A stretch of DNA of 64,000 nucleotides, taken from the NCBI GenBank assembly GCA_001899765.1, contig MKWM01000014.1, positions 1 through 64,000 of the forward strand, in the 5' to 3' direction. This document shows, one piece after another, positions 1 through 64,000 of this stretch (the first letter of the stretch is position 1; each line of letters opens with the position of its first letter). This DNA is from Thiobacillus sp. 63-78. Lineage in GTDB: Bacteria; Pseudomonadota; Gammaproteobacteria; Burkholderiales; Thiobacillaceae. The notes under the pieces were generated by a model that saw only the letters and a program-made list of their open reading frames with translations, did no database searches and was not told the DNA's origin. The position numbers and the translations under genes are program-made.

Positions 1-1
1 C

Positions 2-208
2 GGCAAGCTGGCTGAAGCGGTGAGCGTGTTCCGGCTGGAAGGTGGCGCGTACAGCGCACGCGCCGGCAGCCCGGCCCCGAAGAACGTCGTGCCGGTGAAA
101 GCGGCTGTCCGCAAGGGTGGCAAGCCGGCAGCGGTGGTACCCCTTGCCCGACCGAAGAAACTGGCCGTGGCGGGCGGCGGCGACAACGAGGAGTGGGAAG
201 AGTTCTGA
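2..208 (+). CDS. Methyl-accepting chemotaxis protein, C-terminal end (5' truncated)
   Basis: Only the last 68 codons are in the window, read in frame from base 2 to the TGA at 206-208. The visible start, LAEAVSVFRL, is the usual end of a chemoreceptor signalling coiled coil. A basic, Ala/Pro/Lys-rich flexible linker follows, and the protein ends in EEWEEF. That end resembles the NWETF-type pentapeptide which tethers CheR and CheB to high-abundance receptors. The gene directly precedes a second receptor and cheR-cheD-cheB, which supports the call. The sensor domain lies outside the window, so the ligand is unknown. Confidence 0.85.
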   Translation, partial: GKLAEAVSVFRLEGGAYSARAGSPAPKNVVPVKAAVRKGGKPAAVVPLARPKKLAVAGGGDNEEWEEF

Positions 209-290
209 GCCGGTGCACGGCACTGGCGTGGCGGCGTGCCCGTGTGCCGGCTGGCCCGGTCGATGAAAACGCTTGAAGCGTGATGAACCG

Positions 291-308
291 CAGCGATAAA
301 AATCGCTG
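291..308 (+). other. Inverted repeat (hairpin) between two chemoreceptor genes
   Basis: CAGCGAT-AAAA-ATCGCTG is a perfect 7-bp stem with an AAAA loop, 83 bp after the first receptor's stop and 90 bp before the next start. No T-tract follows, so it is a weak terminator at best. It could also be a regulatory site for the downstream receptor. Confidence 0.35.
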
Positions 309-397
309 CCTGCTATCCAGATCAGCGCACCCGATCCGATATAACAAGCGATGCGTTGATTACTGCAAATGAGTTGACCTTGGAGGGGAAACACACC

Positions 398-2080
398 ATG
401 CGCTCGAACATGCCCGTCACCAATGTTGAATATGTCCTGAAGGACAGCGAAACCCTGGTGTCGAAGACCGACCTGCACGGCAACATTACTTACGCCAATC
501 AGGATTTCATCACGATCAGCGGGTTCTCCGCGGAAGAGTTGATCGGATCGCCGCAGAATATCGTTCGCCACCCTGACATGCCGGTCGAGGTATACGCGGA
601 TTTCTGGGGAACACTCAGAAGCGGCAAGGCCTGGACCGGGCTGGTGAAGAACCGCTGCAAGAATGGCGATCACTACTGGGTCGAGGCCAACGCCGCGCCC
701 ATGATTGAAAATGGTGAAATCGTCGGCTATGCCTCCATTCGCACCAAACCCAGCCGCGAACAGATACAAAGTGCCGAGAGCGCCTATCGGGCCATCAAGG
801 CCGGCGACAGCACGCTTGAAATCAGACAGGGCCACGCGGTCAGGCGTACGCTGATTCAGAAGTGCCGCTTGCTGAAAAACCTTTCGCTCAGGGTCATCCT
901 GGCCATCGCGGCGGGTTCGGTCGGCGCCTTGTTCGCGGGCATCGGCGTGCTGGCCTGGCTGGCGACCAGCCGCGAGAGCGGGATTTACCTGGACTGGCTG
1001 ATGGCGATTTCGGCCATTGGCGTGCCGATGGCGGCTGTGTTTGGCGTGGTGTCCTATCGTAGCGTCGTCAAGCCCCTGGAAAACGCCACGCGAGACATCG
1101 GGCTCATGAGCGCGGGCGACCTGACCGGGCGTATCGTGGCCAGCGGCATCGAGGAGCTGGCTCAGCTGATGCACTCGCTGCGCGTGCTGCAGATCAACAT
1201 CAAGCTGCTGGTCGGGCAGATCAAGGAATCGACCGAACTGGTGAATGCCGGTGCCATGGAGATTGCATCGGGCAATGCCGATCTGTCCGGCCGTACCGAA
1301 TCGCAGGCCTCCTCGCTGGAGGAAACGGCTTCCTCGATGGAAGAGCTGACCAGCACCGTCAAGCAGAACGCCGAGCAATCCCATCATGCCAGCAAGCTGG
1401 TGCTGTCGACGGCGGATATCGCGGTCAACGGCGGCGAGGTGGTGGGCAAGGTGATCCACACCATGGGCTCCATCAAGGATAGCTCGAAAAAGATCGCCGA
1501 CATCATCGGCGTCATCGACGGCATCGCCTTCCAGACCAATATCCTCGCCCTGAACGCCGCCGTCGAAGCCGCGCGGGCCGGCGAACAGGGGCGCGGCTTC
1601 GCCGTCGTCGCTTCCGAGGTACGGAATCTCGCCCAGCGCTCCGCCGGTGCCGCCAAGGAAATCAAGACCCTGATCAACGATTCGGTGGAACAGGTCGAAG
1701 CGGGCAGGAAGCTGGTGGATGAAGCGGGCGACGCAATGGACGATATCGTGACGTCGGTGCAACTGGTGGCGGATATCATCAAGGGCACGGCGGACGCCAG
1801 CCAGGAGCAGAGCATCGGCATCGAACAGATCAACCAGGCGGTCGGGCAGATGGATGAAATGACCCAGCAGAATGCGGCGCTGGTGGAACAGGCGGCCGCC
1901 GCGGCCGAGAGCCTGCAGGATCAGGCGGGCAAGCTGACAGAACTGGTCGGCCACTTCACTTTGACCAGAGGGGGCGCTGCGCCGGACCGTTCCGTCACGG
2001 CCGAAGCTTTCCGGATCGAAGCAGAAGATCGGACCGCAGTCAGCGCGCCCCTGCGTGTGAAGCAGCTTGCCGCCAGCTGA
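398..2080 (+). CDS. PAS-domain methyl-accepting chemotaxis protein, Aer-like
   Basis: This 560-residue receptor has the Aer layout: an N-terminal PAS domain (about residues 10-120, with YANQDFITISGF and NRCKNGDHYWVEANAAP), then two close hydrophobic segments (about 168-192 and 198-220) with no periplasmic domain between them. A HAMP region and the cytoplasmic signalling hairpin with the conserved tip IAFQTNILALNAAVEAARAG follow. Such receptors sense redox or energy state through a PAS-bound flavin; flavin binding here is inference. I chose the ATG at 398 because GGAGGGG lies 9 bases upstream; an in-frame TTG at 356 has no ribosome site. Unlike the receptor before it, it has no C-terminal WxxF tether. 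Confidence 0.9.
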   Translation: MRSNMPVTNVEYVLKDSETLVSKTDLHGNITYANQDFITISGFSAEELIGSPQNIVRHPDMPVEVYADFWGTLRSGKAWTGLVKNRCKNGDHYWVEANAAPMIENGEIVGYASIRTKPSREQIQSAESAYRAIKAGDSTLEIRQGHAVRRTLIQKCRLLKNLSLRVILAIAAGSVGALFAGIGVLAWLATSRESGIYLDWLMAISAIGVPMAAVFGVVSYRSVVKPLENATRDIGLMSAGDLTGRIVASGIEELAQLMHSLRVLQINIKLLVGQIKESTELVNAGAMEIASGNADLSGRTESQASSLEETASSMEELTSTVKQNAEQSHHASKLVLSTADIAVNGGEVVGKVIHTMGSIKDSSKKIADIIGVIDGIAFQTNILALNAAVEAARAGEQGRGFAVVASEVRNLAQRSAGAAKEIKTLINDSVEQVEAGRKLVDEAGDAMDDIVTSVQLVADIIKGTADASQEQSIGIEQINQAVGQMDEMTQQNAALVEQAAAAAESLQDQAGKLTELVGHFTLTRGGAAPDRSVTAEAFRIEAEDRTAVSAPLRVKQLAAS

Positions 2081-2199
2081 AGGCAGGTTGAAACCGGGAC
2101 AGCGTTTTTCAGGTATTGTCTGGCTGTTCGCGGCGTTCAGTGTGGCGAGTGGGGCATGCCGGCCTGGTTTGAACACGCGTTGACAGGGTTGACGCGCCA

Positions 2200-3090
2200 T
2201 TGAGTAAGCAGCATTTCGACATGAAGCCCGCACCGAAGATTTCGTCGGATACCGCCAAGGTGTTCGAGTTCACTCCGCGCGATTTTGCCCGGATACGCGC
2301 CCTGATCTACCGTCAGGCGGGGATCGCGTTAAGCGATGGCAAGCAGGAGATGGTCTATAGCCGGCTGGCCAGGCGTCTGCGGGTCAAGGGGCTGAATTCC
2401 TTCGAGGATTATCTCGACGGGCTGGAGAACGGGCGCGACGGCGAAGAGTGGGAAGCGTTCACGAATGCCCTGACGACCAATCTGACTTCATTCTTCCGCG
2501 AGGCGCATCATTTCCCCATTCTCGCCGAGCACCTGCTCGGCATGAAGACGCCGCTTTCGATCTGGTGTTCGGCCAGTTCGACCGGAGAGGAACCCTATTC
2601 GATGGCCATGACGGTATGCGAGGCATTCGGGACGCTCACGCCCCCGGTCAGCATCGTCGCCACCGACATCGACACCAATGTGCTCGAGACGGCGGCGAAC
2701 GGGGTGTATCCGATCGACCGCCTCGACAGGATGGCGCCGGAGCGGGTCAAACGCTTTTTCCAGCGGGGCAAGGGCGAGCGTTCCGGCCTGGTGCGGGTGC
2801 GGCCCGAGCTGCGGCGGCTGGTCACGTTCAAACCGCTCAATCTGCTGGCCGGGAGCTGGCCGATCCACGGACCGTTCGACGCGATTTTCTGCCGCAATGT
2901 CATGATCTATTTCGACAAGCCGACGCAGAGCCGGATTCTGGACCGCTTCGTTCCCCTGATGAAACCGGAAGGCTTGCTGTTCGCGGGGCATTCCGAAAAT
3001 TTCATGTATGCGTCCGATGCCTTCAAACTGCGCGGCAAGACGGTATATGAGCTGGATGCCCGTCATGGCGGCGCCAGGAGACGCGCATGA
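2200..3090 (+). CDS. cheR: CheR, chemoreceptor glutamate methyltransferase
   Basis: CheR uses S-adenosylmethionine to methylate glutamates on receptors during adaptation. The protein (296 aa) has the N-terminal helical CheR domain (about residues 24-75, [15 protein letters not shown]) and the class I methyltransferase fold. Visible motifs are [21 protein letters not shown] (cofactor loop), ATDIDTNVL, and [13 protein letters not shown] with the asparagine typical of the family. The start is uncertain: TTG at 2200 or ATG at 2221, neither with a strong ribosome site. Its stop overlaps the cheD start (ATGA), so the two are translationally coupled. Confidence 0.95.
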
Positions 3091-3695
3091 ATCCCGCCAT
3101 CGAAGAGCACCTTGCGACCAATCTGTATTACGACCGCACCTTCGATTGCGAGGCGGCCAAGATATTGCCCGGCGAGTATTACTTCACCGGGCAGCCCATG
3201 CTCATCGTCACCGTGCTCGGTTCCTGCGTGGCGGCGTGCATCCGTGACAGGGTATCGGGAATCGGCGGCATGAATCATTTCATGCTGCCGGATGGCGGGG
3301 GGGAGGCCGGCAATCCGATGTCGGCGTCGATGCGCTACGGCGCCTACGCCATGGAAGTCCTGATCAACCAGCTGCTCAAGGCCGGCGCCCGCCGCGACAA
3401 TCTGGAGGCGAAGGTGTTTGGCGGAGGCAACGTTCTGCGCGGCTTCACCAGCATGAATGTGGGCGAGCGCAATGCCCGGTTCGTGCGCGATTTCCTCAAG
3501 ACGGAGAATATCCGCGTCGTCGCGGAGGATCTGAACGACGTGCATCCGCGCAAGGTGTATTTCTTCCCGCAGACCGGCAAGGTTCTCGTGAAGAAACTCA
3601 GGCAGCTTAACAATTACACACTGGTGAAGCGCGAGCAGGATTACGCAAGCCGACTCAAGACCAATGAGGTGGTCGGCGAGATCGACCTGTTCTGA
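3087..3695 (+). CDS. cheD: CheD, chemoreceptor glutamine deamidase
   Basis: CheD deamidates specific glutamines on chemoreceptors so that CheR and CheB can act on them. The 202-residue protein shows the catalytic Cys in [12 protein letters not shown] (Cys47) and the catalytic His in GGMNHFMLP (His64), followed by the conserved [11 protein letters not shown] and [14 protein letters not shown] motifs. The start codon overlaps the cheR stop by 4 bp and cheB follows after 31 bp, giving the common cheR-cheD-cheB order. Confidence 0.95.
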
Positions 3696-3726
3696 TCGCC
3701 GTTCTGGACGAGGCCTGGCATTCGAC

Positions 3727-4800
3727 ATGATTAAAATCAAGGTTCTGATCGTGGATGATTCGGCGCTGATCCGCGGCGTGATGAAGGAAATCATCAACAG
3801 CCAGCCGGACATGGAGGTCGTGGGCGTGGCCCCCGATCCGCTGGCGGCGCGCGATCTGATCAAGCAGACCCATCCGGACGTGCTGACGCTGGATGTCGAA
3901 ATGCCGAAGATGGACGGCCTGGAATTTCTGGAAAAGCTGATGCGCCTGCGCCCGATGCCCGTGCTCATGGTGTCGTCGCTGACCGAGCGCGGTTCCGAAA
4001 TCACCATGCGTGCGCTGGAACTGGGTGCTGTCGACTTCGTCACCAAGCCCAGGATCTCGATCCAGAGCGGCATGCTGGAATACACCGACCTGATCGCGGA
4101 GAAGATCCGCATCGCGTCGCGGGCCCGAATCAGGCAGCACACGCCGGGTGTTGCGTCGAAGCCTGCCGCAGGACCGCTGGCTTCGCTGCGCAACCCGCTC
4201 GTCAGCAGCGAGAAGCTGATCATCATCGGCGCGTCCACGGGCGGGACCGAGGCCATCAAGGATTTTCTGGTCCAGCTGCCCTCCGACAGCCCCGGCATCC
4301 TGATCACCCAGCATATGCCGGAAGGGTTCACGCGTTCGTTCGCCAACCGGCTCGACAAGCTGTGCAGGATTTCCGTCAAGGAGGCGGAAGGCGGGGAACG
4401 GGTATTGCCCGGCCATGCCTATCTTGCTCCCGGACATTCCCATCTGCTGCTGGTGCGCAGCGGGGCCAACTACATGACCCGGCTCGATCAGGGGCCTCCG
4501 GTCAATCGTCATCGCCCTTCCGTCGATGTCCTGTTCAATTCGGCCGCCGTCAATGCGGGCAAGAATGCTGTCGGCGTCATCCTCACCGGAATGGGCAGGG
4601 ACGGCGCGGCGGGGATGCTGGAAATGCGCAAGGCCGGTGCCTACAATCTGGCGCAGGACGAGGCATCGTGCGTGGTGTTCGGCATGCCCAAGGAGGCCAT
4701 TGCGATCGGGGCCGCGCATGAGGTGGCGCCGCTGCATGAACTGCCGGGCAGGGTGATGGCGTTTTTTGCCGCGCATGGCAACCGTGCGATGCGGGTATAA
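3727..4800 (+). CDS. cheB: CheB, receptor methylesterase/deamidase response regulator
   Basis: CheB removes methyl groups from receptors once phosphorylated by CheA. The 357-residue protein has an N-terminal receiver domain with phospho-acceptor Asp56 in [12 protein letters not shown], a linker, and the esterase domain. The catalytic Ser is in [11 protein letters not shown], the His in [10 protein letters not shown] and the Asp in [10 protein letters not shown]. The reading frame is open further upstream, but [13 protein letters not shown] is the standard receiver beginning, so I placed the start at 3727. It ends the cheRDB unit; a sigma-28 promoter for cheYZ follows. Confidence 0.95.
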
Positions 4801-4838
4801 GGCCTCGTCCGGGCCCGTTGCGCAGGCAGACTTCCTGC

Positions 4839-4865
4839 TTAAGTTTGACGGTGCAATGCCGATTA
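4839..4865 (+). promoter_or_regulatory. Sigma-28 (FliA) promoter for cheYZ
   Basis: TTAAGTTT-N11-GCCGATTA matches the enterobacterial sigma-28 consensus TAAAGTTT-N11-GCCGATAA at 7 of 8 positions in each box with exact spacing. It sits in the cheB-cheY gap, with the predicted start about 30 bases before the cheY ATG. This makes cheYZ a class 3 flagellar unit. Confidence 0.75.
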
Positions 4866-4900
4866 TCCAGTAACAACGAACCGCACCAATGGAGCACTGC

Positions 4901-5299
4901 ATGGCCGATCCGAATACGAAATTCCTGGTTGTCGACGACTTTTCCACGATGCGCCGCATCGTGCGCAACCTGCTCAAGGAACTGGGGTACTCCAACGTCG
5001 AAGAGGCAGAGGATGGCGCGGATGGACTGGCCAAGCTGCGCGCCGGAAGTTTCGATTTCGTCGTGTCCGACTGGAACATGCCGAACATGGATGGGCTGAC
5101 CATGCTGCAGAACATCCGGGCCGATGCCGCGCTGTCCAAACTGCCGGTCCTGATGGTGACGGCCGAAGCCAAGAAGGAAAACATCATCGCCGCGGCGCAG
5201 GCCGGCGCCAGCGGCTACGTCGTCAAACCTTTCACCGCGGCGACGCTCGACGAGAAGCTCTCGAAGATATTCGAAAAACTCGACAAAGCGGGAGCCTGA
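4901..5299 (+). CDS. cheY: CheY, chemotaxis response regulator
   Basis: This single-domain receiver (132 aa) binds the flagellar switch protein FliM when phosphorylated and changes motor direction. It is very close to enterobacterial Che[17 protein letters not shown], the phosphorylated Asp in [10 protein letters not shown], the switch Thr in [10 protein letters not shown] and Lys in VVKPFTA. I chose the ATG at 4901 over an in-frame ATG at 4889 because GGAG lies 6 bases before it and the product then begins like known CheY. It is transcribed from the sigma-28 promoter just upstream, with cheZ. Confidence 0.97.
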
Positions 5300-5300
5300 C

Positions 5301-5975
5301 GTGGAGACACAATTTGTCGGCGCCGCGGCAGCCGTGGCCGTGCAGCATGCAGCGGTCCCCGGAGGCTGTGAATCGGATGAAATGCTGGCGCGGGTCGGCC
5401 AGATTACCCGCATCCTTCATGACAGTCTGCGTGAACTGGGCCTGGACAAGGTACTGGAAAAGGCGACCACAGACATCCCCGACGTCCGCGAACGCCTCAA
5501 CTACGTGGCGCGCATGACCGAGCAGGCGGCGCAACGCGTACTCAACGCCACCGATGCGGCAATCCCCATGCAGGAGCGCATCGATGCGGGCGCCGACGAG
5601 ATCCTGCACGGCTGGCAGGCCGTCTTCAAAGCGCCGTTTTCGGAGGCCGGCTACCGCGACATGGCGACCATGACCATGCAATGTCTGGCGGACATGCGCA
5701 ATGACACCAGCGCCACCAAGCAGCAGCTGCTGGACATCATGATGGCGCAGGACTTCCAGGACCTGACAGGCCAGGTGATCCGCAAGGTGACTGATCTCGC
5801 GCATAACCTGGAACAGCAGCTGGTGCAGTTGCTGATCGACTATGCCCCCGCGGAAGTGAAACGGGAAGCCAGCAGCGGCCTGCTTAACGGCCCGCAGATC
5901 GATCCCGCGAACAGGAATGACGTGGTGGCCGACCAGGGCCAGGTGGACGATCTGCTCGACAGTCTGGGTTTCTGA
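5301..5975 (+). CDS. cheZ: CheZ, CheY-phosphate phosphatase
   Basis: CheZ dephosphorylates CheY-P and so ends the signal. The 224-residue protein is largely helical. It carries the central QDFQDLTGQVIRKV segment, with the family's catalytic Gln in QDLTGQ, and an acidic/hydrophobic C-terminal tail QVDDLLDSLGF that binds CheY. It begins with GTG one base after the cheY stop, with GGGAG upstream. A strong stem-loop follows the stop. Confidence 0.95.
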   Translation: METQFVGAAAAVAVQHAAVPGGCESDEMLARVGQITRILHDSLRELGLDKVLEKATTDIPDVRERLNYVARMTEQAAQRVLNATDAAIPMQERIDAGADEILHGWQAVFKAPFSEAGYRDMATMTMQCLADMRNDTSATKQQLLDIMMAQDFQDLTGQVIRKVTDLAHNLEQQLVQLLIDYAPAEVKREASSGLLNGPQIDPANRNDVVADQGQVDDLLDSLGF

Positions 5976-5989
5976 CAGGTAGAAATATC

Positions 5990-6049
5990 AAGGTCCGGGA
6001 CACACGTTGCAGGGGGTTCCTTGCGACTGGTGCCCCGGACCTTTTGTTT
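5990..6049 (+). terminator. Rho-independent terminator after cheZ
   Basis: AAGGTCCGGG at 5990-5999 pairs perfectly with CCCGGACCTT at 6034-6043, followed by a T-rich run (TTTTGTTT). The loop is long (34 bases). It lies between the convergent cheZ and fliR genes and probably serves mainly the + strand; the - strand side lacks a good T-run. Confidence 0.7.
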
Positions 6050-6051
6050 CG

Positions 6052-6837
6052 CTAGGGGCGCAATGCCCGTATGACAGCCGCCGTGGCCTCGAGGCCGTTG
6101 CGGAACATGTGTTCAAACTGGGGGGCAAGATAGGGCAGGGTGATATCCAGCGCAATCAGCCCCACGCCCAGCGTAATGGGAAAGCCGATCGCAAAGATAT
6201 TGAGCTGGGGGGCCGACCGCGTGAGGATGCCGAGCGCCAGGTTGGTCATCAGCAGGATGGCGATCAGCGGCAGCGCGAGTTGCAGACCGACGGAAAAGAT
6301 CACGGAGCCGTAAGTCGCCACGCTGTGGAAACCCGCGGCGGAAAGCGGCTGCGGGCTGATCGGCAGACTCCTGAAACTTTCGGTCAGGATGCCCAGCAAC
6401 AACAGATGCGCATTGACCGCGAGGAACAACAGGGCGGCCAGAAGGTTGAAGAACTGGGAAATCAGGAGTGTCTGGCCGGCGCTTTGCGGATCGAAGAAGG
6501 ACGCAAATCCCAGGCCCATCTGCAGGCCGATGATTTCACCCGCCGCCTCGACCGCGGCGAACGCGATGCGCATGATGAATCCGGTCGCCATGCCGATGAG
6601 CAGTTGCTGGACCAGGATCAACAGCCCTTGCCAGGAGCCGAGCCCCACATCCGGCATGGGGGGCAGCGTGGGCGCGACGATCAGGGCGATGAACACGCCG
6701 AGACCGATCTTGACGCGCCGGGGGACGGAGCTGTGGCCGAATACCGGCGCCACCATGATCAGGCCGAGGATGCGGGTGAGCGGCCAGATGAAGCCGATCA
6801 GCCAGGCGTTGATCTGTGCGTCGGTGAGGCTGATCAC
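6052..6837 (-). CDS. fliR: FliR, flagellar type III export gate protein
   Basis: FliR is a membrane subunit of the flagellar export gate and forms the FliPQR pore. The 261-residue protein has about six hydrophobic segments and the family stretches MVAPVFGHSSVPRRVKIGL near the N-terminus and AGEIIGLQMGLGFASFFDP in the middle. It starts with GTG. It is the last gene of the fliK-to-fliR run, in the usual P-Q-R order, and faces cheZ across a terminator. flhB is not in the window. Confidence 0.96.
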   Translation of the reverse strand: MISLTDAQINAWLIGFIWPLTRILGLIMVAPVFGHSSVPRRVKIGLGVFIALIVAPTLPPMPDVGLGSWQGLLILVQQLLIGMATGFIMRIAFAAVEAAGEIIGLQMGLGFASFFDPQSAGQTLLISQFFNLLAALLFLAVNAHLLLLGILTESFRSLPISPQPLSAAGFHSVATYGSVIFSVGLQLALPLIAILLMTNLALGILTRSAPQLNIFAIGFPITLGVGLIALDITLPYLAPQFEHMFRNGLEATAAVIRALRP

Positions 6838-6852
6838 GAGTGCTTGACGGGA

Positions 6853-7122
6853 TCAGCCGATGAGGCCGGGGAGATCGGTCAATATCCGTCGCATGTAGTC
6901 GGTCATGACCGTCAGCATCCACGGACCGGCAATGGCAAACGTAGCGAGGACGGCGATGACCTTGGGAATGAACGAGAGGCTGGCGTCGTTGATCTGGGTG
7001 GCGGCCTGGAACACGCTGACGATCAGGCCGACCACCAGGGTGACCAGCAGGACGGGAGAGGCCACCAGGATGGTCATTTCGAGTGCGGTGCGGCCCAGGG
7101 TCATTACGCTTTCGGGTGTCAT
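6853..7122 (-). CDS. fliQ: FliQ, flagellar type III export gate protein
   Basis: A short (89 aa) two-helix membrane protein of the FliPQR export gate. The start MTPESVMTLGRTALEMTILVASPVL and the second hydrophobic helix PKVIAVLATFAIAGPWML fit the family in length and pattern. It lies between fliP and fliR with short gaps (22 and 15 bp), so all three are probably co-transcribed. Confidence 0.96.
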   Translation of the reverse strand: MTPESVMTLGRTALEMTILVASPVLLVTLVVGLIVSVFQAATQINDASLSFIPKVIAVLATFAIAGPWMLTVMTDYMRRILTDLPGLIG

Positions 7123-7144
7123 GGCGTGCCTCGTCGGAGTCGGG

Positions 7145-7903
7145 TCAATAGAAGCTCTGCGCCAGCGAGCCCAGCAGCAGGTTCCAGCCGTCCACCAGGA
7201 CGAACAGGATGATCTTGAAAGGGAGCGAAACGATGGCCGGCGACACCATCATCATCCCCATCGCCATGAGGATGCTGGCGACGACCATGTCGATGATGAG
7301 GAAGGGAATGAACACGGCAAATCCGATCTGGAAGGCCGTCTTCAGTTCACTGGTGATGTAGGCCGGGATCAGCACGCGCATCGGCACGTCGGCCGCGGTT
7401 TTCGGTGCGGCGGTGCCCGACATCTTCACGAACAGGGCGAGGTCGGTCTCGCGCGTCTGCTTCATCATGAATGCGCGCAGCGGCACGGCGCCCTTGTCGA
7501 GCGCCTCGCCCAACTGGATGCGGTTCTCGGAAAGCGGCTGGTAGGCCTCGGCATAGATCCTGTCCAGGGTCGGCCCCATCACGAACAGGGTGAGGAACAG
7601 TGCGAGGCCGATCATCACCTGATTGGGGGGCGAGGACTGGGTGCCGAGCGCATGCCGCAGCAACGACAGCACGATGATGATGCGGGTGAAGCTGGTCATC
7701 ATCAACAGCGCGGCCGGCAGGAAAGACAGCGAAGTGAGCAGCAGCAGGGTCTGCAGGCTCAACGTGTAGGTCTGGCCGCCGCCGCTGGGCGTGCTGGTGA
7801 AGGCGGGCAAGCCTGCGCCCTGCGCCAGCGCCACAGTGGGCAGCAGCAGCGCCGTCAGCAGGAAAAACGAATGCATCATGCGGGGAGACCGCTTACTTTC
7901 CAC
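7145..7903 (-). CDS. fliP: FliP, flagellar type III export gate protein
   Basis: FliP forms the core of the export gate with FliQ and FliR. The 252-residue protein has an N-terminal signal-like segment ([20 protein letters not shown]), as in other FliP proteins. The conserved [20 protein letters not shown], the long hydrophilic loop and the C-terminal helices [18 protein letters not shown] follow. The GTG at 7903 has GGGGGA upstream and overlaps the end of fliO by 11 bp; an internal ATG at 7879 is possible but has no ribosome site. Confidence 0.96.
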
Positions 7904-8330
7904 GGCGCTTGTCCCCCAGTGGGGATTTCTCGATCAGCTGCTGCAGGCCGGCCGCGAAGCTGGCGTTAAAAGCGGGAAGGGGCGTGGGCTGGCGTTCTCC
8001 GCGCGGCAGGGTCATCAAACCATTGACGCTGCCGGAAGCCACGCCGACCACCAGCCACGACTCGCCGACCTCGACCACCACGACGCGTTCGCGTGCCCCG
8101 ACGGAGACGCTGCTGATCACTTGCAGGACATTGGATGCGCCACCGCGGGTGACCCCGAAGCGTTTGGCGACCCAGGCCGTGGCGGCGATCAGGAACAAGA
8201 CGGCGACGAGACCGATGAATACCTGGAGCAGGCTGCCGGCGGTCGAGACCGCGGCCGCCGGCGCGGCGGAATCGGCCGCATGCGCCAACAGCGGCAGGCC
8301 CGATACGACGCTTGCAGCGACACGCTTCAT
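7893..8330 (-). CDS. fliO: FliO, flagellar export apparatus assembly protein
   Basis: FliO helps FliP assemble into the export gate. The 145-residue protein has an N-terminal hydrophobic segment, then a membrane helix (about residues 33-55, [20 protein letters not shown]) followed at once by the FliO motif VAKRFGV and a small cytoplasmic domain with [21 protein letters not shown]. It overlaps fliN (4 bp) and fliP (11 bp). FliO sequences diverge widely, so position carries part of this call. Confidence 0.92.
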
Positions 8331-8728
8331 TTGTTGAGTTTCCGGATCCGCTCGGCCGGCGAGATGATGTCGGTGAGGCGTACGCCGAACTTGTCGTTCA
8401 CCACCACGACTTCACCCTGCGCGATCAGGCAGCCATTGACGAGCACATCCATCGGCTCGCCGGCCAGCCCATCCAGTTCGACCACCGATCCCTGCGCCAG
8501 CTGGAGCAGATTCTTGATCGCGATTTTGGTCCGCCCCAGTTCAACGGTCAGCAGGACGGGGATGTCCAGGATGAAGTCGATGTCCTTGGCCAGTCCGCCG
8601 GTCGTGGCGTTGCCCGACAGCTCCGGAAATATTTCAGGGCTGGTCTGGACGGCGACCGGCGCGGCCTGTTCGGCCATGGCGGCGGCCCAGTCGTCTTCTG
8701 CGATGGTTTGGGTATTGTCTTCAGACAT
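8327..8728 (-). CDS. fliN: FliN, flagellar motor switch C-ring protein
   Basis: FliN forms the base of the C-ring with FliM and FliG and docks the FliH-FliI export ATPase. The 133-residue protein has an acidic, variable N-terminus and then the SpoA/FliN domain (about residues 52-130) with DIPVLLTVELGRTKIAIKNL, GSVVELDGLAGEP and VVVNDKFGVRLTDI. Its start overlaps fliM by 8 bp and its stop overlaps fliO. Confidence 0.96.
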   Translation of the reverse strand: MSEDNTQTIAEDDWAAAMAEQAAPVAVQTSPEIFPELSGNATTGGLAKDIDFILDIPVLLTVELGRTKIAIKNLLQLAQGSVVELDGLAGEPMDVLVNGCLIAQGEVVVVNDKFGVRLTDIISPAERIRKLNK

Positions 8729-9725
8729 GCTGATCTCCTGTTTGCGGATCGCTCATGCTGGTCGACAGCAGCTTCTCGACCCGCAGGGTGTATTGGCCAT
8801 TGAATTTTCCGTAGGCACATTCCATGACCGGAACGCCGTCCACCTTGGCTTCGATCGTTTCAGGAATATGGAGCGGAATGATGTCGCCCACCTTCATGTC
8901 GACGATATCGCGCAGACTGATCGCCGCCGTACCCAGGTCTGCGATGATCTCGACTTCCGCCATCTGGATCTGCTGCCGCATGAGGCGGATCCAGCGTTTG
9001 TCGACTTCCAGATTCTCGGCCTGCAGACTGCTGGTGAGCAGATCCTTGATCGGTTCGATCATCGAATACGGCATGCAGATATGCATTTCACCGCTGATCT
9101 GGCCGAGTTCGATGGCAAAGGTGACCGCCACCACCACTTCGTTGGGCGTGGCGATATTGGCGAACTGGGTATTCATTTCCGAGCGGATGAACTCGAATTC
9201 GATCGGATAAACCGGTTCCCAGGATTTCGAGTAGGCTTCGAACACGATGTTCAGGATGCGCTGGATGATGCGGTGCTCGGTCTGGGTGAAATCGCGCCCC
9301 TCGACCCGGGTATGGAAACGCCCGTCGCCGCCGAACAGATTGTCGACCATGAGGAAGACCAGATCGGGGTTGAAGATCATCAACGCCGTGCCGCGCAACG
9401 GCTTGAACTGCACCAGGTTGAGATTGGTCGGCACCACCAGGTTGCGGATGAATTCGCTGTATTTGGATACCCGCACGGGGCCGACCGAGATTTCCACGCC
9501 GCGCCGCAGGAAATTGTAGAGACCGATCCGCAACAGGCGCGCAAAACGCTCGTTGATGATCTCGAGCGTCGGCATCCGGCCGCGGACGATGCGCTCCTGC
9601 GTGGCAAGATTGTATGGACGTACGCCCGAATGATCGTCCGTCTCGGCCGGTGCCTCGTCGACTTCTCCGGTCACGCCCTTCAGCAGCGCATCGACTTCAT
9701 CCTGCGAAAGAAAGTTGTCGGCCAT
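8721..9725 (-). CDS. fliM: FliM, flagellar motor switch protein, CheY-P target
   Basis: FliM is the C-ring subunit that binds CheY-P and sets rotation direction. The 334-residue protein begins MADNFLSQDEVDALLKGV, which contains the CheY-binding peptide (LSQDEVDALL). It continues with the middle CheC-like domain (GGDGR and similar motifs) and ends with a FliN-like SpoA domain (about residues 250-325). It overlaps fliN and follows fliL by 12 bp. Confidence 0.97.
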   Translation of the reverse strand: MADNFLSQDEVDALLKGVTGEVDEAPAETDDHSGVRPYNLATQERIVRGRMPTLEIINERFARLLRIGLYNFLRRGVEISVGPVRVSKYSEFIRNLVVPTNLNLVQFKPLRGTALMIFNPDLVFLMVDNLFGGDGRFHTRVEGRDFTQTEHRIIQRILNIVFEAYSKSWEPVYPIEFEFIRSEMNTQFANIATPNEVVVAVTFAIELGQISGEMHICMPYSMIEPIKDLLTSSLQAENLEVDKRWIRLMRQQIQMAEVEIIADLGTAAISLRDIVDMKVGDIIPLHIPETIEAKVDGVPVMECAYGKFNGQYTLRVEKLLSTSMSDPQTGDQHV

Positions 9726-9737
9726 GATCGGAGTCTT

Positions 9738-10232
9738 TTACTGGATCACGAAGGTGGTGAACAGGACATCGTCCACCTGTTGCGGTTTGCCGTTGGCATC
9801 GAATGGCAGCCGGACCTGCGCAAGGATTTCCTGCGCCAGCTTCTTCTTGTCTTCCGCCGTGATCAGCTCGTCGGCCTGCTTGCTGGAGAGCAGCGTCAAC
9901 AGGCGGCTGCGGACACGCGGCATGTGCATCTTGATGGCCTCGGCCTGGGACGGGTCGCTCAGCTGAAGGGTGATATCGGTCTGCAGGTATTGTTCGTCGC
10001 GCTGGAGATTGACGGTAAACGTCTCGAGCGCCAGGTACACCGGAACCCTGGAGGGTGCGGTGTCACTTTCCTTCGTGTCATGGCCGCTTTGCGTGAGAAA
10101 CCATGCACCCGCCCCGCCGCCCAGAAGCACCACGAACATGCCCACGATGATGAACAGTTTTTTCTTCGGCCTTCTGGCCGGAACGGCTTCTTCTGCTTCG
10201 GCGGATTCGACAGGGATGGCAGGTGCGGCCAT
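9738..10232 (-). CDS. fliL: FliL, flagellar basal body-associated protein
   Basis: FliL sits beside the stator around the basal body. The 164-residue protein has a short cytoplasmic N-terminus, the basic stretch RRPKKKL, one membrane helix (about residues 26-46, LFIIVGMFVVLLGGGAGAWFL) and a periplasmic domain ending DDVLFTTFVIQ, typical of the family. AGAGGAAAG precedes the ATG. A 126-bp gap with a hairpin separates it from fliK, so a promoter may lie there. Confidence 0.95.
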   Translation of the reverse strand: MAAPAIPVESAEAEEAVPARRPKKKLFIIVGMFVVLLGGGAGAWFLTQSGHDTKESDTAPSRVPVYLALETFTVNLQRDEQYLQTDITLQLSDPSQAEAIKMHMPRVRSRLLTLLSSKQADELITAEDKKKLAQEILAQVRLPFDANGKPQQVDDVLFTTFVIQ

Positions 10233-10263
10233 TGTTGCTTTCCTCTATGGATGCAATGGGGAG

Positions 10264-10295
10264 CGGATGTTTGTCATTATCGAAAGAAACATCCG
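10264..10295 (-). other. Inverted repeat in the fliL leader
   Basis: CGGATGTTT at 10264-10272 pairs perfectly with AAACATCCG at 10287-10295 across a 14-base loop, 32 bases before the fliL start. It could be a weak terminator after fliK, an operator, or a leader hairpin. I found no matching promoter boxes, so the role is open. Confidence 0.35.
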
Positions 10296-10358
10296 TTTCC
10301 GATTCCGTAAAAAGGGGGAGAAAAGGCACGCATATCGTTTGATGTCGCGGCGGCCCGT

Positions 10359-11606
10359 TCAGGCAAACGTGTCGATCAGGCCGCGTCCGGACGGGCGGCC
10401 CGGTGCCTGCATGGCCTGTAGCGCGGCCGGTGCGGCGTGGTCGGCGCCGGGCAACGGCAGCGCGATGCGTGATGCCTGACGGTCGGGCGTGCTGTGTTGC
10501 TGCGGGGTATCCGCGCTGACCGACGCCTGTCCCAGCTGAATGCCGGCATCGCTCATCATTTCGCGCAGCCGCGGGAAGGCGGCTTCCAGGGCGTGGCGAA
10601 CTTCGGGCTGGGCCGAGAAGAAGCTGGCCGTGGCCTGATCGTTGGTGACCTGCACCACGATCTGCAACGGGCCGAGATTGGGCGGATTGAGTGTGAGCGA
10701 GGCAGTCTGCTGGGCGCCCGTTGCCATCCACACCAGCTTCTCGCCCAGCGCCTGGGGCCAGGCGGCTGTTCCGACGGCGGGCGCCAGGCGGGAGGACGAC
10801 GCGTCGGCGGGGGCAAGTCGGGTGTCGAGCGATGGATGCGGGGTCGTCCGCAGTGCGGAATTGCCGAGGAGATCCGCCGGCATGTCGCCCGTCTTCACGG
10901 CGTCGGCGTGCCGGGCGGCTGCCAGCTGTCCCTGGAACGCGGCGGCGGCATCGGCCGGCGCGGCCGTCTGCGCGGCGCCGGCTGCCGTATGCATGGCTTC
11001 CTGGCCGGCAAGGCGCGGGTCGGGTTTTTGCGTGCCGTGTTCGTTGCCGATCTGGCGAGCGTCGTGTTGCGCGGCTTGCTGCACGGTCTGCGTGAGCGGA
11101 ATGGCGCGGCCCTTGCGGGCATCCTGAGCGGATACGCCCGGTGCGCCCAGGGCCGGGACGGCCGCCGCATCGCGGTCGGCTGCCGTTTCCGGAGCGGCGT
11201 CTTCTGCGCCGGCCGCTTTCGTCCCGGCGGGCACCACCGTCGGCTTGAATACGTCCGGACTGATCGGCAGACCGAGCAGGGTGTCCGGTGCGACCGTGGC
11301 GGCCTCTGCTGTCTCCGCCTCGCCTTTCTTGTCATGGTCACGCCCGGTTTTCTCGCCCGCCCTGGCCGCCTGCGCGGAATCGGTCTTGCCTTCGGCCGGC
11401 CCGCCAGGGCGTGCAGCGGCCGCGTCCGGTTTCGCGTCGGCATGGCCGCTGTCCTGGGGCGCGTCGCTTTTGCGGGTCTGGGCGATCTCGCTGGACAGTA
11501 GCTGGCTGAACGGAACGTCCGGCGTACCGGCGTCTGCCGATTTTCCGGCCTGCAGCGCGGGCTGGACGGCATTGCCGGAGGTGGGATTCATGGGGGTCGC
11601 ATTCAT
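10359..11606 (-). CDS. fliK: FliK, flagellar hook-length control protein
   Basis: FliK is the exported ruler that stops hook growth and switches export to filament substrates. The 415-residue protein has a long, low-complexity Ala/Asp/Pro-rich ruler region and a folded C-terminal Flg_hook domain (about residues 290-375). That domain carries ALGEKLVWMATGAQQTASLTLNPPNLGPLQI and the later LREMMSDAGIQLG. It lies between fliJ and fliL, its usual place. A second fliK-like gene lies at 19608-20684. Confidence 0.93.
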   Translation of the reverse strand: MNATPMNPTSGNAVQPALQAGKSADAGTPDVPFSQLLSSEIAQTRKSDAPQDSGHADAKPDAAAARPGGPAEGKTDSAQAARAGEKTGRDHDKKGEAETAEAATVAPDTLLGLPISPDVFKPTVVPAGTKAAGAEDAAPETAADRDAAAVPALGAPGVSAQDARKGRAIPLTQTVQQAAQHDARQIGNEHGTQKPDPRLAGQEAMHTAAGAAQTAAPADAAAAFQGQLAAARHADAVKTGDMPADLLGNSALRTTPHPSLDTRLAPADASSSRLAPAVGTAAWPQALGEKLVWMATGAQQTASLTLNPPNLGPLQIVVQVTNDQATASFFSAQPEVRHALEAAFPRLREMMSDAGIQLGQASVSADTPQQHSTPDRQASRIALPLPGADHAAPAALQAMQAPGRPSGRGLIDTFA

Positions 11607-11621
11607 GACGTCGGTCCTGTC

Positions 11622-12083
11622 TCAGGAAGGGGTTCTTTTGTGTTGCGGGTTGTGTGGCGAGCGCCGGGCGGCATGCTCGTCGTTCTGCTTCTGGTCGCGC
11701 CACAGTTCGCGGCGGGACTGCTCCTTGTTCGCGCGTTCGGCCAGCGTGACGAAGGACATTTTCTTCTGCTCGCAGGTCTGCCAGGCGGCGCGTGCCTGGG
11801 CGATCCGCAACTGGGTGTCGTCGGCAATTTTCTGCTGGCCCGAGATGGCGTGGTCGAGCTTCTGCATGAACACCTGGAAGTTGTTGAGATGCGTCGTGCT
11901 GATCCCGCTGGCCAGATTGCTCTGGCAGCGTTCCGCGTAATCGTTGCGGTACTGCAGCAAAAGATCGAGTTTCTGCACGGCTTCATCGCCGGCACGCAAC
12001 GCCAGGCCCAGCTGTTTGGCGGCCTCGTCGGTTTCCTTGTGCGCCAGGTCGATCAGGGTGTCGAGAGCGGAGGGAGAAGCCAT
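11622..12083 (-). CDS. fliJ: FliJ, flagellar export chaperone/ATPase stalk
   Basis: FliJ is a coiled-coil protein that inserts into the FliI ATPase ring like the gamma subunit of F1. The 153-residue product is strongly charged and helical throughout (for example LGLALRAGDEAVQKLDLLLQYRNDY) and ends in a basic, disordered tail. It directly follows fliI (26-bp gap), and length and position match the family. Sequence motifs are few, so gene order is the main support. Confidence 0.9.
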   Translation of the reverse strand: MASPSALDTLIDLAHKETDEAAKQLGLALRAGDEAVQKLDLLLQYRNDYAERCQSNLASGISTTHLNNFQVFMQKLDHAISGQQKIADDTQLRIAQARAAWQTCEQKKMSFVTLAERANKEQSRRELWRDQKQNDEHAARRSPHNPQHKRTPS

Positions 12084-12109
12084 TCGATGTGCTCGATTCG
12101 TCGGGAGGA

Positions 12110-13516
12110 TTATTGGAACAGGGCTGCGAGATCGGCCAGGCTTTCCTGTACGTCGGCGCGTTCGTGGATGGCCTGCTGCAGAAAGTTTTCCATGCCGGAT
12201 TGCAGCCGGATGGCCTCGTCCAGCAACGGGTCGGACCCGGCGGCGTAGGCGCCGACGTTGATCAGGTCGCGGCTGCGCTCGTAGCGTGAATAGAGCTTTT
12301 TCAGGCGGCGCGCGAGCTGTTGCTGTTCCAGCGTCGTGATGCTGTGCATGGCACGGCTGATCGACTGCTCGATGTTGATCGCCGGGTAGTGTCCGCTCTC
12401 GGCCAGCGATCGATCCAGCACGATATGGCCGTCGAGAATGGCGCGTGCGGCATCGGCGATCGGGTCCTGCTGATCGTCGCCCTCGGTGAGTACGGTATAG
12501 AAGGCGGTGATCGAACCGCCGCCCGGCTTGCCGTTGCCGGCGCGCTCGACCAGCGCCGGCAGTTTGGCGAACACCGAAGGCGGATAGCCCTTGGTGGCGG
12601 GCGGCTCGCCGATCGCCAGCGCGATTTCGCGCTGCGCCATGGCGTAGCGGGTGAGCGAATCCATGATCAGCAGCACGTTCTTGCCCTGGTCGCGGAAATA
12701 TTCGGCGATCGAGGTGGCATAGGCCGCGCCCTGCAGTCTCATGAGCGGCGGGGTGTCGGCCGGCGCGGCCACCACCACGGCGCGCGCCAGGCCTTCCTCG
12801 CCGAGAATCTGCTCGATGAATTCCTTGACCTCGCGGCCGCGTTCGCCGATCAGGCCGACCACGATCACGTCGGCGCTGGTGTAGCGCGCCATCATGCCGA
12901 GCAGCACGCTCTTGCCGACGCCGGAGCCGGCGAACAGGCCCATGCGCTGGCCGCGGCCGACGGTCAGCATGCTGTTGATGGCGCGCACACCGACGTCGAG
13001 GATGTCGGTGATCGGCGCGCGCGCGAGCGGGTTGGCGGCGCGGTTGTTGAGCGGCGCGGTGGCCGAGGCGTGAACCGGGCCGAGGCTGTCGAGCGGACGG
13101 CCGCCGCTGTCGAGCACGCGCCCCAGCAAACCTTCGCCGACCGGCAGGTGGCGGGTGCGGTCGCTGGGCCGCCGGCGCGGATGATTGACCTGGCCGGCGC
13201 GGGGCAGGGTAGGGATGACTTCCACCGGAAACACGCGCGCGCCGGGGACGATGCCCTCGACGTCGCTTTGCGGCATGAGGAATACGTGATCTCCCGCGAA
13301 CCCCACCACCTCGGCTTCGAGCTGCGAGCCATTGGGCAGCGGCACGGTGCAGGCGCTGCCGACCGGCAGTTTCAGCCCGACAGCCTCCATCACCAGCCCG
13401 GCCACCCGGGTGACGCGGCCGGAGATCTGCATCGGTTCGGCGATCGTCAGCAATTCCCCGCAGTCCTGCAGGTAGGCTTTCCAGCGGGCAGCGTGGGCGT
13501 GCGTCTCTCTGTCCAT
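12110..13516 (-). CDS. fliI: FliI, flagellar type III export ATPase
   Basis: FliI powers unfolding and delivery of export substrates. The 468-residue protein has the F1-like beta-barrel, the Walker A loop [15 protein letters not shown] (about residues 175-190), the Walker B strand [18 protein letters not shown] and the C-terminal helical domain. It shares one base with fliH upstream, as expected for partners that form the FliH2-FliI complex. Confidence 0.97.
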
Positions 13517-14154
13517 CAGGCGGCCAGCCAGTCCGAATGCTTGCCCAGCGCCGCGGTCAGACGCTGCCAGCGGGTGGGCAGCGAGGCGTCGATCTGGTTG
13601 CTGGCCGTTTCCACGCGGCAGCCGCCGGGTTCGAGCTGCGCGTCGTCGGCAAGCTGCCAGCCGGTTTTTTCGAGCTCGTCGCCGATCCTCTCCCTGACCA
13701 GCAGGGTATCGGCCGGATTCAGGAACAGAAGGGCCGGCTGGTGCAGAACCGGCAGATAGCGCACCGCCTCCTTGACGATGGGAAGCACCAGTTCGGGGCG
13801 GATCGCCAGCGCCGATTTCAGTAGCGCCTGAGCCAGATCGACCGATAAATCGAGAATTTGCCGGGAGATGATTTCATCGGCCTGGGCGGCTTCGGCCGAA
13901 AATGCCCCGGCCAGATCGTGCAGCCGGGCCGCTTCGCGGGCAGCCTCCTCGCGTCCGGCGGCGAGCCCTTCGGCATGGCCGGCCTGATAGCCTTCCTGCC
14001 GCGCCTGTTCCTGGATGGCGGTGACCTGCTCGATCGTCGGCAGCACGACCGCGGCCTGACCGGCGTTCCTTGCCGGATGCAGGTGGGCATCGAAGCTGGT
14101 CATCTCCCATGTCTTGACGGCCGGCTGGTCCACGCTGGACATGACACTAGACAT
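13516..14154 (-). CDS. fliH: FliH, export ATPase regulator
   Basis: FliH is a homodimer that holds FliI and links it to the C-ring. The 212-residue protein shows the glycine-repeat-like charged helix ([25 protein letters not shown] cut across about residues 54-78) and a C-terminal globular domain related to the F-ATPase b/delta subunits. It overlaps fliG by 8 bp and fliI by 1 bp. The MSSVMSSVD start offers two near-identical ATG choices 12 bases apart. Confidence 0.93.
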
Positions 14155-15145
14155 ACTGCTCTTCCCCTTTTGCCCCCAGCGAAATCTGGCCTTCGTCGGC
14201 GAGGCGGCGGACGATCATGAGGATTTCCTTCTGCTGCGCCTCGACCTCGGACAGGCGCACCGGGCCCTTGGATTCGAGGTCTTCACGCATCATTTCAGCG
14301 GCACGCTGCGACATGTTCTTGAAGATCTTCTCGCGCATGTCTTCCGACGCGCCCTTGAGCGCGATGATGAGCGAGTCGGACTGCACTTCGCGCAACAGCA
14401 GCTGGACGCCGCGGTCCTCGATATCCATGATGTTTTCGAACACGAACATCTCATCCATGATCTTCTGCGCCATGTCGGGGTCGTAGCTTTTCAGGTACTC
14501 CATGGCGGACTGTTCGTTGTCGCCGCTCATGAAGTTGAGGATGTCGGCGGCCGCGCGCGTGCCGCCCATCGGCTGTTTCTTCAGGACGTCGCTGCCGGTC
14601 AGCAGCTTGGACAGCACATCGTTCAGTTCACGCAGGGCGGTGGGTTGCACGCCGGACAGCGTGGCAATGCGCAGCAGGACGTCGTTGCGCAGGCGTTCGG
14701 TGAAGCAGCTCAGCACTTCGCACGCCTGGTCGCGCTCCAGATGCACGAGGATGGTCGCGATGGTTTGCGGATGTTCGCCGTGGATGAGATCGGCCACCGA
14801 CTCGGCGTCCATCCACTTCAGGCTTTCGATGCCGCTGGCATCGCCGCCGCCGCCGAGGATGCGGTTGAGCAGCGAATTCGCCTTGTCGTCGCCCAGCGCC
14901 TTCTTCAGCACGCTGCGGATATAGTCGTCCGAATCGACACCGAGCGAGGAATTCTGGTCGGCTACCGTATTGAAATCATGCAGCACGGTCTCGACCTCTT
15001 CCTGCGGGATGGATTTCATGCTGGTCATCGCCTCGCCCAGCTTCTGCACTTCGCGCGGGCCCAGATATTTCATGACTTCCGACGCCCCTTCCTCGCCCAG
15101 CGCGAGCATCAGGATGGCGCCTTTGGTAATGCCGCTCTCACTCAT
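14147..15145 (-). CDS. fliG: FliG, flagellar motor switch protein
   Basis: FliG joins the MS-ring to the C-ring and meets the stator through its charged C-terminal helix. The 332-residue protein shows three helical domains: the N-terminal part ILMLALGEEGASEVMKYLGPREVQKLGE, the middle EHPQTIATILVHL with the EHPQ motif, and the C-terminal torque domain with charged residues in LREVQSDSLIIALKGASEDMREKIF. It overlaps both fliF and fliH by 8 bp. Confidence 0.97.
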   Translation of the reverse strand: MSESGITKGAILMLALGEEGASEVMKYLGPREVQKLGEAMTSMKSIPQEEVETVLHDFNTVADQNSSLGVDSDDYIRSVLKKALGDDKANSLLNRILGGGGDASGIESLKWMDAESVADLIHGEHPQTIATILVHLERDQACEVLSCFTERLRNDVLLRIATLSGVQPTALRELNDVLSKLLTGSDVLKKQPMGGTRAAADILNFMSGDNEQSAMEYLKSYDPDMAQKIMDEMFVFENIMDIEDRGVQLLLREVQSDSLIIALKGASEDMREKIFKNMSQRAAEMMREDLESKGPVRLSEVEAQQKEILMIVRRLADEGQISLGAKGEEQYV

Positions 15146-16766
15146 GGCTGCCTACCCAGGTTTTGACGATGTTGGCGACGACACGCGGGTCTTCATTGGC
15201 CAGTTTCTGCGCCCGCGCGAGATTCTCCTGATAATTGCGCTGGCCGGGCAGGGCCAGCATGTCGCCGCCTGGATGCAGGTTGGTATCGTGACCGGGCGCA
15301 GGCAGGGCGGGAGCCTCGGCGATCTTCTTCAGCATCGGCTTGAGCATGCGCAGATACAACAGCAGCAGCGCCACGGCCATCAGCAGGTATTTGCCCGTCT
15401 GCATGGTCAGATCGATGGTCTGGGGCTGCTTCCACAGCGGTACATCCGGAATGGTTTCCGGCGGCGGACTCGCGAAAGAGCTGTTCACCACGTTGAGAGT
15501 GTCGCCGCGTGCCTGGTTGTAGCCCATGGCTTCCTTGACCAGGTTGGTGATCTGGGTGATTTCGGCCGGGCTCAGCGGCTTCATGGCGACCTTGCCGGTC
15601 TTGTCGACGGTTTTGCGGTAGTTGACGACCACGGCCACCGACAAACGCTTCAGACCGCCGCCCGCCTTCTGCACATATTGAATGGTCTTGTCGACTTCAT
15701 AATTGACGGTTGAGTCCTTGTGCGTGTTGATCGTCGGCGCGGCTGGTGCGGCCACGACGGCGGGCTTCTGCCCGGGCACCGTGATCGGGGCGGTGGCCGG
15801 CGCCGGCGGCTGGTTGGTGAGGGCGCCCGGCACGCCGGCCGGACTGGCGCTGCCATTCTGCGATTCGCTGGTCTGCTGGCTGCGGATGGCCATGACGTCG
15901 GGAGTTTGATTCGGCTTGTAGGATTCGACGGCCTGTTCGCTGCGCGAGAAATCCATGTCGGCGGTCGCCTCGGCCCGCACGTTTTCCGCGCCGACGATGG
16001 GGGAGATGATGGATTCGATCCGCTTGGCGACGCTCTGCTGGTAGTCCTGCACGTACTTGATCTGGCTCGGGTCCATCCCGTTGGCATTGGCCGTGCGGGT
16101 CGTGTCGGACAGCAGGTTGCCGTTCTGATCGACGATGGTCACGTTCTTGGGCGACAGTTCGGGAACACTGCTGGCGACCAGATGCACAATGGCGCTGACC
16201 TGCTGCGCATCCAGCACGCGGCCGGCATGCAGATTGAGCAGGACCGAGGCGGTCGGCTGTTTCTGTTCGGAGACGAAAATCGAATCCTTGGGCATGGCCA
16301 GGTGGACGCGCGCGGCCTGCACCGCCGAGAGGGATTCGATCGAACGGGCCAGTTCACCCTCCATGGCACGCTGGAAATTGACCTGCTCGAGGAACTGGGA
16401 GGAACCCAGCTTCTGGTTTTCCATCAGTTCGAAGCCGACATTGCCGCCCTTCGGCAGACCCTGCGCGGCCAGTTTCAGGCGTGCGTCGTGGACGCGGTTG
16501 GCGGGCACCAGCAGCGCGCCGCCGCCTTCGGCGTATTTGTAGGGGATGTTCATTTTCTCGAGCTCGGCGACGATCGCCCCGCCGTCACGGTCGCTGAAAT
16601 TCGCGAACAGCACGCGATAAGTGGGCTGCTGGCCCCATAGCCAGACGGCCGCCATGACCGCGATGATCGCGGCCGCGCCCAGCATCAGCATGATTTTCCG
16701 TCCGCCGGCCGTCCGCGTGAAATCCATGACGTTGGCCGGAACCATCATTTCGCCTGCGCCCGCCAT
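15138..16766 (-). CDS. fliF: FliF, flagellar MS-ring protein
   Basis: FliF forms the membrane MS-ring on which the flagellum is built. The 542-residue protein has two membrane helices (about residues 24-44 and 455-475) around a large periplasmic region. That region has ring-building motifs such as YRVLFANFSDRDGGAIVAEL and the YscJ/FliF domain SVQAARVHLAMPKDSIFV. The C-terminal cytoplasmic tail (DPRVVANIVKTWVG) binds FliG. It heads the fliF-to-fliJ run, divergent from fliE across 228 bp. Confidence 0.97.
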   Translation of the reverse strand: MAGAGEMMVPANVMDFTRTAGGRKIMLMLGAAAIIAVMAAVWLWGQQPTYRVLFANFSDRDGGAIVAELEKMNIPYKYAEGGGALLVPANRVHDARLKLAAQGLPKGGNVGFELMENQKLGSSQFLEQVNFQRAMEGELARSIESLSAVQAARVHLAMPKDSIFVSEQKQPTASVLLNLHAGRVLDAQQVSAIVHLVASSVPELSPKNVTIVDQNGNLLSDTTRTANANGMDPSQIKYVQDYQQSVAKRIESIISPIVGAENVRAEATADMDFSRSEQAVESYKPNQTPDVMAIRSQQTSESQNGSASPAGVPGALTNQPPAPATAPITVPGQKPAVVAAPAAPTINTHKDSTVNYEVDKTIQYVQKAGGGLKRLSVAVVVNYRKTVDKTGKVAMKPLSPAEITQITNLVKEAMGYNQARGDTLNVVNSSFASPPPETIPDVPLWKQPQTIDLTMQTGKYLLMAVALLLLYLRMLKPMLKKIAEAPALPAPGHDTNLHPGGDMLALPGQRNYQENLARAQKLANEDPRVVANIVKTWVGSHE

Positions 16767-16994
16767 TATTCTGCCCCTGCCGTTCCGGCGTCAGGGTGCG
16801 CCCGGTTTTCGATTGCCGTATGCATGCCGTGTGATCCCATGAGGATGTCGCTCTGTGAAGGGATTATCGGCAGTGCAACCGTTTTCAATCGGGGGAATAG
16901 AAGCCGGTTTCAGGCGTTTATCGCACTTATGGCTTGCCGCCGCGCTGGTAAGGTGAGCACGTGGAAATCCGCCTGAGCAGACAAGGAGGGCACG

Positions 16995-17354
16995 ATGAGC
17001 GTAGGCATGATCGATACCAGCAGAATCGAGGCGATGGTGGCGCAGCTGAAAGCTGCCGCGGCCCGCGCCACGCCTGCGGGCGCGAGTCCGACAGGCGAGG
17101 GCGCCCTTCAGGTCAAGTCGGCCACCGGCGCGGTCGATTTTCAGTCGGCGCTGAAATCCTCGCTCGACCAGGTCAACCAGACCCAGCTCCAGTCACAGAA
17201 GCTGGCCGAGCGCTACGAGATGGGCGACAGTAGCGTCAGCCTCTCGGATGCGATGATTTCGCTGCAGAAATCCAGCATTGCCTTCCAGCAGACCGTGCAG
17301 GTGCGCAACAAGCTGGTGTCCGCCTACCAGGAAATCATGAACATGGGCATCTAA
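16995..17354 (+). CDS. fliE: FliE, MS-ring/rod adaptor
   Basis: FliE links the MS-ring to the proximal rod and is the first protein exported. The 119-residue protein ends with the conserved block SDAMISLQKSSIAFQQTVQVRNKLVSAYQEIMNM (in part), which defines the family; the N-terminal half is variable and Ala-rich. AAGGAGGG just upstream supports the ATG at 16995. It is divergent from fliF and closed by a compact hairpin at 17363-17381. Confidence 0.96.
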   Translation: MSVGMIDTSRIEAMVAQLKAAAARATPAGASPTGEGALQVKSATGAVDFQSALKSSLDQVNQTQLQSQKLAERYEMGDSSVSLSDAMISLQKSSIAFQQTVQVRNKLVSAYQEIMNMGI

Positions 17355-17362
17355 AACAGAGC

Positions 17363-17381
17363 GCTCCCGCGATGCGGGAGC
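17363..17381 (+). terminator. Terminator hairpin after fliE
   Basis: GCTCCCGC-GAT-GCGGGAGC is a perfect 8-bp GC-rich stem, 8 bases after the fliE stop. It lacks a clear T-tract because the heptad repeat array begins at once (TTCAAGTT), so termination efficiency is uncertain. Confidence 0.6.
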
Positions 17382-17383
17382 TT

Positions 17384-17547
17384 CAAGTTACAAGGTTCAA
17401 GTTACAAGTTGTTCGTCGCCATGCAAGCAGCGGTGCGCTTTGCTTGAACCTTGCATCTTGTAACTTGCATCTTGCATCTTGTAACTTGAACCTTGCATCT
17501 TGTAACTTGCATCTTGTAACTTGTAACTTGCATCTTGTCACTTGCAC
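17384..17547. repeat. Array of 7-bp repeats (CTTGNAN) with an inverted arm
   Basis: From 17443 to 17547 the + strand is fifteen uninterrupted heptads, mostly CTTGCAT, CTTGTAA or CTTGAAC. At 17384-17411 four heptads run in the opposite sense (CAAGTTA, CAAGGTT and similar), separated by 31 bases of unrelated sequence. The arms could fold into a large, register-shifting hairpin. The array lies between the 3' ends of fliE and cheV, and ends one base before the cheV stop codon. A second array of the same unit is at 25992-26071, also at a 3' end. Confidence 0.9.
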
Positions 17548-17548
17548 C

Positions 17549-18508
17549 TCAATGCACTGCGCCCAGCGCATGCCGCAACGCATTCGACAGATCCTCGGCG
17601 ACGAATTTCGCGACATAGGCATCCGCGCCGACCTTCCTGACGTGCGCCTCGTTGGTCGAGCCGGTCAGCGAGGAGTGGATGACCACGGGGATGGTGCTGA
17701 AGCGCGGGTCCTGCTTGATGTTGCGGGTCAGGGTGAAGCCGTCCATCTCGGGCATTTCCAGGTCGGTCAGCACCAGGGCGACCCGGTCATGCGCGGCATG
17801 CCCCTCGCTCTCTGCCCTGGCCGCAAGGCTCTGCAACTGGTCCCAGGCTTCCTTGCCGGTCTTGCACATGATGTAGGGCAGCCCCATGGCCTCGAGCCCC
17901 TGCTCGATCATGGTCCGCGCGATCAGCGAGTCGTCGGCGGCCAGGATGACGCTGCCGGGCTTGAGCTCGACATGCGGGCCGATATTGTCGGGGTTGATGT
18001 CCGGTTCGGTCGGCGGCATCACCTGGCGCAGGATCGTTTCGACGTCGAGCACCTGGGCCAGACGATCGCTGTTGTCGCCGTCCAGGCGGGCGATGCTGGT
18101 GACCATGCCGCTGGCGCCATTGCCTTCGGCAGACAGCACCTGACGCCAGTCGAGCCGTACGATGTCCTCGACCGATTCGACGGCAAAAGCCTGCGTGCTG
18201 CGGGCGTATTCGGTGATCAGCAGGATGTTGAGGCCTGTTTTCGGGGTACAGCCCGCCACCGCCGGCAGGTCGATGACCGGCAGGATCTGACCGCGCAGAT
18301 CGACCACGCCCATCATGTGGGGCGGCGATCCGGCGACGGCCGTGATGGTCGACATGGGCAGGATTTCGCGGATCTTGAACACATTGATGCCGAACAGCTC
18401 GCTGCGGTCGAGACCGGGGTCTCCGCCGAGACGGAACAGCAGCAGTTCCAGTTTGTTGGAACTGGTCAGATTGGTCCGTTCGTCGATTTCCTGCTGGATG
18501 GTTTGCAT
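17549..18508 (-). CDS. cheV: CheV, CheW-receiver chemotaxis coupling protein
   Basis: CheV couples receptors to CheA and can be phosphorylated itself. The 319-residue protein has an N-terminal CheW domain (about residues 15-165, FGINVFKIREIL and VVDLRGQILPVIDLP) and a C-terminal receiver (about 187-315) with phospho-acceptor Asp in LVLTDLEMPEMDG and the switch Lys in AYVAKF. It is the last gene of the - strand run that includes ycgR and fliKSTD. The heptad repeat array directly follows its stop. Confidence 0.93.
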   Translation of the reverse strand: MQTIQQEIDERTNLTSSNKLELLLFRLGGDPGLDRSELFGINVFKIREILPMSTITAVAGSPPHMMGVVDLRGQILPVIDLPAVAGCTPKTGLNILLITEYARSTQAFAVESVEDIVRLDWRQVLSAEGNGASGMVTSIARLDGDNSDRLAQVLDVETILRQVMPPTEPDINPDNIGPHVELKPGSVILAADDSLIARTMIEQGLEAMGLPYIMCKTGKEAWDQLQSLAARAESEGHAAHDRVALVLTDLEMPEMDGFTLTRNIKQDPRFSTIPVVIHSSLTGSTNEAHVRKVGADAYVAKFVAEDLSNALRHALGAVH

Positions 18509-18554
18509 GGCGGTGGCTCTCCTTGAAGCCTGTTATCGGCAGATTCCAGCCGGT

Positions 18555-19322
18555 CTATAGGCTGTTGCGCCGTGCACGCTCGATGTCCATGACGAAGCGC
18601 TGCAGCTTGGCCGCCATGTCGTTGGGCAAATCAATGAAGCGGCAGCCCAGGCGCGTCTGGAAGGCGCCGTTCTGCAGGCGTATCTGGGCCGAATTACGCA
18701 CTTCGAGCGTGGTCACGATGGCTTCCGTCTCGGGCAGCAGCAGCCGGCAATCGGGCAGGAGGCGACCGGCCGCATTGCCGAGGCGTCCGCTGATATCGGC
18801 CAGCGCCACGCCGCCGCAGCCGATATCCACGATGTGGGCGGAAATCGGCTCGTTTTCCCCGGTCGTGAGGGGAGGGACGAGACAGCGCACCGGATTGGCG
18901 ATGGGCATCGGCACTCTGAAATGCTCGCGCCGCTGCAGGCGGATGATCGAGTGCGGCAGCGCGATGCGCAGCGCCGGCAGCTTCTCGTATTCGCACAGGG
19001 TCACCGGGCCGGTCGCAAAGGTGATGGATACGCCGTCGAGCTGAGTGACGAACTCCGCACCCTTGCCTGACAGCAACTCGTGATTGAGCGCGTCGCCGCG
19101 CGCGCTGTCGAGGATCAGGGTGTTGCTGGATTCATTTACCTTGAGCACCGAGGTGACGACGATCTGCCGGCTGCCGGGGAGATCGAGATTGACCAGCAGC
19201 TTGCGCTTCTGGATCGCCCGCAGCAGGAAAAGTATTTCAGTGCGCGAATGCAGGGTGAACCGTGCAAGCTGGCCGTCGTGGTCGGGGGAATGCGGGTCGT
19301 GTTGTACGGATGGAGACGCCAT
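18555..19322 (-). CDS. ycgR: YcgR-type flagellar brake, PilZ c-di-GMP receptor
   Basis: YcgR binds c-di-GMP and slows the flagellar motor through the switch or stator. The product (255 aa from the ATG at 19322; a TTG at 19331 is possible) has the N-terminal YcgR-like barrel (ILFLLRAIQKRKLLVNLDLPG). The PilZ domain begins at about residue 125 with the arginine-rich c-di-GMP motif RLQRREHFRVPMP. The second PilZ motif reads DIGCGGVAL, so the usual Ser of DxSxxG is Gly. A diguanylate cyclase is encoded nearby at 24293-25876. Confidence 0.88.
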   Translation of the reverse strand: MASPSVQHDPHSPDHDGQLARFTLHSRTEILFLLRAIQKRKLLVNLDLPGSRQIVVTSVLKVNESSNTLILDSARGDALNHELLSGKGAEFVTQLDGVSITFATGPVTLCEYEKLPALRIALPHSIIRLQRREHFRVPMPIANPVRCLVPPLTTGENEPISAHIVDIGCGGVALADISGRLGNAAGRLLPDCRLLLPETEAIVTTLEVRNSAQIRLQNGAFQTRLGCRFIDLPNDMAAKLQRFVMDIERARRNSL

Positions 19323-19327
19323 GCGGA

Positions 19328-19621
19328 TCAAGTGTGGTGAGGAGGCAATGCCTGTCTATCGGATTCTTCCATATGGTAGAGCCAGGCCAGCAGCTCGGCC
19401 ACCACAATGTAGAGCTGCGGCGGAATGCGGCTGTCGAGGTCGATCTGCATCAGCAGCGCAAGCAGTTCGCGCGATTCGTGGACGTATACGCCCGACGCCC
19501 GCGCCTTCTCGATAATGGTATCGGCCAGCAGGCCGCGGCCCTTGGCCACCACGCGCGGGGCCGCATCGCCCGTGCGGTAGGCGAGTGCCGCCGCGGCCCG
19601 CTGCCTGTCAGGCGCCGTCAT
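19328..19621 (-). CDS. FlhB C-terminal domain homologue (FhlB-like)
   Basis: A 97-residue protein equivalent to only the cytoplasmic C-terminal part of the export switch protein FlhB: AAALAYRTGDAAPRVVAKG, ARASGVYVHESRELLALL and IPPQLYIVVAELLAWLY. It has no membrane helices and no NPTH autocleavage site. Stand-alone copies are known in proteobacteria and can replace the FlhB cleavage product in substrate switching. The ATG at 19621 makes a 14-bp overlap with the fliK-like gene upstream, which suggests functional pairing. The frame stays open upstream but that part reads like shadow sequence. Confidence 0.82.
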   Translation of the reverse strand: MTAPDRQRAAAALAYRTGDAAPRVVAKGRGLLADTIIEKARASGVYVHESRELLALLMQIDLDSRIPPQLYIVVAELLAWLYHMEESDRQALPPHHT

Positions 19622-20684
19622 CGTGTTGCACCGTGAGGCTGTGGAGGGTGCAGCCAGCCTCGGCCAGCCGTGTCGCCAACGCTTCGCGGTTTTGCTGCAG
19701 CAGGGTTTCGGCTGCGGGCCGCTCCGGCACCATCCGGATGCTGAATGCCTGGTGCGCATCGAGTTTGATGTGCACGGTCAGGTTGCCGAGTTGCGGCAGA
19801 CTCAGCTTGAGATCCGATTCCCAGCCTGTCCCGGCGTCGTGGGCGGCATCGGCGTGCGCATGATCGTGTTCGGGGTCGATGTCCTGGCGTAATTGCCACG
19901 TCAGCGTCTGGCCCGGCCACACGTCTCCGCGCCAGACGAACTGCGGGGATTCCAGCACCTGCAATTGCTGCGTCAACAGGGCATGCAAAGGGTTGAGCGG
20001 CTTCTCGCCGGCGGTTTCGGCGGTAGCGGGCAAGGCCAGCGTGTGGGCCGGGCTGGCTGTCGTGCGTGCGGTTTCCGCCGCGACGAGTCGATTCTGCGGC
20101 TCCTGCAGCAGGCCGTCCAGGCTGTCCTGGCCGACCGCCCAGTTGGCCAGGTGCGATTCATAGAACAGCCCGCTGCGGACCAGTGCGGTACGCAGCGCCA
20201 GGGCCACGACGGCCGGGTTCGTCGTCGGCTGGTCGAGCAGCGGGCCGTTCGGGGTGACCGTGGCCAGCGCCTGGCGCCCCGGTAGATGTTGCATCAGTTC
20301 GCTCAGCAGGCGTGCGGTCTGGCTCAGCTGCGGCGCGTCGTGGGCGGCAGTTTGCGGGGCGGCGAGCAGAAAGACGGGTTGCGGCATATGGCCGGCGAAG
20401 CGCAGGCGTAGCGTATCGCCCGGCGCTGTGTCGGGAGGCAGACGCATGGCGACGGTTTGCCCGTCGATCTCGACCTGGGCAATCCCCTTGTTCAGGCTCT
20501 TGACCAGGCCGGTCAGCATCTGGCCCAGAGCCAGGCGTTCGAATGCCGGGCGAGGGCTGGCCTGGTCGCGTTCGGTGGGATTCAGGACCGCCTGTACCGG
20601 CACCAGCCCGGACACGGGCCGCGGCGTGGCGTCCCGGGGGAGCGGGCCATCCATCATGCGGGCCATGAATTGAACCGGAAACAT
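19608..20684 (-). CDS. FliK-like hook-length control family protein (second copy)
   Basis: A 358-residue protein with an N-terminal domain (LGQMLTGLVKSLNKGIAQVEIDGQTVAMRLP), a variable centre, and a C-terminal Flg_hook-type domain (about residues 275-350, SLPQLGNLTVHIKLDAHQAFSIRMV). It is too diverged from the fliK at 10359-11606 to be a recent duplicate. It overlaps the FlhB C-domain gene, so the two may act together in export control. It could instead be a c-di-GMP or export accessory protein; the FliK-family label rests on the C-terminal pattern. Confidence 0.75.
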   Translation of the reverse strand: MFPVQFMARMMDGPLPRDATPRPVSGLVPVQAVLNPTERDQASPRPAFERLALGQMLTGLVKSLNKGIAQVEIDGQTVAMRLPPDTAPGDTLRLRFAGHMPQPVFLLAAPQTAAHDAPQLSQTARLLSELMQHLPGRQALATVTPNGPLLDQPTTNPAVVALALRTALVRSGLFYESHLANWAVGQDSLDGLLQEPQNRLVAAETARTTASPAHTLALPATAETAGEKPLNPLHALLTQQLQVLESPQFVWRGDVWPGQTLTWQLRQDIDPEHDHAHADAAHDAGTGWESDLKLSLPQLGNLTVHIKLDAHQAFSIRMVPERPAAETLLQQNREALATRLAEAGCTLHSLTVQHDDGA

Positions 20685-20693
20685 GAGAGGTCG

Positions 20694-21023
20694 TCAGGTA
20701 AGCCGCGCGTTGTAGGCCTTGACGCTGCGCTGACCCGCGCGCGACAGGCTCAGCCGTTGCTGCAATTCGTGCAGACGGGGCTCGGCCAGTGCGCGGATCT
20801 GGGCGTCGTTCTGCAGGATGGTGCGGATGATCGCGACCTTGGCGCGCTGTTCGTTTTCGTCCAGGCGAACCCGCTCGGTTTGCATCAGACTGCCGACACA
20901 GGCCTGGCAGCGCTGTTCCAGCACGGTCAGATCGTCCCATTCGCCCTGGCGGGCGGCATTCAGCATGCTGCCGGTCAGTTCGGAGAGCGATTCGTAGGTG
21001 GCGAGGATTTCGTGGCTGGTCAT
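20694..21023 (-). CDS. fliT: FliT, flagellar export chaperone
   Basis: FliT is a small helical chaperone for the filament cap protein FliD. The 109-residue protein is all-helical (YESLSELTGSMLNAARQGEWDDLTVLEQRC) and has the family's W-[DE]-x-[LV]-x2-LE pattern. It follows fliS by 13 bp and lies close to fliD, its substrate. Sequence conservation in FliT is weak, so context is important here. Confidence 0.85.
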   Translation of the reverse strand: MTSHEILATYESLSELTGSMLNAARQGEWDDLTVLEQRCQACVGSLMQTERVRLDENEQRAKVAIIRTILQNDAQIRALAEPRLHELQQRLSLSRAGQRSVKAYNARLT

Positions 21024-21036
21024 GAAAATCTCCGGT

Positions 21037-21471
21037 TCAGGCGGCGACGGATTGGCGGAAAGGAACAGCGGTGGACTGTTCGGTGACGCCGATCTGTTTC
21101 CAGGAGGCGTGAAGTTCGCTCAGCAGTCCCAGTACCTCTTCCAGCGGTTCGGTCTGGTTCTTGAGATGGGCGAGCATCAGCCGCTTGCTCATGTAGTCGT
21201 ACAGGGCGTCGAGCTGCATGGCGAGCTTGCCTCCCTGGCGGGTATCGAGCGCGGCGCGCAGGCCTTCCAGAATGATGGTGCTGGCTTTGGTGATGGCGGC
21301 CGATTTCCTGATCAGATCGCCTTCGTTCATGTGCCGGATCGCCATGCGTATCGAAAGTTCAGCCCCCTCATACAACATGATGATGAGCTGGTGCGGATTG
21401 GCGGCCATCACGCCGGTTTCGAGGCCGACGCTGGCGTAGGCATTGGCGGCAGCTCTGGATGGTGTGTACAC
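21037..21471 (-). CDS. fliS: FliS, flagellin export chaperone
   Basis: FliS binds the C-terminus of flagellin in the cytosol and keeps it unfolded for export. The 144-residue protein begins AANAYASVGLETGVMAANPHQLIIMLYEGAELSIRMA, the classic FliS N-terminal block, and is helical throughout. It lies 76 bp after fliD and before fliT, the usual fliDST order. Confidence 0.96.
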   Translation of the reverse strand: MYTPSRAAANAYASVGLETGVMAANPHQLIIMLYEGAELSIRMAIRHMNEGDLIRKSAAITKASTIILEGLRAALDTRQGGKLAMQLDALYDYMSKRLMLAHLKNQTEPLEEVLGLLSELHASWKQIGVTEQSTAVPFRQSVAA

Positions 21472-21547
21472 GTCTTCCTCCTGGATTATTGGTGTGAACG
21501 GCCGGCAGGGCAGCCGCAGGGCGTGGTCGGAACGATGCAGGGAGTGC

Positions 21548-22969
21548 TCATCTGGACGAGGTGCTGCTCAGTTGCTGAGTGAGATACGTGCTGGTGGAAT
21601 TCATGCGGCTCAGCAAGAGGTTCAGATTGGTATATTCGGTGGTATATCTTTTCTGCAGCGCCGCCATCCGGTTCTCCAGACGGTCGATCTCGTCGTTGCT
21701 GGTTTTGACCGAGTTGTTCAGACTTTGTGTGCGGGTGTCGATCAGCCCGCCGGGATCGAGCGTGGACTTGGCCCATGCGGCCAGCCGGGTGGTGAAGCCC
21801 GTCGGCGACGAGAACAGATTGCTTACATCGCTGAAGTTGGCCGCGATGGCGCTGTTGAGCTTGCCGCTGTCCAGGCTCAGTGAACCGTCTTTCTGGAATG
21901 CGATGCCGACCTCGGCAAGCGAGGTCAGGGTGCCGCCGCTGGCGGGGGTGTTGAAAATACCGCGCAACTGATCCTGCATGGTGCGCAAGGTGCCGTCGCC
22001 CGCGAGCGCGCCGCCCGCCGAGCCGTTGGTGCCATAGGCGGAACGGGATTTGATCTGGCTGGCCAGTGCGTTGTAGGCGTCGACGAATCCCGATGCCGCA
22101 GTGTTGATCGCCGTGGTGTCGCGCGCGACCGACAGGCTGGCGGGTGTGGCGGTGGTGTTCGTGAGCGTCAGCGTGACGCCCTGGATGGCCTCGCTCACCG
22201 TGTTGGACGCGCTGGTGATCGCGATGCCGTTGACCGTGAGGTCGGCGTTCTGCGCGGCCACGGTCTGGGTCAGATTCTGTGCGCCAGCCGGATCGTAGCC
22301 GAGCAGGCTGTCGATGGCGCCGTCGCCGCCGCTGGTGGTGATTTTCATGCTGTGGCTGACACCGGAACTGCCGGCGCTCAGCGCCAGGCGATAGGGGGTG
22401 CCCGTCCCGTCGTTGACGATGGTTGCCGTGACTCCGGCGCCGGCGGCATTGATTGCGTCGCGGATGCCTTCCAGCGTGTTGTTGGTGCTGTCGATGGTGA
22501 TGCTGGCGGTGCCGTTGCCGTTCGAGGTAAAGGCCGCGCCGCTGTATACCCCGTTGCTCAGGGTGCCGCCGCTGATGGTGCCGAAGTCGAACGTGACCGT
22601 GGTGGCGGCGCCGCTGCCGATGGCGGCGCTACTGCTGGCCTGCCCCGCGGCGACCAGGCCTTGTGCCTGCGCCAGCTTGCTCACGTTCACCGAGTAGGTG
22701 CCGGGCACCGCGGTGCTGCCGGCGGTGGCGGACAGGACGCCGGGATCGGAAGGCGTGGCGGCGAGTTTCTGCAGCGTGTTGCCCAGGTTCTGCGAGGCGG
22801 ATTGAAAGCCCGAAACCAGGCCGCTCAGCGTGCCGAAGGAAGAAATCTTGGTCTGGTAGCTGCTGATCCGGGTATTGAGCGTGTCGATCGGCCGCCGCTC
22901 GACCGCCATCAGTTGCGAGACGAGGGTGGGGACATCGAGGGCGGTCGTGGTCGACGAAGTAATGGCCAT
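21548..22969 (-). CDS. fliD: FliD, flagellar filament cap protein
   Basis: FliD forms the cap that folds flagellin at the filament tip. The 473-residue protein starts with TALDVPTLVSQLMAVERRPIDTLNTRISSYQTKISSFGTL (in part), the FliD N-terminal domain. It has a Gly/Ser/Thr-rich, fast-changing centre and ends with the helical C-terminal domain (NNSVKTSNDEIDRLENRMAALQKRYTTEYTNLN in part). flaG lies 15 bp upstream and fliS and fliT lie downstream. Confidence 0.96.
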   Translation of the reverse strand: MAITSSTTTALDVPTLVSQLMAVERRPIDTLNTRISSYQTKISSFGTLSGLVSGFQSASQNLGNTLQKLAATPSDPGVLSATAGSTAVPGTYSVNVSKLAQAQGLVAAGQASSSAAIGSGAATTVTFDFGTISGGTLSNGVYSGAAFTSNGNGTASITIDSTNNTLEGIRDAINAAGAGVTATIVNDGTGTPYRLALSAGSSGVSHSMKITTSGGDGAIDSLLGYDPAGAQNLTQTVAAQNADLTVNGIAITSASNTVSEAIQGVTLTLTNTTATPASLSVARDTTAINTAASGFVDAYNALASQIKSRSAYGTNGSAGGALAGDGTLRTMQDQLRGIFNTPASGGTLTSLAEVGIAFQKDGSLSLDSGKLNSAIAANFSDVSNLFSSPTGFTTRLAAWAKSTLDPGGLIDTRTQSLNNSVKTSNDEIDRLENRMAALQKRYTTEYTNLNLLLSRMNSTSTYLTQQLSSTSSR

Positions 22970-22984
22970 GATGAATCTCCTGAC

Positions 22985-23338
22985 TCAAGCCTTTTGTTTC
23001 AGCAGCATCCCCTGCTGGAATGCTTCGATTCCGCGCGAAATCGCCAGGGTTTCTTCGGAGGGAAATTGGCGGATCAACTGACCTGTGCTGGTGTCCACCA
23101 TCCTGACCACGACTTTCTTCGTGTCGGTGTCCACGCTGAACTCCAGATTCTGATTCGATTGCTGCATGGCTTTGTTGAGCGTTTCCACGGCGCTTTTCAG
23201 TTCTGCCGCGGAAACCTGCCGGGGAACATCGCGGGCCGGGGTGTCGGCGGCCACCTTGGGTTCGGTATGGGCGGCGCCATGGGTACGCGCGGCCGGGAGC
23301 GCGGCCTGATTCATGAGGGGGGTGTTATGGATAATCAT
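22985..23338 (-). CDS. flaG: FlaG family protein
   Basis: FlaG proteins affect filament length and often precede fliD. The 117-residue product has a disordered N-terminus and the FlaG domain LNKAMQQSNQNLEFSVDTD-TKKVVVRMVDTSTGQLIRQFPSEE (shown in parts). I chose the ATG at 23338 because AAGGAT lies 6 bases upstream. An ATG five codons earlier sits right below the fliC terminator hairpin, which would bury its ribosome site. Confidence 0.88.
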   Translation of the reverse strand: MIIHNTPLMNQAALPAARTHGAAHTEPKVAADTPARDVPRQVSAAELKSAVETLNKAMQQSNQNLEFSVDTDTKKVVVRMVDTSTGQLIRQFPSEETLAISRGIEAFQQGMLLKQKA

Positions 23339-23360
23339 CGCGATATCCTTCATGTCAAAT

Positions 23361-23385
23361 CCCCAACCGACCGCTTCGGTTGGGG
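23361..23385 (-). terminator. Hairpin between fliC and flaG
   Basis: Read on either strand, CCCCAACCGA pairs with TCGGTTGGGG (10-bp perfect stem, 5-base loop), 22 bases past the fliC stop. On the - strand only ATTT follows, so it may attenuate rather than fully stop transcription, allowing a flagellin-rich transcript with some read-through into flaG-fliD. Confidence 0.65.
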
Positions 23386-23407
23386 GTGTCTCCTATCGAT
23401 GCACTGC

Positions 23408-24124
23408 TTAACGCAGCAGGGTCAGCACGGTTTGCGGCGTCTGGTTGGCCTGCGCCAGGACCGCGGTACCGGCCTGCTGCAGGATGTTGTTCTTGGCCTG
23501 GGCAGATGTCTCGGCAGCGTAGTCGGTATCCATGACGCGGCTGTAGGAAGCCGAGTAGTTCACCGAAGCGGTCTGCAGCGTGGCCACGGCGGACGCCAGC
23601 GACGCCATGTCGGCGCCGAACTTGGCGCGGGCGGTACCGATGGCGGTCAGTTCGGTGTCGAAGGCAGCCAGGTTGGAGAAGGACGTCGCAGCGGTGAAGG
23701 TGCCGCCCGTGCCGCCGGCCGTGCCGCCGCTTTCGTCCACCGTCACGGCGGTGCTGGCGGTCACCAGGCCGGAAATACGGGTGTTTTCACTCTTCAGCGC
23801 CACCGCTTCCTGGTTGGTGATCGCGCCGGTCTGGACGTAGATTTCGCGCAGGCGCTGGGTGTTTTCAGTGATCTGGGCCAGGTAGCCGTCGGAGATCTGG
23901 GCCTTGGAAATGCCGTCGTTGGCATTGCGAATGTTCATGTTCGCGCCGCGGATCTTGGAGTCGTAGCCCGTGGCAATGCTCAGGCCGGTCGCGTCGTCCG
24001 CGGCGCTGTTGATGCGCAGGCCGGAAGACAGGCGTTGCTGGGCGGTTTGCAGGGCGATTGCCGATTTATTCAATGCGGCGCCGGCAAACAGCGCGCCGAC
24101 GTTGGTGTTGATGACTTGTGCCAT
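23408..24124 (-). CDS. fliC: Flagellin (short form)
   Basis: Flagellin is the filament subunit. The 238-residue protein has the conserved N-terminal D0/D1 helices (MAQVINTNVGALFAGAALNK, LSSGLRINSAADDATGLSIA) and the C-terminal helices (YSRVMDTDYAAETSAQAKNN and the terminal TVLTLLR). Between them is a very small Gly/Thr-rich variable region, so outer domains D2/D3 are missing. AAGGAG precedes the ATG and a sigma-28-like promoter lies about 110 bp upstream. The hairpin after the gene may limit read-through into flaG. Confidence 0.96.
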   Translation of the reverse strand: MAQVINTNVGALFAGAALNKSAIALQTAQQRLSSGLRINSAADDATGLSIATGYDSKIRGANMNIRNANDGISKAQISDGYLAQITENTQRLREIYVQTGAITNQEAVALKSENTRISGLVTASTAVTVDESGGTAGGTGGTFTAATSFSNLAAFDTELTAIGTARAKFGADMASLASAVATLQTASVNYSASYSRVMDTDYAAETSAQAKNNILQQAGTAVLAQANQTPQTVLTLLR

Positions 24125-24236
24125 GGTATTTCTCCTTAAGTGGGTCGAGGGTTCCGGCTTCTATGCCCCAAAGGGTGCTCTGGTGCCGTCAACGTTGGTT
24201 TGCCCGCTGGGGCTACATGAACCGCCGTTGTGTGAG

Positions 24237-24263
24237 GAATCGTCGGAGGCTGGAGAAAGTTAA
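24237..24263 (-). promoter_or_regulatory. Sigma-28-like promoter for fliC
   Basis: On the - strand, TTAACTTT-N11-GACGATTC gives 6 of 8 and 5 of 8 matches to the sigma-28 boxes with exact N11 spacing. The -35 is similar to the much better cheY promoter at 4839-4865. The predicted start is about 105 bases before the fliC ATG. Confidence 0.5.
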
Positions 24264-24292
24264 GGCTGGGGTTTCAAAAATCCGCACGATCG

Positions 24293-25876
24293 TCATTCCC
24301 CGCTCCTGGCAGAAGGGGCCGGAGCGAGGCAAACCCGGTTCTTGCCGTGTTGCTTGGCTTCGTACATGGCGCTGTCGGCACGGGCGATGGAGGCTTCCTG
24401 CGCTTCGCCGGGCGCGCGCTGGGCGACGCCGGCACTGAAGGTGATCAGTATTTTTTCATTGTTGGCGAGAAAGTATTTCTTGGTGAGGCTGCGCTGCAGG
24501 CGGGCGACGATGCGCGCGGCCTCGTCGAGCGGCGTGTTGGGAAGGATGATGAGGAATTCCTCGCCGCCCATGCGGGCGATATGGTCGGTGATGCGCAGTT
24601 CTTCCTTCGCCACCTTGACCAGATGGATCAGCGCCTCGTCGCCGGTCTGGTGGCCGCGCTTGTCGTTCAGCGCCTTGAAATTGTCGACGTCGAGCACGGC
24701 GATGCTGAAGGGGGTGTCGTAACGGTCGGCACGCGACGCTTCGCGTGCGAATTCGTCGTCCAGGCCGCGCCGGTTGAGGCTGCGGGTCATCGGGTCTTCG
24801 CGCACCAGCGCGCTCATCTGGGCCAGTTCGGTTTCCAGCTGCCTGATGCGGTGCTCTGCCTGCAGGGCGGCGTCGCGTTCTCCGATCAGTTTCTCATGCG
24901 CGCGCCGGGTGTCGTCCTGCGCGCTGCGCGTCTCGTCCAGCAGGGTTTCCAGGATGCGGTTCAACTCCAGCACGTCCTCGGTATTGCGGATGCGCTCGAT
25001 GTGGGTGGCAATTTTCCCCTGATATTCGTCGTTGGCCGCCACGGCGTCGCTCATGCGGCTGACGAAGGTGGTCATGGTGGCTTTCAGCGTGGCAGTGGCC
25101 TCGCGCAGGCCGTGCTTGACCATGCTCTGTTTGTAGATGACTTCCTTGAGCCGTTTTTCCGCTTCCTGCAGCGACTGGATCCGGAGCGGGCCGGCGATGA
25201 CTTCCTCCACCATGTCGAGCTGGCCGCGCAGCCAGGTGTCGTCGTCAAGCAGTTCGCCGATGTTCTCGACCAGCAGCAGCAGGATGCGTTTGAGCATTTC
25301 CTGCTGCTGCTGAAGATCGGGGGCCTGCATCTCGATGCCGACCCAGAGGGATTTCAGCCCGGACGTCACGCCGCGCAGGGCCGACGCACTGTGGGCCTCG
25401 CGCACGCTGGCGGCAAGATGCTGCGCCTTTTCGGCCAGGCGCGGGTGATGCGACAGCTGGGTGACGACACCGAATTCCAGGGTTTTGGCCAGCAGATCGC
25501 GCAGCAATACCAGGCTTTCCCCGCTGCCTCCGTTGTGTTCACCCTGCTGCTTGAGCTGCAGGGTGATCTGGCCCAGTTGCTTGCGACATTGCGTCCAGTC
25601 GCTTTTGCGAATGGCCTGATCCAGGATTTCCACGGGCGCGGCCAGTTCGGGATGATGCAGATTGAGATCCATCACGAGCCCGGTCAAGGCGCTGGCAGCC
25701 GTGGCGGCGCTGGATGCAGCAACCATCGGGGTGCCCGGAACCCCTGCGATTTCTTCATACAGCGTCTGGTAATTGTCCGGGGTGGGCGGAATTCGGCGCA
25801 TGGTCAGACGGCGCAGGGTTTCGCGCGCGACTTCAGTCGGATTGCTGGGGTTGATTTTGTCGATCGGCTCAGCCAT
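24293..25876 (-). CDS. Diguanylate cyclase (GGDEF domain)
   Basis: This 527-residue protein makes c-di-GMP from two GTP. The C-terminal GGDEF domain (about residues 355-515) has an intact active site, RMGGEEFLIILP, and an inhibitory I-site RITD exactly five residues before GGEEF, so product feedback is likely. The N-terminal part is soluble and helical; it starts with a TPDNYQTLYEEIAG segment seen in other cytosolic cyclases, followed by long coiled coil. There are no membrane helices. Its place between the two-component genes and fliC, with a YcgR brake nearby, points to control of motility. Confidence 0.92.
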   Translation of the reverse strand: MAEPIDKINPSNPTEVARETLRRLTMRRIPPTPDNYQTLYEEIAGVPGTPMVAASSAATAASALTGLVMDLNLHHPELAAPVEILDQAIRKSDWTQCRKQLGQITLQLKQQGEHNGGSGESLVLLRDLLAKTLEFGVVTQLSHHPRLAEKAQHLAASVREAHSASALRGVTSGLKSLWVGIEMQAPDLQQQQEMLKRILLLLVENIGELLDDDTWLRGQLDMVEEVIAGPLRIQSLQEAEKRLKEVIYKQSMVKHGLREATATLKATMTTFVSRMSDAVAANDEYQGKIATHIERIRNTEDVLELNRILETLLDETRSAQDDTRRAHEKLIGERDAALQAEHRIRQLETELAQMSALVREDPMTRSLNRRGLDDEFAREASRADRYDTPFSIAVLDVDNFKALNDKRGHQTGDEALIHLVKVAKEELRITDHIARMGGEEFLIILPNTPLDEAARIVARLQRSLTKKYFLANNEKILITFSAGVAQRAPGEAQEASIARADSAMYEAKQHGKNRVCLAPAPSARSGE

Positions 25877-25991
25877 GTTGGCATCCAGGCCCCGGAACGG
25901 GCGTTGACGATGCCTTGCATGGTAGGGCTGACCGCGCCAGGATGAAGTCCGGATTAAGGCGGGAAAACCCCGGTATTTCTGAAGACAGCTG

Positions 25992-26071
25992 CAAGTTTCA
26001 AGTTACAAGTTGCAAGGAAAACCTTGAAACTTGCAGCTTGTAACTTGTAACTTGCCACTTGCAACTTGAAA
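25992..26071. repeat. Second array of the 7-bp repeat with an inverted arm
   Basis: Three inverse heptads (CAAGTTT, CAAGTTA, CAAGTTG) at 25992-26012 are followed by CAAGG-AAAA-CCTTG. Seven forward heptads (CTTGAAA, CTTGCAG, CTTGTAA twice, CTTGCCA, CTTGCAA, CTTGAAA) end at 26071. The arms fold as a long hairpin with an AAAA loop. The array ends one base before the stop of the response regulator gene, the same placement as the array beside cheV. Confidence 0.88.
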
Positions 26072-26072
26072 C

Positions 26073-26720
26073 TCAGTCCAGCAGACCGTGCCGGATGGCG
26101 TAATGCGTCAGTTCTGCATTGTTCTTGAGCTGCATTTTCTGCAGCAGGCGGGCGCGGTACATGCTGATGGTCTTGACCGACAGGGCGAGCCTGTCGGCGA
26201 TGGCGGAGACGGTCAGGCCCGAGGCGATCATGCACAGGGTCTGGTATTCGCGGTTGGACAGGACCTCGTGCGGCAGGCCGGCGCGTTCGCCGCTGACCTG
26301 ACTGGCGAGTTCCTGGGCGACTTCGGCGCTGATGTATTTCTTGCCCGAGGCCACCAGGCGGATGGCGTCGACCAGCTGGCCGGGGGCGCTCTGCTTGTTG
26401 AGATAGCCGGCCGCGCCGGATTTCAGCGCCCGCACCGCATACTGGGTTTCGCGGTACATCGAGAGCATCAGCACCTTGATGCCGGGATGCTCCTTCTTCA
26501 GGAGTTCCAGCGTTTCCAGGCCGTTGCGGTCGGGCATGGAGATGTCCATCAGCACCATGTCCCACGCTTCCAGCCGCGCCATCTGCAGGGCGCGGCTGGA
26601 GCAGTCGGCTTCGCCCGCCACCACGATGTCCTCGACGTCGCTCAGGATCAGTTTGAGCCCTTCGCGGACGATGGCGTGGTCGTCGACGATGAGGATGCGA
26701 TAGGGTTTTGCGGTGGCCAC
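26073..26720 (-). CDS. NarL/FixJ-family response regulator
   Basis: A 215-residue DNA-binding response regulator. The receiver (about residues 1-125) has acidic pocket VDDH and phospho-acceptor Asp in VLMDISMPDRNG; the C-terminal LuxR-type helix-turn-helix is LSNREYQTLCMIASGLTVSAIADRLALSVKTI (in part). It starts with GTG and follows the histidine kinase gene by 36 bp, so the two form a pair. Targets are unknown; the neighbouring flagellar and c-di-GMP genes are candidates. Confidence 0.93.
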   Translation of the reverse strand: MATAKPYRILIVDDHAIVREGLKLILSDVEDIVVAGEADCSSRALQMARLEAWDMVLMDISMPDRNGLETLELLKKEHPGIKVLMLSMYRETQYAVRALKSGAAGYLNKQSAPGQLVDAIRLVASGKKYISAEVAQELASQVSGERAGLPHEVLSNREYQTLCMIASGLTVSAIADRLALSVKTISMYRARLLQKMQLKNNAELTHYAIRHGLLD

Positions 26721-26756
26721 GGGCGTTCTCTGCTTGGTATCGGGACGATTATGCCG

Positions 26757-28223
26757 TCATTCGGCCGGATCGGGCAGCGGGGCGGCCAGAGGAATGCGCA
26801 GGCTGACCTGGGTGCCCTGCCGTCTCGCAGGCTGTACGGTGAGCGCGCCGCCCAGTGCGGCGGCGCGTTCGATCATGCCGAGGATGCCGAAGCCATGCCC
26901 GTTTTCCGGCGCGGGCTGGAGGCCGCGGCCATTGTCGGTCAGCGTGATCCGCAGGCTGTCCGGTTCCCGCACCAGCCTGAGTTTCACCCGGCTGGCGCGG
27001 GCGTGCCTGGCGACGTTGGTCAGCGCTTCCTGCACGATGCGGAACGCGGCGATTTCCGCATCGGGGTCGAGCGGAATGGTGTCCTCGGACGCGCTGAATT
27101 CATGGGGAATATCGGTGTTGCGGGTGAAGCGCTGCAACTGCCAGGCGATGGCGGGAACGATGCCGAAATCGAGCGCCGCCGGCCGCAGATTGGAGGCGAT
27201 CCGGTGCGCCGCCTCGAAGGTCTGATCGACCACATTGTCCAGATAGGCCGTGCGCTCGATCAGCAGCGGCTGCTCGGGCGGCAGATGCCGCATCAGCCAG
27301 GACAGGCCGATCTTGATGGTGGTGAGGTTGCCGCCCAGGTCGTCGTGCACCTCGCGGGCCAGATGCAGGCGTTCCTGTTCCTTGACCGATTCGACGTGCG
27401 CGGCCAGCGCGCTCAACTGGGCGCGCGAACGCAGGAGTTCGGCTTCGGCCTCTTTGCTGTGCGTCATGTTCAGCATGATGCCGTCCCAGATCGTGCCGTT
27501 CTCGTCCTGGCGCTGGCTGACGCGGATGGCGACCCATTTCACGTCCTTCCAGGCTTTCATCCGGATGCGGCCTTCCCAGTTGAAGGTCATGTGGCCGCCG
27601 TCGGCGTGTTCCAGCCGGGCCAGATAGCCGGGCCGGTCTTCTTCCAGAATCAGCTTGTAGAAGCGCTCGGGTTTGCCAAGCAGGGCGGAAGCCTTGATGC
27701 CGAGCAGCTGGGCGGACTGCTCGCTCACGTAGCGCAGCGAGGGGCGTGCGTCGTGCCGGCGCTGGATCTGGAATGCCATGCCCGGAATATGCGCCACGAT
27801 CGCGTGCAGGTCCGATACCGAATGGGCCAGCGCCTGCCGCGTGGCTTCGCGCTGGCTGACGTCGTTGGCAATCCAGATGAAGACCGGTTTCTCATGGTCG
27901 GCCGAATACAGCATCCGGACCTCGACGGGGTACAGGGTGCCGTCGCGGCGGCGGCAGTGCACGCTGAGCGCGGTGCGGCGTTTCTTGCCGTGCCGCAGCA
28001 GGGTGAGCAGGGCATGGAAGGCCTGCCTGTCCTCGGGGGGCAGAAAATCCAGCGGTGTCAGCTTCTTCAGGGCGCGGGGCTGATGCTGCAGATTCTTGGC
28101 CGCCGCCGGATTGGCCTGGGCGATCCGCAGGGTGTCGGCGCCGAACACCATCACCTCGGTGGCCGATTCCTGCAGGATGGCCTTGAGCAGGGTGCCTTCG
28201 TCGGCCGCTCTGGATGAAGCCAT
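26757..28223 (-). CDS. PAS-domain sensor histidine kinase, NarX/HisKA_3 type
   Basis: A soluble 488-residue kinase with two PAS domains (about residues 15-125 and 140-260; LYPVEVRMLYSADHEKPVFIWIANDVS closes the first, in part). The HisKA_3 dimer domain has the phospho-His in HLAREVHDDLGGNLTTIKIG and the HATPase domain has LTDNGRGLQPAPENGHGFGI. No membrane segments are visible, so it senses an internal signal, perhaps redox or a small molecule through PAS. GAGGAGA precedes the ATG. Partner of the regulator just downstream. Confidence 0.92.
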   Translation of the reverse strand: MASSRAADEGTLLKAILQESATEVMVFGADTLRIAQANPAAAKNLQHQPRALKKLTPLDFLPPEDRQAFHALLTLLRHGKKRRTALSVHCRRRDGTLYPVEVRMLYSADHEKPVFIWIANDVSQREATRQALAHSVSDLHAIVAHIPGMAFQIQRRHDARPSLRYVSEQSAQLLGIKASALLGKPERFYKLILEEDRPGYLARLEHADGGHMTFNWEGRIRMKAWKDVKWVAIRVSQRQDENGTIWDGIMLNMTHSKEAEAELLRSRAQLSALAAHVESVKEQERLHLAREVHDDLGGNLTTIKIGLSWLMRHLPPEQPLLIERTAYLDNVVDQTFEAAHRIASNLRPAALDFGIVPAIAWQLQRFTRNTDIPHEFSASEDTIPLDPDAEIAAFRIVQEALTNVARHARASRVKLRLVREPDSLRITLTDNGRGLQPAPENGHGFGILGMIERAAALGGALTVQPARRQGTQVSLRIPLAAPLPDPAE

Positions 28224-28364
28224 GGGTCTCCTCGATATTGGAACGATGGCGACCGGGCCGCCTCGACCGCGCTATTATCGGGGCAAACGTGCGCCCGGTC
28301 AGGCCTCACTTGAAAGCGGACAATTCCCCCAGATTTAGCAGACTGACCCATGAGGGAATGCCGT

Positions 28365-29745
28365 ATGCCCGCCATCCGCCCCGCTGCCGTTGCCGGATCG
28401 TTCTACCCGGGTGATCCGGTCGTACTCGGTCGCACCGTCGCCGACCTGCTGGCGCAGGCCGGAACAGGGGCCGCATCGCCGGCACCCAAGGCCCTGATCG
28501 TACCGCATGCCGGCTATATCTATTCCGGGATCGTCGCCGCTCGCGCCTATGCGCGTCTGGGCGGCCTGCGCGGCCGCATCCGCCGGGTGGTGCTGCTCGG
28601 CCCTGTCCACCGCGTCCCGGTGCGCGGGCTGGCGCTGCCCGAAGCGGAGTGTTTTGCCACCCCGCTGGGCGACGTCCGGCTGGATGTCGCGGGCATGCGG
28701 GCGCTGGCCGGATTGCCGCAGGTGGTGCACAGCGCGGCTGCGCACCAGATGGAGCATTCGCTGGAAGTGCAGTTGCCCTTCCTGCAGCAGGTGCTGGGCG
28801 ACTTCCAGTTGCTGCCGCTGGCAGTCGGCGACGCCAGCGCCGCCGAGGTGGCCGAAGTGCTGGAACAGGTGTGGGGCGGCGACGAGACGCTGATCGTGGT
28901 CAGTTCCGACCTGTCGCATTTCCTCCCCGACGCGCGCGCGCGCCAGGTGGACGGCGTGACCGTGCAGACCATCCTGGCACTGGATCCGCATCTCGACCAT
29001 GAACAGGCCTGCGGCGCGACGCCGATCAACGGCCTGCTGCGGGCAGCCCGGCGGCACGGCTTGCAGCCGGTGGTGCTGGACGTGCGCAACTCCAGCGAAA
29101 CCTGTCCTGAGCAAAGTCGAAGGGCCGCAGGTGATCCCGGACGGGTGGTCGGTTATGCCGCCTTCGCCTTCCAGCCAGGAGCCGACAGCGACCGGCCGGA
29201 TGCGGAGAAGGGCGCGACCCTGCTGAAGCTGGCGCGCGCGTCAATTGCCTCGAAGCTGGGCCTGCCAGAGGCGGCATCCCTGCAGCCCGGCTGGCTGGAC
29301 GAACCGGGTGCGACCTTCGTCACCCTGACCCGGCACGGCGAGCTGCGCGGCTGCGTCGGCACGCTGGAGGCGTATCGCCCGCTTGGCATCGATGTGCGCG
29401 AAAACGCGACGGCGGCGGCATTTCATGACTCGCGTTTCGCGCCGCTTGCGCGCGCCGAATTCGACGAGGTCCGGATCGAGGTGTCGCTGCTGTCGCCCGG
29501 TGAGCCCATCCTGGCGGCGAGCGAGGCCGAGGCCCTGGCCGCCTTGCGGCCGCACATCGACGGCGTGGTGCTCGAGTACGGCCGCCACCGCAGCACCTTC
29601 CTGCCGCAGGTGTGGGAACAGCTGCCCGAACCGGCCGAATTTCTGGCGCATCTGAAACGCAAGGCCGGCCTGGCCGCGGATTTCTGGACGAAAGAGCTGC
29701 GGCTGTCGCGCTATACCGTGAGCAAGTGGAAGGAGGGATCCATTC

Positions 29746-29759
<14 letters not shown>
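28365..29759 (+). CDS. Memo-AMMECR1 fusion protein of the AmmeMemoRadiSam system
   Basis: The 464-residue protein joins a Memo domain (about residues 1-265; VPHAGYIYSGIVAARAY, HQMEHSLEVQLPFLQ, VVSSDLSHFLPD, the metal-site His/Asp pattern of the family) to an AMMECR1 domain (about 290-460; GELRGCVGTLEAY). The biochemical role is not settled; these domains occur with a radical SAM protein, which is the next gene here. I chose the ATG at 28365 because GAGGGA lies 7 bases before it. At 29103-29124 a dispersed-repeat-like sequence lies in frame near the end of the Memo domain and adds about a dozen residues (SSETCPEQSRRAAG). Confidence 0.9.
29103..29124. repeat. Short dispersed-repeat-like element inside a gene
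   Basis: The stretch reads TGTCCTGAGCAAAGTCGAAG plus GG. It belongs to a style of small repeat (TCCTGAG...GTCGAAGG) that I recognise as scattered between genes in many bacterial genomes. Here it lies inside the Memo-AMMECR1 reading frame without breaking it, where homologues run directly from the VLDVRNS region to RVVGYAAFAF. Confidence 0.55.
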
Positions 29760-30837
<1,078 letters not shown>

Positions 30838-30881
30838 GCGGGCCCCCGAGGCCACATTATGATGGGCTCGCCACGATCCGT

Positions 30882-32333
30882 TCACTTGCCCGCAGGCAAG
30901 GCGGCCGGCGTGTGAAACGTCATGATCAGCCGGGCCAGCCCGGCGTAGTCGCCATCGAAGTGGTGACCGCCCGGCAACGCGACGCTCTTGCCCAGACCGG
31001 CATCCAGCCCGCGGCACAGGCTGTCACGATCCTTGCTGCCATACAGGCAGAGCAAGGGGATGCCCGCAAGCTGGGCGACTTCGTTGCGGATATCCAGGCC
31101 ATCGCCCGCGCCGCCCAGCCAGTCGGTCAGTTTGAATTCGAAATGCGCGTGCGTGCCCGGCCCCAGCAGGATCACTTTTTCGATGCGCGACTTCAATTCC
31201 GCCGGCAGCCGCCTGACGAGGAAAGGCAATACGTCGGCGCCGAAGGAGTAGCCGATGAGGATGAATCTTTTCCGTTCCGGCGCGATCCGGTCATGCGTCA
31301 TGATCCTGGCCAGATCCCGGGCGGCCGCATCCGGCGTGCGAGGGGTCCAGTAATAGCTGAGGGAGTCCCAGCCGATCACGGGAATGCCGCGCGCCGCCAG
31401 GGCGGCCGACAGCGCCTTGTCCAGGCCGGCCCAGCCGCCATCCCCGGTCAGCAGGATGGCCAGCGTGTCGCCCGGCTGCGTGGCGCCGACGGCAATCAGC
31501 GGCAGACCCGCCACGCCGGTTGCTCCGGAGCCCTGCACAGGCGAAGGGGCTGCCTGGGGCGCTGGCCGGGCCACCCGTGCAAAAGCGTCCCTGAACTGCG
31601 GCAACCAGTTGCGCGGCACGGAAAAACCATGGCCGACCCTGGGCAGTCTGATCAGACTGGCCCCTGGCACGTTGGCGACGAATCGGGCAGCCGCGGCGGG
31701 CGAGCAATCCCGATCCTGGTCGCCATGCAGGGCCACCCAGGGATCGTCCAGACGCGCAGCGGGGCTGAATATCTGACCCAGCTTCGGGTCGCTCTTGCCG
31801 ATCAGTCCGTTGCCCTTGCACAGGGGTTTACGCAGCAGCAGATCGGGACAAAAGCCCAGGCTGATCGCGCCGGAGAAGGTGTCGGCCGGAGCCTGTGCCA
31901 GGGTGGCATAAGCCAGGGTGGCACCCGAGGAGTAGCCCACCAGGACTGGACGATGGAACTGACGATAGCCCAGCTTCTTTTGCACGAACTGGCCCAGGGC
32001 TTCCAGATCCCCCGCCGGGTAGGCGCAGGGATCTTGAACCGCTTCCAGGGATTTGAGGTAATGCCGGATATCGATCCCGACCACCAGGGCGTCGAGCCCG
32101 GCCAGTTCGCGCGCCATGTCCACCACGCCCAGATTCCAGCCGCCATCGCCGGAGATGAACAGCACGACGTTCGCGGGTTCAGCGGACGGCGCGTACAGGT
32201 TGAGCGTGCCGAAACGGCCGAACGCCAGCGAGGATTCGACGAGCGTGCCCGCAGCGAAACCGGGGGCGCTCAGGGCAAGCAGGAAGCCCAGCCAGGCACC
32301 GCTTGCGATCACACGGCACAACAGGCTTCTCAT
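30882..32333 (-). CDS. acvB: AcvB/VirJ-family periplasmic hydrolase
   Basis: A 483-residue exported protein (signal peptide through AAGTLVES) made of two related alpha/beta-hydrolase halves, each with a GDGGW motif (SGDGGWNLG near 65, TGDGGWAGL near 300). Nucleophile elbows are GYSSGA and GYSFGAD, with a late His in LPGGHHFDGDY. In Agrobacterium and Rhizobium, AcvB is a periplasmic lysyl-phosphatidylglycerol hydrolase encoded after the synthase lpiA. The same order is seen here: mprF lies 10 bp upstream. Confidence 0.9.
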   Translation of the reverse strand: MRSLLCRVIASGAWLGFLLALSAPGFAAGTLVESSLAFGRFGTLNLYAPSAEPANVVLFISGDGGWNLGVVDMARELAGLDALVVGIDIRHYLKSLEAVQDPCAYPAGDLEALGQFVQKKLGYRQFHRPVLVGYSSGATLAYATLAQAPADTFSGAISLGFCPDLLLRKPLCKGNGLIGKSDPKLGQIFSPAARLDDPWVALHGDQDRDCSPAAAARFVANVPGASLIRLPRVGHGFSVPRNWLPQFRDAFARVARPAPQAAPSPVQGSGATGVAGLPLIAVGATQPGDTLAILLTGDGGWAGLDKALSAALAARGIPVIGWDSLSYYWTPRTPDAAARDLARIMTHDRIAPERKRFILIGYSFGADVLPFLVRRLPAELKSRIEKVILLGPGTHAHFEFKLTDWLGGAGDGLDIRNEVAQLAGIPLLCLYGSKDRDSLCRGLDAGLGKSVALPGGHHFDGDYAGLARLIMTFHTPAALPAGK

Positions 32334-32343
32334 GGCTTTTTCC

Positions 32344-34935
32344 TCAGCGGCCGAACATGCCCTTGACTCCGCCGGAGATCAAGGCCGCCACGTCCAGCAA
32401 AATGGTCGGCAGGGCAATCCCGCCCGGCGCCACGAGATATTTGGGCCGCCAGACGGGTGCGAATTTATTCTTGTAGGCGCGCAGGCCTTCGAAATTGTAG
32501 AAATGCTCGCCATGTTGGTAGATCAGCGTGCCGAGGCGATGCCAGAGGGGGGCCAAAGGATGCGATTCCAGCCCGGAAAGGGGGGCCATGCCCAGATTGA
32601 ACTGGCCGTAGCCCTCGCGCGCGCCCCACAACATCAATTCCAGGAACAGATAGTCCATGACGCCTTTGGGCGCTTCGGGCAGATAGCGCATCAGGTCGAT
32701 CGACAATTCGTGTTTCCCTGCCGAGGCCCAGACATTGGCAAAGGCGATCACGCGGCCCTGCAGCCGGATCAGCGAGCAGGGAAAGTGTGCCAGGTACGCG
32801 GGCTGGAAATTGCCCAGCGAAAAGCCTTTTTCCCGCGTGTGCTTCGCCGCCAGCCAGCTATCCGATATCTGCCGGAGCTCACTCATCAGGGCCGGCACGG
32901 CCCCGGGCGGCATCATCTCGAAGCGGAGTCCGTTGCGCCCGGCCTGTCGATACGCCTGACGCAAATCCTTGCGTGCCGGACCCTCCAGCGAGAAGCCGGC
33001 CAGCGGCACCACGCCTTCTTCGCCAAGCTTCATGGCGCTCAGGCCCAGGTCCAGGTAGAGCGGCAGATTGTGTGCCTGAACCTGGTAGAAGGCCACGCGC
33101 CCGCCGTGGCGGTCGGCCATCTCGCGGAAGCGCCAGGCCAGGGCTTCGCGCGCGGGTTCCGGCCCGACCGGGTCGCCCATGGCGATCCAGCTCTGGCCGC
33201 GTACCCGATACATGATGAAAGCGTCATCCGCCGGGCTGAACAGCAAGCGCTTGTCGCCCAGCAGCGCCAAAGCGGAATCGCTCCCGGGGGCCGCCGCGAC
33301 GATGACGGCCGCGCGTGCCAGGTCTGCCGCGCTGGCGTCTTCCGGTTCCGGCGATAGCGGGCGCAGCAGCCGCATCAGGCCCAGACCAATCACCGTCAGG
33401 GCGAGCAACAGCGAAGTCCGCAGGAAACGCGGGGCATCTCCCTTGAAAGCGAAATGCCACCAGAGCTCCTGCGAATAGTCCACATGCTTGTAGGAAAACA
33501 ATCCCAGCCACAGGGTGGCGACCACGACCAGCAGCACCGTGAGCAGCCAGCCCGGCGTGACGCTGCGCGCCATGAGGGAAGCCGGCCGGTTGAATGCCTG
33601 ACGCCCGAGCCACAGGATGCCCAGCACCGACAGTGAAAGCAGCGCCTCCTCGTAGTCGAGCCCCTTGATCAGGGAAGCCAATGCGCCTGCCGTCAGCAAC
33701 CAGAAGGCCAGGTGGTACGCGGCATCCACCCGCCGGTACAGGGCGCGGGCCAGGATCACCAGACCGAGGCCGGCGAGGCTGCCCGTCAGGTGCGAGACTT
33801 CAAGCAGCGGCAGGGGGACGAAATTGCGCAGCACCGCCATGCGTCCGGACAGCACGGGCGTACTTCCCGAAAACAGCAGCATGGCGCCGGTGATGAAGAC
33901 CGAGACGCTGGCAGCCGTCGGGGCCATCCAGGCGAATACCCCGCGTGTGGCTTCCAGGCCCTGGGCAATGGTTTCTCTGCGCTCGCGCAGCAAATTCCAG
34001 CTCGCCAGCACGCCCGCCAGCACCAGCGGGGCAATGTAATAGATCGCCCGATAGGCGAGAATGGCCGCCAGCAGGCCGTCCCGGGGCACGTCGGGCAGCG
34101 CCAGCAGCAGGACCGTTTCGAATACGCCCAGCCCGCCCGGCACATGACTGACGATGCCCGCCACCACCGCCAGAACATAAATACCCAGGAAAAGGGGAAA
34201 TGGCGCCACCGCATTTCCTCCCGCTTCCACGGGCAATAGCCAGTACAGGGCGGCGGCGGCGCACGCCAGATCCACCCCCGCCAGAATCAGCTGGCCGAAG
34301 GCGATGCCGGGCCCCGGCATGCGGATTTTCCAGTGGCGCAATTGAAGCGGACGTCGGCGCAGCAAGCTGGACAGCGGATACAGGATCGCCAGGGTGAGCA
34401 GCAGCCCGCCGAGTGCCCGTGCACCGGTTTCCGGAACATGCAGGAGCAGGCTGGCTTTTTCCGGATCGAACAGCATGGCGAGGCCGCTGGCGAACGTGGC
34501 GCCCAGCCCGAAAGTCAACGCGATCAGGGTCGCGATACCGGTCACCTCGGTCGCGGAGAACCCTGCCGCGGTGTAAAACCGCAAGCGGACCATGCCGGCC
34601 GACAGGGTGGCCATGCCCAGGTTATGTCCCACAGCGTTGGCGATGAACGAAACCAGGGCCACACGCGGATAGGGCAGGGGCCGGCCAAGATGGCGCAGCG
34701 CCAGGACGTCGTAGCCGGTAAGCGCCAGGTAGCTTCCGAATGTTCCCAGCGCAGCCAGCAACACGCCGCTGGCCGGCACCTGGGCGAAGGCGCGCCGAAT
34801 CTCGGTCAGATGGGTCTGCGCCAGTTCCCGGTGCAGCACCCACAGGGCGAATACGAACAGGAACAGGCTCAACGCCGCCATCAGGAGATGACGCCGTGGA
34901 AAGAGCGCGCCCTTGAGGGTGGCGAAGGCGCTCAA
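32344..34935 (-). CDS. mprF: MprF/LpiA-type phosphatidylglycerol lysyltransferase/flippase
   Basis: This 863-residue membrane protein moves an amino acid, usually Lys, from tRNA to phosphatidylglycerol and flips the product, lowering surface charge. About 14 hydrophobic segments span residues 15-540 (flippase and UPF0104-like part, with SHVPGGLGVFE). The C-terminal DUF2156 synthase domain (about 560-845) has FALNVWAS-like FANVWASAGKHELSIDLMRY and GYGQFNLGMAPLSGL. It pairs with acvB, giving synthesis and breakdown in one operon. The aminoacyl group is inferred from family. Confidence 0.93.
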   Translation of the reverse strand: MSAFATLKGALFPRRHLLMAALSLFLFVFALWVLHRELAQTHLTEIRRAFAQVPASGVLLAALGTFGSYLALTGYDVLALRHLGRPLPYPRVALVSFIANAVGHNLGMATLSAGMVRLRFYTAAGFSATEVTGIATLIALTFGLGATFASGLAMLFDPEKASLLLHVPETGARALGGLLLTLAILYPLSSLLRRRPLQLRHWKIRMPGPGIAFGQLILAGVDLACAAAALYWLLPVEAGGNAVAPFPLFLGIYVLAVVAGIVSHVPGGLGVFETVLLLALPDVPRDGLLAAILAYRAIYYIAPLVLAGVLASWNLLRERRETIAQGLEATRGVFAWMAPTAASVSVFITGAMLLFSGSTPVLSGRMAVLRNFVPLPLLEVSHLTGSLAGLGLVILARALYRRVDAAYHLAFWLLTAGALASLIKGLDYEEALLSLSVLGILWLGRQAFNRPASLMARSVTPGWLLTVLLVVVATLWLGLFSYKHVDYSQELWWHFAFKGDAPRFLRTSLLLALTVIGLGLMRLLRPLSPEPEDASAADLARAAVIVAAAPGSDSALALLGDKRLLFSPADDAFIMYRVRGQSWIAMGDPVGPEPAREALAWRFREMADRHGGRVAFYQVQAHNLPLYLDLGLSAMKLGEEGVVPLAGFSLEGPARKDLRQAYRQAGRNGLRFEMMPPGAVPALMSELRQISDSWLAAKHTREKGFSLGNFQPAYLAHFPCSLIRLQGRVIAFANVWASAGKHELSIDLMRYLPEAPKGVMDYLFLELMLWGAREGYGQFNLGMAPLSGLESHPLAPLWHRLGTLIYQHGEHFYNFEGLRAYKNKFAPVWRPKYLVAPGGIALPTILLDVAALISGGVKGMFGR

Positions 34936-35091
34936 TGGATCAGCCCATGGGCCCGGCGCTCAACGCGGAGTCCGGGTTCGCCGCCGCGTTGAAGGGTTCC
35001 AGTGGGGAGGTCGGCGTGCATGCAAGCACCATGTTTCCGGGGGCCATGTCGGCGCTCTTTATTATGTGTTCAGGCTGTCTCGGGTCAGTAT

Positions 35092-35109
35092 AGCGCGCGT
35101 CGGCGCGCT
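35092..35109. other. GC-rich hairpin in the mprF/efflux intergenic region
   Basis: AGCGCGC-GTCG-GCGCGCT is a perfect 7-bp stem with a 4-base loop. There is no T-run on either side, so I do not call it a terminator. It may separate the divergent promoters. Confidence 0.35.
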
Positions 35110-35183
35110 TCGATCCGGAGGCCGTGCGCGCGGCGGCTGCCCGGTCTGTTCGGGCTGTTCCAGAAGACGCATGCCAGGCCATC

Positions 35184-35204
35184 GATGTTCCGTATTGGAA
35201 CATC
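35184..35204 (+). promoter_or_regulatory. Palindrome, probable activator (UAS) site for the efflux operon
   Basis: GATGTTCC-N5-GGAACATC is a perfect 8-bp inverted repeat centred at 35194, exactly 72 bp before the GG of the sigma-54 promoter. A degenerate version (ATTCC-N5-GAAAC) sits at the same 72-bp distance before the sigma-54 promoter at 46267, and a GTTCC-N5-GGAAC copy lies at 45239. This is the position expected of an enhancer for an NtrC-type activator, and one is encoded in the operon (43217-44608). Confidence 0.65.
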
Positions 35205-35263
35205 ATGAAACGCCAATTGGGTGAGCGGCGGCTGACTGCGGCGCGTATTCCGGTGTCTGGGGC

Positions 35264-35280
35264 ATGGCACAGTCATTGCT
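35264..35280 (+). promoter_or_regulatory. Sigma-54 (-24/-12) promoter for the RND efflux operon
   Basis: TGGCACAGTCATTGCT matches the sigma-54 consensus TGGCAC-N5-TTGCW at every conserved base, with GG (35266-35267) and GC (35278-35279) 12 bp apart. Transcription would begin near 35291, about 34 bases before the first adaptor gene. Confidence 0.75.
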
Positions 35281-35324
35281 GACGGATCGGACAGTACATT
35301 CCGGAACGGCTGCCCCGTCTCATC

Positions 35325-36200
35325 ATGCTGCCCGCCATCATTGCTTGCACTGCGCTGTGTTGTCTGCTGGCCGGCCTGCCCCCTCAGGCATGGGCGCATT
35401 CCGATGCGTCCGTGTTCGGTGCGCCCGCCGCAGCCGACCATCACGACGATGAGCACGAGCCTGATGAGGCGAAGCCGGGAAAGCTCTACCCGGCCAGGGT
35501 GTCGGTCGATCCGCGCCACATGGTGAATCTGGTCATCAAGATCAACGCCCGCATCGTCAATCTGCGTAACGTGTATGCCGGAAAAAAGGTGAGCCGGGGC
35601 GAGGTGCTCGGCGAGATGGAAAGCGCCGAACTGGAGACGGTGCAGACGACCTATCTGGGCCTGTTTGCCAACATGGATGCCGTCCGGGCGTTTTCCATGT
35701 CGAGCGAGGAGAAGATGATCGATGCGCGCATGAATCTGCTCTGGCGCGGCATGTCGGAAGAGGACATCAAGCATCTGGAAGCCACGCGCCAGCCGCTCAG
35801 ACTGATCAAGATCAAGGCGCCGGCCGCGGGCTACCTGTATAGCGTGAATGTGGTCAACAACCAGATTCTCAACACCGGCGTACAGGGCGGTCAGTACGCG
35901 ACCAGCGGCACCACGATCGCCACGATCGCCAGGCCGGGCGCCATCGTGGTGGAAGCGAGTTTGCCGGTAAGCGATGCGGCGTCGATCAAGTCGGGGCAAT
36001 CCGCCACGGTCTACGTGACCGATCCGGCCAAAGGACGGATGACAGTGACCGCCAGGGTGCAGCGCGTGTATGCCTTTGTGAACCCGGCCAACCAGAGACA
36101 GTGGGTGCGGCTGCAGGTTCTCGGCGAACCTGAACGTCTGGGCCTGCTGAACGGGGTGGTGGCGACAGTCAGCTTTGCAGGGGAGGCGCATGCCCATTAA
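35325..36200 (+). CDS. RND periplasmic adaptor protein, first of two
   Basis: A 291-residue HlyD/CusB-family membrane fusion protein with a signal peptide (residues 1-24, ending AWAHS). A His/Asp/Glu-rich stretch follows (ADHHDDEHEPDE), of the kind that binds metal. The barrel-sandwich and helical hairpin (VYAGKKVSRGEVLGEME, IKAPAAGYLYSVNVV) and a beta-barrel domain come next. It is shorter than most adaptors. It overlaps the second adaptor gene by 11 bp. Together they should link the inner-membrane pump to an outer-membrane channel that is not encoded nearby. Confidence 0.85.
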   Translation: MLPAIIACTALCCLLAGLPPQAWAHSDASVFGAPAAADHHDDEHEPDEAKPGKLYPARVSVDPRHMVNLVIKINARIVNLRNVYAGKKVSRGEVLGEMESAELETVQTTYLGLFANMDAVRAFSMSSEEKMIDARMNLLWRGMSEEDIKHLEATRQPLRLIKIKAPAAGYLYSVNVVNNQILNTGVQGGQYATSGTTIATIARPGAIVVEASLPVSDAASIKSGQSATVYVTDPAKGRMTVTARVQRVYAFVNPANQRQWVRLQVLGEPERLGLLNGVVATVSFAGEAHAH

Positions 36201-37350
36201 GCCGGTGTGGGCGCTTCCCGTGGTGCTGCTTGCGCTGGCCATGCCGGCTCTGGTTCATGCGCATGGCGATTCGGGGGCGTTCAGTCAGAGCGCCGAACAC
36301 AGCCGCGAAGCCAGCGAGGTCAGGCTGCCGCCGGGCGCGCGCGACGCCGGAGACGTCATCATGCTCGCGGCGGTCCGGGCCGATGCCCCGGCCAGACGGC
36401 TGAAAACGTATGGCCAGATCGTGCCCGATGCCGAGGCGGTGCTGGATATCAATACGGTCGTCAGCGGCCAGGTTGTGCAGGTGTTCGTCCGCCCGGGCGA
36501 CAGCGTGAGAAAAGGGCAGCCGATCGTGTCCATTTTCAATCCCGAGTTCATCACGACCCAGAAGGGCTATCTGCAATTCCTGCAGAACGAAGAGCGGCTG
36601 CAGGTTCTGCGCGAAGAGGGACGGCTGCCGGATTATCTCAAGGATGCCAAGGAAAACCTGCGCTGGTGGGGGATGAGCGACCGCCAGATCACCGCGCTGA
36701 TCGACAAGGGGACGGTCGTGGAAAACATCGTCCTCGACGCGCCTGCCGAGGGGTTCGTCACCGACATGTTCGTGCAGCCGGGATCGCTCATCAACGCGGG
36801 CGATCGCACCATGAAACAGTTCGTGGTGATCGGAAAATCGGTGGCGCGCATGGTGTCCGGCAAGCAGTCATTGTGGGTGGAGGGCTATGTCTATGCCGAC
36901 CAGGAAGCGCTGCTGCGGCCCGGCATCAAGGTCGAGGTCATCCTGCCCGGCGGCAAACGGGTGCAGCGCCCGATCGCCCAGGTGGTGCCGGGCATCGACC
37001 CCCGCACACAGCGAGCCCGTTTCCTGCTGGATCTGGGGCTGAACAGCGTGCCGGGAATGGCCAGCGGCCAGACGGTGGAGCTTGAACTCGCGCTGGACGG
37101 GCGGGCGGGCACCTGGGTGCCGCGCCAGTCCGTGCTGGGTCAGAAAGTGGATCCCGTGGTGTACGTGCAGGCCGCGCCCGGCCGTTACCTGCGCACGCCG
37201 GTGACGGTACTGGGCGAAACGGAAGACTGGCTGCGGGTGGCGGGCGTCGATGCGCGCGCCCGGGTGGTGGTCGACGGCAAGATGATTCTGGAAGGGGTGT
37301 ACCGCATGTCGGGCAATCACGCTGCCGCAGGCGATGGCCACCATCACTGA
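36190..37350 (+). CDS. RND periplasmic adaptor protein, second of two (CusB-like)
   Basis: A 386-residue HlyD/CusB-family adaptor with a signal peptide (ending ALVHAHG), His-containing ends (HAHGDSG; the C-terminus is DGHHH) and the family order. A lipoyl-like half (VVSGQVVQVFVRPGDSVRKGQ), hairpin, second half (VLDAPAEGFVTDMFVQPG) and beta-barrel (SLWVEGYVYADQEALLRPG) are visible. AGGGG sits 6 bases before the ATG at 36190. Two adaptors from one operon are unusual for a heavy-metal RND pump and suggest a mixed adaptor ring. Confidence 0.88.
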   Translation: MPIKPVWALPVVLLALAMPALVHAHGDSGAFSQSAEHSREASEVRLPPGARDAGDVIMLAAVRADAPARRLKTYGQIVPDAEAVLDINTVVSGQVVQVFVRPGDSVRKGQPIVSIFNPEFITTQKGYLQFLQNEERLQVLREEGRLPDYLKDAKENLRWWGMSDRQITALIDKGTVVENIVLDAPAEGFVTDMFVQPGSLINAGDRTMKQFVVIGKSVARMVSGKQSLWVEGYVYADQEALLRPGIKVEVILPGGKRVQRPIAQVVPGIDPRTQRARFLLDLGLNSVPGMASGQTVELELALDGRAGTWVPRQSVLGQKVDPVVYVQAAPGRYLRTPVTVLGETEDWLRVAGVDARARVVVDGKMILEGVYRMSGNHAAAGDGHHH

Positions 37351-37365
37351 GGCGGATGAGCGAAG

Positions 37366-40300
37366 ATGTTTGACTGGGCGATCAAGTGGTCTCTTCAAAA
37401 CCGGCTGGCCGTGGTGCTGCTGTATGGGTTGATGGCCGGCGCGTCGATCGTTGCCGCATGGCACATGGCGGTGGATGTGTTCCCGGAATTCGCGCCGCCG
37501 CAGGTGCAGATCCAGACCGAAGTGCCGGGCTACTCGACGAAGGACGTGGAAGGGCTGGTCACCCGGCCGATCGAGATCGTCCTGCAGGGTGCGCCGTATA
37601 TCGATCAGATCCGCTCCAACTCGTCGGTCGGCCTGTCGCGCATCACCATCACATTCAAGTGGGGCATCGATATTTATCGCGCCCGTCAGATCATTCAGGA
37701 GCGCTTGCAACTGGTGCAGGGCCAGTTGCCCGACTCGGCCCTGGCGCCCCAGTTGATGCCGGTCACCTCGGCGGTGAGCTGGCTGCTCAAGTTCGCCCTG
37801 GTCGACTGGTCGGGGGAAAACCGCGAACTTGAATTGCGGACGCTGGTGGACTGGGATATCCGCAATCGGCTGCTGGCCCAGCCGGGCGTCGCGTCGGTGG
37901 TGGCGGTGGGCGGCGGGGTGAAGCAGTACCAGGTGATGCTCGATCCCCTGCGCATGCGCAAGTACGACGTGTCCAGCGAGGACGTGATGCAGGCCCTGCG
38001 CCGCGCCAATCTGGTGGCGCCCGGGGGATTCGTCTATCCCACCCGCGAGGAGGAGTATTTCATTCGCGTCAATGGCCGGGTGGAGACGCTCGGCGACGTG
38101 GCCGGGACATTGGTCGCCATGCGCGACGGTCAGCCGATCCACGTCGAGGATGTGGGAGACGTGCGTTTCGGCAGCGAAGTCAAGCGGGGCGATGGCCAGA
38201 TCTTCGGCGGCCCGGCGGTGATCGGGACCGTTTCCAAGCTGTGGGGCGCGGACACGCTGGAAACCACACACAACGTGGAACAGGCGCTGGCCAATCTGGC
38301 GCGCAGCCTGCCCGCGGATATCCAGCTGATCCCCGACGTATTCCGGCAGGCAAGCTTCATCGAATCCGCCATTGCCAACCTGCGGGGCGCATTGTTCGAT
38401 TCCTCCGTCATCGTCGCGCTGGTGCTGCTGCTGTTCCTGTTCCGCTGGCGTCCCACCGTGATCAGTCTGATCGCCATTCCCGTTTCCCTGATGGCGGGTG
38501 TGCTGGTGCTGTGGCTGCTTGGCATCGGCATCAACGCCCTCACTCTGGGCGGACTGGTGTTCGCCATCGGCGAAGTCGTGGACGACGCCATCATCGACGT
38601 CGAGAATATTCTGCGCCGACTGCGCGAGAACAAGCAGGCGGCGCAGCCTTTGCCCGCGCTGGAGATCATTTACGAAGGCTCGCGCGAGATCCGCAATTCG
38701 GTGGTATTCGCCACCTTCATCATCATCGTGGCCTTCTTGCCGATCTTTTTCCTCCAGGGCATCGAAGGCCGCATCTTCCGGCCGCTGGCGATTTCCTATC
38801 TGGCCGCCATCTCAAGTTCCCTCGTGGTGGCCATCACGCTGGTGCCGGTGTTGAGCTACTACCTCATGGGGCGGCGGCCGCAGCATCAGCGCTATGGCTT
38901 GAGCGCCGTGTCGAACATGCTGCTCAGCCGCTATGCAAAGGTGTTGAAAGTCTGTCTGGACCGGCCTTTGCCCACGACCGTGGTCTCCATACTGATCCTG
39001 GCCGCGGCGATTCTGGTCATTCCGTCCCTGGGCCGATCCTTTATTCCCGCCTTTCACGAGGGCAATCTGGTGATCGCGACCACGCTGATGCCGGGCACCT
39101 CGCTGGAGGAAAATCTGCGCGTGGGCCGCAAGATCGAGCAGTTGATCGGCGACATGCCGGAGGTCGCCAGCTTTGCCCAGCGGGCCGGCCGCTCGCGCCT
39201 GGACGAGGATGCCCAGCCGGTGAATTTCAGCGAATTCGACGTCGCCCTCAAGCCGGGCACCCGCGACGTGCCCGGGGTGATGCAGCGCATCCGCGCTGCG
39301 CTGGCGCAGATTCCCGGCATGTCGGTCAATGTGTCCCAGTTCATCACCCATCGCATGTCGGAGATCCTGTCCGGGGTACGGGCCCAGGTCGCGGTGAAGG
39401 TCTATGGCCAGGATTTTGGCGTGCTGCAGCAGAAACAGCAGGAGATCTACCAGGCGGTGAAAGGCGTCGCGGGCGTGGCGGATTTGCAGATGGAACCGAT
39501 GGTCCTGGTTCCCGGTGTCGATATCCGGGTCAACCGGGCGGTCGCCGCCGCCTATGGGTTCACTCCGGGGGCGGTCGTCACCCAGGTCAGCGCGGCGTTC
39601 AATGGGGTGGCGGTATCCAGGGTTCTGGAGCAGGACCGCGCCTTCGATCTTTTCATGCGCGTGAACGAGGCGTCCCGCAGCGATATCCATCGCCTGGGCG
39701 AGATGCCGCTGGTGGCGCCCGGCGGCGCGGTCGTGCCGCTGCGTGAAGTCGCCGAACTGAAAGTGGTGCAGGAGCCCTACATGATCAATCGCGACGGCGC
39801 CGCGCGCCGCGCGGTGGTGCAGTGGAACACCGAAGGCCGCGATCTTGACAGCGTGGTGCGGGAAGCGCAGAGCCGCATTCGCGACAAGGTGACGCTGCCG
39901 CCTGGCTACAGTATCGAATTCGGCGGCGACTACGAAGGCCAGCAACGGGCATCCCGTACCCTGCTGACGACGTCCGTCGCCGCGATACTGCTGATGTCGG
40001 TCATCATGTTCCAGGCTTTCCGGAGCTGGCCGCTGGTATGTCTGGTCATGCTCAATTTACCGCTGGCCCTGATCGGCGGCGTATTCGCGCTCGCCCTGGC
40101 GGGAGAAACCCTCAACGTGTCCTCGCTGATCGGCATGGTGGCCCTGTTCGGGGTGGCCACCCGCAACAGCCTGCTGCTGATTTCCCGTTATCAGTTCCTG
40201 CTGCGTGCGCACCCCGATCTCCGTGCCGGCGACATCGCCTTGAGCGGGGCGGTGGACCGCCTGGTCCCCATTCTGATGACGGCGTTCACTGCCGCACTGG

Positions 40301-40476
40301 CCGTGATTCCGCTGATTCTGGGCGACCCCACCGGAAAGGAACTGCAGCGGCCGCTGGCCATCGTGCTGCTGGGCGGAATGCTGAGTTCGACCCTGCTCAA
40401 CCTGCTGGTGATCCCGACACTGTTCCGCTGGATGGCCGGCCGCCGTGAAAACAGGCTGGCGGTTGATGGACGCTGA
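37366..40476 (+). CDS. Heavy-metal efflux RND pump, CusA/CzcA family
   Basis: A 1036-residue inner-membrane RND transporter with 12 expected membrane helices in two halves and large periplasmic loops. The first half begins MFDWAIKWSLQNRLAVVLL and has the HME signature VPGYSTKDVEGLVTRPIE. The proton-relay helix reads GGLVFAIGEVVDDAIIDVENIL. That is neither the CzcA form (DFGxxxDGAVVxVEN) nor the CusA form (AIGxxVDAAIVMIEN), so metal specificity (Cu, Zn, Ni or other) cannot be read from it. It lies with two adaptors and a two-component system. No outer-membrane channel gene is present. Confidence 0.9.
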   Translation: MFDWAIKWSLQNRLAVVLLYGLMAGASIVAAWHMAVDVFPEFAPPQVQIQTEVPGYSTKDVEGLVTRPIEIVLQGAPYIDQIRSNSSVGLSRITITFKWGIDIYRARQIIQERLQLVQGQLPDSALAPQLMPVTSAVSWLLKFALVDWSGENRELELRTLVDWDIRNRLLAQPGVASVVAVGGGVKQYQVMLDPLRMRKYDVSSEDVMQALRRANLVAPGGFVYPTREEEYFIRVNGRVETLGDVAGTLVAMRDGQPIHVEDVGDVRFGSEVKRGDGQIFGGPAVIGTVSKLWGADTLETTHNVEQALANLARSLPADIQLIPDVFRQASFIESAIANLRGALFDSSVIVALVLLLFLFRWRPTVISLIAIPVSLMAGVLVLWLLGIGINALTLGGLVFAIGEVVDDAIIDVENILRRLRENKQAAQPLPALEIIYEGSREIRNSVVFATFIIIVAFLPIFFLQGIEGRIFRPLAISYLAAISSSLVVAITLVPVLSYYLMGRRPQHQRYGLSAVSNMLLSRYAKVLKVCLDRPLPTTVVSILILAAAILVIPSLGRSFIPAFHEGNLVIATTLMPGTSLEENLRVGRKIEQLIGDMPEVASFAQRAGRSRLDEDAQPVNFSEFDVALKPGTRDVPGVMQRIRAALAQIPGMSVNVSQFITHRMSEILSGVRAQVAVKVYGQDFGVLQQKQQEIYQAVKGVAGVADLQMEPMVLVPGVDIRVNRAVAAAYGFTPGAVVTQVSAAFNGVAVSRVLEQDRAFDLFMRVNEASRSDIHRLGEMPLVAPGGAVVPLREVAELKVVQEPYMINRDGAARRAVVQWNTEGRDLDSVVREAQSRIRDKVTLPPGYSIEFGGDYEGQQRASRTLLTTSVAAILLMSVIMFQAFRSWPLVCLVMLNLPLALIGGVFALALAGETLNVSSLIGMVALFGVATRNSLLLISRYQFLLRAHPDLRAGDIALSGAVDRLVPILMTAFTAALAVIPLILGDPTGKELQRPLAIVLLGGMLSSTLLNLLVIPTLFRWMAGRRENRLAVDGR

Positions 40477-40556
40477 AGGTGTATTCCGCTTTGCCTGCGC
40501 TGGCGTAACATAAAGCAGGTGGTTCGTCCGCGGCCGCCAAATCCGGAGTCAACGCA

Positions 40557-43220
40557 ATGCAGGTGAAAGCTTCCCAAGCCGAACGTGGAATCGGGCCGCC
40601 CGAATCGGGTCAGGCGCGCCCCGGCAGCCTGGCCGGGATCGGAACGATGCTGTGGATCGTGTTCCTGCTGCTGCTGCCGATCCTGCTGTTTGGAAATCTC
40701 TCCCCCCATCTGCTCGCGCAGCGGTTCGTGGAAGTCAGAAGCCACATGCTGATCGAGTCATTCTGCGGCTTCGTGGCGTTGATGATTGCCGGCATGATCC
40801 TGGCGGTGAGCGTGCGGCAGAAGAGCCACGGCGGGGCGCTCTTCGGCCTGGCCTTCCTCTCCATGGGGATCATGGATATCCTGCATGCCTGGTCCAATCC
40901 GGGCCCGGAGCTGAATCATTTCGTCGCCTACCATACCCTGTCCTCCCTGTCCGGGAGCGGGCTGATCCTGGCCGGCATCGTGACGCATATTCTCTCGGAT
41001 CGGAAACACCGGCCCACCCGTGGCGACGTGCTCACCATGGGCGTGGGAGGGGTGATCGTGCTGGCGGCGGCGGTCTTGTACCAGGCGTTCATTCCGAACC
41101 TGCTAGCGGGCGGCTACCCCGAGTTCTCCGGTTTCCTGCCGACCCCCCACAGGGTGCATTACCTGGCCAGCTTTCTTTATGCGCTCGATGCGGTCGCGTT
41201 CTACGGCTATTACCGGCGGTATCGGAAAAGCCTGGCACTGGTGATCGCCAGTCTTCTGATGGTGTTGGCCCAGAGCGCCTATCTGTTCAACTTCTCCAGC
41301 CTGTGGGGCATCATCTGGTGGGGATGGCACGGCGCCAAGATGATGTTCTATCTGGGCGTCATGATCACCGTGTCGGTCGGCTTCCTGCTGGCGCTCAACA
41401 CCATCGAGCGCTCGCGCCATGTGCTGGTGCGCGCCAACCGGCGGCTGCATCGCACCCAGCGCAGGATCAGGAACGTCAACCAGGAACTCAGGATACGCAA
41501 CCGCATGGCGCGCGAGGCGATGACGTCGCCCGATCTCAACAATGCGCTCGATGTGGTATCCAATGCGGTCAATCAGCTGCTGGGCATTCCCTGTGGCGAG
41601 CTGGTCCTGAGCATCCCGGCGGATGAAGTCGATGAATTCGAGCGTCGCATGCCCCATATGCGATCGCATTGGCCCATTCGCGCCAAGGCGTTGAACGCCA
41701 CCTGTTTTGGCCACACCTGCCAACTGGTGCGGGAGTCGGGGGGCAGTTACTACGAGTGTTCTTCCGGGACGGTCGACCAGTCGGTTTGCCTGTCGCTCAC
41801 CGCGAGCGGCCATGAAGTCGGCCATCTGCGGCTGCTCGCGGATGACCGCGAGCACTTGCGCCAGCGCATGGGCCAGTTGCAGGCGCTGGCGGTGGAGATC
41901 GGCACGATCATCAACAATGCGCTGCTTTACCATCGCTGGCTGGATGCCAACGAATTCCGGGCCGCCTTGTTGCGGGTGTCGGCCATGATGACCTCGACCC
42001 TGAATCTTGAACGGGTGCTTGAGTCGGTGTGCCGGGAAAGCGCCGCCCTGCTGGATAGCGACGGGGCGCTGGTCTGGCTTCCCAGCGCGGAAGAACCTGG
42101 GCACTTTACCCTGGCGGCCAGATGGTTTGCCGAGAGCGACAAGCCCTGTACCGCTGAACTGGAGGCCTGGTGCCGCGACGGCCGTTCGTGCGCGCGGCTG
42201 TTGAATACGATAGACGGCCAGTTCCGTCCGCGCGCCCTGCTGAGCCCGGACAGTCCGGCGCTGATGGCTTCCGGGCCGCCACTGGGCTGTCATTGGGGGG
42301 CGATGGCGTTGTTCCCCTTGCTGGATGAAGCGCGCCTGATCGGCGCCATGGTGCTGATACGCAAGGCGCGGGTGCAATTCAGCGAGGCCACGCTGGCCAA
42401 GGGGGAACTGCTTGCCGGCCAGGTCCGTATCGCGATCAATAACGCCCACAGCTACCAGCAATTGTCCGAAATCAACCAGCAGCTCAAACTGTCCGAAGCA
42501 AACAAGATCCGTGCGGAACGCCTGGCGGCGCTGGGCCAGATGGCGGCCTCGGTGGCGCATGAAGTGCGCAATCCGCTGTCGGCCATTACCAACTGTCTGG
42601 CGGTGTTGAAGACGGAACGCCGGATCGACAGCCGAAGCCAGGCGGCCCTGGAAATCATCCAGGACGAGGTGGTGCGGCTGGACAATCTGACGCGCGACTT
42701 CCTCACCTTCGGCAAGCCGCGTGTGATGGCGTACAAGCCGGTGGTGCTGGAAGCGCTTGTTTACAAGGTATGTACGGCCCTGGAACGCCATGTCCAGCAA
42801 CAGGAGCAGATGATCGAAGTGGAAGCGGGCCTCTCGGACAACGCCATGCCCCAGCTGTTCGATGCGGATGGCCTGGAGGTCGTGCTGTGGAATCTCCTGC
42901 TCAACGCGTCGCAGGCCATTCAGGGCCGGGGCCGCGTGTACGCCACGGTGCGTGTCTATCCCGGCTGGTTCCTGCTGGTCGTGGCGGATACGGGCAAGGG
43001 CATTCCGTCCCCGGAGCGCAAACTGGTTTTCGAGCCGTTCTATACCCAGCGCTCGCATGGCGCCGGACTGGGGCTCGCCATTGTGCAGCGCTTCGTGCAG
43101 GAGTGGGGCGGGCGTATCCGCATTGCCAGCCAGCCGGGCCGTGGCACCCGGTTTTACGTGCGCGTGCCCTTGCCCGAAGCGGTCGACGCGGCCATTGACT
43201 GTACGACTGCAGTGGCATGA
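40557..43220 (+). CDS. Membrane sensor histidine kinase with MASE3-like and GAF-like domains
   Basis: An 887-residue kinase. About seven N-terminal membrane helices (residues 30-290) resemble a MASE3 sensor, with the conserved GIMDILHAWSNPGPE segment. Two GAF-like regions follow (about 310-440 and 465-620), then HisKA with phospho-His in SVAHEVRNPLSAITNCL and HATPase with NLLLNASQAI, DTGKGIP and GAGLGLAIV. GGAG precedes the ATG. It overlaps the downstream regulator (ATGA) and lies 80 bp after the pump. The signal may be membrane redox state or metal; neither is shown. Confidence 0.9.
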   Translation: MQVKASQAERGIGPPESGQARPGSLAGIGTMLWIVFLLLLPILLFGNLSPHLLAQRFVEVRSHMLIESFCGFVALMIAGMILAVSVRQKSHGGALFGLAFLSMGIMDILHAWSNPGPELNHFVAYHTLSSLSGSGLILAGIVTHILSDRKHRPTRGDVLTMGVGGVIVLAAAVLYQAFIPNLLAGGYPEFSGFLPTPHRVHYLASFLYALDAVAFYGYYRRYRKSLALVIASLLMVLAQSAYLFNFSSLWGIIWWGWHGAKMMFYLGVMITVSVGFLLALNTIERSRHVLVRANRRLHRTQRRIRNVNQELRIRNRMAREAMTSPDLNNALDVVSNAVNQLLGIPCGELVLSIPADEVDEFERRMPHMRSHWPIRAKALNATCFGHTCQLVRESGGSYYECSSGTVDQSVCLSLTASGHEVGHLRLLADDREHLRQRMGQLQALAVEIGTIINNALLYHRWLDANEFRAALLRVSAMMTSTLNLERVLESVCRESAALLDSDGALVWLPSAEEPGHFTLAARWFAESDKPCTAELEAWCRDGRSCARLLNTIDGQFRPRALLSPDSPALMASGPPLGCHWGAMALFPLLDEARLIGAMVLIRKARVQFSEATLAKGELLAGQVRIAINNAHSYQQLSEINQQLKLSEANKIRAERLAALGQMAASVAHEVRNPLSAITNCLAVLKTERRIDSRSQAALEIIQDEVVRLDNLTRDFLTFGKPRVMAYKPVVLEALVYKVCTALERHVQQQEQMIEVEAGLSDNAMPQLFDADGLEVVLWNLLLNASQAIQGRGRVYATVRVYPGWFLLVVADTGKGIPSPERKLVFEPFYTQRSHGAGLGLAIVQRFVQEWGGRIRIASQPGRGTRFYVRVPLPEAVDAAIDCTTAVA

Positions 43221-44608
43221 GCGGCAAACCTCTTCATATCCTGCTGGTGGACGACCAGAAAAGCCTGCGCCGCAGCCTGTCACTCATGCTGCTCGGCGCC
43301 GGCTTCGACACCAGCGAAGCGGAAAGCGGCAGCCAGGCGCTGGCCATATTGAGCCAGGCTGAATACGATCTGGTGATTACCGATTTGCGTATGGACGATA
43401 TGTCCGGGATCGATCTGCTGCGCGAGATCAAGCAGGTCAAACCCGAGCTGCCGGTGATCCTGATCACGGCCTATGGCAGCATCGAATCGGCTGTCGATGC
43501 CATGCGCCTGGGCGCATTCGATTACCTGACCAAGCCGTTCAGCGAACACGATATCCTGGAAAAGATCCGCGCCAGCCAGACATTGCGGAATTGCGCTGCC
43601 ACCGTGCGGACACGCCCTGCGGCGGCGTGGCGCGAGGCGGAGGACGTCGTGGCCGATACGCCGCAGATGCGCGCCACCCTGATCAAGGCGGAGCGGCTGG
43701 CCGCCACCGACATCAGCGTGCTCATTACCGGCGAGACCGGCACCGGGAAGACCCGCATCGCCCGCCTCATCCACGAGAAAAGCGCGCGCAGCGAACATGC
43801 CTTCGTCAGCATCAATTGCGCCAGCCTGCCGGAACAGCTTCTGGAGAGCGAGCTGTTCGGCCACGTGCGCGGCAGCTTCACCGGCGCGACCGATTCCCGT
43901 GCCGGCCTGTTCGAGGAAGCCGACGCCGGCACCATCTTCCTGGACGAGGTGGATACCCTGTCGCCCACGATGCAGGCCAAGCTGTTGAGCGTACTGCAGG
44001 AGCGGCAGATCCGCCGGGTGGGATCGAACAAGAGCAGACAGGTGGATATCCGGGTGATCTCCGCCACCAATCAGGTGCTCGACAGCCTCATGGAACGCGG
44101 GCATTTCCGTTCCGATCTGTATTTCCGCCTCAACGGCATCCGGCTGCATCTGCCGCCGCTGCGGGAACGGGGCGAGGATCTCATGCGGCTGCTGGCGCGT
44201 TTTCTCGACACCCACAGTGCCAAATACCGGCGCAGCGGACTCAGGCTGACGCCGCGTGCGCTGGCCTGCGTGCAGGCCTATCCTTATCCGGGCAACATCC
44301 GCCAGCTGGAAAACTTCGTGGAACAGATGGTGGTTTTCGCTGACGAGCAGGGCATGATCGATATCAGCGCCCTGCCCGAAGATCTGCTGCAGCATCTGGG
44401 CGGCCTGCCAGAGGCCAATGCCCCCGCCCCGCTGCCGCAAGCGGAAGGCGGCAGCCTGGCCAAGACCGAGCGCATGCTGATCGAATCGGCCTTGCAGCGG
44501 GCGCGGCATATCGGCGAGGCCGCGCGCGAGCTGGGTATCGGCCGCACCACCCTGTGGCGCAAGATGCGCGAATTCAATCTTCAATTCACCCCAGGCCGGC
44601 GCGAGTAA
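43217..44608 (+). CDS. NtrC-family sigma-54-dependent response regulator
   Basis: A 463-residue activator: receiver (1-120, phospho-Asp in VITDLRMDDMSG), AAA+ domain with Walker A GETGTGKTRIARLI, the sigma-54 contact loop GSFTGA, Walker B TIFLDEVDTL, and a C-terminal Fis-type helix-turn-helix (ARELGIGRTTLWRKMREFN). It needs sigma-54 promoters; three good matches lie in this region (35264, 44622, 46267), two with palindromes at a fixed distance. I infer that it controls its own efflux operon and the propeller-Sox cluster. Confidence 0.94.
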   Translation: MSGKPLHILLVDDQKSLRRSLSLMLLGAGFDTSEAESGSQALAILSQAEYDLVITDLRMDDMSGIDLLREIKQVKPELPVILITAYGSIESAVDAMRLGAFDYLTKPFSEHDILEKIRASQTLRNCAATVRTRPAAAWREAEDVVADTPQMRATLIKAERLAATDISVLITGETGTGKTRIARLIHEKSARSEHAFVSINCASLPEQLLESELFGHVRGSFTGATDSRAGLFEEADAGTIFLDEVDTLSPTMQAKLLSVLQERQIRRVGSNKSRQVDIRVISATNQVLDSLMERGHFRSDLYFRLNGIRLHLPPLRERGEDLMRLLARFLDTHSAKYRRSGLRLTPRALACVQAYPYPGNIRQLENFVEQMVVFADEQGMIDISALPEDLLQHLGGLPEANAPAPLPQAEGGSLAKTERMLIESALQRARHIGEAARELGIGRTTLWRKMREFNLQFTPGRRE

Positions 44609-44621
44609 TACCCGGCATCAT

Positions 44622-44638
44622 CTGGCATGCTGTTTGCT
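44622..44638 (+). promoter_or_regulatory. Sigma-54 promoter for the DUF302-sodC unit
   Basis: CTGGCATGCTGTTTGCT has GG (44624-44625) and GC (44636-44637) 12 bp apart and differs from TGGCACG-N4-TTGCW by one conserved base. It lies 13 bases after the activator's stop, with a predicted start near 44650. No GTTCC/GGAAC palindrome is found at the 72-bp distance used by the other two promoters. Confidence 0.6.
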
Positions 44639-44704
44639 CGGATTCCCCGGGGTCCCCGAAGCCGATTCACGGCCTTTGGGTCGAAACAAACAGGAGAGAG
44701 GGTG

Positions 44705-45226
44705 ATGAAGATTTTTTCCCGTATCAAACGCGACAGCCACATGCTGTGTCTGCTGGGCGCGCTGGCGCTATTGCCCGCTACCCCGGCCATCGCCGACGAG
44801 CCTCGTGTGACGGCAACCGGAGTCAAATTCGAGGTGACCGTGGCAGACAACGTCGCCACCGTGCGCGACCTGCTGATCTCGCAACTCGAGGCCAGGAATT
44901 ACGCCATCATCAACGTGCTCAATGTGCAGGAAGGCCTGCAGGGGCGCGGGATCGAGGCGCCGCCGCTCCAGCTCATCGAGTTCTGCAATCTGACCAAGGC
45001 CTACACCGTCACGAGTCATGTGCCCGACTTCGAGATGTTCGCGCCCTGCCGCATCGCGCTCATCGAGCATGACGGCAAGACCACGGTCATGATGCAGCGC
45101 CCGGCCCATATCCTGAGCCTGCTCGCCCACGACAAGAACCTGACGGACGAAGGCCGGGCAACGCTCAAGCGGTTCGACGATGACCTGCACGCCATTCTGG
45201 ATAGCCTGGCCCGTGGCGGATTCTGA
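44705..45226 (+). CDS. Exported DUF302 protein
   Basis: A 173-residue secreted protein: signal peptide to about residue 32 (ALLPATPAIADE), then a DUF302 domain with VRDLLISQLEARNYAIINVLNVQEGL, EFCNLTKAY and APCRIALIEHDGKT. The family is widespread, with no agreed function. I set the start at 44705 because AGGAGAGAGGG lies just before it; the frame is open upstream. It is the first gene after a sigma-54 promoter and precedes sodC, so a role in metal or redox stress is possible. Confidence 0.85.
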   Translation: MKIFSRIKRDSHMLCLLGALALLPATPAIADEPRVTATGVKFEVTVADNVATVRDLLISQLEARNYAIINVLNVQEGLQGRGIEAPPLQLIEFCNLTKAYTVTSHVPDFEMFAPCRIALIEHDGKTTVMMQRPAHILSLLAHDKNLTDEGRATLKRFDDDLHAILDSLARGGF

Positions 45227-45238
45227 TGGACGGGATGC

Positions 45239-45253
45239 GTTCCGGAATGGAAC
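45239..45253. promoter_or_regulatory. GTTCC-N5-GGAAC palindrome upstream of sodC
   Basis: A perfect 5-bp inverted repeat with a 5-bp spacer in the DUF302-sodC gap, the same core as the palindrome at 35184-35204. No sigma-54 or sigma-70 boxes are seen at a fitting distance, so it may be an extra activator site or chance. Confidence 0.4.
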
Positions 45254-45302
45254 AAGCCCGCCGGATACAGCGTTCGAACCCACGATGAACAAGGAGTATT
45301 TG

Positions 45303-45917
45303 ATGAAGGACGGATGGAACGGAATGCTTGAATTCCGATACATGAAACGGATTGCCCTGGCCGTGCTGCTTGGCGCGGCGGGGCAGGCCGCGGCGGCGGA
45401 GCATTCCCACCCTGACCATGACGCACTTTCCATCGATCACCATCATGGTGGCGGCTCGCATGCGACGGCGGAACTGGTGGCCCTCTCGGGCAGCCCGGTG
45501 AAGGGCATGCTGCATCTGGTCCAGCATGACAACAGCAACGTGCTGATCAAGGGAAGCGTGGCGGGTCTGACGCCGGGGAAACACGGTTTCCATGTCCATG
45601 TGAACGGCAATTGCGATTCGCCGGATGGAATGAGCGCGGGCGGCCATTTCGCACCTACCGGCGGGCTTCATGGCGCACCCTCCAGCCAGGTGCATCATCT
45701 GGGCGACCTCGGCAACATCGAAGCGGACCGGGACGGCGTCGCCCATGTCAGCGTGGATGTCCCGGGTGTGAGCCTGGCGCTGATCGGGCTCAATTCCCTC
45801 GTCAACCGCGCCATCGTCATTCATGCCAAAGAAGACGATTTTTCCGATCCGGCCGGCAATTCCGGCGCGCGCGTGGCCTGCGGCGTCATCGAGCAGGACA
45901 ACGATATGCGCATGTAA
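45303..45917 (+). CDS. sodC: Periplasmic Cu/Zn superoxide dismutase
   Basis: SodC converts superoxide to oxygen and peroxide in the periplasm. The protein (204 aa from the ATG at 45303) has a signal peptide around MKRIALAVLLGAAGQAAAAEH and a His-rich N-terminus (EHSHPDHDALSIDHHHGGG). The metal ligands are in GFHVHVNG, GGHFAP and HHLGDLGN, and the disulphide Cys residues in NGNC and VACGV. AAGGAG lies 7 bases before 45303, so the signal peptide is preceded by about 13 extra residues; starts at 45285 or at the MKRIAL Met are alternatives. Confidence 0.93.
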   Translation: MKDGWNGMLEFRYMKRIALAVLLGAAGQAAAAEHSHPDHDALSIDHHHGGGSHATAELVALSGSPVKGMLHLVQHDNSNVLIKGSVAGLTPGKHGFHVHVNGNCDSPDGMSAGGHFAPTGGLHGAPSSQVHHLGDLGNIEADRDGVAHVSVDVPGVSLALIGLNSLVNRAIVIHAKEDDFSDPAGNSGARVACGVIEQDNDMRM

Positions 45918-45932
45918 GCCGTAAGCGGCGCG

Positions 45933-45960
45933 GCAGGCCTCTCGGGAGGCTTGCACCTTT
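45933..45960 (+). terminator. Terminator after sodC
   Basis: GCAGGCCTC-TCGG-GAGGCTTGC forms a 9-bp stem with one G-T pair and a stable TCGG loop, 16 bases after the sodC stop, followed by ACCTTTCC. The T-run is short, so efficiency is moderate. Confidence 0.6.
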
Positions 45961-46189
45961 CCAGTCTGTTCCTGAGGCGGCGTCCTTCATTCGCTCACGG
46001 CCGGTTTCCGGCCTGCGATCAATCTCCACAGAAACTGACGATGCGCTTGCTCCGGGCGCGCGGCCTTCCATTCATCGGTGGTTGAAGCCGCGTATACGAG
46101 CCCGACGTCATCCGATCCCCCGTCTCCTCCTCTGCCGGTGGCCCTGCGCTGTCGGTTTTTTTTGCGCGGGCGCACGCGGCTGCGCGGCT

Positions 46190-46204
46190 ATTCCAACGTG
46201 AAAC
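46190..46204 (+). promoter_or_regulatory. Probable activator (UAS) site for the propeller-Sox cluster
   Basis: ATTCC-AACGT-GAAAC is a degenerate form of GTTCC-N5-GGAAC, one change per arm. Its centre (46197) is exactly 72 bp before the GG of the sigma-54 promoter, the same as the perfect palindrome upstream of the efflux operon. The following bases (GAAACAT versus GGAACAT) also match. Confidence 0.5.
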
Positions 46205-46266
46205 ATTCGCTGAAACACGATTGGAAAAAAATTATTCAAGCAATTGAAAACAAACGGTAATTAAAA

Positions 46267-46283
46267 CTGGCACAGCAAGTGCT
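46267..46283 (+). promoter_or_regulatory. Sigma-54 promoter for the propeller-Sox cluster
   Basis: CTGGCACAGCAAGTGCT has GG (46269-46270) and GC (46281-46282) 12 bp apart, with TGGCAC intact and one mismatch in TTGC. It shares TGGCACAG with the efflux promoter. The predicted start is near 46294. Confidence 0.65.
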
Positions 46284-46437
46284 AGAGAGCAGCCGCGACA
46301 AGGTGTCGCAGTTTGATGGGCAGGCTTTCCGGGGAGCGGTTTGGCCGCCAGGCCTCTGGATGACGGTTTGGTTGCGTGGCATCCGGTTCTGATTTCGGGC
46401 CGGTCGCGCGACAGGTTAACAACAGGAGAATTGACAG

Positions 46438-47091
46438 ATGAAATCTAAGGCAACAACGGTATCGGGTGGACTGCTGAAGCGGCGCATCGCTTCTGCACTG
46501 TGCACGGCAGGGCCGATCATTTTCGCATTGGGGCTGCTTGCAATCCCAGCCAGCACGGTGCTGGCGGATGGCAAGGATGGCACCTTCCCGTCTGCCGAAC
46601 AGGTGGGGGGCGAAGTGTTCATCCAGCCGATGGCGGTCGGCACGAAAATGCCGACCGACATCGAGATTTACGACTCGCAAGCGAAAAAAGCCGATTTCGG
46701 CAGCCTGGTGGCGGGCAAACCCACGCTGGTGGTGTTTTTCATCTCCGCGGTACCGGTCTCGGTGGCCCAGTTGAAGAAGACCGAGGAATTCGTGGACAAG
46801 TACGGCCACGGGACCAATGTCGTGTTTGTCAATGCGGACACGATGGGCACGCACCTGATGGGCGGGCCGGCGCAGGCGATTCCTTCCACTGCGGCGACCA
46901 TGCGCCTCATCAAGAAGGAACACAACCTGAAGCGGGATATGTATGTGGCGCCCAACGATGTGCTGAGCCCCAAGGGCGTGTCTACCCGTCTGGGGATTCG
47001 CGGCCTGCCGACCAGCTTCCTGTTGTCGGCCAACGGCACGATCGAAAAGGTCTTCGTCGGTCCGCAGGACTGGAAGAAAGGCGACATCTGA
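46438..47091 (+). CDS. Exported thioredoxin-fold protein lacking the catalytic cysteines
   Basis: A 217-residue secreted protein (signal peptide to about residue 42, ending STVLADG) with a TlpA/peroxiredoxin-like fold. The place of the CxxC site reads FISAVPVS, with Ala104 and Val107 where the cysteines should be, but Pro106 kept. The cis-Pro loop is intact (GLPTSFLLSANGTIEKVF). So it should not do thiol-disulphide exchange; binding, chaperone or metal-delivery roles are possible. It is the first gene of the sigma-54-driven cluster and sits 50 bp before the Tat-exported propeller. Confidence 0.8.
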   Translation: MKSKATTVSGGLLKRRIASALCTAGPIIFALGLLAIPASTVLADGKDGTFPSAEQVGGEVFIQPMAVGTKMPTDIEIYDSQAKKADFGSLVAGKPTLVVFFISAVPVSVAQLKKTEEFVDKYGHGTNVVFVNADTMGTHLMGGPAQAIPSTAATMRLIKKEHNLKRDMYVAPNDVLSPKGVSTRLGIRGLPTSFLLSANGTIEKVFVGPQDWKKGDI

Positions 47092-47141
47092 TTCGGCGCG
47101 AGGCGCCAGCATCAAGCTATACAACGCAAGGAGTTAAATTA

Positions 47142-48608
47142 ATGAGTATTTCCAGAAGGCAGTTCATTCAAGGGTCGCTCGCTGCCGGCATGGCCGGGGC
47201 AGCGGGTGTTTTGGGTTCGGGGAACGCTATGGCCGCTCGTCACGATCCGATCAATGAAGCGCAGGCCGATTTCTTCAAGAAATTCGATCGCAACGTCGTG
47301 CTGCTGCCGAGCAAGTACGGCGGTTACGTGCAGGCGCTCGATCTTGCCGTGCCGGAAACCCTGGCCTGGTACAACTACGGCCTGGCTGGCGTCAACATGC
47401 CCATCCCGCACCACATCGCCGCCTTGCCTTCGGCCGATCCCTACAAGGGGTTCGATTTCTACCAGACCATGCAGCCGCCCGGGACGCCTTACGTCAACGA
47501 GAACTCGCCTGAATGGCGGGATCGTGGCGATTTCAAGATGTTCAAGATGCGCTATGACGGGAGCGGCAAGCAGAACCACATCGAAGTGGTCAGCGACATC
47601 GGCGTGACCACCGGCATGTCGCTGGGGGTGCATGCGTCCATCGGTGTGGGCGAAAACGCCAACAAGTACGTCGCGTTCGCGGATGGTCAGAAGGACATGG
47701 TGCTGATCACCACCATCGACGACAATCCGAAAATCGTCAAGGCCTTCCGTGCCGATTACGATCCCGTCAAGCGGCAGCTTCATATCAGCCATATCTTCCC
47801 CGACGCCACCACGGGCAAGTTCGACTACGTGGGCCGCAAGGGCATGAAGACGACCCATGAGGCGATGCTGGGCGAGGAGTTGATGCCTGCCGACCCGACC
47901 GCGGTGTTCGTGGATGCCTTCACGTGGCACCCGACCCTGCCGTTCGGCGCGATCCTGATTCGCCGTCTCGGCTGCTGTGCGATTGTCGATACGCGCACCT
48001 GGGAAGTGGTGGCGCTGCTTTCCACCGCCAAGGGCGCGCCGGAGAATTTCCCGCTGACCCGGCAACAGGGCTTCACCTGGACCTTCACCGTGCCGTCGGT
48101 GCTCACGCCTTTGCATGAGGCCGGTTTCATTACGAGCGGCGAATATTTCTGCGCCTGCAACAACGTGCTGCAGAACAACATCGCGATCTATCGCGCGACC
48201 GATGAGAATCCGCTCAAATGGAAGAAGGAAGCCTTCGTCGAGGGATTCGGCGACAAGTATCTGCCGCTGCACATGGGTAACGTACCGGATTCGCGTTTTG
48301 CCTACTTCACCATGTGGGCGCGCAAGCCGAACAATGGCTACATCTGCAAGGTGGACACCAAGACCTGGAAGGTGGTCGCCAAGTGGGATACCGGTCCGGA
48401 TCCCCATACCTGCGACTGTTCGGTTGACGGCAAGTACATGACCACGGTGTACAGCGGCAACCAGGGCGGACAGTCCGGTCTGGTGATTCTCAACGTCGAG
48501 ACCGACAAGATCGAGGCCCGTATCGCCGTTCCCGGCGGCATGCACGACCACGTCGTGGTGCCGGAAAGCTGGGAAGGCATGAAGTTCTCGCGCAGCACCT
48601 CGGTGTAA
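47142..48608 (+). CDS. Tat-exported beta-propeller protein, function unknown
   Basis: A 488-residue protein with a twin-arginine signal (SRRQFIQGSLAAGMAGAAGV) and AAGGAG before the ATG. The body is propeller-like, with repeated blade-end patterns (IVDTRTWEVVALL, KVDTKTWKVVAKW, SVDGKYMTTVYSG). It has seven Cys, several paired (LGCCAIV, YFCACNN, HTCDCSVDG), and many His at loop positions (TTHEA, FTWHPTLP, PLHMGN, DPHTC, GGMHDHVVVP). Tat export and this residue set suggest a cofactor, perhaps copper. The layout recalls the propeller half of nitrous oxide reductase, but there is no CuA domain and the similarity may be generic. I cannot assign a function. Confidence 0.7.
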   Translation: MSISRRQFIQGSLAAGMAGAAGVLGSGNAMAARHDPINEAQADFFKKFDRNVVLLPSKYGGYVQALDLAVPETLAWYNYGLAGVNMPIPHHIAALPSADPYKGFDFYQTMQPPGTPYVNENSPEWRDRGDFKMFKMRYDGSGKQNHIEVVSDIGVTTGMSLGVHASIGVGENANKYVAFADGQKDMVLITTIDDNPKIVKAFRADYDPVKRQLHISHIFPDATTGKFDYVGRKGMKTTHEAMLGEELMPADPTAVFVDAFTWHPTLPFGAILIRRLGCCAIVDTRTWEVVALLSTAKGAPENFPLTRQQGFTWTFTVPSVLTPLHEAGFITSGEYFCACNNVLQNNIAIYRATDENPLKWKKEAFVEGFGDKYLPLHMGNVPDSRFAYFTMWARKPNNGYICKVDTKTWKVVAKWDTGPDPHTCDCSVDGKYMTTVYSGNQGGQSGLVILNVETDKIEARIAVPGGMHDHVVVPESWEGMKFSRSTSV

Positions 48609-48693
48609 GGGAACGTTTCGTGAGCCCCGCCGGCGGCATCCCGCCGGCGGGGCCATCCGATGCAAAGATTATTCAAAGAACGGGAAGACGACC

Positions 48694-49206
48694 GTGAAGA
48701 TTCAGGAAATGATCGCGAATACATTCGCCTCGGCCATGCGCTGGATGGCTTGCCTGGGCCTGCTGTCTGCGTTGGGCCTGCCGACTGCGGCGCTGGCGCA
48801 CAGTAACGAATATCTGGCCACCATCAAGGGCGACCACGGCGGTTTGCTGCGCATGGCGGAGATGTACCACTTCGAATTGATGGTGAAGAACGGTGAGGTC
48901 CAGGCATGGGTCACCGACCATGGCGATACGCCCCAGTCAACCCAGGGGGCGGACGCCAGCCTGCGTGTCATCACGGGCACTCAGGCCATGACCGTGAAAT
49001 TGAATCCGGCCGGCGCCAACGAACTGGTGGGAAAGGATTCCCGGATCAGGCCTGCCGCCGGCACCCGGATCATCCTGAGCGTGACCATGAAGGGACAGAA
49101 ACCTTTGCAGGTCCGCTATGTACTGAGCGACTCGAACGCGGACCATGCAGATCACACGGGTCATGCAGATCACGCGGACCACGCGGGCCACGCGGGAAAG
49201 CATTGA
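48694..49206 (+). CDS. Exported protein with a His-rich repeat tail, probable metal binder
   Basis: A 170-residue secreted protein starting with GTG; its signal peptide ends near ALAHS (about residue 37). The domain has HFELMVKNGEVQAWVTDHGD and TVKLNPAGANELVGKD, an all-beta pattern like small metal-handling modules seen beside copper proteins. The last 21 residues are an Asp-His/Gly-His tandem repeat (ADHADHTGH type), made by a repeated DNA unit at about 49138-49197. I infer copper, zinc or nickel binding in the periplasm. It sits 85 bp after the propeller gene. Confidence 0.7.
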   Translation: MKIQEMIANTFASAMRWMACLGLLSALGLPTAALAHSNEYLATIKGDHGGLLRMAEMYHFELMVKNGEVQAWVTDHGDTPQSTQGADASLRVITGTQAMTVKLNPAGANELVGKDSRIRPAAGTRIILSVTMKGQKPLQVRYVLSDSNADHADHTGHADHADHAGHAGKH

Positions 49207-49296
49207 GCCGCGAGCCCGGGATCATGAGATATCTGCGACTGCATGATGGCCTGTGCTTCCCGGAGATTGGCGGCTAGCCGGATGAGGAGGTTCGAC

Positions 49297-50067
49297 ATGC
49301 AGAAGGCACCCCCCGGGCATGCCCGACCCGGCCTGGCCGCGGGCATCGCATGCCTGCTGGCCGGCGTGGCGATGGCGCATACGGCCTTGGCGCAAACGAC
49401 CGTCCCGCACGGCGACAGCCGCGATCGACTGCTTGCGACCAATGCCTGCGTGAAATGCGATCTGGCCGGGGTGGATCTGGCGGGTCTCAATCTCATGGGC
49501 GCTGATTTGTCCCAGGCCGATCTGTCCCGGGCCAATCTTGCCGGCGCCTATCTGATCGGCGCCACGCTGTATCAAGCCAGGCTGACCGGGGCCAACCTGA
49601 GCGGGGCGGTCATCGGCGGGGCCAACCTGAGTGCCGCGGATATGGGCGGCGCCAACCTGACGCGAGTAGTATCGAGCCGGGCCAATCTGAACATGGCCAA
49701 TCTGGCCAGTGCCGATTTTTCCGGGGCCAAACTGGAATATTCCAATATGGAAGGGGCCATTCTGACCGGTGCGAATCTGAGCCGCGCCGATTTGTACGAA
49801 TCCCGCTTCCTGTTCGCGGAGCTGACCAATGTGAATTTCATCGGTGCCAATTTGCACGAGGCCGATTTCAGTCATGCCGAAGTGAACGGAGTGGCCACCG
49901 ATGCGACCACCACTTGTCCCGATTTGAAACCCGGCCCTTGCGATATGCATGCCTTGAGCGAAAGCGGAGAACAGTCCGGCGCCGCACGGCAGCCGCATTT
50001 TGCGGGGGAGGGCGCCGCCTTCCGGGAAAGGCCGTTCCGGTTCGTTCTCACCCTGTACCGGGAGTGA
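49297..50067 (+). CDS. Exported pentapeptide-repeat protein
   Basis: A 256-residue protein with an N-terminal signal (LAAGIACLLAGVAMAHTALAQ), then LLATNACVKCDLAGVDLAG opening about 25 A(D/N)LxX pentapeptides (GADLSQADLSRANLAGAYL and so on) to about residue 205. This forms a right-handed quadrilateral helix. A short Cys-containing tail follows (TTTCPDLKPGPCDM). GAGGAGG lies 7 bases before the ATG. Most pentapeptide proteins are cytosolic, so an exported one within a redox cluster is notable; a scaffold role is a guess. Confidence 0.82.
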   Translation: MQKAPPGHARPGLAAGIACLLAGVAMAHTALAQTTVPHGDSRDRLLATNACVKCDLAGVDLAGLNLMGADLSQADLSRANLAGAYLIGATLYQARLTGANLSGAVIGGANLSAADMGGANLTRVVSSRANLNMANLASADFSGAKLEYSNMEGAILTGANLSRADLYESRFLFAELTNVNFIGANLHEADFSHAEVNGVATDATTTCPDLKPGPCDMHALSESGEQSGAARQPHFAGEGAAFRERPFRFVLTLYRE

Positions 50068-50118
50068 GGGCAAAGTGTCCGTAATTTTGTGTGAATCCAA
50101 ACAGACAGGATAAGACAG

Positions 50119-50490
50119 ATGGAAAAACCCATTGCAATCGTCACGGCAGCCAGCTTGAGCCTGCTGCTCGCCGCCACGTTCATGTCCGCGGCGCGGGCCG
50201 CAGCGCCCGGACCGGAGCCAAGCGGGCAGGAACTCGCCTTCGATAACCGCAAGGGAAATTGTCTGGCCTGTCACGCCATGCCCGGCGATCCCAAAGCGGT
50301 GACCAGCACCAACGTCGCGCCGCCGCTGGTCGGCATGGCGGCGCGTTTTCCCGATCGGAGCAAGCTGTATGGACAGATCTGGGATGCCACGCGCAGCAAC
50401 CCCGACACGGCCATGCCGCCATTCGGCAAGAACGGGATTCTGACCGACACGGAGATCAACAAGGTCGTGGATTACGTCTACGGGCTGTGA
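50119..50490 (+). CDS. soxX: SoxX, monohaem c-type cytochrome of the SoxXA complex
   Basis: SoxXA starts thiosulfate oxidation by joining the sulfur compound to a carrier thiol, passing electrons to c-type cytochromes. The 123-residue protein has a signal peptide (ending AARAA), the SoxX opening GQELAFDNRKGNCLACHAMPG with haem site C48-L-A-C51-H52, and axial Met99 in NPDTAMPPFG. The typical end is ILTDTEINKVVDYVYGL. AGGATAAG precedes the ATG. soxA follows 38 bp later. SoxYZ, SoxB and SoxCD are not in this window. Confidence 0.93.
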   Translation: MEKPIAIVTAASLSLLLAATFMSAARAAAPGPEPSGQELAFDNRKGNCLACHAMPGDPKAVTSTNVAPPLVGMAARFPDRSKLYGQIWDATRSNPDTAMPPFGKNGILTDTEINKVVDYVYGL

Positions 50491-50528
50491 ATGCCCGGCT
50501 GCCATCTGATTCGAGAAGGGAAAGAAAC

Positions 50529-51365
50529 ATGAAACGAGCAACATGGATACTGTCTTGTCTGGGCATGCTGGCTTTCAGCGCCGATGCGATGTCTGTCTCG
50601 CCGGAGCAGGAACGGTTGAAGAGCGTGCAGGCGGTGCAGAAGAAATACCCCGACATCAAGTTCGAGGACTATGTGTATGGCGCACTGGCTTTCAGCGCGG
50701 ATGCCAAGGCGCAATATGACAACATGATGGCGTTCCCGCCGTTCGAGTCCGAGATCGACAAGGGACGCGCATTGTGGGAGACCCCGTTCAGGAACGGCAG
50801 GCATTATGCCGATTGCTTTCCTGGCGGCGGCAAGAACGTGGCCGGAAATTATCCCTACTACGACGAGACCATGAAAAAAGTGGTCACCTTCGAAATGGCG
50901 CTCAACCAGTGCCGTACAAAAAATGGCGAAGCGGCCTACAAGTCGTCCGACATGAATACCATGGGTCTGCTGACCGCGTACGCCCGGACCCTGTCGGACG
51001 GCATGCTCATGAACGTCAAGGTGAAGGGCGATGGCGCGCTGGCGGCCTTCGAATCCGGCCGCCGCTTTTTCTATCAGCGTCGCGGCCAGCTCAATTTTTC
51101 CTGCGCCAGTTGCCATGTAGGCCACGTCGGCGAGATCCTGCGGACCGAGTATCTCTCGATGTTGCCGGGGCAGGCGACGCACTGGCCGGCCTTCCGGGGT
51201 GGGGATTACGCCTTGTTCACGCTGCAGCGGCGTTACTCGGCCTGCAATCAACTGGTGCGCGCGGTACCCATGGAGATCGGCGGGGAGGAGTACAACAACC
51301 TGGAGTACTTCCATTCGTATCTGAGCAATGGTCTGCCGCTCAAAGCATCGGTTTTCAGAAAGTAG
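50529..51365 (+). CDS. soxA: SoxA, c-type cytochrome with Cys-ligated haem
   Basis: The catalytic partner of SoxX. The 278-residue protein has a signal peptide and a single haem site, SC192-A-S-C195-H196, in QLNFSCASCHVGHVG; the first haem of dihaem SoxA types is absent. The family's axial and active-site Cys is present at Cys239 in RRYSACNQLVRAVP. Cysteines in HYADCFPGG and NQCRTKNGE fit the disulphide of monohaem forms. I placed the start at 50529 (AGAAGGGAAAG upstream); the frame is open earlier. The electron acceptor and sulfur carrier are not encoded nearby. Confidence 0.94.
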   Translation: MKRATWILSCLGMLAFSADAMSVSPEQERLKSVQAVQKKYPDIKFEDYVYGALAFSADAKAQYDNMMAFPPFESEIDKGRALWETPFRNGRHYADCFPGGGKNVAGNYPYYDETMKKVVTFEMALNQCRTKNGEAAYKSSDMNTMGLLTAYARTLSDGMLMNVKVKGDGALAAFESGRRFFYQRRGQLNFSCASCHVGHVGEILRTEYLSMLPGQATHWPAFRGGDYALFTLQRRYSACNQLVRAVPMEIGGEEYNNLEYFHSYLSNGLPLKASVFRK

Positions 51366-51393
51366 CGAATTCGGGCATGGTCAGGAGAAAAAA

Positions 51394-51726
51394 ATGAATT
51401 CACGTCGTATTGCAATCGGGTTGCTGGTGTGGGGCGGGCTGGTGATGGGGACGGCCGGACAGGGCGCGCTCGCCGCCGAAGGCGACAGCAGACCGGCCTT
51501 GTCGGCCGAGGCCGCTGAAGCCCTGGCGCGGGCGGAATCCAGCGTGGCGCAGGCGACAGCCAGAAAGGCGTTGTGGACCACCGCCACCAGCGCGCTCGCC
51601 CAGGCCCAGGAAGCCGCCAGAAAAGCGGATAACGCCGCCGTGATGGAGTATGCCGCCGTGGCCAGCGAGCAGGCGTCGCGCGGCATGGCGCAACTCGATT
51701 CACCGCTGACCAACCAGCAGCATTAG
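51394..51726 (+). CDS. soxK: SoxK, SoxXA-binding protein
   Basis: A 110-residue exported protein (signal peptide to about residue 28, GALAAEG) made of Ala-rich amphipathic helix (LSAEAAEALARAESSVAQATARKALW). It follows soxA by 28 bp with AGGAGAAA before its ATG. This size, pattern and position fit the SoxXA-binding protein, which forms SoxXAK and raises activity in some sulfur bacteria. The sequence is low in complexity, so the name rests partly on context. Confidence 0.8.
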   Translation: MNSRRIAIGLLVWGGLVMGTAGQGALAAEGDSRPALSAEAAEALARAESSVAQATARKALWTTATSALAQAQEAARKADNAAVMEYAAVASEQASRGMAQLDSPLTNQQH

Positions 51727-51852
51727 CCAGTCAATGCGGTGATCGGGTTTTCATCACGCATGCAGTCACCTTGCCTGATGGCGGATGGCGGCGGCGGATG
51801 AAAAACCGGACTTGGCGCTGGGATGCGCGTCTGACGGGAGGCCGGGTTCCCG

Positions 51853-52581
51853 TCAGAACTCGTATTCCGCCTGCATCCTGAACGTATTGTCCGGCGTGGC
51901 GTCCGACACGCCGAACAGCCAGGCGGCGTTGTACTTGATGGCATGATGGTGGGCGGTGGCCAGTTTGCCGAAGACGGCCGGCCCCATTTTATGCGACTGG
52001 TTCCGGGAATTTTCCCAGTCGTTCCAGGGACCCATGCCGCCAAAGCCCTGCAGCCCGTATTCGAAGACGGGCAGCCAGCGGTATTTCACCTGCCATTGAT
52101 AGCCGGCCTCGGTCGGGCTGGATACGGCGGCATTGAAGTGCTTCTCGAACAGGAGGTTGCCATTGAGCTGCAGCTTGCCGAATTCGGTCTGGAAGAGCGG
52201 GCCGACCTTCAATTCGACGCCTTCGTCGTGGTCGCGCGGGACTTCGATTTCGGTGATGAAGCCGATATCCACCGGGTATTTCCCGGTTTCGGTGAGCTGG
52301 AATTTGTTCTCCCACTCGAAGGCATCGTACTTGACGCTGTCGCCGCCGGTCTTCGCATACTTCAGATACACCTCGGTGAACCACCAGTCGTTGGCGCCAT
52401 AGCCCACTCCCAGCGAGGCCAGGGACTGACGCGGCGCACTGTCGGCGGTGCCGAATTTGAAGTCGATCTCCTTCTCGCCTTGCTCGACGTTGGGGGTGTA
52501 GACGTAGTCGGCGGGGCCTGCGTGGGCGGATGGCAGACAAAGCATGCCCATCGCAGCCATCAGCACTGCTTTCGATTTCAT
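51853..52581 (-). CDS. Outer-membrane beta-barrel protein near iron permease
   Basis: A 242-residue protein with a signal peptide (ending SAHAGP), alternating amphipathic strands (for example VGYGANDWWFTEVYLKYAK, VKYRWLPVFEYGLQGF) and a C-terminal Phe (MQAEYEF), the outer-membrane insertion mark. I do not recognise a named family. It is the last gene of a probable cupredoxin-FTR1-barrel operon (16-bp gap), so passage of iron or another metal across the outer membrane is a fair guess. It converges with soxK. Confidence 0.75.
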   Translation of the reverse strand: MKSKAVLMAAMGMLCLPSAHAGPADYVYTPNVEQGEKEIDFKFGTADSAPRQSLASLGVGYGANDWWFTEVYLKYAKTGGDSVKYDAFEWENKFQLTETGKYPVDIGFITEIEVPRDHDEGVELKVGPLFQTEFGKLQLNGNLLFEKHFNAAVSSPTEAGYQWQVKYRWLPVFEYGLQGFGGMGPWNDWENSRNQSHKMGPAVFGKLATAHHHAIKYNAAWLFGVSDATPDNTFRMQAEYEF

Positions 52582-52597
52582 GATGTGAGGTGTCCTT

Positions 52598-53422
52598 TCA
52601 GGTGGCGGTGGCCTGGCGCGGGCGGGGGCGATTCCAGCGCATCCCGGCCAGGATGATGAGGAAGGTCAGCGTATAAAACAGTACCTGCATGCCGCTGGGC
52701 CGCGCCTCATAGCCGGCAAAGAGGTGCAGCAGGTTGCCCGCGAACGAGTCCATCGGCAGCAGCGACGAAGAATCCCAGAGCGGGCTGGCAAGCGGACGGA
52801 TGATGTCGCCCTGGATCAGGAGGCGCGCCATTTGTCCGGCCATCCCGGCCGCGAGGAAGAGAATCAGGACACTGGTGACGGTGAAGAAATGACGCAGGGG
52901 GATGCGGGAAAGCCCCGAATACAGTGCCCAGCCCGCAGCGATGCCGGCCGCCAGACCCAGCAGTCCGCCGCTCAACAGGGAGACGCGGCTGGAACCGTCA
53001 CTGGCGGCGAGACCGTAAAGAAACAGGGCGGTTTCCGAACCTTCGCGGAGAACGGCCAGCGCGATCAGGATGGCCAGTGCCGACATTTCCCGTTGCCCCG
53101 ATTTGACCGCGAGCCCCACCGATTTGGCCTGGGCGGCCATTTCGCGCCCGTGGGTGGCCATCCAGATGTTGTGCCAGCCCAGCATCAGCACCGCGATGCC
53201 GAGGATGGCGGCATTGAACAGTTCCTGCCCGGCGCCTTCGGCCATCTCGGCGATGGTCCCGGTCAGCCCTGCCACCACCAGTGAGCCGGCCAGGCCGGCG
53301 CCCATGCCGATGGCGAGCCAGAGATTGCGGCCGGACAGACCGCGCGTGGCGGCCGCGATGATGCCGATGAGCAGGGCCGCTTCAAGGGTTTCCCGGAAAA
53401 CGATGATGGCCGATCCGAACAT
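52598..53422 (-). CDS. FTR1/EfeU-family iron permease
   Basis: A 274-residue inner-membrane protein with seven hydrophobic segments and both REXXE iron motifs: FRETLEAALLIG (residues 10-14) and LREGSETALFLYG (about 124-128). FTR1 permeases carry iron across the membrane. It lies 5 bp after a cupredoxin gene and 16 bp before an outer-membrane protein gene, an arrangement common for periplasmic iron import in proteobacteria. A possible Fur box lies before the operon. Confidence 0.92.
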   Translation of the reverse strand: MFGSAIIVFRETLEAALLIGIIAAATRGLSGRNLWLAIGMGAGLAGSLVVAGLTGTIAEMAEGAGQELFNAAILGIAVLMLGWHNIWMATHGREMAAQAKSVGLAVKSGQREMSALAILIALAVLREGSETALFLYGLAASDGSSRVSLLSGGLLGLAAGIAAGWALYSGLSRIPLRHFFTVTSVLILFLAAGMAGQMARLLIQGDIIRPLASPLWDSSSLLPMDSFAGNLLHLFAGYEARPSGMQVLFYTLTFLIILAGMRWNRPRPRQATAT

Positions 53423-53427
53423 GGGCG

Positions 53428-53751
53428 TTACTCCGCGACGATCACGCCGCGCGCGGTCTTCTCGTTGAATTCGCCGAAGAAGGGATACTTCCCGGGCGCG
53501 AGCGGGCCGATGTAGATCGTGGCCTTGCCGTGGCCGGCGATCACTTTTTCGCGGTTGAGTTCGTGGCTTTCGAACTCTTCGGGCGTACTGTCCAGATTGC
53601 TCACGACCAGCTTCACCTTCTGGCCGGCCGGTACCTTCAGCTCGCTGGGGGTGAATCGATGATCCTTGATCGTCAGGCCGAATTCCGCATCGGCGGCCAG
53701 ACTGGCCAGCGGGTACAGCAAACAGGCGAGGACAAGCGCTTTCATGGGCAC
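53428..53751 (-). CDS. Periplasmic cupredoxin-like protein (EfeO cupredoxin type)
   Basis: A 107-residue protein with a signal peptide (ending SLAADA) and a single cupredoxin fold: FGLTIKDHRFTPSELKVPAGQKVKLVVSN (in part), EEFESHELNREKVI and GKYPFFGEFNEKTARGVI. It lacks the blue-copper Cys, so it is not a plastocyanin-type electron carrier; it resembles the N-terminal domain of EfeO. It is first in the FTR1 operon and probably supplies or oxidises iron for the permease. Confidence 0.85.
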   Translation of the reverse strand: MPMKALVLACLLYPLASLAADAEFGLTIKDHRFTPSELKVPAGQKVKLVVSNLDSTPEEFESHELNREKVIAGHGKATIYIGPLAPGKYPFFGEFNEKTARGVIVAE

Positions 53752-53774
53752 TCCAGGTTTTTGTGTTCTGTAAC

Positions 53775-53793
53775 GATAATCGTTCTTATTAAG
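53775..53793 (-). promoter_or_regulatory. Possible Fur box
   Basis: GATAATCGTTCTTATTAAG matches the 19-bp Fur consensus at 12 of 19 positions, including the first six. It lies 24 bases before the start of the cupredoxin-FTR1 operon, in an A/T-rich patch within otherwise GC-rich DNA. Iron control fits the gene content. Confidence 0.5.
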
Positions 53794-54032
53794 ATATGCA
53801 ATAACTTTCTGAAGTGGGAGGGTTCCGCCATCGAAGGCGCACGGCCCGCAATCCGGGCGCAGGCATGCCTCGCGCCGGCAAGGCGTATCGAAGCAATCCG
53901 GAGCATCCGGATCTCGTGATGGGACTGAGGGGGCGATACCGGGGAATCGGGGCGAAGCGGGCTTGAGCGTCCTGGCTGTAGGGATTTCTCCCGCCAGGCG
54001 CTGCGCGGCACGTTTTCCTGATGCGCGGGGGA

Positions 54033-54056
54033 GCGCCCGCCGGTGGGGGCGGGCGC
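54033..54056 (-). terminator. GC-rich hairpin downstream of the old yellow enzyme gene
   Basis: GCGCCCGCC-GGTGGG-GGCGGGCGC is a perfect 9-bp stem, 17 bases past the stop of the - strand gene. No T-run follows on the - strand, so it is at best a partial terminator. Confidence 0.5.
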
Positions 54057-54072
54057 GTTCGGGCAGGCTGTC

Positions 54073-55170
54073 TTATTCCGGCTTGAACAGGTCCCCGTAC
54101 GCCTGCGGCTGGGAACGCCAGTACTGTTTCGGCGCATCGACCTGGGCATCGAGTTGTGCCGCCGCGTGCCAGGGCCAGCGTGGGTCGTACAGCATGCCGC
54201 GGGCGAGCGCCACCATGTCGGCCTGACCCGAGGCGAGGATCGTTTCCGCCTGCTCGGGCTCGGTGATCAGGCCTACGGCGATCGTGGGCAGACCGGCTTC
54301 GCGCCGGATCCTTTCGGCAAAGGCCACCTGGTAACCCGGCCCGACCGGGATTTTCTGCAAGGGCGAAAGCCCGCCGCTGGACACGTCGATGAACGTGCAG
54401 CCACGGCCTTGCAGCGCTTTCGCGAACGCGACGCTCTGCTCGATATCCCAGCCGCCTTCTACCCAGTCGGTGGCGGAGATCCGGATGCCCAGCGGCGTGT
54501 CGTCCGGCACGGCGGCGCGGAGCGCGTCGAACACCTCCAGCGGAAAGCGCATGCGGTTTTCCAGTGTGCCGCCGTAGCGATCGTTGCGGGTATTCGACAG
54601 GGGCGACAGAAACTGATGCAGCAGATAGCCGTGCGCCGCATGCAGTTCGATCACGTTGAAACCCAGCCGCTGCGCGCGCTGGGCCGCGGCCACGAAATCG
54701 TTGCGGACACGCGTGAGGCCGGCTTCGTCGAGCGCGACCGGAGGAGCGTCGTCCGCGGCATAAGGCAGGGCGGACGGCGCCACGGTCTGCCAGCCGCCGC
54801 TGCTCGCCGCCAGGAACTGGCCACCGGCCCACGGCACGGCGGTGGAGGCCTTGCGGCCGGCGTGCGCCAACTGGATGGCAATCGGCACCCGGGAATACTG
54901 GCGGACCGACTGCAGAACGTCCGCCAGTGCGGCCTCCGTGTCGTCCGACCACAGGCCCAGATCGGCGGGCGAGATGCGGCCCTCCGGTGCGATCGCCGTG
55001 GCCTCGATGAACATCAGGCCGGCGCCGGACAGGGCCAGGTGCCCCAGATGGATGCGGTGCCAGTCGGTTGCCCGGCCCTGGTCGGAGGAGTACTGGCACA
55101 TGGGCGCGATGACGACGCGATTGTCCAGAACCTGCCTGCCGAGGGTGATGGGAGAAAACAGCATGCTCAC
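54073..55170 (-). CDS. Old yellow enzyme family ene-reductase (YqjM-like)
   Basis: A 365-residue NAD(P)H:FMN oxidoreductase that reduces activated C=C bonds. It shows PMCQYSSDQG (YqjM-type Cys near the flavin), QLAHAGRKAS (active-site His), the family loop ELHAAHGYLLHQFLSPLSN and NDRYGGTLENR, and GQADMVALARGML at the phosphate site. The GTG at 55170 has GAGGAG 9 bases upstream; an ATG two codons later is possible. It lies 22 bp after the dioxygenase gene, so they are probably co-transcribed. Confidence 0.93.
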   Translation of the reverse strand: MSMLFSPITLGRQVLDNRVVIAPMCQYSSDQGRATDWHRIHLGHLALSGAGLMFIEATAIAPEGRISPADLGLWSDDTEAALADVLQSVRQYSRVPIAIQLAHAGRKASTAVPWAGGQFLAASSGGWQTVAPSALPYAADDAPPVALDEAGLTRVRNDFVAAAQRAQRLGFNVIELHAAHGYLLHQFLSPLSNTRNDRYGGTLENRMRFPLEVFDALRAAVPDDTPLGIRISATDWVEGGWDIEQSVAFAKALQGRGCTFIDVSSGGLSPLQKIPVGPGYQVAFAERIRREAGLPTIAVGLITEPEQAETILASGQADMVALARGMLYDPRWPWHAAAQLDAQVDAPKQYWRSQPQAYGDLFKPE

Positions 55171-55192
55171 GATGAAGGACTCCTCTGAATGA

Positions 55193-55993
55193 TCAATCTG
55201 CGGCGGCCGGATCCCGCCACACGTAGGCATCCATCGCCAGCCCGCCATAGGTGAAGGGCGGTTGATAGCGCGTGGGCCGGTCACCGTTCGCGGCGCCCAG
55301 GGCGACGAAAAACGGCAGGAAGTGTTCTTCGGTCGGATGCGACGCCGAGCCCTGGGGGGTCGAACGATAATCCAGCAGGGCCGCGACATCCTGCGCCGCC
55401 GCGCGCGTAGCGACCCAGTCGGCAAACTCCTTCGCCTGCGGAACCGGCGTCGGGTCATTGGCCACCTGCCAGTTCAGCCAGCCGAAGTTATGCGTGATCG
55501 AACCGCTGGCGATGATGAGCACGCCTGCCTCGCGCAAGGGCACCAGCGCCTGCCCCAGCGCGACATGCGCCGCCGGGCCGGCGTTGCGCACCAGCGATAG
55601 TTGTGTGACCGGCACGTCGGCCTGCGGCACCATCGCCGACAGCGGCACCCAGGCGCCATGATCCAGCCCGCGACTGGGGTGCAGCTCCGCCGACAGGCCG
55701 GCGGCCGTCAGCAGGGCAACGGCCCGTTCGGCCAGCGCCGGCGCACCCGGCGCCGGGTACTGCATGGCGTGGAGTTGCGGCGGAAAGCCGGAGAAGTCGT
55801 GAATGGTTTCCGGCGCACCGGACAGGCTGGCCGTGGCCTGGCGTGCTTCCCAGTGCGCCGAGATCGCAAGGATCGCTTGCGGTCGCGGAATGTCCCGGCC
55901 GATATCGCGCCAGCAGGCCACGGCCTGCGGCGCCTTCAGCAGGGCATCGGGGGCGCCGTGGGACACGAACACGACGGGCATGCGCGTAGACAT
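55193..55993 (-). CDS. DODA-type class III extradiol ring-cleavage dioxygenase
   Basis: A 266-residue protein of the YgiD/4,5-DOPA dioxygenase family. Metal-ligand His residues are in FVSHGAPD, ISAHWEA and THNFGW, and the family motif SHPTEEHFLPFFVALGA is present. In these enzymes a Zn or Fe ion supports catechol ring opening; the true substrate is unknown here. The product starts MSTRMPVVFVSHGAP. It heads a two-gene unit with the old yellow enzyme, perhaps for removing aromatic or quinone compounds. Confidence 0.9.
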   Translation of the reverse strand: MSTRMPVVFVSHGAPDALLKAPQAVACWRDIGRDIPRPQAILAISAHWEARQATASLSGAPETIHDFSGFPPQLHAMQYPAPGAPALAERAVALLTAAGLSAELHPSRGLDHGAWVPLSAMVPQADVPVTQLSLVRNAGPAAHVALGQALVPLREAGVLIIASGSITHNFGWLNWQVANDPTPVPQAKEFADWVATRAAAQDVAALLDYRSTPQGSASHPTEEHFLPFFVALGAANGDRPTRYQPPFTYGGLAMDAYVWRDPAAAD

Positions 55994-56027
55994 ATCGGAC
56001 TCCGTTCTCCACCAGAAGCGGCGGCGT

Positions 56028-56603
56028 TTATTGCTTGTCGACCGCGACCGCTTCCAGCGGGATCTGGAGAATCACGTCATCCGACACGTAGGGCGCGTAT
56101 TTGCCCATGTTGAATTCGGTGCGCTTGATCTTGGTCACCGCGTTGGCGCCGATCGCGTCCTTCTTCATGATGGGATGCGGCATCGCCTGGAACGAGGTGA
56201 GGGTCAGCGTCACCGGCTTGGTCACGCCCTTGATGGTCAGGTTGCCGTCGACCGACACCGGCTTGTCGCCGTCGAATTTCACGGCGGTCGACTTGAACGT
56301 GATGGTCGGGTATTTGGCCGTATTGAAGAAATCCTCGTCCTGGATATGTTCATTGAACAGGGGATAACCGGTGTTGACCGACTTGGCGTCGATGGTGACG
56401 TCCACCGAGCCGGTCTTCGCGGCCTTGTCGTACACGATCGTGCCGCTGGTCTTGTCGAAGCTGTGCATCTGGTTGGAGTAGCCGAAGTGGTTGTACTCGA
56501 AGCGCGGCTGGGTGTGCGTGGGGTCGATGGCGTAGGTTTGCGGCGCAGCCAGGGCGCTGCCGGCGATGGAAGCGAGGGCGAGGACAAGGGCGAGTTTCTT
56601 CAT
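56028..56603 (-). CDS. YceI family periplasmic protein, first of two
   Basis: A 191-residue secreted lipocalin-like protein (signal peptide MKKLALVLALASIAGSALA) with YAIDPTHTQPRFEYNHFGYS, KYPTITFKST and VDGNLTIKGVTKPVTL, all typical of YceI. The family binds polyisoprenoids such as ubiquinone precursors. AGGAGA precedes the ATG at 56603; the open frame upstream is not coding. It follows a second, unequal YceI gene by 37 bp, and both are divergent from a LysR regulator. Confidence 0.92.
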   Translation of the reverse strand: MKKLALVLALASIAGSALAAPQTYAIDPTHTQPRFEYNHFGYSNQMHSFDKTSGTIVYDKAAKTGSVDVTIDAKSVNTGYPLFNEHIQDEDFFNTAKYPTITFKSTAVKFDGDKPVSVDGNLTIKGVTKPVTLTLTSFQAMPHPIMKKDAIGANAVTKIKRTEFNMGKYAPYVSDDVILQIPLEAVAVDKQ

Positions 56604-56640
56604 GGTGAGTCTCCTGGGTGAAAAATGTTGGTGAGCGGAA

Positions 56641-57261
56641 CTACTTCTTGCCGGCTGCCGCCGCGGCAACCAGCCGGAACTTGATCTGCACGTCGTTGGC
56701 GACGGTGCCGTAGTCGGCCCACATGCCTTCGCCGATGCCGTAGTCGCCGCGCTTCAGCGTGAAACTGCCTTCGAATACGGCAAGATTGCCTTCCTGTCTG
56801 AACGTGGCGGGTGCTTTTGCATCGAGCGTGCGACCCTTGATGCTCATCTTGCCCGCCACTTCGAAGCGGTTGTTGCCCAGCGGCTTGATCGAGGTGGACA
56901 CGAAGCGCGCGACGGGAAACTGCCTGGTGTTGAACCAGAGCTTGCCGGCGACCTCGTCGTTGCCTTCCTCGGAACCGGTATCGATGCTGGCGAGTTCGAT
57001 GTCGATTTCGGCCTTGGCGAGCGCCGGTTTCGCGGGATCGAAGCTGATCCGGCCGTTGAAGCGCTTGAAGCCGCCATCGAGCGGCACGTTCATTTGCCTG
57101 TACGCGAAGCTCACTGCGCTCTTGTCGGCCAGCAGCTGGTTGAATTCGATGGCTTGGGCACCCGCCGACAGCAACAGGGCGGTCAGGCCGACGAACGGCG
57201 CGACCTGCCGTGTGCCGGGTGCTATCAGGCCCGGGGAGAAAGCGCGAGCGGTGAGATTCAT
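56641..57261 (-). CDS. YceI family periplasmic protein, second of two
   Basis: A 206-residue secreted protein (signal peptide ending SAGAQAIE) with a diverged YceI domain: SAVSFAYRQMNVPLDGGFKRFNG, KAEIDIELASIDTGSEEGN and VAGKMSIKGRT. It is too different from its neighbour to be a recent copy. It is the first gene of the pair and divergent from the LysR gene across a 121-bp gap with an inverted repeat. Confidence 0.9.
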   Translation of the reverse strand: MNLTARAFSPGLIAPGTRQVAPFVGLTALLLSAGAQAIEFNQLLADKSAVSFAYRQMNVPLDGGFKRFNGRISFDPAKPALAKAEIDIELASIDTGSEEGNDEVAGKLWFNTRQFPVARFVSTSIKPLGNNRFEVAGKMSIKGRTLDAKAPATFRQEGNLAVFEGSFTLKRGDYGIGEGMWADYGTVANDVQIKFRLVAAAAAGKK

Positions 57262-57344
57262 GACTGAACTCCAGAGTGCGGATAAGGCGATAGGTTCACT
57301 GTACGCAAACCGGGCTTGGAGAAATAGGCTACATTTAGCAAATT

Positions 57345-57367
57345 ATTGTTGCTTTATTGACAACAAT
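57345..57367. promoter_or_regulatory. Inverted repeat, probable LysR-type regulator site
   Basis: ATTGTTG-N9-CAACAAT is a perfect 7-bp inverted repeat in an A/T-rich patch between the divergent yceI and lysR genes. It ends 15 bases before the lysR ATG. The position and T-N11-A style core suit binding by the adjacent regulator, controlling itself and the yceI pair. Confidence 0.5.
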
Positions 57368-57382
57368 AGAACGGAGACATAG

Positions 57383-58297
57383 ATGGACCGACTCGACAGC
57401 ATGCGGCTCTTCGTGCGGGTGGCCGAACTCGGCAGCTTCTCCGCCGTTGCGCAGCAAATGAACGTGGCGCGCTCGGTGGTGACGCGACAGGTGGCGGCAC
57501 TGGAAGCGCACCTCGGAACGAAGCTGCTGGCCCGCAGTACACGGAGCCTGAGCCTGACCTCGGCGGGCGCAAGTTATCTGGAAAAATGCCGCGAGATCCT
57601 CGGCCTCGTGGATGCCGCCGAAGCCAGTCTGACCGAGGACCGCCAGACGCCACGCGGCCATCTTCGCATCGCGCTGCCATTCTCCTTCGGCATTCGCCAG
57701 CTGATGCCGATGATTGGCGATTTCATGGCCGCCAACCCCGACATCTCGATCGAACTGGAATTCAGCGACCGCCGCACCAACCTGATCGAAGGGGGATTCG
57801 ATCTCGCCATCCGCATCACCGACCGGCTCGAGCCGGGCGATGTGGCGCGCAAGATCGGCCACAGCCGGAGCGTCGTGGTGGCGGCACCCGGCTACGTGGA
57901 ATGTTGCGGCCGTCCGCATCATCCCGGCGACCTGATCCAGCACGAGTGTTTCGGCTATGTGCTCGCGGCGCGCACGAGCTGGCCCTTCATCATCGACGGC
58001 AGGACAGAATGGTTTCCGGTGGCCGGGCGGCTCGAGGCCAACAGTGGCGACGCCCTGCTTGCCGCCGCCATCGGCGGGCTCGGCATCGCCAGCCTGCCTG
58101 CCTTCATCGTCGACACGGCGGTGCGCGAGCATGGCCTGGAGATACTTTTGCCCACGTTCAGCACGCCCGAACTGGGCATCTACGCGATTTTTCCGAGCAA
58201 TCGCTACGTGCCGCATCGCGTCAGGACGCTGGTCGAATGCCTTGTGCGGCGGATCGGCCATCAACCGTCATGGAACGACATCCTGCCTCAAGGGTAG
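57383..58297 (+). CDS. LysR-family transcriptional regulator
   Basis: A 304-residue regulator with the N-terminal winged helix (MDRLDSMRLFVRVAELGSFSAVAQQMNVARSVVTRQVAALEAHLG, in parts) and a C-terminal substrate-binding domain (about 90-295, RGHLRIALPFSFGIRQLMP). It is close in type to the CrgA/AaeR-like subgroup. Divergent from the yceI pair, its likely target. The inducer is unknown. Confidence 0.93.
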   Translation: MDRLDSMRLFVRVAELGSFSAVAQQMNVARSVVTRQVAALEAHLGTKLLARSTRSLSLTSAGASYLEKCREILGLVDAAEASLTEDRQTPRGHLRIALPFSFGIRQLMPMIGDFMAANPDISIELEFSDRRTNLIEGGFDLAIRITDRLEPGDVARKIGHSRSVVVAAPGYVECCGRPHHPGDLIQHECFGYVLAARTSWPFIIDGRTEWFPVAGRLEANSGDALLAAAIGGLGIASLPAFIVDTAVREHGLEILLPTFSTPELGIYAIFPSNRYVPHRVRTLVECLVRRIGHQPSWNDILPQG

Positions 58298-58409
58298 CGC
58301 TGCTCCGGGAATGCTCTCATGGATGAGACGAACAGGTCGTTCAGGCGCCCAGGCATCGGTTAAAATCGGGGCTCGCGACCGACCGCATCCGACACGACCC
58401 CCTCAAGGC

Positions 58410-58802
58410 ATGACCGTACCCGAAACCAGACCCTGTCCCTTTTGCCAACTCGAAGGCCACCGCATCGCCGCCGAAAATGAGCTTACCGTGGCCTATCGCG
58501 ACGGGTTTCCCGTCTCGCTCGGCCATACGGTGATCATCCCGCGCCGCCACGTCGCCACCCTGTTCGAGGCCACGGAAGCCGAGCAGACTGCGCTGCTCGG
58601 CATGCTGGCGCAGGCAAAGGACATCCTCGACAAGCACCACCAGCCCGACGGCTACAACATCGGCATCAACCACGGCCCGGCCGGCGGCCAGACCGTCCCG
58701 CACCTGCACATCCATCTCATCCCGCGTTATCGCGGCGACAAGGAGGATCCGCGCGGCGGCGTGCGCTGGGTGCTGCCGGACAAGGCGAAGTACTGGGCGT
58801 GA
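58410..58802 (+). CDS. HIT family hydrolase
   Basis: A 130-residue histidine-triad protein. It has a CPFC zinc-type pair at the N-terminus, the nucleotide-binding RDGFPVSLGHTVIIPRRH and the catalytic triad HLHIHLIPR. Such enzymes cleave nucleotide phosphoramidates or dinucleotides such as Ap4A. I set the start at 58410 (MTVPETRPCPFC) because the upstream frame overlaps the lysR gene. No operon link to neighbours is clear. Confidence 0.92.
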   Translation: MTVPETRPCPFCQLEGHRIAAENELTVAYRDGFPVSLGHTVIIPRRHVATLFEATEAEQTALLGMLAQAKDILDKHHQPDGYNIGINHGPAGGQTVPHLHIHLIPRYRGDKEDPRGGVRWVLPDKAKYWA

Positions 58803-58867
58803 GTGTGCCCGGCGCCGCAATCTGATATTTTCCGGCCTTTCACCAACCCGTTCCAGGAACATCCGCG

Positions 58868-59290
58868 ATGTACAACACCTTCAAACCCGAACAGCCCATG
58901 AGCCTGATGGACTTCGTCCAGGCCGCCAAATCCTGCGTCAGGGAAATCACTCCGCAAGCGCTGCTGGACAAACTCAATGCCAGGGAAGACCTGCTGCTGC
59001 TCGACGTGCGCGAGCCCGGCGAATTCCAGGACGGCCACATCAGGAGCGCGCAACTGGTCCCGCGCGGCGTCATCGAGGCGGCGGCCGACCCCGCCTATCC
59101 CAAGCACCTGCCCGAACTGGCTGCCGCCCGCGACCGCCAGATCGTCGTCTATTGCGCCACCAGCGGACGTTCCGCCATGGCGGCCGCGGTGCTGCAGATG
59201 ATGGGATTCAGGAACGTGCTGAACATGGAAGGCGGCTATACCCGTTGGGTGGACGACGGCATGCCGCAGGTTCACGAAGCCACGTATTGA
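58868..59290 (+). CDS. Rhodanese-domain sulfurtransferase
   Basis: A 140-residue single-domain rhodanese. The domain has LLLLDVREPGEFQDGHIRSAQ and the active-site loop YCATSGRSA with the catalytic Cys, followed by GFRNVLNMEGGYTRWVDDGMP. These proteins carry sulfane sulfur as a persulfide. In a sulfur oxidiser it may feed cytoplasmic sulfur handling, but it is 7.5 kb from the sox genes and nothing links them directly. AGGA precedes the ATG. Confidence 0.92.
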   Translation: MYNTFKPEQPMSLMDFVQAAKSCVREITPQALLDKLNAREDLLLLDVREPGEFQDGHIRSAQLVPRGVIEAAADPAYPKHLPELAAARDRQIVVYCATSGRSAMAAAVLQMMGFRNVLNMEGGYTRWVDDGMPQVHEATY

Positions 59291-59629
59291 CCCCGGCAGG
59301 CTGATTGCCGGCGCCGCTACGAACGGCAGGCACGAACAACCCGGCGCGCGGCGATGCGGACCTGCATGTGCCGGGTCTGCCTGTTTCATTGAATCGGGGG
59401 CAGGGCGGGCGAAGCGCGCCCGGACCGGTGCCGGGGCGAGCCACCTTCCCGGCAAATCCAGCAAGAACCCATGATCATCGGACGCCGGGCATGCCGTCAG
59501 GCCGTGCACGGCTTCAGATTGCCGTGTCAGTGCCGTTCATGTAGTCACGTCCGCTCAAGACACGTCATGTCATGCGCACGTGCATCCCCCCGTGCCTGTA
59601 GCGAATGATCGATATACCAGGGTTGACCG
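59291..59629 (+). other. Intergenic region before the glycan locus
   Basis: 339 bp with no supported gene; the short open frames have shadow-like composition. A 6-bp hairpin CCGGCA-N7-TGCCGG at 59293-59311, three bases after the rhodanese stop, may weakly end that transcript. No clear promoter boxes for the next operon are seen. Confidence 0.5.
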
Positions 59630-60742
59630 ATGAGTACTGATCCCCAGCAGATTTACGTCACGCAGCCCTATCTGCCGCCCCTGGACGAGTTCATCCCGTA
59701 CCTGGAAAAAATCTGGGAGAGCAGGCAGCTCACCAACAACGGCCCCTTCCATCAGCAACTGGAGCAGGCGCTGGGCGAGTATCTGGGCGTCGAGCACATC
59801 GCCCTGTTCACCAACGGTACGATCGCCCTGATCACGGCCTTGCAATCCTTGCGCATCACCGGCGAGGTCATCACCACGCCCTATTCCTTCGTGGCGACCT
59901 CGCATGCCCTGCTCTGGAACGGCATCAAGCCCGTATTCGTGGATATCGAGCGCGATACGTTCAATCTCGATCCGGCGAAAATCGAAGCCGCCATCACGCC
60001 GCAGACCACGGCCATCATGCCCGTGCATTGCTACGGCCGTTCGTGCGACGTTGCGGCCATCCAGGCCATCGCCGACCACTACAACCTCAAGGTCATCTAC
60101 GATGCGGCGCACGCATTCGGCGTGCGCGACGCGGGCGGCAGCATCCTGCGGCACGGCGATCTGTCGGTGCTGAGCTTTCATGCCACCAAGGTGTTCAATA
60201 CCTTCGAGGGCGGGGCGATCGTCTGCCCGGATGCCAGGACCAAGCTACGCATCGATCATTTAAAGAACTTTGGATTCGCCAATGAAACGTCGGTTGTGGC
60301 GCCTGGAATCAATGGAAAAATGAGCGAGGTCAATGCAGCGTTCGGGTTGCTTCAACTGAAGCACGTCGATCGGGCCCTTGCCCGCCGCAGGATCGTTGAC
60401 GAGACCTATCGTGAACACCTGCGTGGTGTGAAAGGCATCCGTTGCGCGCAGGTCGATCGGGTGAACCATTCCAATCATGCCTATTTCCCGATTCTGGTCG
60501 AGGCCGGATATTCGATGAGCCGTGACGATCTTTTCCAGAAGCTCAAGGACAACGGGATCCACCCGCGCCGCTATTTCTACCCCTTGATTACTGACTTCCC
60601 GATGTACCGGGGGCTTCCATCGGCCCATCCGGATCGCTTGCCGGTTGCGATCGACGCTGCAAACAGGATTCTGTGCCTGCCCATTTTTCCGGATCTGGAT
60701 ACCGCGCAAATCGGGACCATTAGCCGGTTGATTGCCGGGTAG
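59630..60742 (+). CDS. DegT/DnrJ/EryC1-type nucleotide-sugar aminotransferase
   Basis: A 370-residue PLP-dependent sugar aminotransferase. It has TNGTIALITALQSL, TTPYSFVATSHALLW, the Asp-His pocket in VIYDAAHAFGV, and the PLP lysine in SFHATKVFNTFEGGAIV, and it ends with the family's PRRYFYPLI motif. These enzymes aminate keto-sugars for glycans such as O-antigen or capsule. It starts a run of glycan genes: WbqC protein, methyltransferase, and ATP-grasp/HAD fusion. The sugar is not known. Confidence 0.93.
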   Translation: MSTDPQQIYVTQPYLPPLDEFIPYLEKIWESRQLTNNGPFHQQLEQALGEYLGVEHIALFTNGTIALITALQSLRITGEVITTPYSFVATSHALLWNGIKPVFVDIERDTFNLDPAKIEAAITPQTTAIMPVHCYGRSCDVAAIQAIADHYNLKVIYDAAHAFGVRDAGGSILRHGDLSVLSFHATKVFNTFEGGAIVCPDARTKLRIDHLKNFGFANETSVVAPGINGKMSEVNAAFGLLQLKHVDRALARRRIVDETYREHLRGVKGIRCAQVDRVNHSNHAYFPILVEAGYSMSRDDLFQKLKDNGIHPRRYFYPLITDFPMYRGLPSAHPDRLPVAIDAANRILCLPIFPDLDTAQIGTISRLIAG

Positions 60743-60778
60743 GCAGGAAAACGGGATGTGTCGCCCAGCGAGCACCAC

Positions 60779-61477
60779 ATGAAGGCAGCGATCATGCAGC
60801 CGTATTTCCTGCCTTACATCGGCTACTTTCAACTCATGGCCGAGGTGGATGTGTTGGTCGTGTACGACAATATCAAATACACCAAGAAGGGCTGGATCAA
60901 TCGCAACCGCATCTCGCTGAACGGGACGGACGTGATGTTCTCGCTGCCCCTGAAGAATGATTCGGACGCTCTCGCCGTCAGGGATCGTCAACTGGCCGCG
61001 GACTTCAATCGCACGAAATTGCTCAATCAGTTCAAGGGAGCGTATGCCCGCGCACCGTATTTCGCACAGACCTTTCCATTGATCGAGCGGATTGTGCGCT
61101 GCGAGGAACGCGACCTGTTTCGGTACATTCATCATTCCATCGTCCGTGTCTGCGAGCATCTCGGACTGACGACAGCGATACGTGTTTCTTCGGATATCGC
61201 CATCGATCACACGCTGAAGGGGCAGGACAAGGTCATCGCCCTGTGCGAGGCACTGGGCGCGAACCGCTACGTCAATCCCGTTGGCGGGACGACGCTCTAT
61301 TCGAAGGAGGCATTCAAGGCGCGTGGCATCGACCTGAAATTCATCCGGTCGAGACCTTTGGAATACAGGCAGTTCGATCATGCATTCGTGCCCTGGCTTT
61401 CCATCGTCGATGTGATGATGTTCAATCCCGTGCCGGCGATTACGGCAGGGATTTTGTACGATATTGACCTGCTATGA
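60779..61477 (+). CDS. WbqC family protein
   Basis: A 232-residue protein of the WbqC family: AAIMQPYFLPYIGYFQLM, VVYDNIKYTKKGWINRNRI, and a later AFVPWLSIVDVMMFN. WbqC proteins occur in polysaccharide clusters next to sugar aminotransferases and may act as glycan or amino-sugar acyl-type enzymes; their reaction is not firmly known. I used the ATG at 60779, where homologues begin; a GTG at 60758 has a better AGGA site and is possible. It lies 36 bp after the aminotransferase. Confidence 0.9.
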   Translation: MKAAIMQPYFLPYIGYFQLMAEVDVLVVYDNIKYTKKGWINRNRISLNGTDVMFSLPLKNDSDALAVRDRQLAADFNRTKLLNQFKGAYARAPYFAQTFPLIERIVRCEERDLFRYIHHSIVRVCEHLGLTTAIRVSSDIAIDHTLKGQDKVIALCEALGANRYVNPVGGTTLYSKEAFKARGIDLKFIRSRPLEYRQFDHAFVPWLSIVDVMMFNPVPAITAGILYDIDLL

Positions 61478-61513
61478 CGCCACCCGGCGGAATTGACCTG
61501 GAAAGGATGACGG

Positions 61514-62257
61514 ATGAGAAATGCGCTCGATGATCATGTGCGTGCCTATCAAGGCGAGAATCTCTACGACTTCGACAACCTGATCCAGCTGAAATGGTAT
61601 CCGGAACGGATCGCGCAGTTCTCGGCCGGAGCGACTTCCCTGCTTGAGCTGGGGCTGGGACACGGTATTACGGCCGACGCCTTCGGCCAGCACTTCAAAC
61701 GGCATGTGGTGATCGATGCCTCGCCTGCCGTGATCGAGAATTTCAGGCGGCGCTTTCCCGGATCGAAAGCTGAGATTGTCGAATCCTATTTCGAATCGTT
61801 CGGGACCGATGAGCGTTTCGACGTGATTGTCTGCGGCTACATCCTGGAACACGTCGATGATCCGGTGCGGATTCTGAAACACTTCCGGCGGTTCCTGGCG
61901 CCGGGTGGCCGGATGTTCGTCACGGTGCCGAATGCCGAAGTGCTGAACCGCAAGCTTGGGCACCTTGCGGGCATGCTGCCGGACATGCAGGCATTGTCGG
62001 AACACGATCGGCTGCTCGGACATCAACGTTATTACACCGTCGGGACCTTGAGAAAGGATATCGAAGAATCGGGCTACGAGATCAGGCGTCTCGAAGGCAT
62101 TTACCTCAAGCCGTTGACGACCCGGCAGATGATCGCGCTTGATCTGGATGAAAATATCATCCGGGCACTCTGCGAGGTGGCGATCGATTATCCGGAACTG
62201 TCCTGCGGCATCCTGGCCGAACTGGCCGTATCGAATGCCGGGAACAATGAGCGCTAA
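61514..62257 (+). CDS. Class I SAM-dependent methyltransferase
   Basis: A 247-residue methyltransferase with motif I LLELGLGHGIT, motif II VVIDASPAVIE, and the post-II stretch FDVIVCGYILEHVDDPVRIL, as in Methyltransf_11/23 sugar or small-molecule enzymes. AAGGATG lies before the ATG. It overlaps the next gene by 11 bp, so it is coupled to the ATP-grasp/HAD protein. It probably methylates a precursor in the same glycan pathway. Confidence 0.9.
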   Translation: MRNALDDHVRAYQGENLYDFDNLIQLKWYPERIAQFSAGATSLLELGLGHGITADAFGQHFKRHVVIDASPAVIENFRRRFPGSKAEIVESYFESFGTDERFDVIVCGYILEHVDDPVRILKHFRRFLAPGGRMFVTVPNAEVLNRKLGHLAGMLPDMQALSEHDRLLGHQRYYTVGTLRKDIEESGYEIRRLEGIYLKPLTTRQMIALDLDENIIRALCEVAIDYPELSCGILAELAVSNAGNNER

Positions 62258-63536
62258 ACACAATGTACTGATCTTCCCGGCCGGTTCTGAAATTGGCCTG
62301 GAGATTTATCATGCGTTGAAATACAGCCATCACGTGGAGGTATTCGGTGCGTCCGGCAAGAGCGACCATGCGTCCTTCCTTTATGAGGAAGGCCGTTATG
62401 TGGAAGATGCGTCGCTGTATGTGGATCAGGCGCATTTCATCGAACGCCTGAACGGGCATCTGCGCCGCCTGAACATCGAGTTCATCTACCCGACACACGA
62501 CACCATCGCTGTATTCCTGGCGGAACACCAGGCGCAACTGGCCGCGCGGGTCATCACGTCCTGTGCCGAGACGAACCGGATTGCCCGTTCCAAGCGCAAG
62601 ACTTATACGCTGTTCCGGCCATTCGATTTTTGCCCGGCGGTGTTTTCCTTGCCCTGTCCGGATCTGCCGTATCCGGTATTTCTGAAACCCGACGCAGGGC
62701 AGGGGGGAAAAGAATCTGTCCGGGCCGACGATGAGCAGGACCTGACGTTCTATCTGCGTAAATCACCGGACCTGCTGGTCACCGAGTATCTGCCGGGCGA
62801 AGAGCTTAGCGTCGACTGTTTCACCGACTTCCATGGCACGTTGCTGTTCATCGGCCCCCGCACGCGCGAGCGGGTGCAGATGGGCATCTCGTTTCGCTCC
62901 ACTGCGGTGGACGTCTCCGACGAGCTACGCCATATCGCACAGACGATCAACGCCACGGTGTCGCTGAACGGGGCCTGGTTCTTTCAGGTCAGGCAGGACC
63001 GTCGTGGGCGGTTCCGGCTGCTGGAGTTTGCGCCGCGTCAATCCAGCACCATGGGACTGTATCGCCATGCCGGAGTGAATTTCGCCTTGTTGAGCCTGTT
63101 CAATGCGCTGGAGATTCCGGTGCAGATATTGCAAAACGACTATCCCGTTCAGCTTGATCGTTGCCTGTACAACCGTTACAAGGCCGATCTGTCTTTCAGC
63201 CGGGTGTATGTCGATTTCGATGAGACCGTGATTGCGGATCAGCGGGTGAACGAGCGCGTGATGGCCTTTCTGTACCAGTGCCGGAATCGCGGGATCGCGC
63301 TTGTATTGCTGACCAGGCATCGCTACGACATCAAGGATACGTTGAACCGATATGGAATCGCCGGGAGTCTGTTCGCTGAAATCATCCAGCTTGCCGACGA
63401 TCGGCCGAAACGGGATTTCATCGATCCGGAAGGGGCGATCTTCATCGATAACTACTGGTTCGATCGACGCGACGTCAAGGAGAAACTGGGTATCCCGGTG
63501 TTCGATGTCGATGCCGTCGAATGTTTGCTGCGTTAG
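62247..63536 (+). CDS. ATP-grasp ligase fused to a HAD-type phosphatase domain
   Basis: A 429-residue two-domain protein. The first 310 residues have the pre-ATP-grasp fold (MSAKHNVLIFPAGSEIGLEI, FIYPTHDTIAVFL) and an ATP-grasp core (YPVFLKPDAGQGGKES, VTEYLPGEELSVDCF, the metal site LLEFAPRQSS). The last 110 residues are HAD-like, with motif I YVDFDETVI (DxDxT), motif II LLTRH and motif IV IFIDNYWFD. A ligase joined to a phosphatase suggests one protein that activates and then trims a phosphorylated substrate, but the reaction is unknown. Confidence 0.85.
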   Translation: MSAKHNVLIFPAGSEIGLEIYHALKYSHHVEVFGASGKSDHASFLYEEGRYVEDASLYVDQAHFIERLNGHLRRLNIEFIYPTHDTIAVFLAEHQAQLAARVITSCAETNRIARSKRKTYTLFRPFDFCPAVFSLPCPDLPYPVFLKPDAGQGGKESVRADDEQDLTFYLRKSPDLLVTEYLPGEELSVDCFTDFHGTLLFIGPRTRERVQMGISFRSTAVDVSDELRHIAQTINATVSLNGAWFFQVRQDRRGRFRLLEFAPRQSSTMGLYRHAGVNFALLSLFNALEIPVQILQNDYPVQLDRCLYNRYKADLSFSRVYVDFDETVIADQRVNERVMAFLYQCRNRGIALVLLTRHRYDIKDTLNRYGIAGSLFAEIIQLADDRPKRDFIDPEGAIFIDNYWFDRRDVKEKLGIPVFDVDAVECLLR

Positions 63537-63559
63537 GTGGATCGGCAAGGGAGCGCTGG

Positions 63560-64000
63560 ATGTTCAAGTGGGAAAAACTGGGCAAGCTGTTCGATCCCGG
63601 CGAACGGCAGAGCGGATCGTGGATGCATGCATTCGCACAGTCGCCTTCCGTCGTGCTGTACGAGACACATGTCAGAGTTTATTTCTGCACCAGACCGAAG
63701 CCTGACGCGGACGGAATGTATTTGAGCTACCTGGCTTATCTGGATCTGGATCGACGGAATCTGCTCGATATTGTGAAGGTGTGCAAACGCCCGCTGTTGA
63801 ACCTGGGCGCGCGCGGTACCTTCGACGAGTTTGGCACCAACCCGATTTCGGTGATCCGCGACGGCGACGAGATGAGGGTGTATTACGCCGGCTGGACACG
63901 CTGCGAATCGGTGCCCATCAATGGCGCCATTGGCGTGGCGATCAGCCGGGACGGCGGCGAATCCTTTGTTCGCCTGGGCGATGGTCCCGTGCTGTCCTAC
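63560..64000 (+). CDS. Glycosidase-like five-bladed propeller protein (3' truncated)
   Basis: The reading frame is open from the ATG at 63560 to the window end (147 codons). AAGGGAG lies 7 bases before the start. The product begins MFKWEKLGKLFDPG and shows VVLYETHVRVYFCTR, TFDEFGTNPISVIRDGDEMRVYYAGWTR and GVAISRDGGESF. This is the repeated pattern of GH43/GH130-like propellers often found in glycan clusters. With the C-terminus missing, the exact family and activity cannot be set. Confidence 0.75.
   Translation, partial: MFKWEKLGKLFDPGERQSGSWMHAFAQSPSVVLYETHVRVYFCTRPKPDADGMYLSYLAYLDLDRRNLLDIVKVCKRPLLNLGARGTFDEFGTNPISVIRDGDEMRVYYAGWTRCESVPINGAIGVAISRDGGESFVRLGDGPVLSY

Follow-up and report, generated by a model that had tools for sequence, protein, structure and literature searches.

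A thiocyanate dehydrogenase homolog encoded with its own SoxXAK copy in a Thiobacillus operon

The window, a 64,000-nucleotide stretch of contig MKWM01000014.1 of Thiobacillus sp. 63-78, contains a run of seven genes (46438-51726), all on the plus strand and separated by intergenic gaps of 28-90 bp. The run encodes a Cys-less thioredoxin-like protein, a β-propeller homologous to thiocyanate dehydrogenase (TcDH), a His-bearing protein, a pentapeptide-repeat protein and SoxX, SoxA and a SoxK-like protein. Export signals, assessed by eye and with a Tat model, are present on all seven products. A sigma-54 type -24/-12 promoter-like site (46268..46283, plus strand; TGGCAC-N5-GTGCT) matching 10 of the 11 consensus letters precedes the operon. 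The preliminary description, which had claimed seven exported genes on one strand behind a sigma-54 promoter, is thus borne out on each of these points. Sites with at least 9 letters, of which the whole window holds 13 on both strands, were found in 14 of 23 other loci within the 400 bp that precede the thioredoxin-like gene, compared with 0.06 expected per stretch; some of these loci are near-copies. Farther upstream, an NtrC-type sigma-54 response regulator (43217..44608, plus; PF00158 at 2.7e-67, PF00072), kept 5' of TcDH in several lineages, is the probable activator of the operon, and a membrane GAF histidine kinase (40557..43220, plus; PF02518, PF00512, PF01590, PF17159) is its probable sensor partner. 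The CusB-like adaptor (36190-37350, plus) and the CusA-like RND pump (37366-40476, plus), identified as a pair through PF16576 and PF00873, span 36190..40476 and are also found in a published TcDH cluster.

The propeller (47142..48608, plus) is a Tat-exported copper protein whose fold is assigned by homology. A phmmer search against the PDB returned 8q9x (8.5e-75) and 5oex (1.6e-64), the latter titled 'THIOCYANATE DEHYDROGENASE' and presumably the enzyme from Thioalkalivibrio. Residues 42-487 of 488 align to solved TcDH, with 35% identity to 5oex over 437 aligned positions, and the Tat signal scores above cut-off with both PF10518 (24.0 bits, cut-off 22.7) and TIGR01409 (20.9, cut-off 16.7). 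All 13 active-site residues, comprising the copper ligands and the cavity as listed in PMC6504805, are identical in the propeller. On this sequence evidence the propeller is a TcDH homolog, for which SCN- oxidation is predicted. The earlier suggestion of a cofactor enzyme therefore holds, and the PDB match and the 13 conserved residues make it a TcDH homolog rather than an enzyme of unknown kind. Methanethiol oxidase/SBP56 and nitrous oxide reductase, both considered as identities, were dropped after the same match, and a structure model folded without an alignment (pLDDT 35) was left unused. For comparison, 27 TcDH loci were collected with exact peptide patterns taken from the window protein, so that the set is skewed to close relatives; two weak partial hits in family members outside Thiobacillus (G005 and G033; ~22 bits) were excluded from the counts. 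The TcDH clade was not found on any plasmid; the sole plasmid-borne relatives, at 33%, were in two Methylocella records.

The thioredoxin-like protein (46438..47091, plus; PF08534, 26.7 bits against a cut-off of 26.6) has a match 5' of TcDH in 27 of 27 loci, some of which end at contig edges, and the corresponding gene was put forward in PMC6504805 as a putative 'zero-valent sulfur acceptor'. As noted before, the fold is free of Cys: none of the 23 domains tested, that of the window included, contains a Cys (five of 28 rows, short or with an unmatched start motif, were left out), and the redox-active CxxC of thioredoxin oxidoreductases is absent from all 23. Because the domain has no Cys, we reject a sulfur-carrying thioredoxin for this lineage. 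The following exported β-sandwich protein (48694..49206, plus) has zero matches in Pfam and NCBIfam. It had been described as His-tailed; the protein is present, yet its conservation lies outside the tail, in the His that follows the predicted cleavage site and in the inner HGG, YHxE and TDH motifs, with A35 H36, G49 G50, H59, E61 and D75 invariant in 22 sequences. Foldseek comparison of its AlphaFold2 model (pLDDT 82) gives borderline matches to CrdA (9ll4; TM 0.65 by target length, E 4.7e-3) and PcoC (E 6.2e-3), below two archaellum proteins that probably match via the signal helix. We propose that this protein is the copper carrier of TcDH. A close form occurs in all 13 TcDH-positive Thiobacillus genomes (E 2.7e-59 or better); the family as a whole was discarded as a TcDH-only marker, with divergent members (E 4e-9 to 1e-37) in 16 of 43 TcDH-negative genomes. 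The exported pentapeptide-repeat protein (49297..50067, plus; PF00805, 1.2e-42) is encoded in alpha-, beta- and gammaproteobacterial TcDH loci and is a conserved part of the cluster.

The last three genes encode a SoxXAK copy. SoxX (50119..50490, plus; TIGR04485, 88 bits, cut-off 61) is a monohaem cytochrome c with a CxxCH motif and a Met in MPPFG. SoxA (50529..51365, plus; TIGR04484, 202 bits, cut-off 110) is likewise monohaem, with a single CxxCH, and keeps the active Cys (RYSAC), which aligns with a Cys of 1h31 and which we take to be the ligand of the catalytic haem. All 12 Thiobacillus-type sequences compared, that of the window among them, retain both features, and no c-type cytochrome other than SoxX and SoxA was found in the run. 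The third protein (51394..51726, plus) resembles SoxK/SoxAX-binding protein (SAXB); as NF052674 scores 21.2 bits (3e-4), far under the cut-off of 95, the name rests on position and a weak match. A homolog lies 3' of soxA in each of the 11 Thiobacillus loci that extend as far as soxA, and also in L076 and L109.

This SoxA is the third of the genome, which also carries soxXYZAB on contig C34 and soxAXYZ on contig C43. The core soxXYZAB operon, described for T. thioparus DSM 505 (PMC5248467), is of the same monohaem type (SoxA 58%, SoxX 52% identical). By comparison, the TcDH-linked SoxA forms a separate clade in the tree (support 100/99), and soxYZ and soxB are missing from its run. The preliminary description of SoxXAK without SoxYZ and SoxB is accordingly valid for the locus only, because both are encoded in trans. 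A complete sox set thus exists elsewhere, but it does not explain these genes fully, as the SoxA copy linked to TcDH branches separately and tracks TcDH rather than the core sox operon. The idea that SoxXA serves a different carrier finds no support: SoxYZ and SoxB are encoded elsewhere in the genome, the in-cluster thioredoxin lacks Cys, and the fuller TcDH-linked sets, in REEB275 (L014), L107 and the alphaproteobacterial L095, L096 and L097, include SoxYZ.

Our genome comparison reveals that the association is not confined to this genome: every TcDH-positive Thiobacillus genome (13 of 13) shows it, as do 9 of the 19 genomes examined beyond Thiobacillus. The TcDH-linked SoxA type (74-100%) is present in 13 of 13 TcDH-positive and 0 of 43 TcDH-negative Thiobacillus genomes, the zero setting aside one 54-residue contig-end SoxA piece in G076; a Fisher test on 13/0/0/43 takes the genomes as independent, kinship being ignored. 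Outside Thiobacillus, the nine linked genomes have sox genes within 17 kb of TcDH, in eight the available DNA around TcDH contains no sox gene, and two are countable neither as linked nor as unlinked. A chance estimate gives 0.16 expected against 8 seen among 12 determinable genomes, on the assumption of uniform gene positions, with a 17-kb limit set after the data were seen, kinship ignored (about six arrangements) and five later genomes (1/5 linked) omitted. The arrangements differ. In one betaproteobacterium soxXYZ lies directly 3' of TcDH; in the Thiobacillus MAG L006 soxY starts 2.2 kb past soxK; in gammaproteobacterium G377 soxXA stands beside TcDH and soxYZ and soxB were not found there. 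In alphaproteobacteria the sox genes lie about 1-12 kb from TcDH, outside its operon, and in these and WY3 together they lie about 1-16 kb off with varying order and strand. In Thiohalobacter (G119, the genome of L016) SoxA is more than 600 kb from TcDH, and in a Nitrospira MAG with TcDH no SoxA over the cut-off is present. Linkage of sox genes to TcDH is not obligatory, since eight of the 19 genomes outside Thiobacillus show none. No contig-end overlap was found between L014 and L102 or between L026 and L103/L104, and these adjacencies are therefore assigned from gene content.

Part of this neighbourhood has been published. The cluster of Thiohalobacter thiocyanaticus HRh1 and Guyparkeria SCN-R1 (PMC6504805) shares the Cys-less thioredoxin-like gene before TcDH, the sigma-54 regulator, the membrane GAF kinase and CusA/CusB, and in L016 (strain Hrh1) TcDH is followed, as here, by the genes for the His and pentapeptide proteins. 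It differs in that SoxXA is not nearby, and the main text of PMC6504805 contains no word starting with 'soxX' or 'pentapeptide'. The cluster of Thioalkalivibrio paradoxus and thiocyanoxidans, in the available parts of PMC5328954 and PMC5744179, has the same Tat-exported copper enzyme, a sigma-54 two-component pair and copper genes; it is distinguished by copCD, tatA, an ABC transporter and fccAB, and by the lack there of Cus, thioredoxin-like, His, pentapeptide and SoxXAK genes. Hence the claim of an undescribed system does not extend to the upstream neighbourhood, published in 2019 (PMC6504805); the SoxXAK extension we found in no paper of the literature that could be searched.

The TcDH homolog and its private SoxXA copy suggest a direct route, here predicted, of SCN- sulfur into the Sox pathway. 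In the model that we hold about as probable as all others together, the operon serves thiocyanate oxidation and its sulfur product goes to the Sox system. The histidine kinase and NtrC pair would turn the operon on from the sigma-54 promoter, and the Cus-like pump and His-bearing β-sandwich protein would handle copper. By homology, the exported propeller is most probably a trinuclear-copper TcDH that converts periplasmic SCN- and water to cyanate, zero-valent sulfur and two electrons. Gene context suggests that the monohaem SoxXAK copy, a dedicated one, would then attach the sulfur by oxidation to the cysteine of SoxY, with SoxYZ supplied in trans from C34 or C43, and that core SoxB and later putative sulfur-oxidising enzymes would complete oxidation to sulfate. 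Electrons of SoxXA, and perhaps of TcDH, would enter the cytochrome chain; the Cys-less thioredoxin and pentapeptide proteins may, at a guess, be structural partners or maturation factors rather than sulfur carriers. The intact active site, the dedicated SoxA clade and the recurrent linkage outside the genus favour such coupling, as does the proteome of Thiohalobacter FOKN1, obtained from a thiocyanate-degrading enrichment, with SoxZ at 7.1% and TcDH at 2.5% (PMC6934394); FOKN1 is a relative of L016, whose TcDH is 78% identical. Against it stand the eight unlinked genomes and the alphaproteobacterial sox genes, near but outside the TcDH operon. The sulfur acceptor is so far a proposal (PMC6504805), and the FOKN1 authors, in the available text of PMC6934394, call the electron acceptor of the neutrophilic enzyme and the role of SoxYZA unknown and ask for study of the SoxYZA contribution. 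The conserved, dedicated SoxXAK copy and sox genes near TcDH in several lineages offer a concrete, testable candidate for sulfur or electron acceptance. More tentatively, neutrophilic TcDH may hand its sulfur to SoxYZ via the dedicated SoxXA with none freed, the Sox carrier being the true co-substrate. If so, this would explain both the inactivity of the isolated neutrophilic enzyme and the abundant SoxYZ in FOKN1, and the Sox cycle would have two entry substrates, thiocyanate in addition to thiosulfate.

SoxXAK may alternatively be a mere electron acceptor of TcDH, with its haems receiving both electrons released from SCN-, and so replace the CytC552 that Thioalkalivibrio encodes upstream of its TcDH operon; the sulfur would then be released as glutathione persulfide or in free zero-valent form. 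In support, a monohaem cytochrome is the electron acceptor of TcDH (PMC9456337), the run yielded no cytochromes besides SoxX and SoxA, the FOKN1 acceptor is not named, and in G377 soxXA stands beside TcDH with no soxYZ or soxB found there. We nevertheless consider this unlikely, as a pure acceptor needs neither the active Cys of SoxA nor a SoxK-like gene, and the linked sets of REEB275 and several alphaproteobacterial loci hold SoxYZ, which is haem-free. A similarly low probability attaches to co-location only, in which TcDH sits in sulfur-oxidation islands because genes of this kind share transfer and regulation, and SoxXAK oxidises thiosulfate formed from zero-valent sulfur and sulfite without any direct TcDH link. 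The variable order, strand and distance in alphaproteobacteria and WY3, the unlinked genomes, and the thiosulfate intermediate that the FOKN1 authors propose, none being seen free (PMC6934394), are consistent with it; the Thiobacillus copy, a separate SoxA clade seen only with TcDH (one cut contig aside) and placed at gaps of 28-90 bp behind a single promoter-like site, argues against it.

Least probable, in our estimate, is that this propeller clade uses another substrate, such as a thiol, polythionate or organic thiocyanate, whose product SoxXA handles. FOKN1 TcDH, once purified, failed to oxidise SCN- (PMC6934394), an observation that also weighs against Sox coupling, and identity to a characterised enzyme is only 35%. 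The complete set of active-site residues argues for SCN-, as do the TcDH-sized protein overproduced on SCN- by Thiohalobacter HRh1, the cyanate that builds up in FOKN1, and the occurrence of the clade in Thiohalobacter thiocyanaticus, Paracoccus thiocyanatus and genomes titled SCNpilot.

The genome also encodes thiocyanate hydrolase (scnABC, contig C19), which acts on the same pollutant, but is an unrelated protein that hydrolyses it to carbonyl sulfide; mine-effluent work on Thiobacillus describes this enzyme (PMC5458468, PMC8061750). Among 56 Thiobacillus genomes, four, this one included, have TcDH and a hydrolase-type gene, nine TcDH only, nine the hydrolase only and 34 neither, and the two enzymes are neither mutually exclusive nor linked (p 0.47). 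TcDH need not be the SCN- enzyme of those four genomes because the hydrolase-type gene is also there, a point that counts against Sox coupling and for another substrate. The nine genomes with TcDH and without a detected hydrolase-type gene point to a second, oxidative thiocyanate route in the genus. Cyanase, present in 5 of 9 TcDH-only genomes and 14 of 34 with neither enzyme, does not track TcDH (p 0.48), is uninformative as a marker of its use, and bears on both readings in the same way as the hydrolase. In the opposite direction, favouring SCN- as substrate and Sox coupling, the MAGs L024 and L025 carry, in the same orientation, a cyanase gene ~360 bp 5' of the paired thioredoxin and TcDH genes.

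The Tat-exported propeller encoded at 47142–48608 on the forward strand of the window matched thiocyanate dehydrogenase (TcDH), and no other notable entry, in a sequence search of solved structures. Residues 42–487 aligned with 8q9x (8.5e-75) and, over the same span, with 5oex (1.6e-64), to which 153 of 437 aligned positions are identical. The active-site residues that PMC6504805 lists in a figure legend, 13 in number, are all identical in the window protein, and judged by its sequence the Thiobacillus propeller would function as a TcDH. In two proteobacterial MAGs, a cyanase gene lies about 360 bp upstream of the thioredoxin–TcDH pair on the same strand (locus L024, 517–960; locus L025, 637–1074), an arrangement that speaks for cyanate being what this TcDH clade produces. 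Homologs with 33% identity, annotated as hypothetical, are carried on 304-kb plasmids of Methylocella tundrae (NZ_LR536451.1 and NZ_CP139088.1), and the TcDH of Paracoccus sp. S-4012 (L028, 10001–11453) was matched in three pieces, perhaps reflecting a broken gene or sequencing errors.

The genome containing the window (3.21 Mb, 74 contigs) is assigned to Thiobacillus: its TcDH shares 98% identity with the T. thioparus DSM 505 enzyme and is placed beside that strain in the tree. As the preliminary description observed, seven genes share one strand between 46438 and 51726. They are separated by 28–90 bp and come in the order thioredoxin-like gene, TcDH, a gene for a His-tailed protein, a pentapeptide-repeat gene, soxX, soxA and soxK. 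A sigma-54 site with 10 of the 11 consensus letters is located 170 bp before the first gene, and 14 of the 23 related loci, a set that includes near-copies, carry one with at least 9 letters within 400 bp, against an expected 0.06 per stretch. Genes for a CusB-like adaptor, an RND pump, a membrane GAF histidine kinase and an NtrC-type regulator lie upstream; between the regulator and the operon are genes for a DUF302 protein and a Cu/Zn superoxide dismutase (44627–45917), a pair conserved in several Thiobacillus loci. Genes for an outer-membrane-like protein, an FTR1 permease and a cupredoxin (51853–53751, reverse strand) converge with the operon; T. thioparus (L003) and locus L027 have these genes conserved next to theirs.

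Within the genus, SoxXAK is tied closely to this enzyme. TcDH is present in 13 of 56 genomes, and all 13 encode a SoxA 74–100% identical to that of the window, whereas no other full-length SoxA in any genome exceeds 63% identity. The close type occurs in none of the 43 TcDH-negative genomes except for a 54-residue piece that lies, together with a match to soxK, at the end of a contig in genome G076 and is probably part of a cut operon. With extracted loci assigned to genomes by coordinates, the run from TcDH through the His protein, pentapeptide gene, soxX and soxA to soxK lies on a single contig in 12 of the 13 genomes and is split at contig ends in G081. In a SoxA tree of 47 rows (14 linked, the window entering twice, 18 core and 15 others), the TcDH-linked and the core Thiobacillus rows fall into two separate clades, each with support of 100/99, just one core row (that of this genome) coming from a TcDH-positive genome. 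Further SoxA copies in TcDH-positive genomes share at most 63% identity with the linked type. In 12 of 12 rows the linked SoxA has one CxxCH motif and retains the active Cys of RYxxC; the SoxX proteins of that set likewise retain CxxCH and the Met.

Several of these loci show individual features. In a Thiobacillus MAG locus (L006, 14320–16881), soxK is followed by an ExbB-like gene, two unassigned genes and soxY, which starts 2.2 kb past soxK. The MAG bin G088 holds two diverged TcDH–SoxXAK operons (contigs C101 and C112; L006 and L009), representing either two strains or a duplication. G081 is a MAG labelled Rhizobium sp. B91_maxbin.006 with a T. thioparus-like TcDH locus (L004); the genome search puts it in Thiobacillus, and the label looks wrong.

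Outside the genus, 19 TcDH genomes were compared. The first locus search supplied 14 of them, and an even draw of 369 genomes from across the class supplied the other 5 (6 TcDH-positive, including the window's own). In 9 of the 19, sox genes lie on the same contig within about 17 kb of TcDH. In the betaproteobacterium REEB275, soxX, soxY and soxZ directly follow TcDH and the His protein gene (L014), and a second contig of that genome (L102) opens with soxA and soxB, which a gene for a PF04143 sulfur transporter (2687–3832) separates from the pentapeptide gene; we infer that the two are contiguous, and no overlap of their ends was found. In Rhodoplanes (L100), soxX, soxY and soxA lie about 1 kb away from the thioredoxin-like gene and are divergent from it. 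The sox genes stand farther away in Afipia (L096) and a Hyphomicrobiales MAG (L095; soxXYZA about 12 kb upstream in both), Amaricoccus (L097; soxXYZAB about 10–14 kb downstream), Paracoccus thiocyanatus (L101; soxX and soxA about 8–9 kb downstream), Pseudaminobacter (L026; soxX 6–7 kb downstream, at a contig end) and MAG WY3 (L107; soxXAYZB about 16 kb away). The gammaproteobacterial genome G377, whose TcDH is 56% identical, carries soxX and soxA about 2.5–3.8 kb upstream of the thioredoxin–TcDH pair on the same strand (L124, 1898–5358); no soxYZ or soxB was found beside its TcDH, and it is an independent case of the Thiobacillus-type arrangement.

Eight of the 19 genomes showed no sox linkage in the DNA examined. 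Sox genes lie over 600 kb from TcDH in Thiohalobacter, a TcDH-bearing Nitrospira MAG has no SoxA over the cut-off, and no linkage was seen in the DNA examined of Paracoccus S-4012, in the 10 kb covered on one side of the contig-edge TcDH of GL140_5, or in the TcDH flanks of G302, G288, G366 and G464 (for the last, 20 kb upstream and under 1 kb downstream). The other two, whose TcDH lies on contigs of 9.3 kb and 3.6 kb, are counted neither way. In the first set 8 of the 12 genomes that could be judged are linked, compared to 0.16 links expected under uniform gene placement, a figure that uses a 17-kb limit set after viewing the data and ignores kinship (about six arrangements); of the 5 genomes from the even draw, 1 is linked.

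Much of this cluster has been described. According to PMC6504805, the Thiohalobacter and Guyparkeria TcDH loci include a thioredoxin-like gene without a cysteine motif, whose product is proposed there as the sulfur acceptor, and also encode a GAF kinase, a sigma-54 activator and Cus proteins; the T. thioparus contig NZ_KB891333.1 (our L003) is cited for its cusB pair, and the main text holds no word starting with 'soxX' or 'pentapeptide' and one starting with 'soxA'. The Thioalkalivibrio TcDH cluster described in PMC5328954 and PMC5744179 is of a different type. In the consulted part of PMC8061750, an Afipia enzyme is called thiocyanate desulfurase and its genome is said to contain SOX genes, their position not being given. 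The preliminary description put the locus forward as a candidate for an undescribed system; the enzyme cluster itself is known, and it has a SoxXAK extension, with no report of SoxXA within a TcDH cluster found in the searched portions of open-licence papers. This extension is conserved and dedicated in Thiobacillus and is echoed in other lineages.

In thiosulfate oxidation, SoxXA joins sulfur to SoxYZ, according to PMC6934394, which also reports SoxZ at 7.1% in the proteome of Thiohalobacter FOKN1, a strain from a thiocyanate-degrading enrichment. This abundance, the dedicated SoxXAK by TcDH, the SoxYZ genes by TcDH in other lineages and the SoxYZ and SoxB encoded elsewhere in this genome lead us to propose, from context, that the dedicated SoxXAK would join TcDH-derived sulfur to SoxYZ in the same manner. 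The chief rival is that SoxXA merely takes electrons: T. paradoxus TcDH reduces a monohaem cytochrome (PMC9456337), and SoxX and SoxA are the sole cytochromes found among the seven genes. The published candidate for a carrier of the TcDH-derived sulfur, the thioredoxin-like protein, has a Cys in none of the 23 domains tested.

In the His protein (48694–49206), a His at the N terminus predicted for the mature form is conserved, as are the inner motifs HGG, YHxE and TDH, with Asn replacing the His of HGG in three rows; its C-terminal His tail is variable. Its predicted model is a beta-sandwich (pLDDT 82). The top two Foldseek matches are archaellum proteins, probably arising through the signal helix, and the copper proteins CrdA and PcoC are among the borderline matches (E 3e-3 to 1e-2). 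Our guess is a copper carrier, which would fit the copper need of TcDH.

On contig C19 of the same genome (156742–163981; L034 and L035), scnABC encode a thiocyanate hydrolase with an NHase_alpha match and a VCTLCSC motif; an ABC transporter gene lies beside them and a cyanase gene about 6.5 kb away. With the TcDH operon, the genome thus has both thiocyanate routes. Scoring the hydrolase type by the NHase_alpha family, 4 genomes of the genus have both routes, 9 TcDH only, 9 the hydrolase type only and 34 neither. Cyanase accompanies the hydrolase in 13 of 13 genomes and does not follow TcDH, being present in 5 of the 9 TcDH-only genomes (one a partial match) versus 14 of the 34 with neither. 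In addition to the core soxXYZAB on contig C34, a second, divergent soxAXYZ set lies on contig C43 (33442–35307; L002 and L031), and its SoxA sits on a very long branch.
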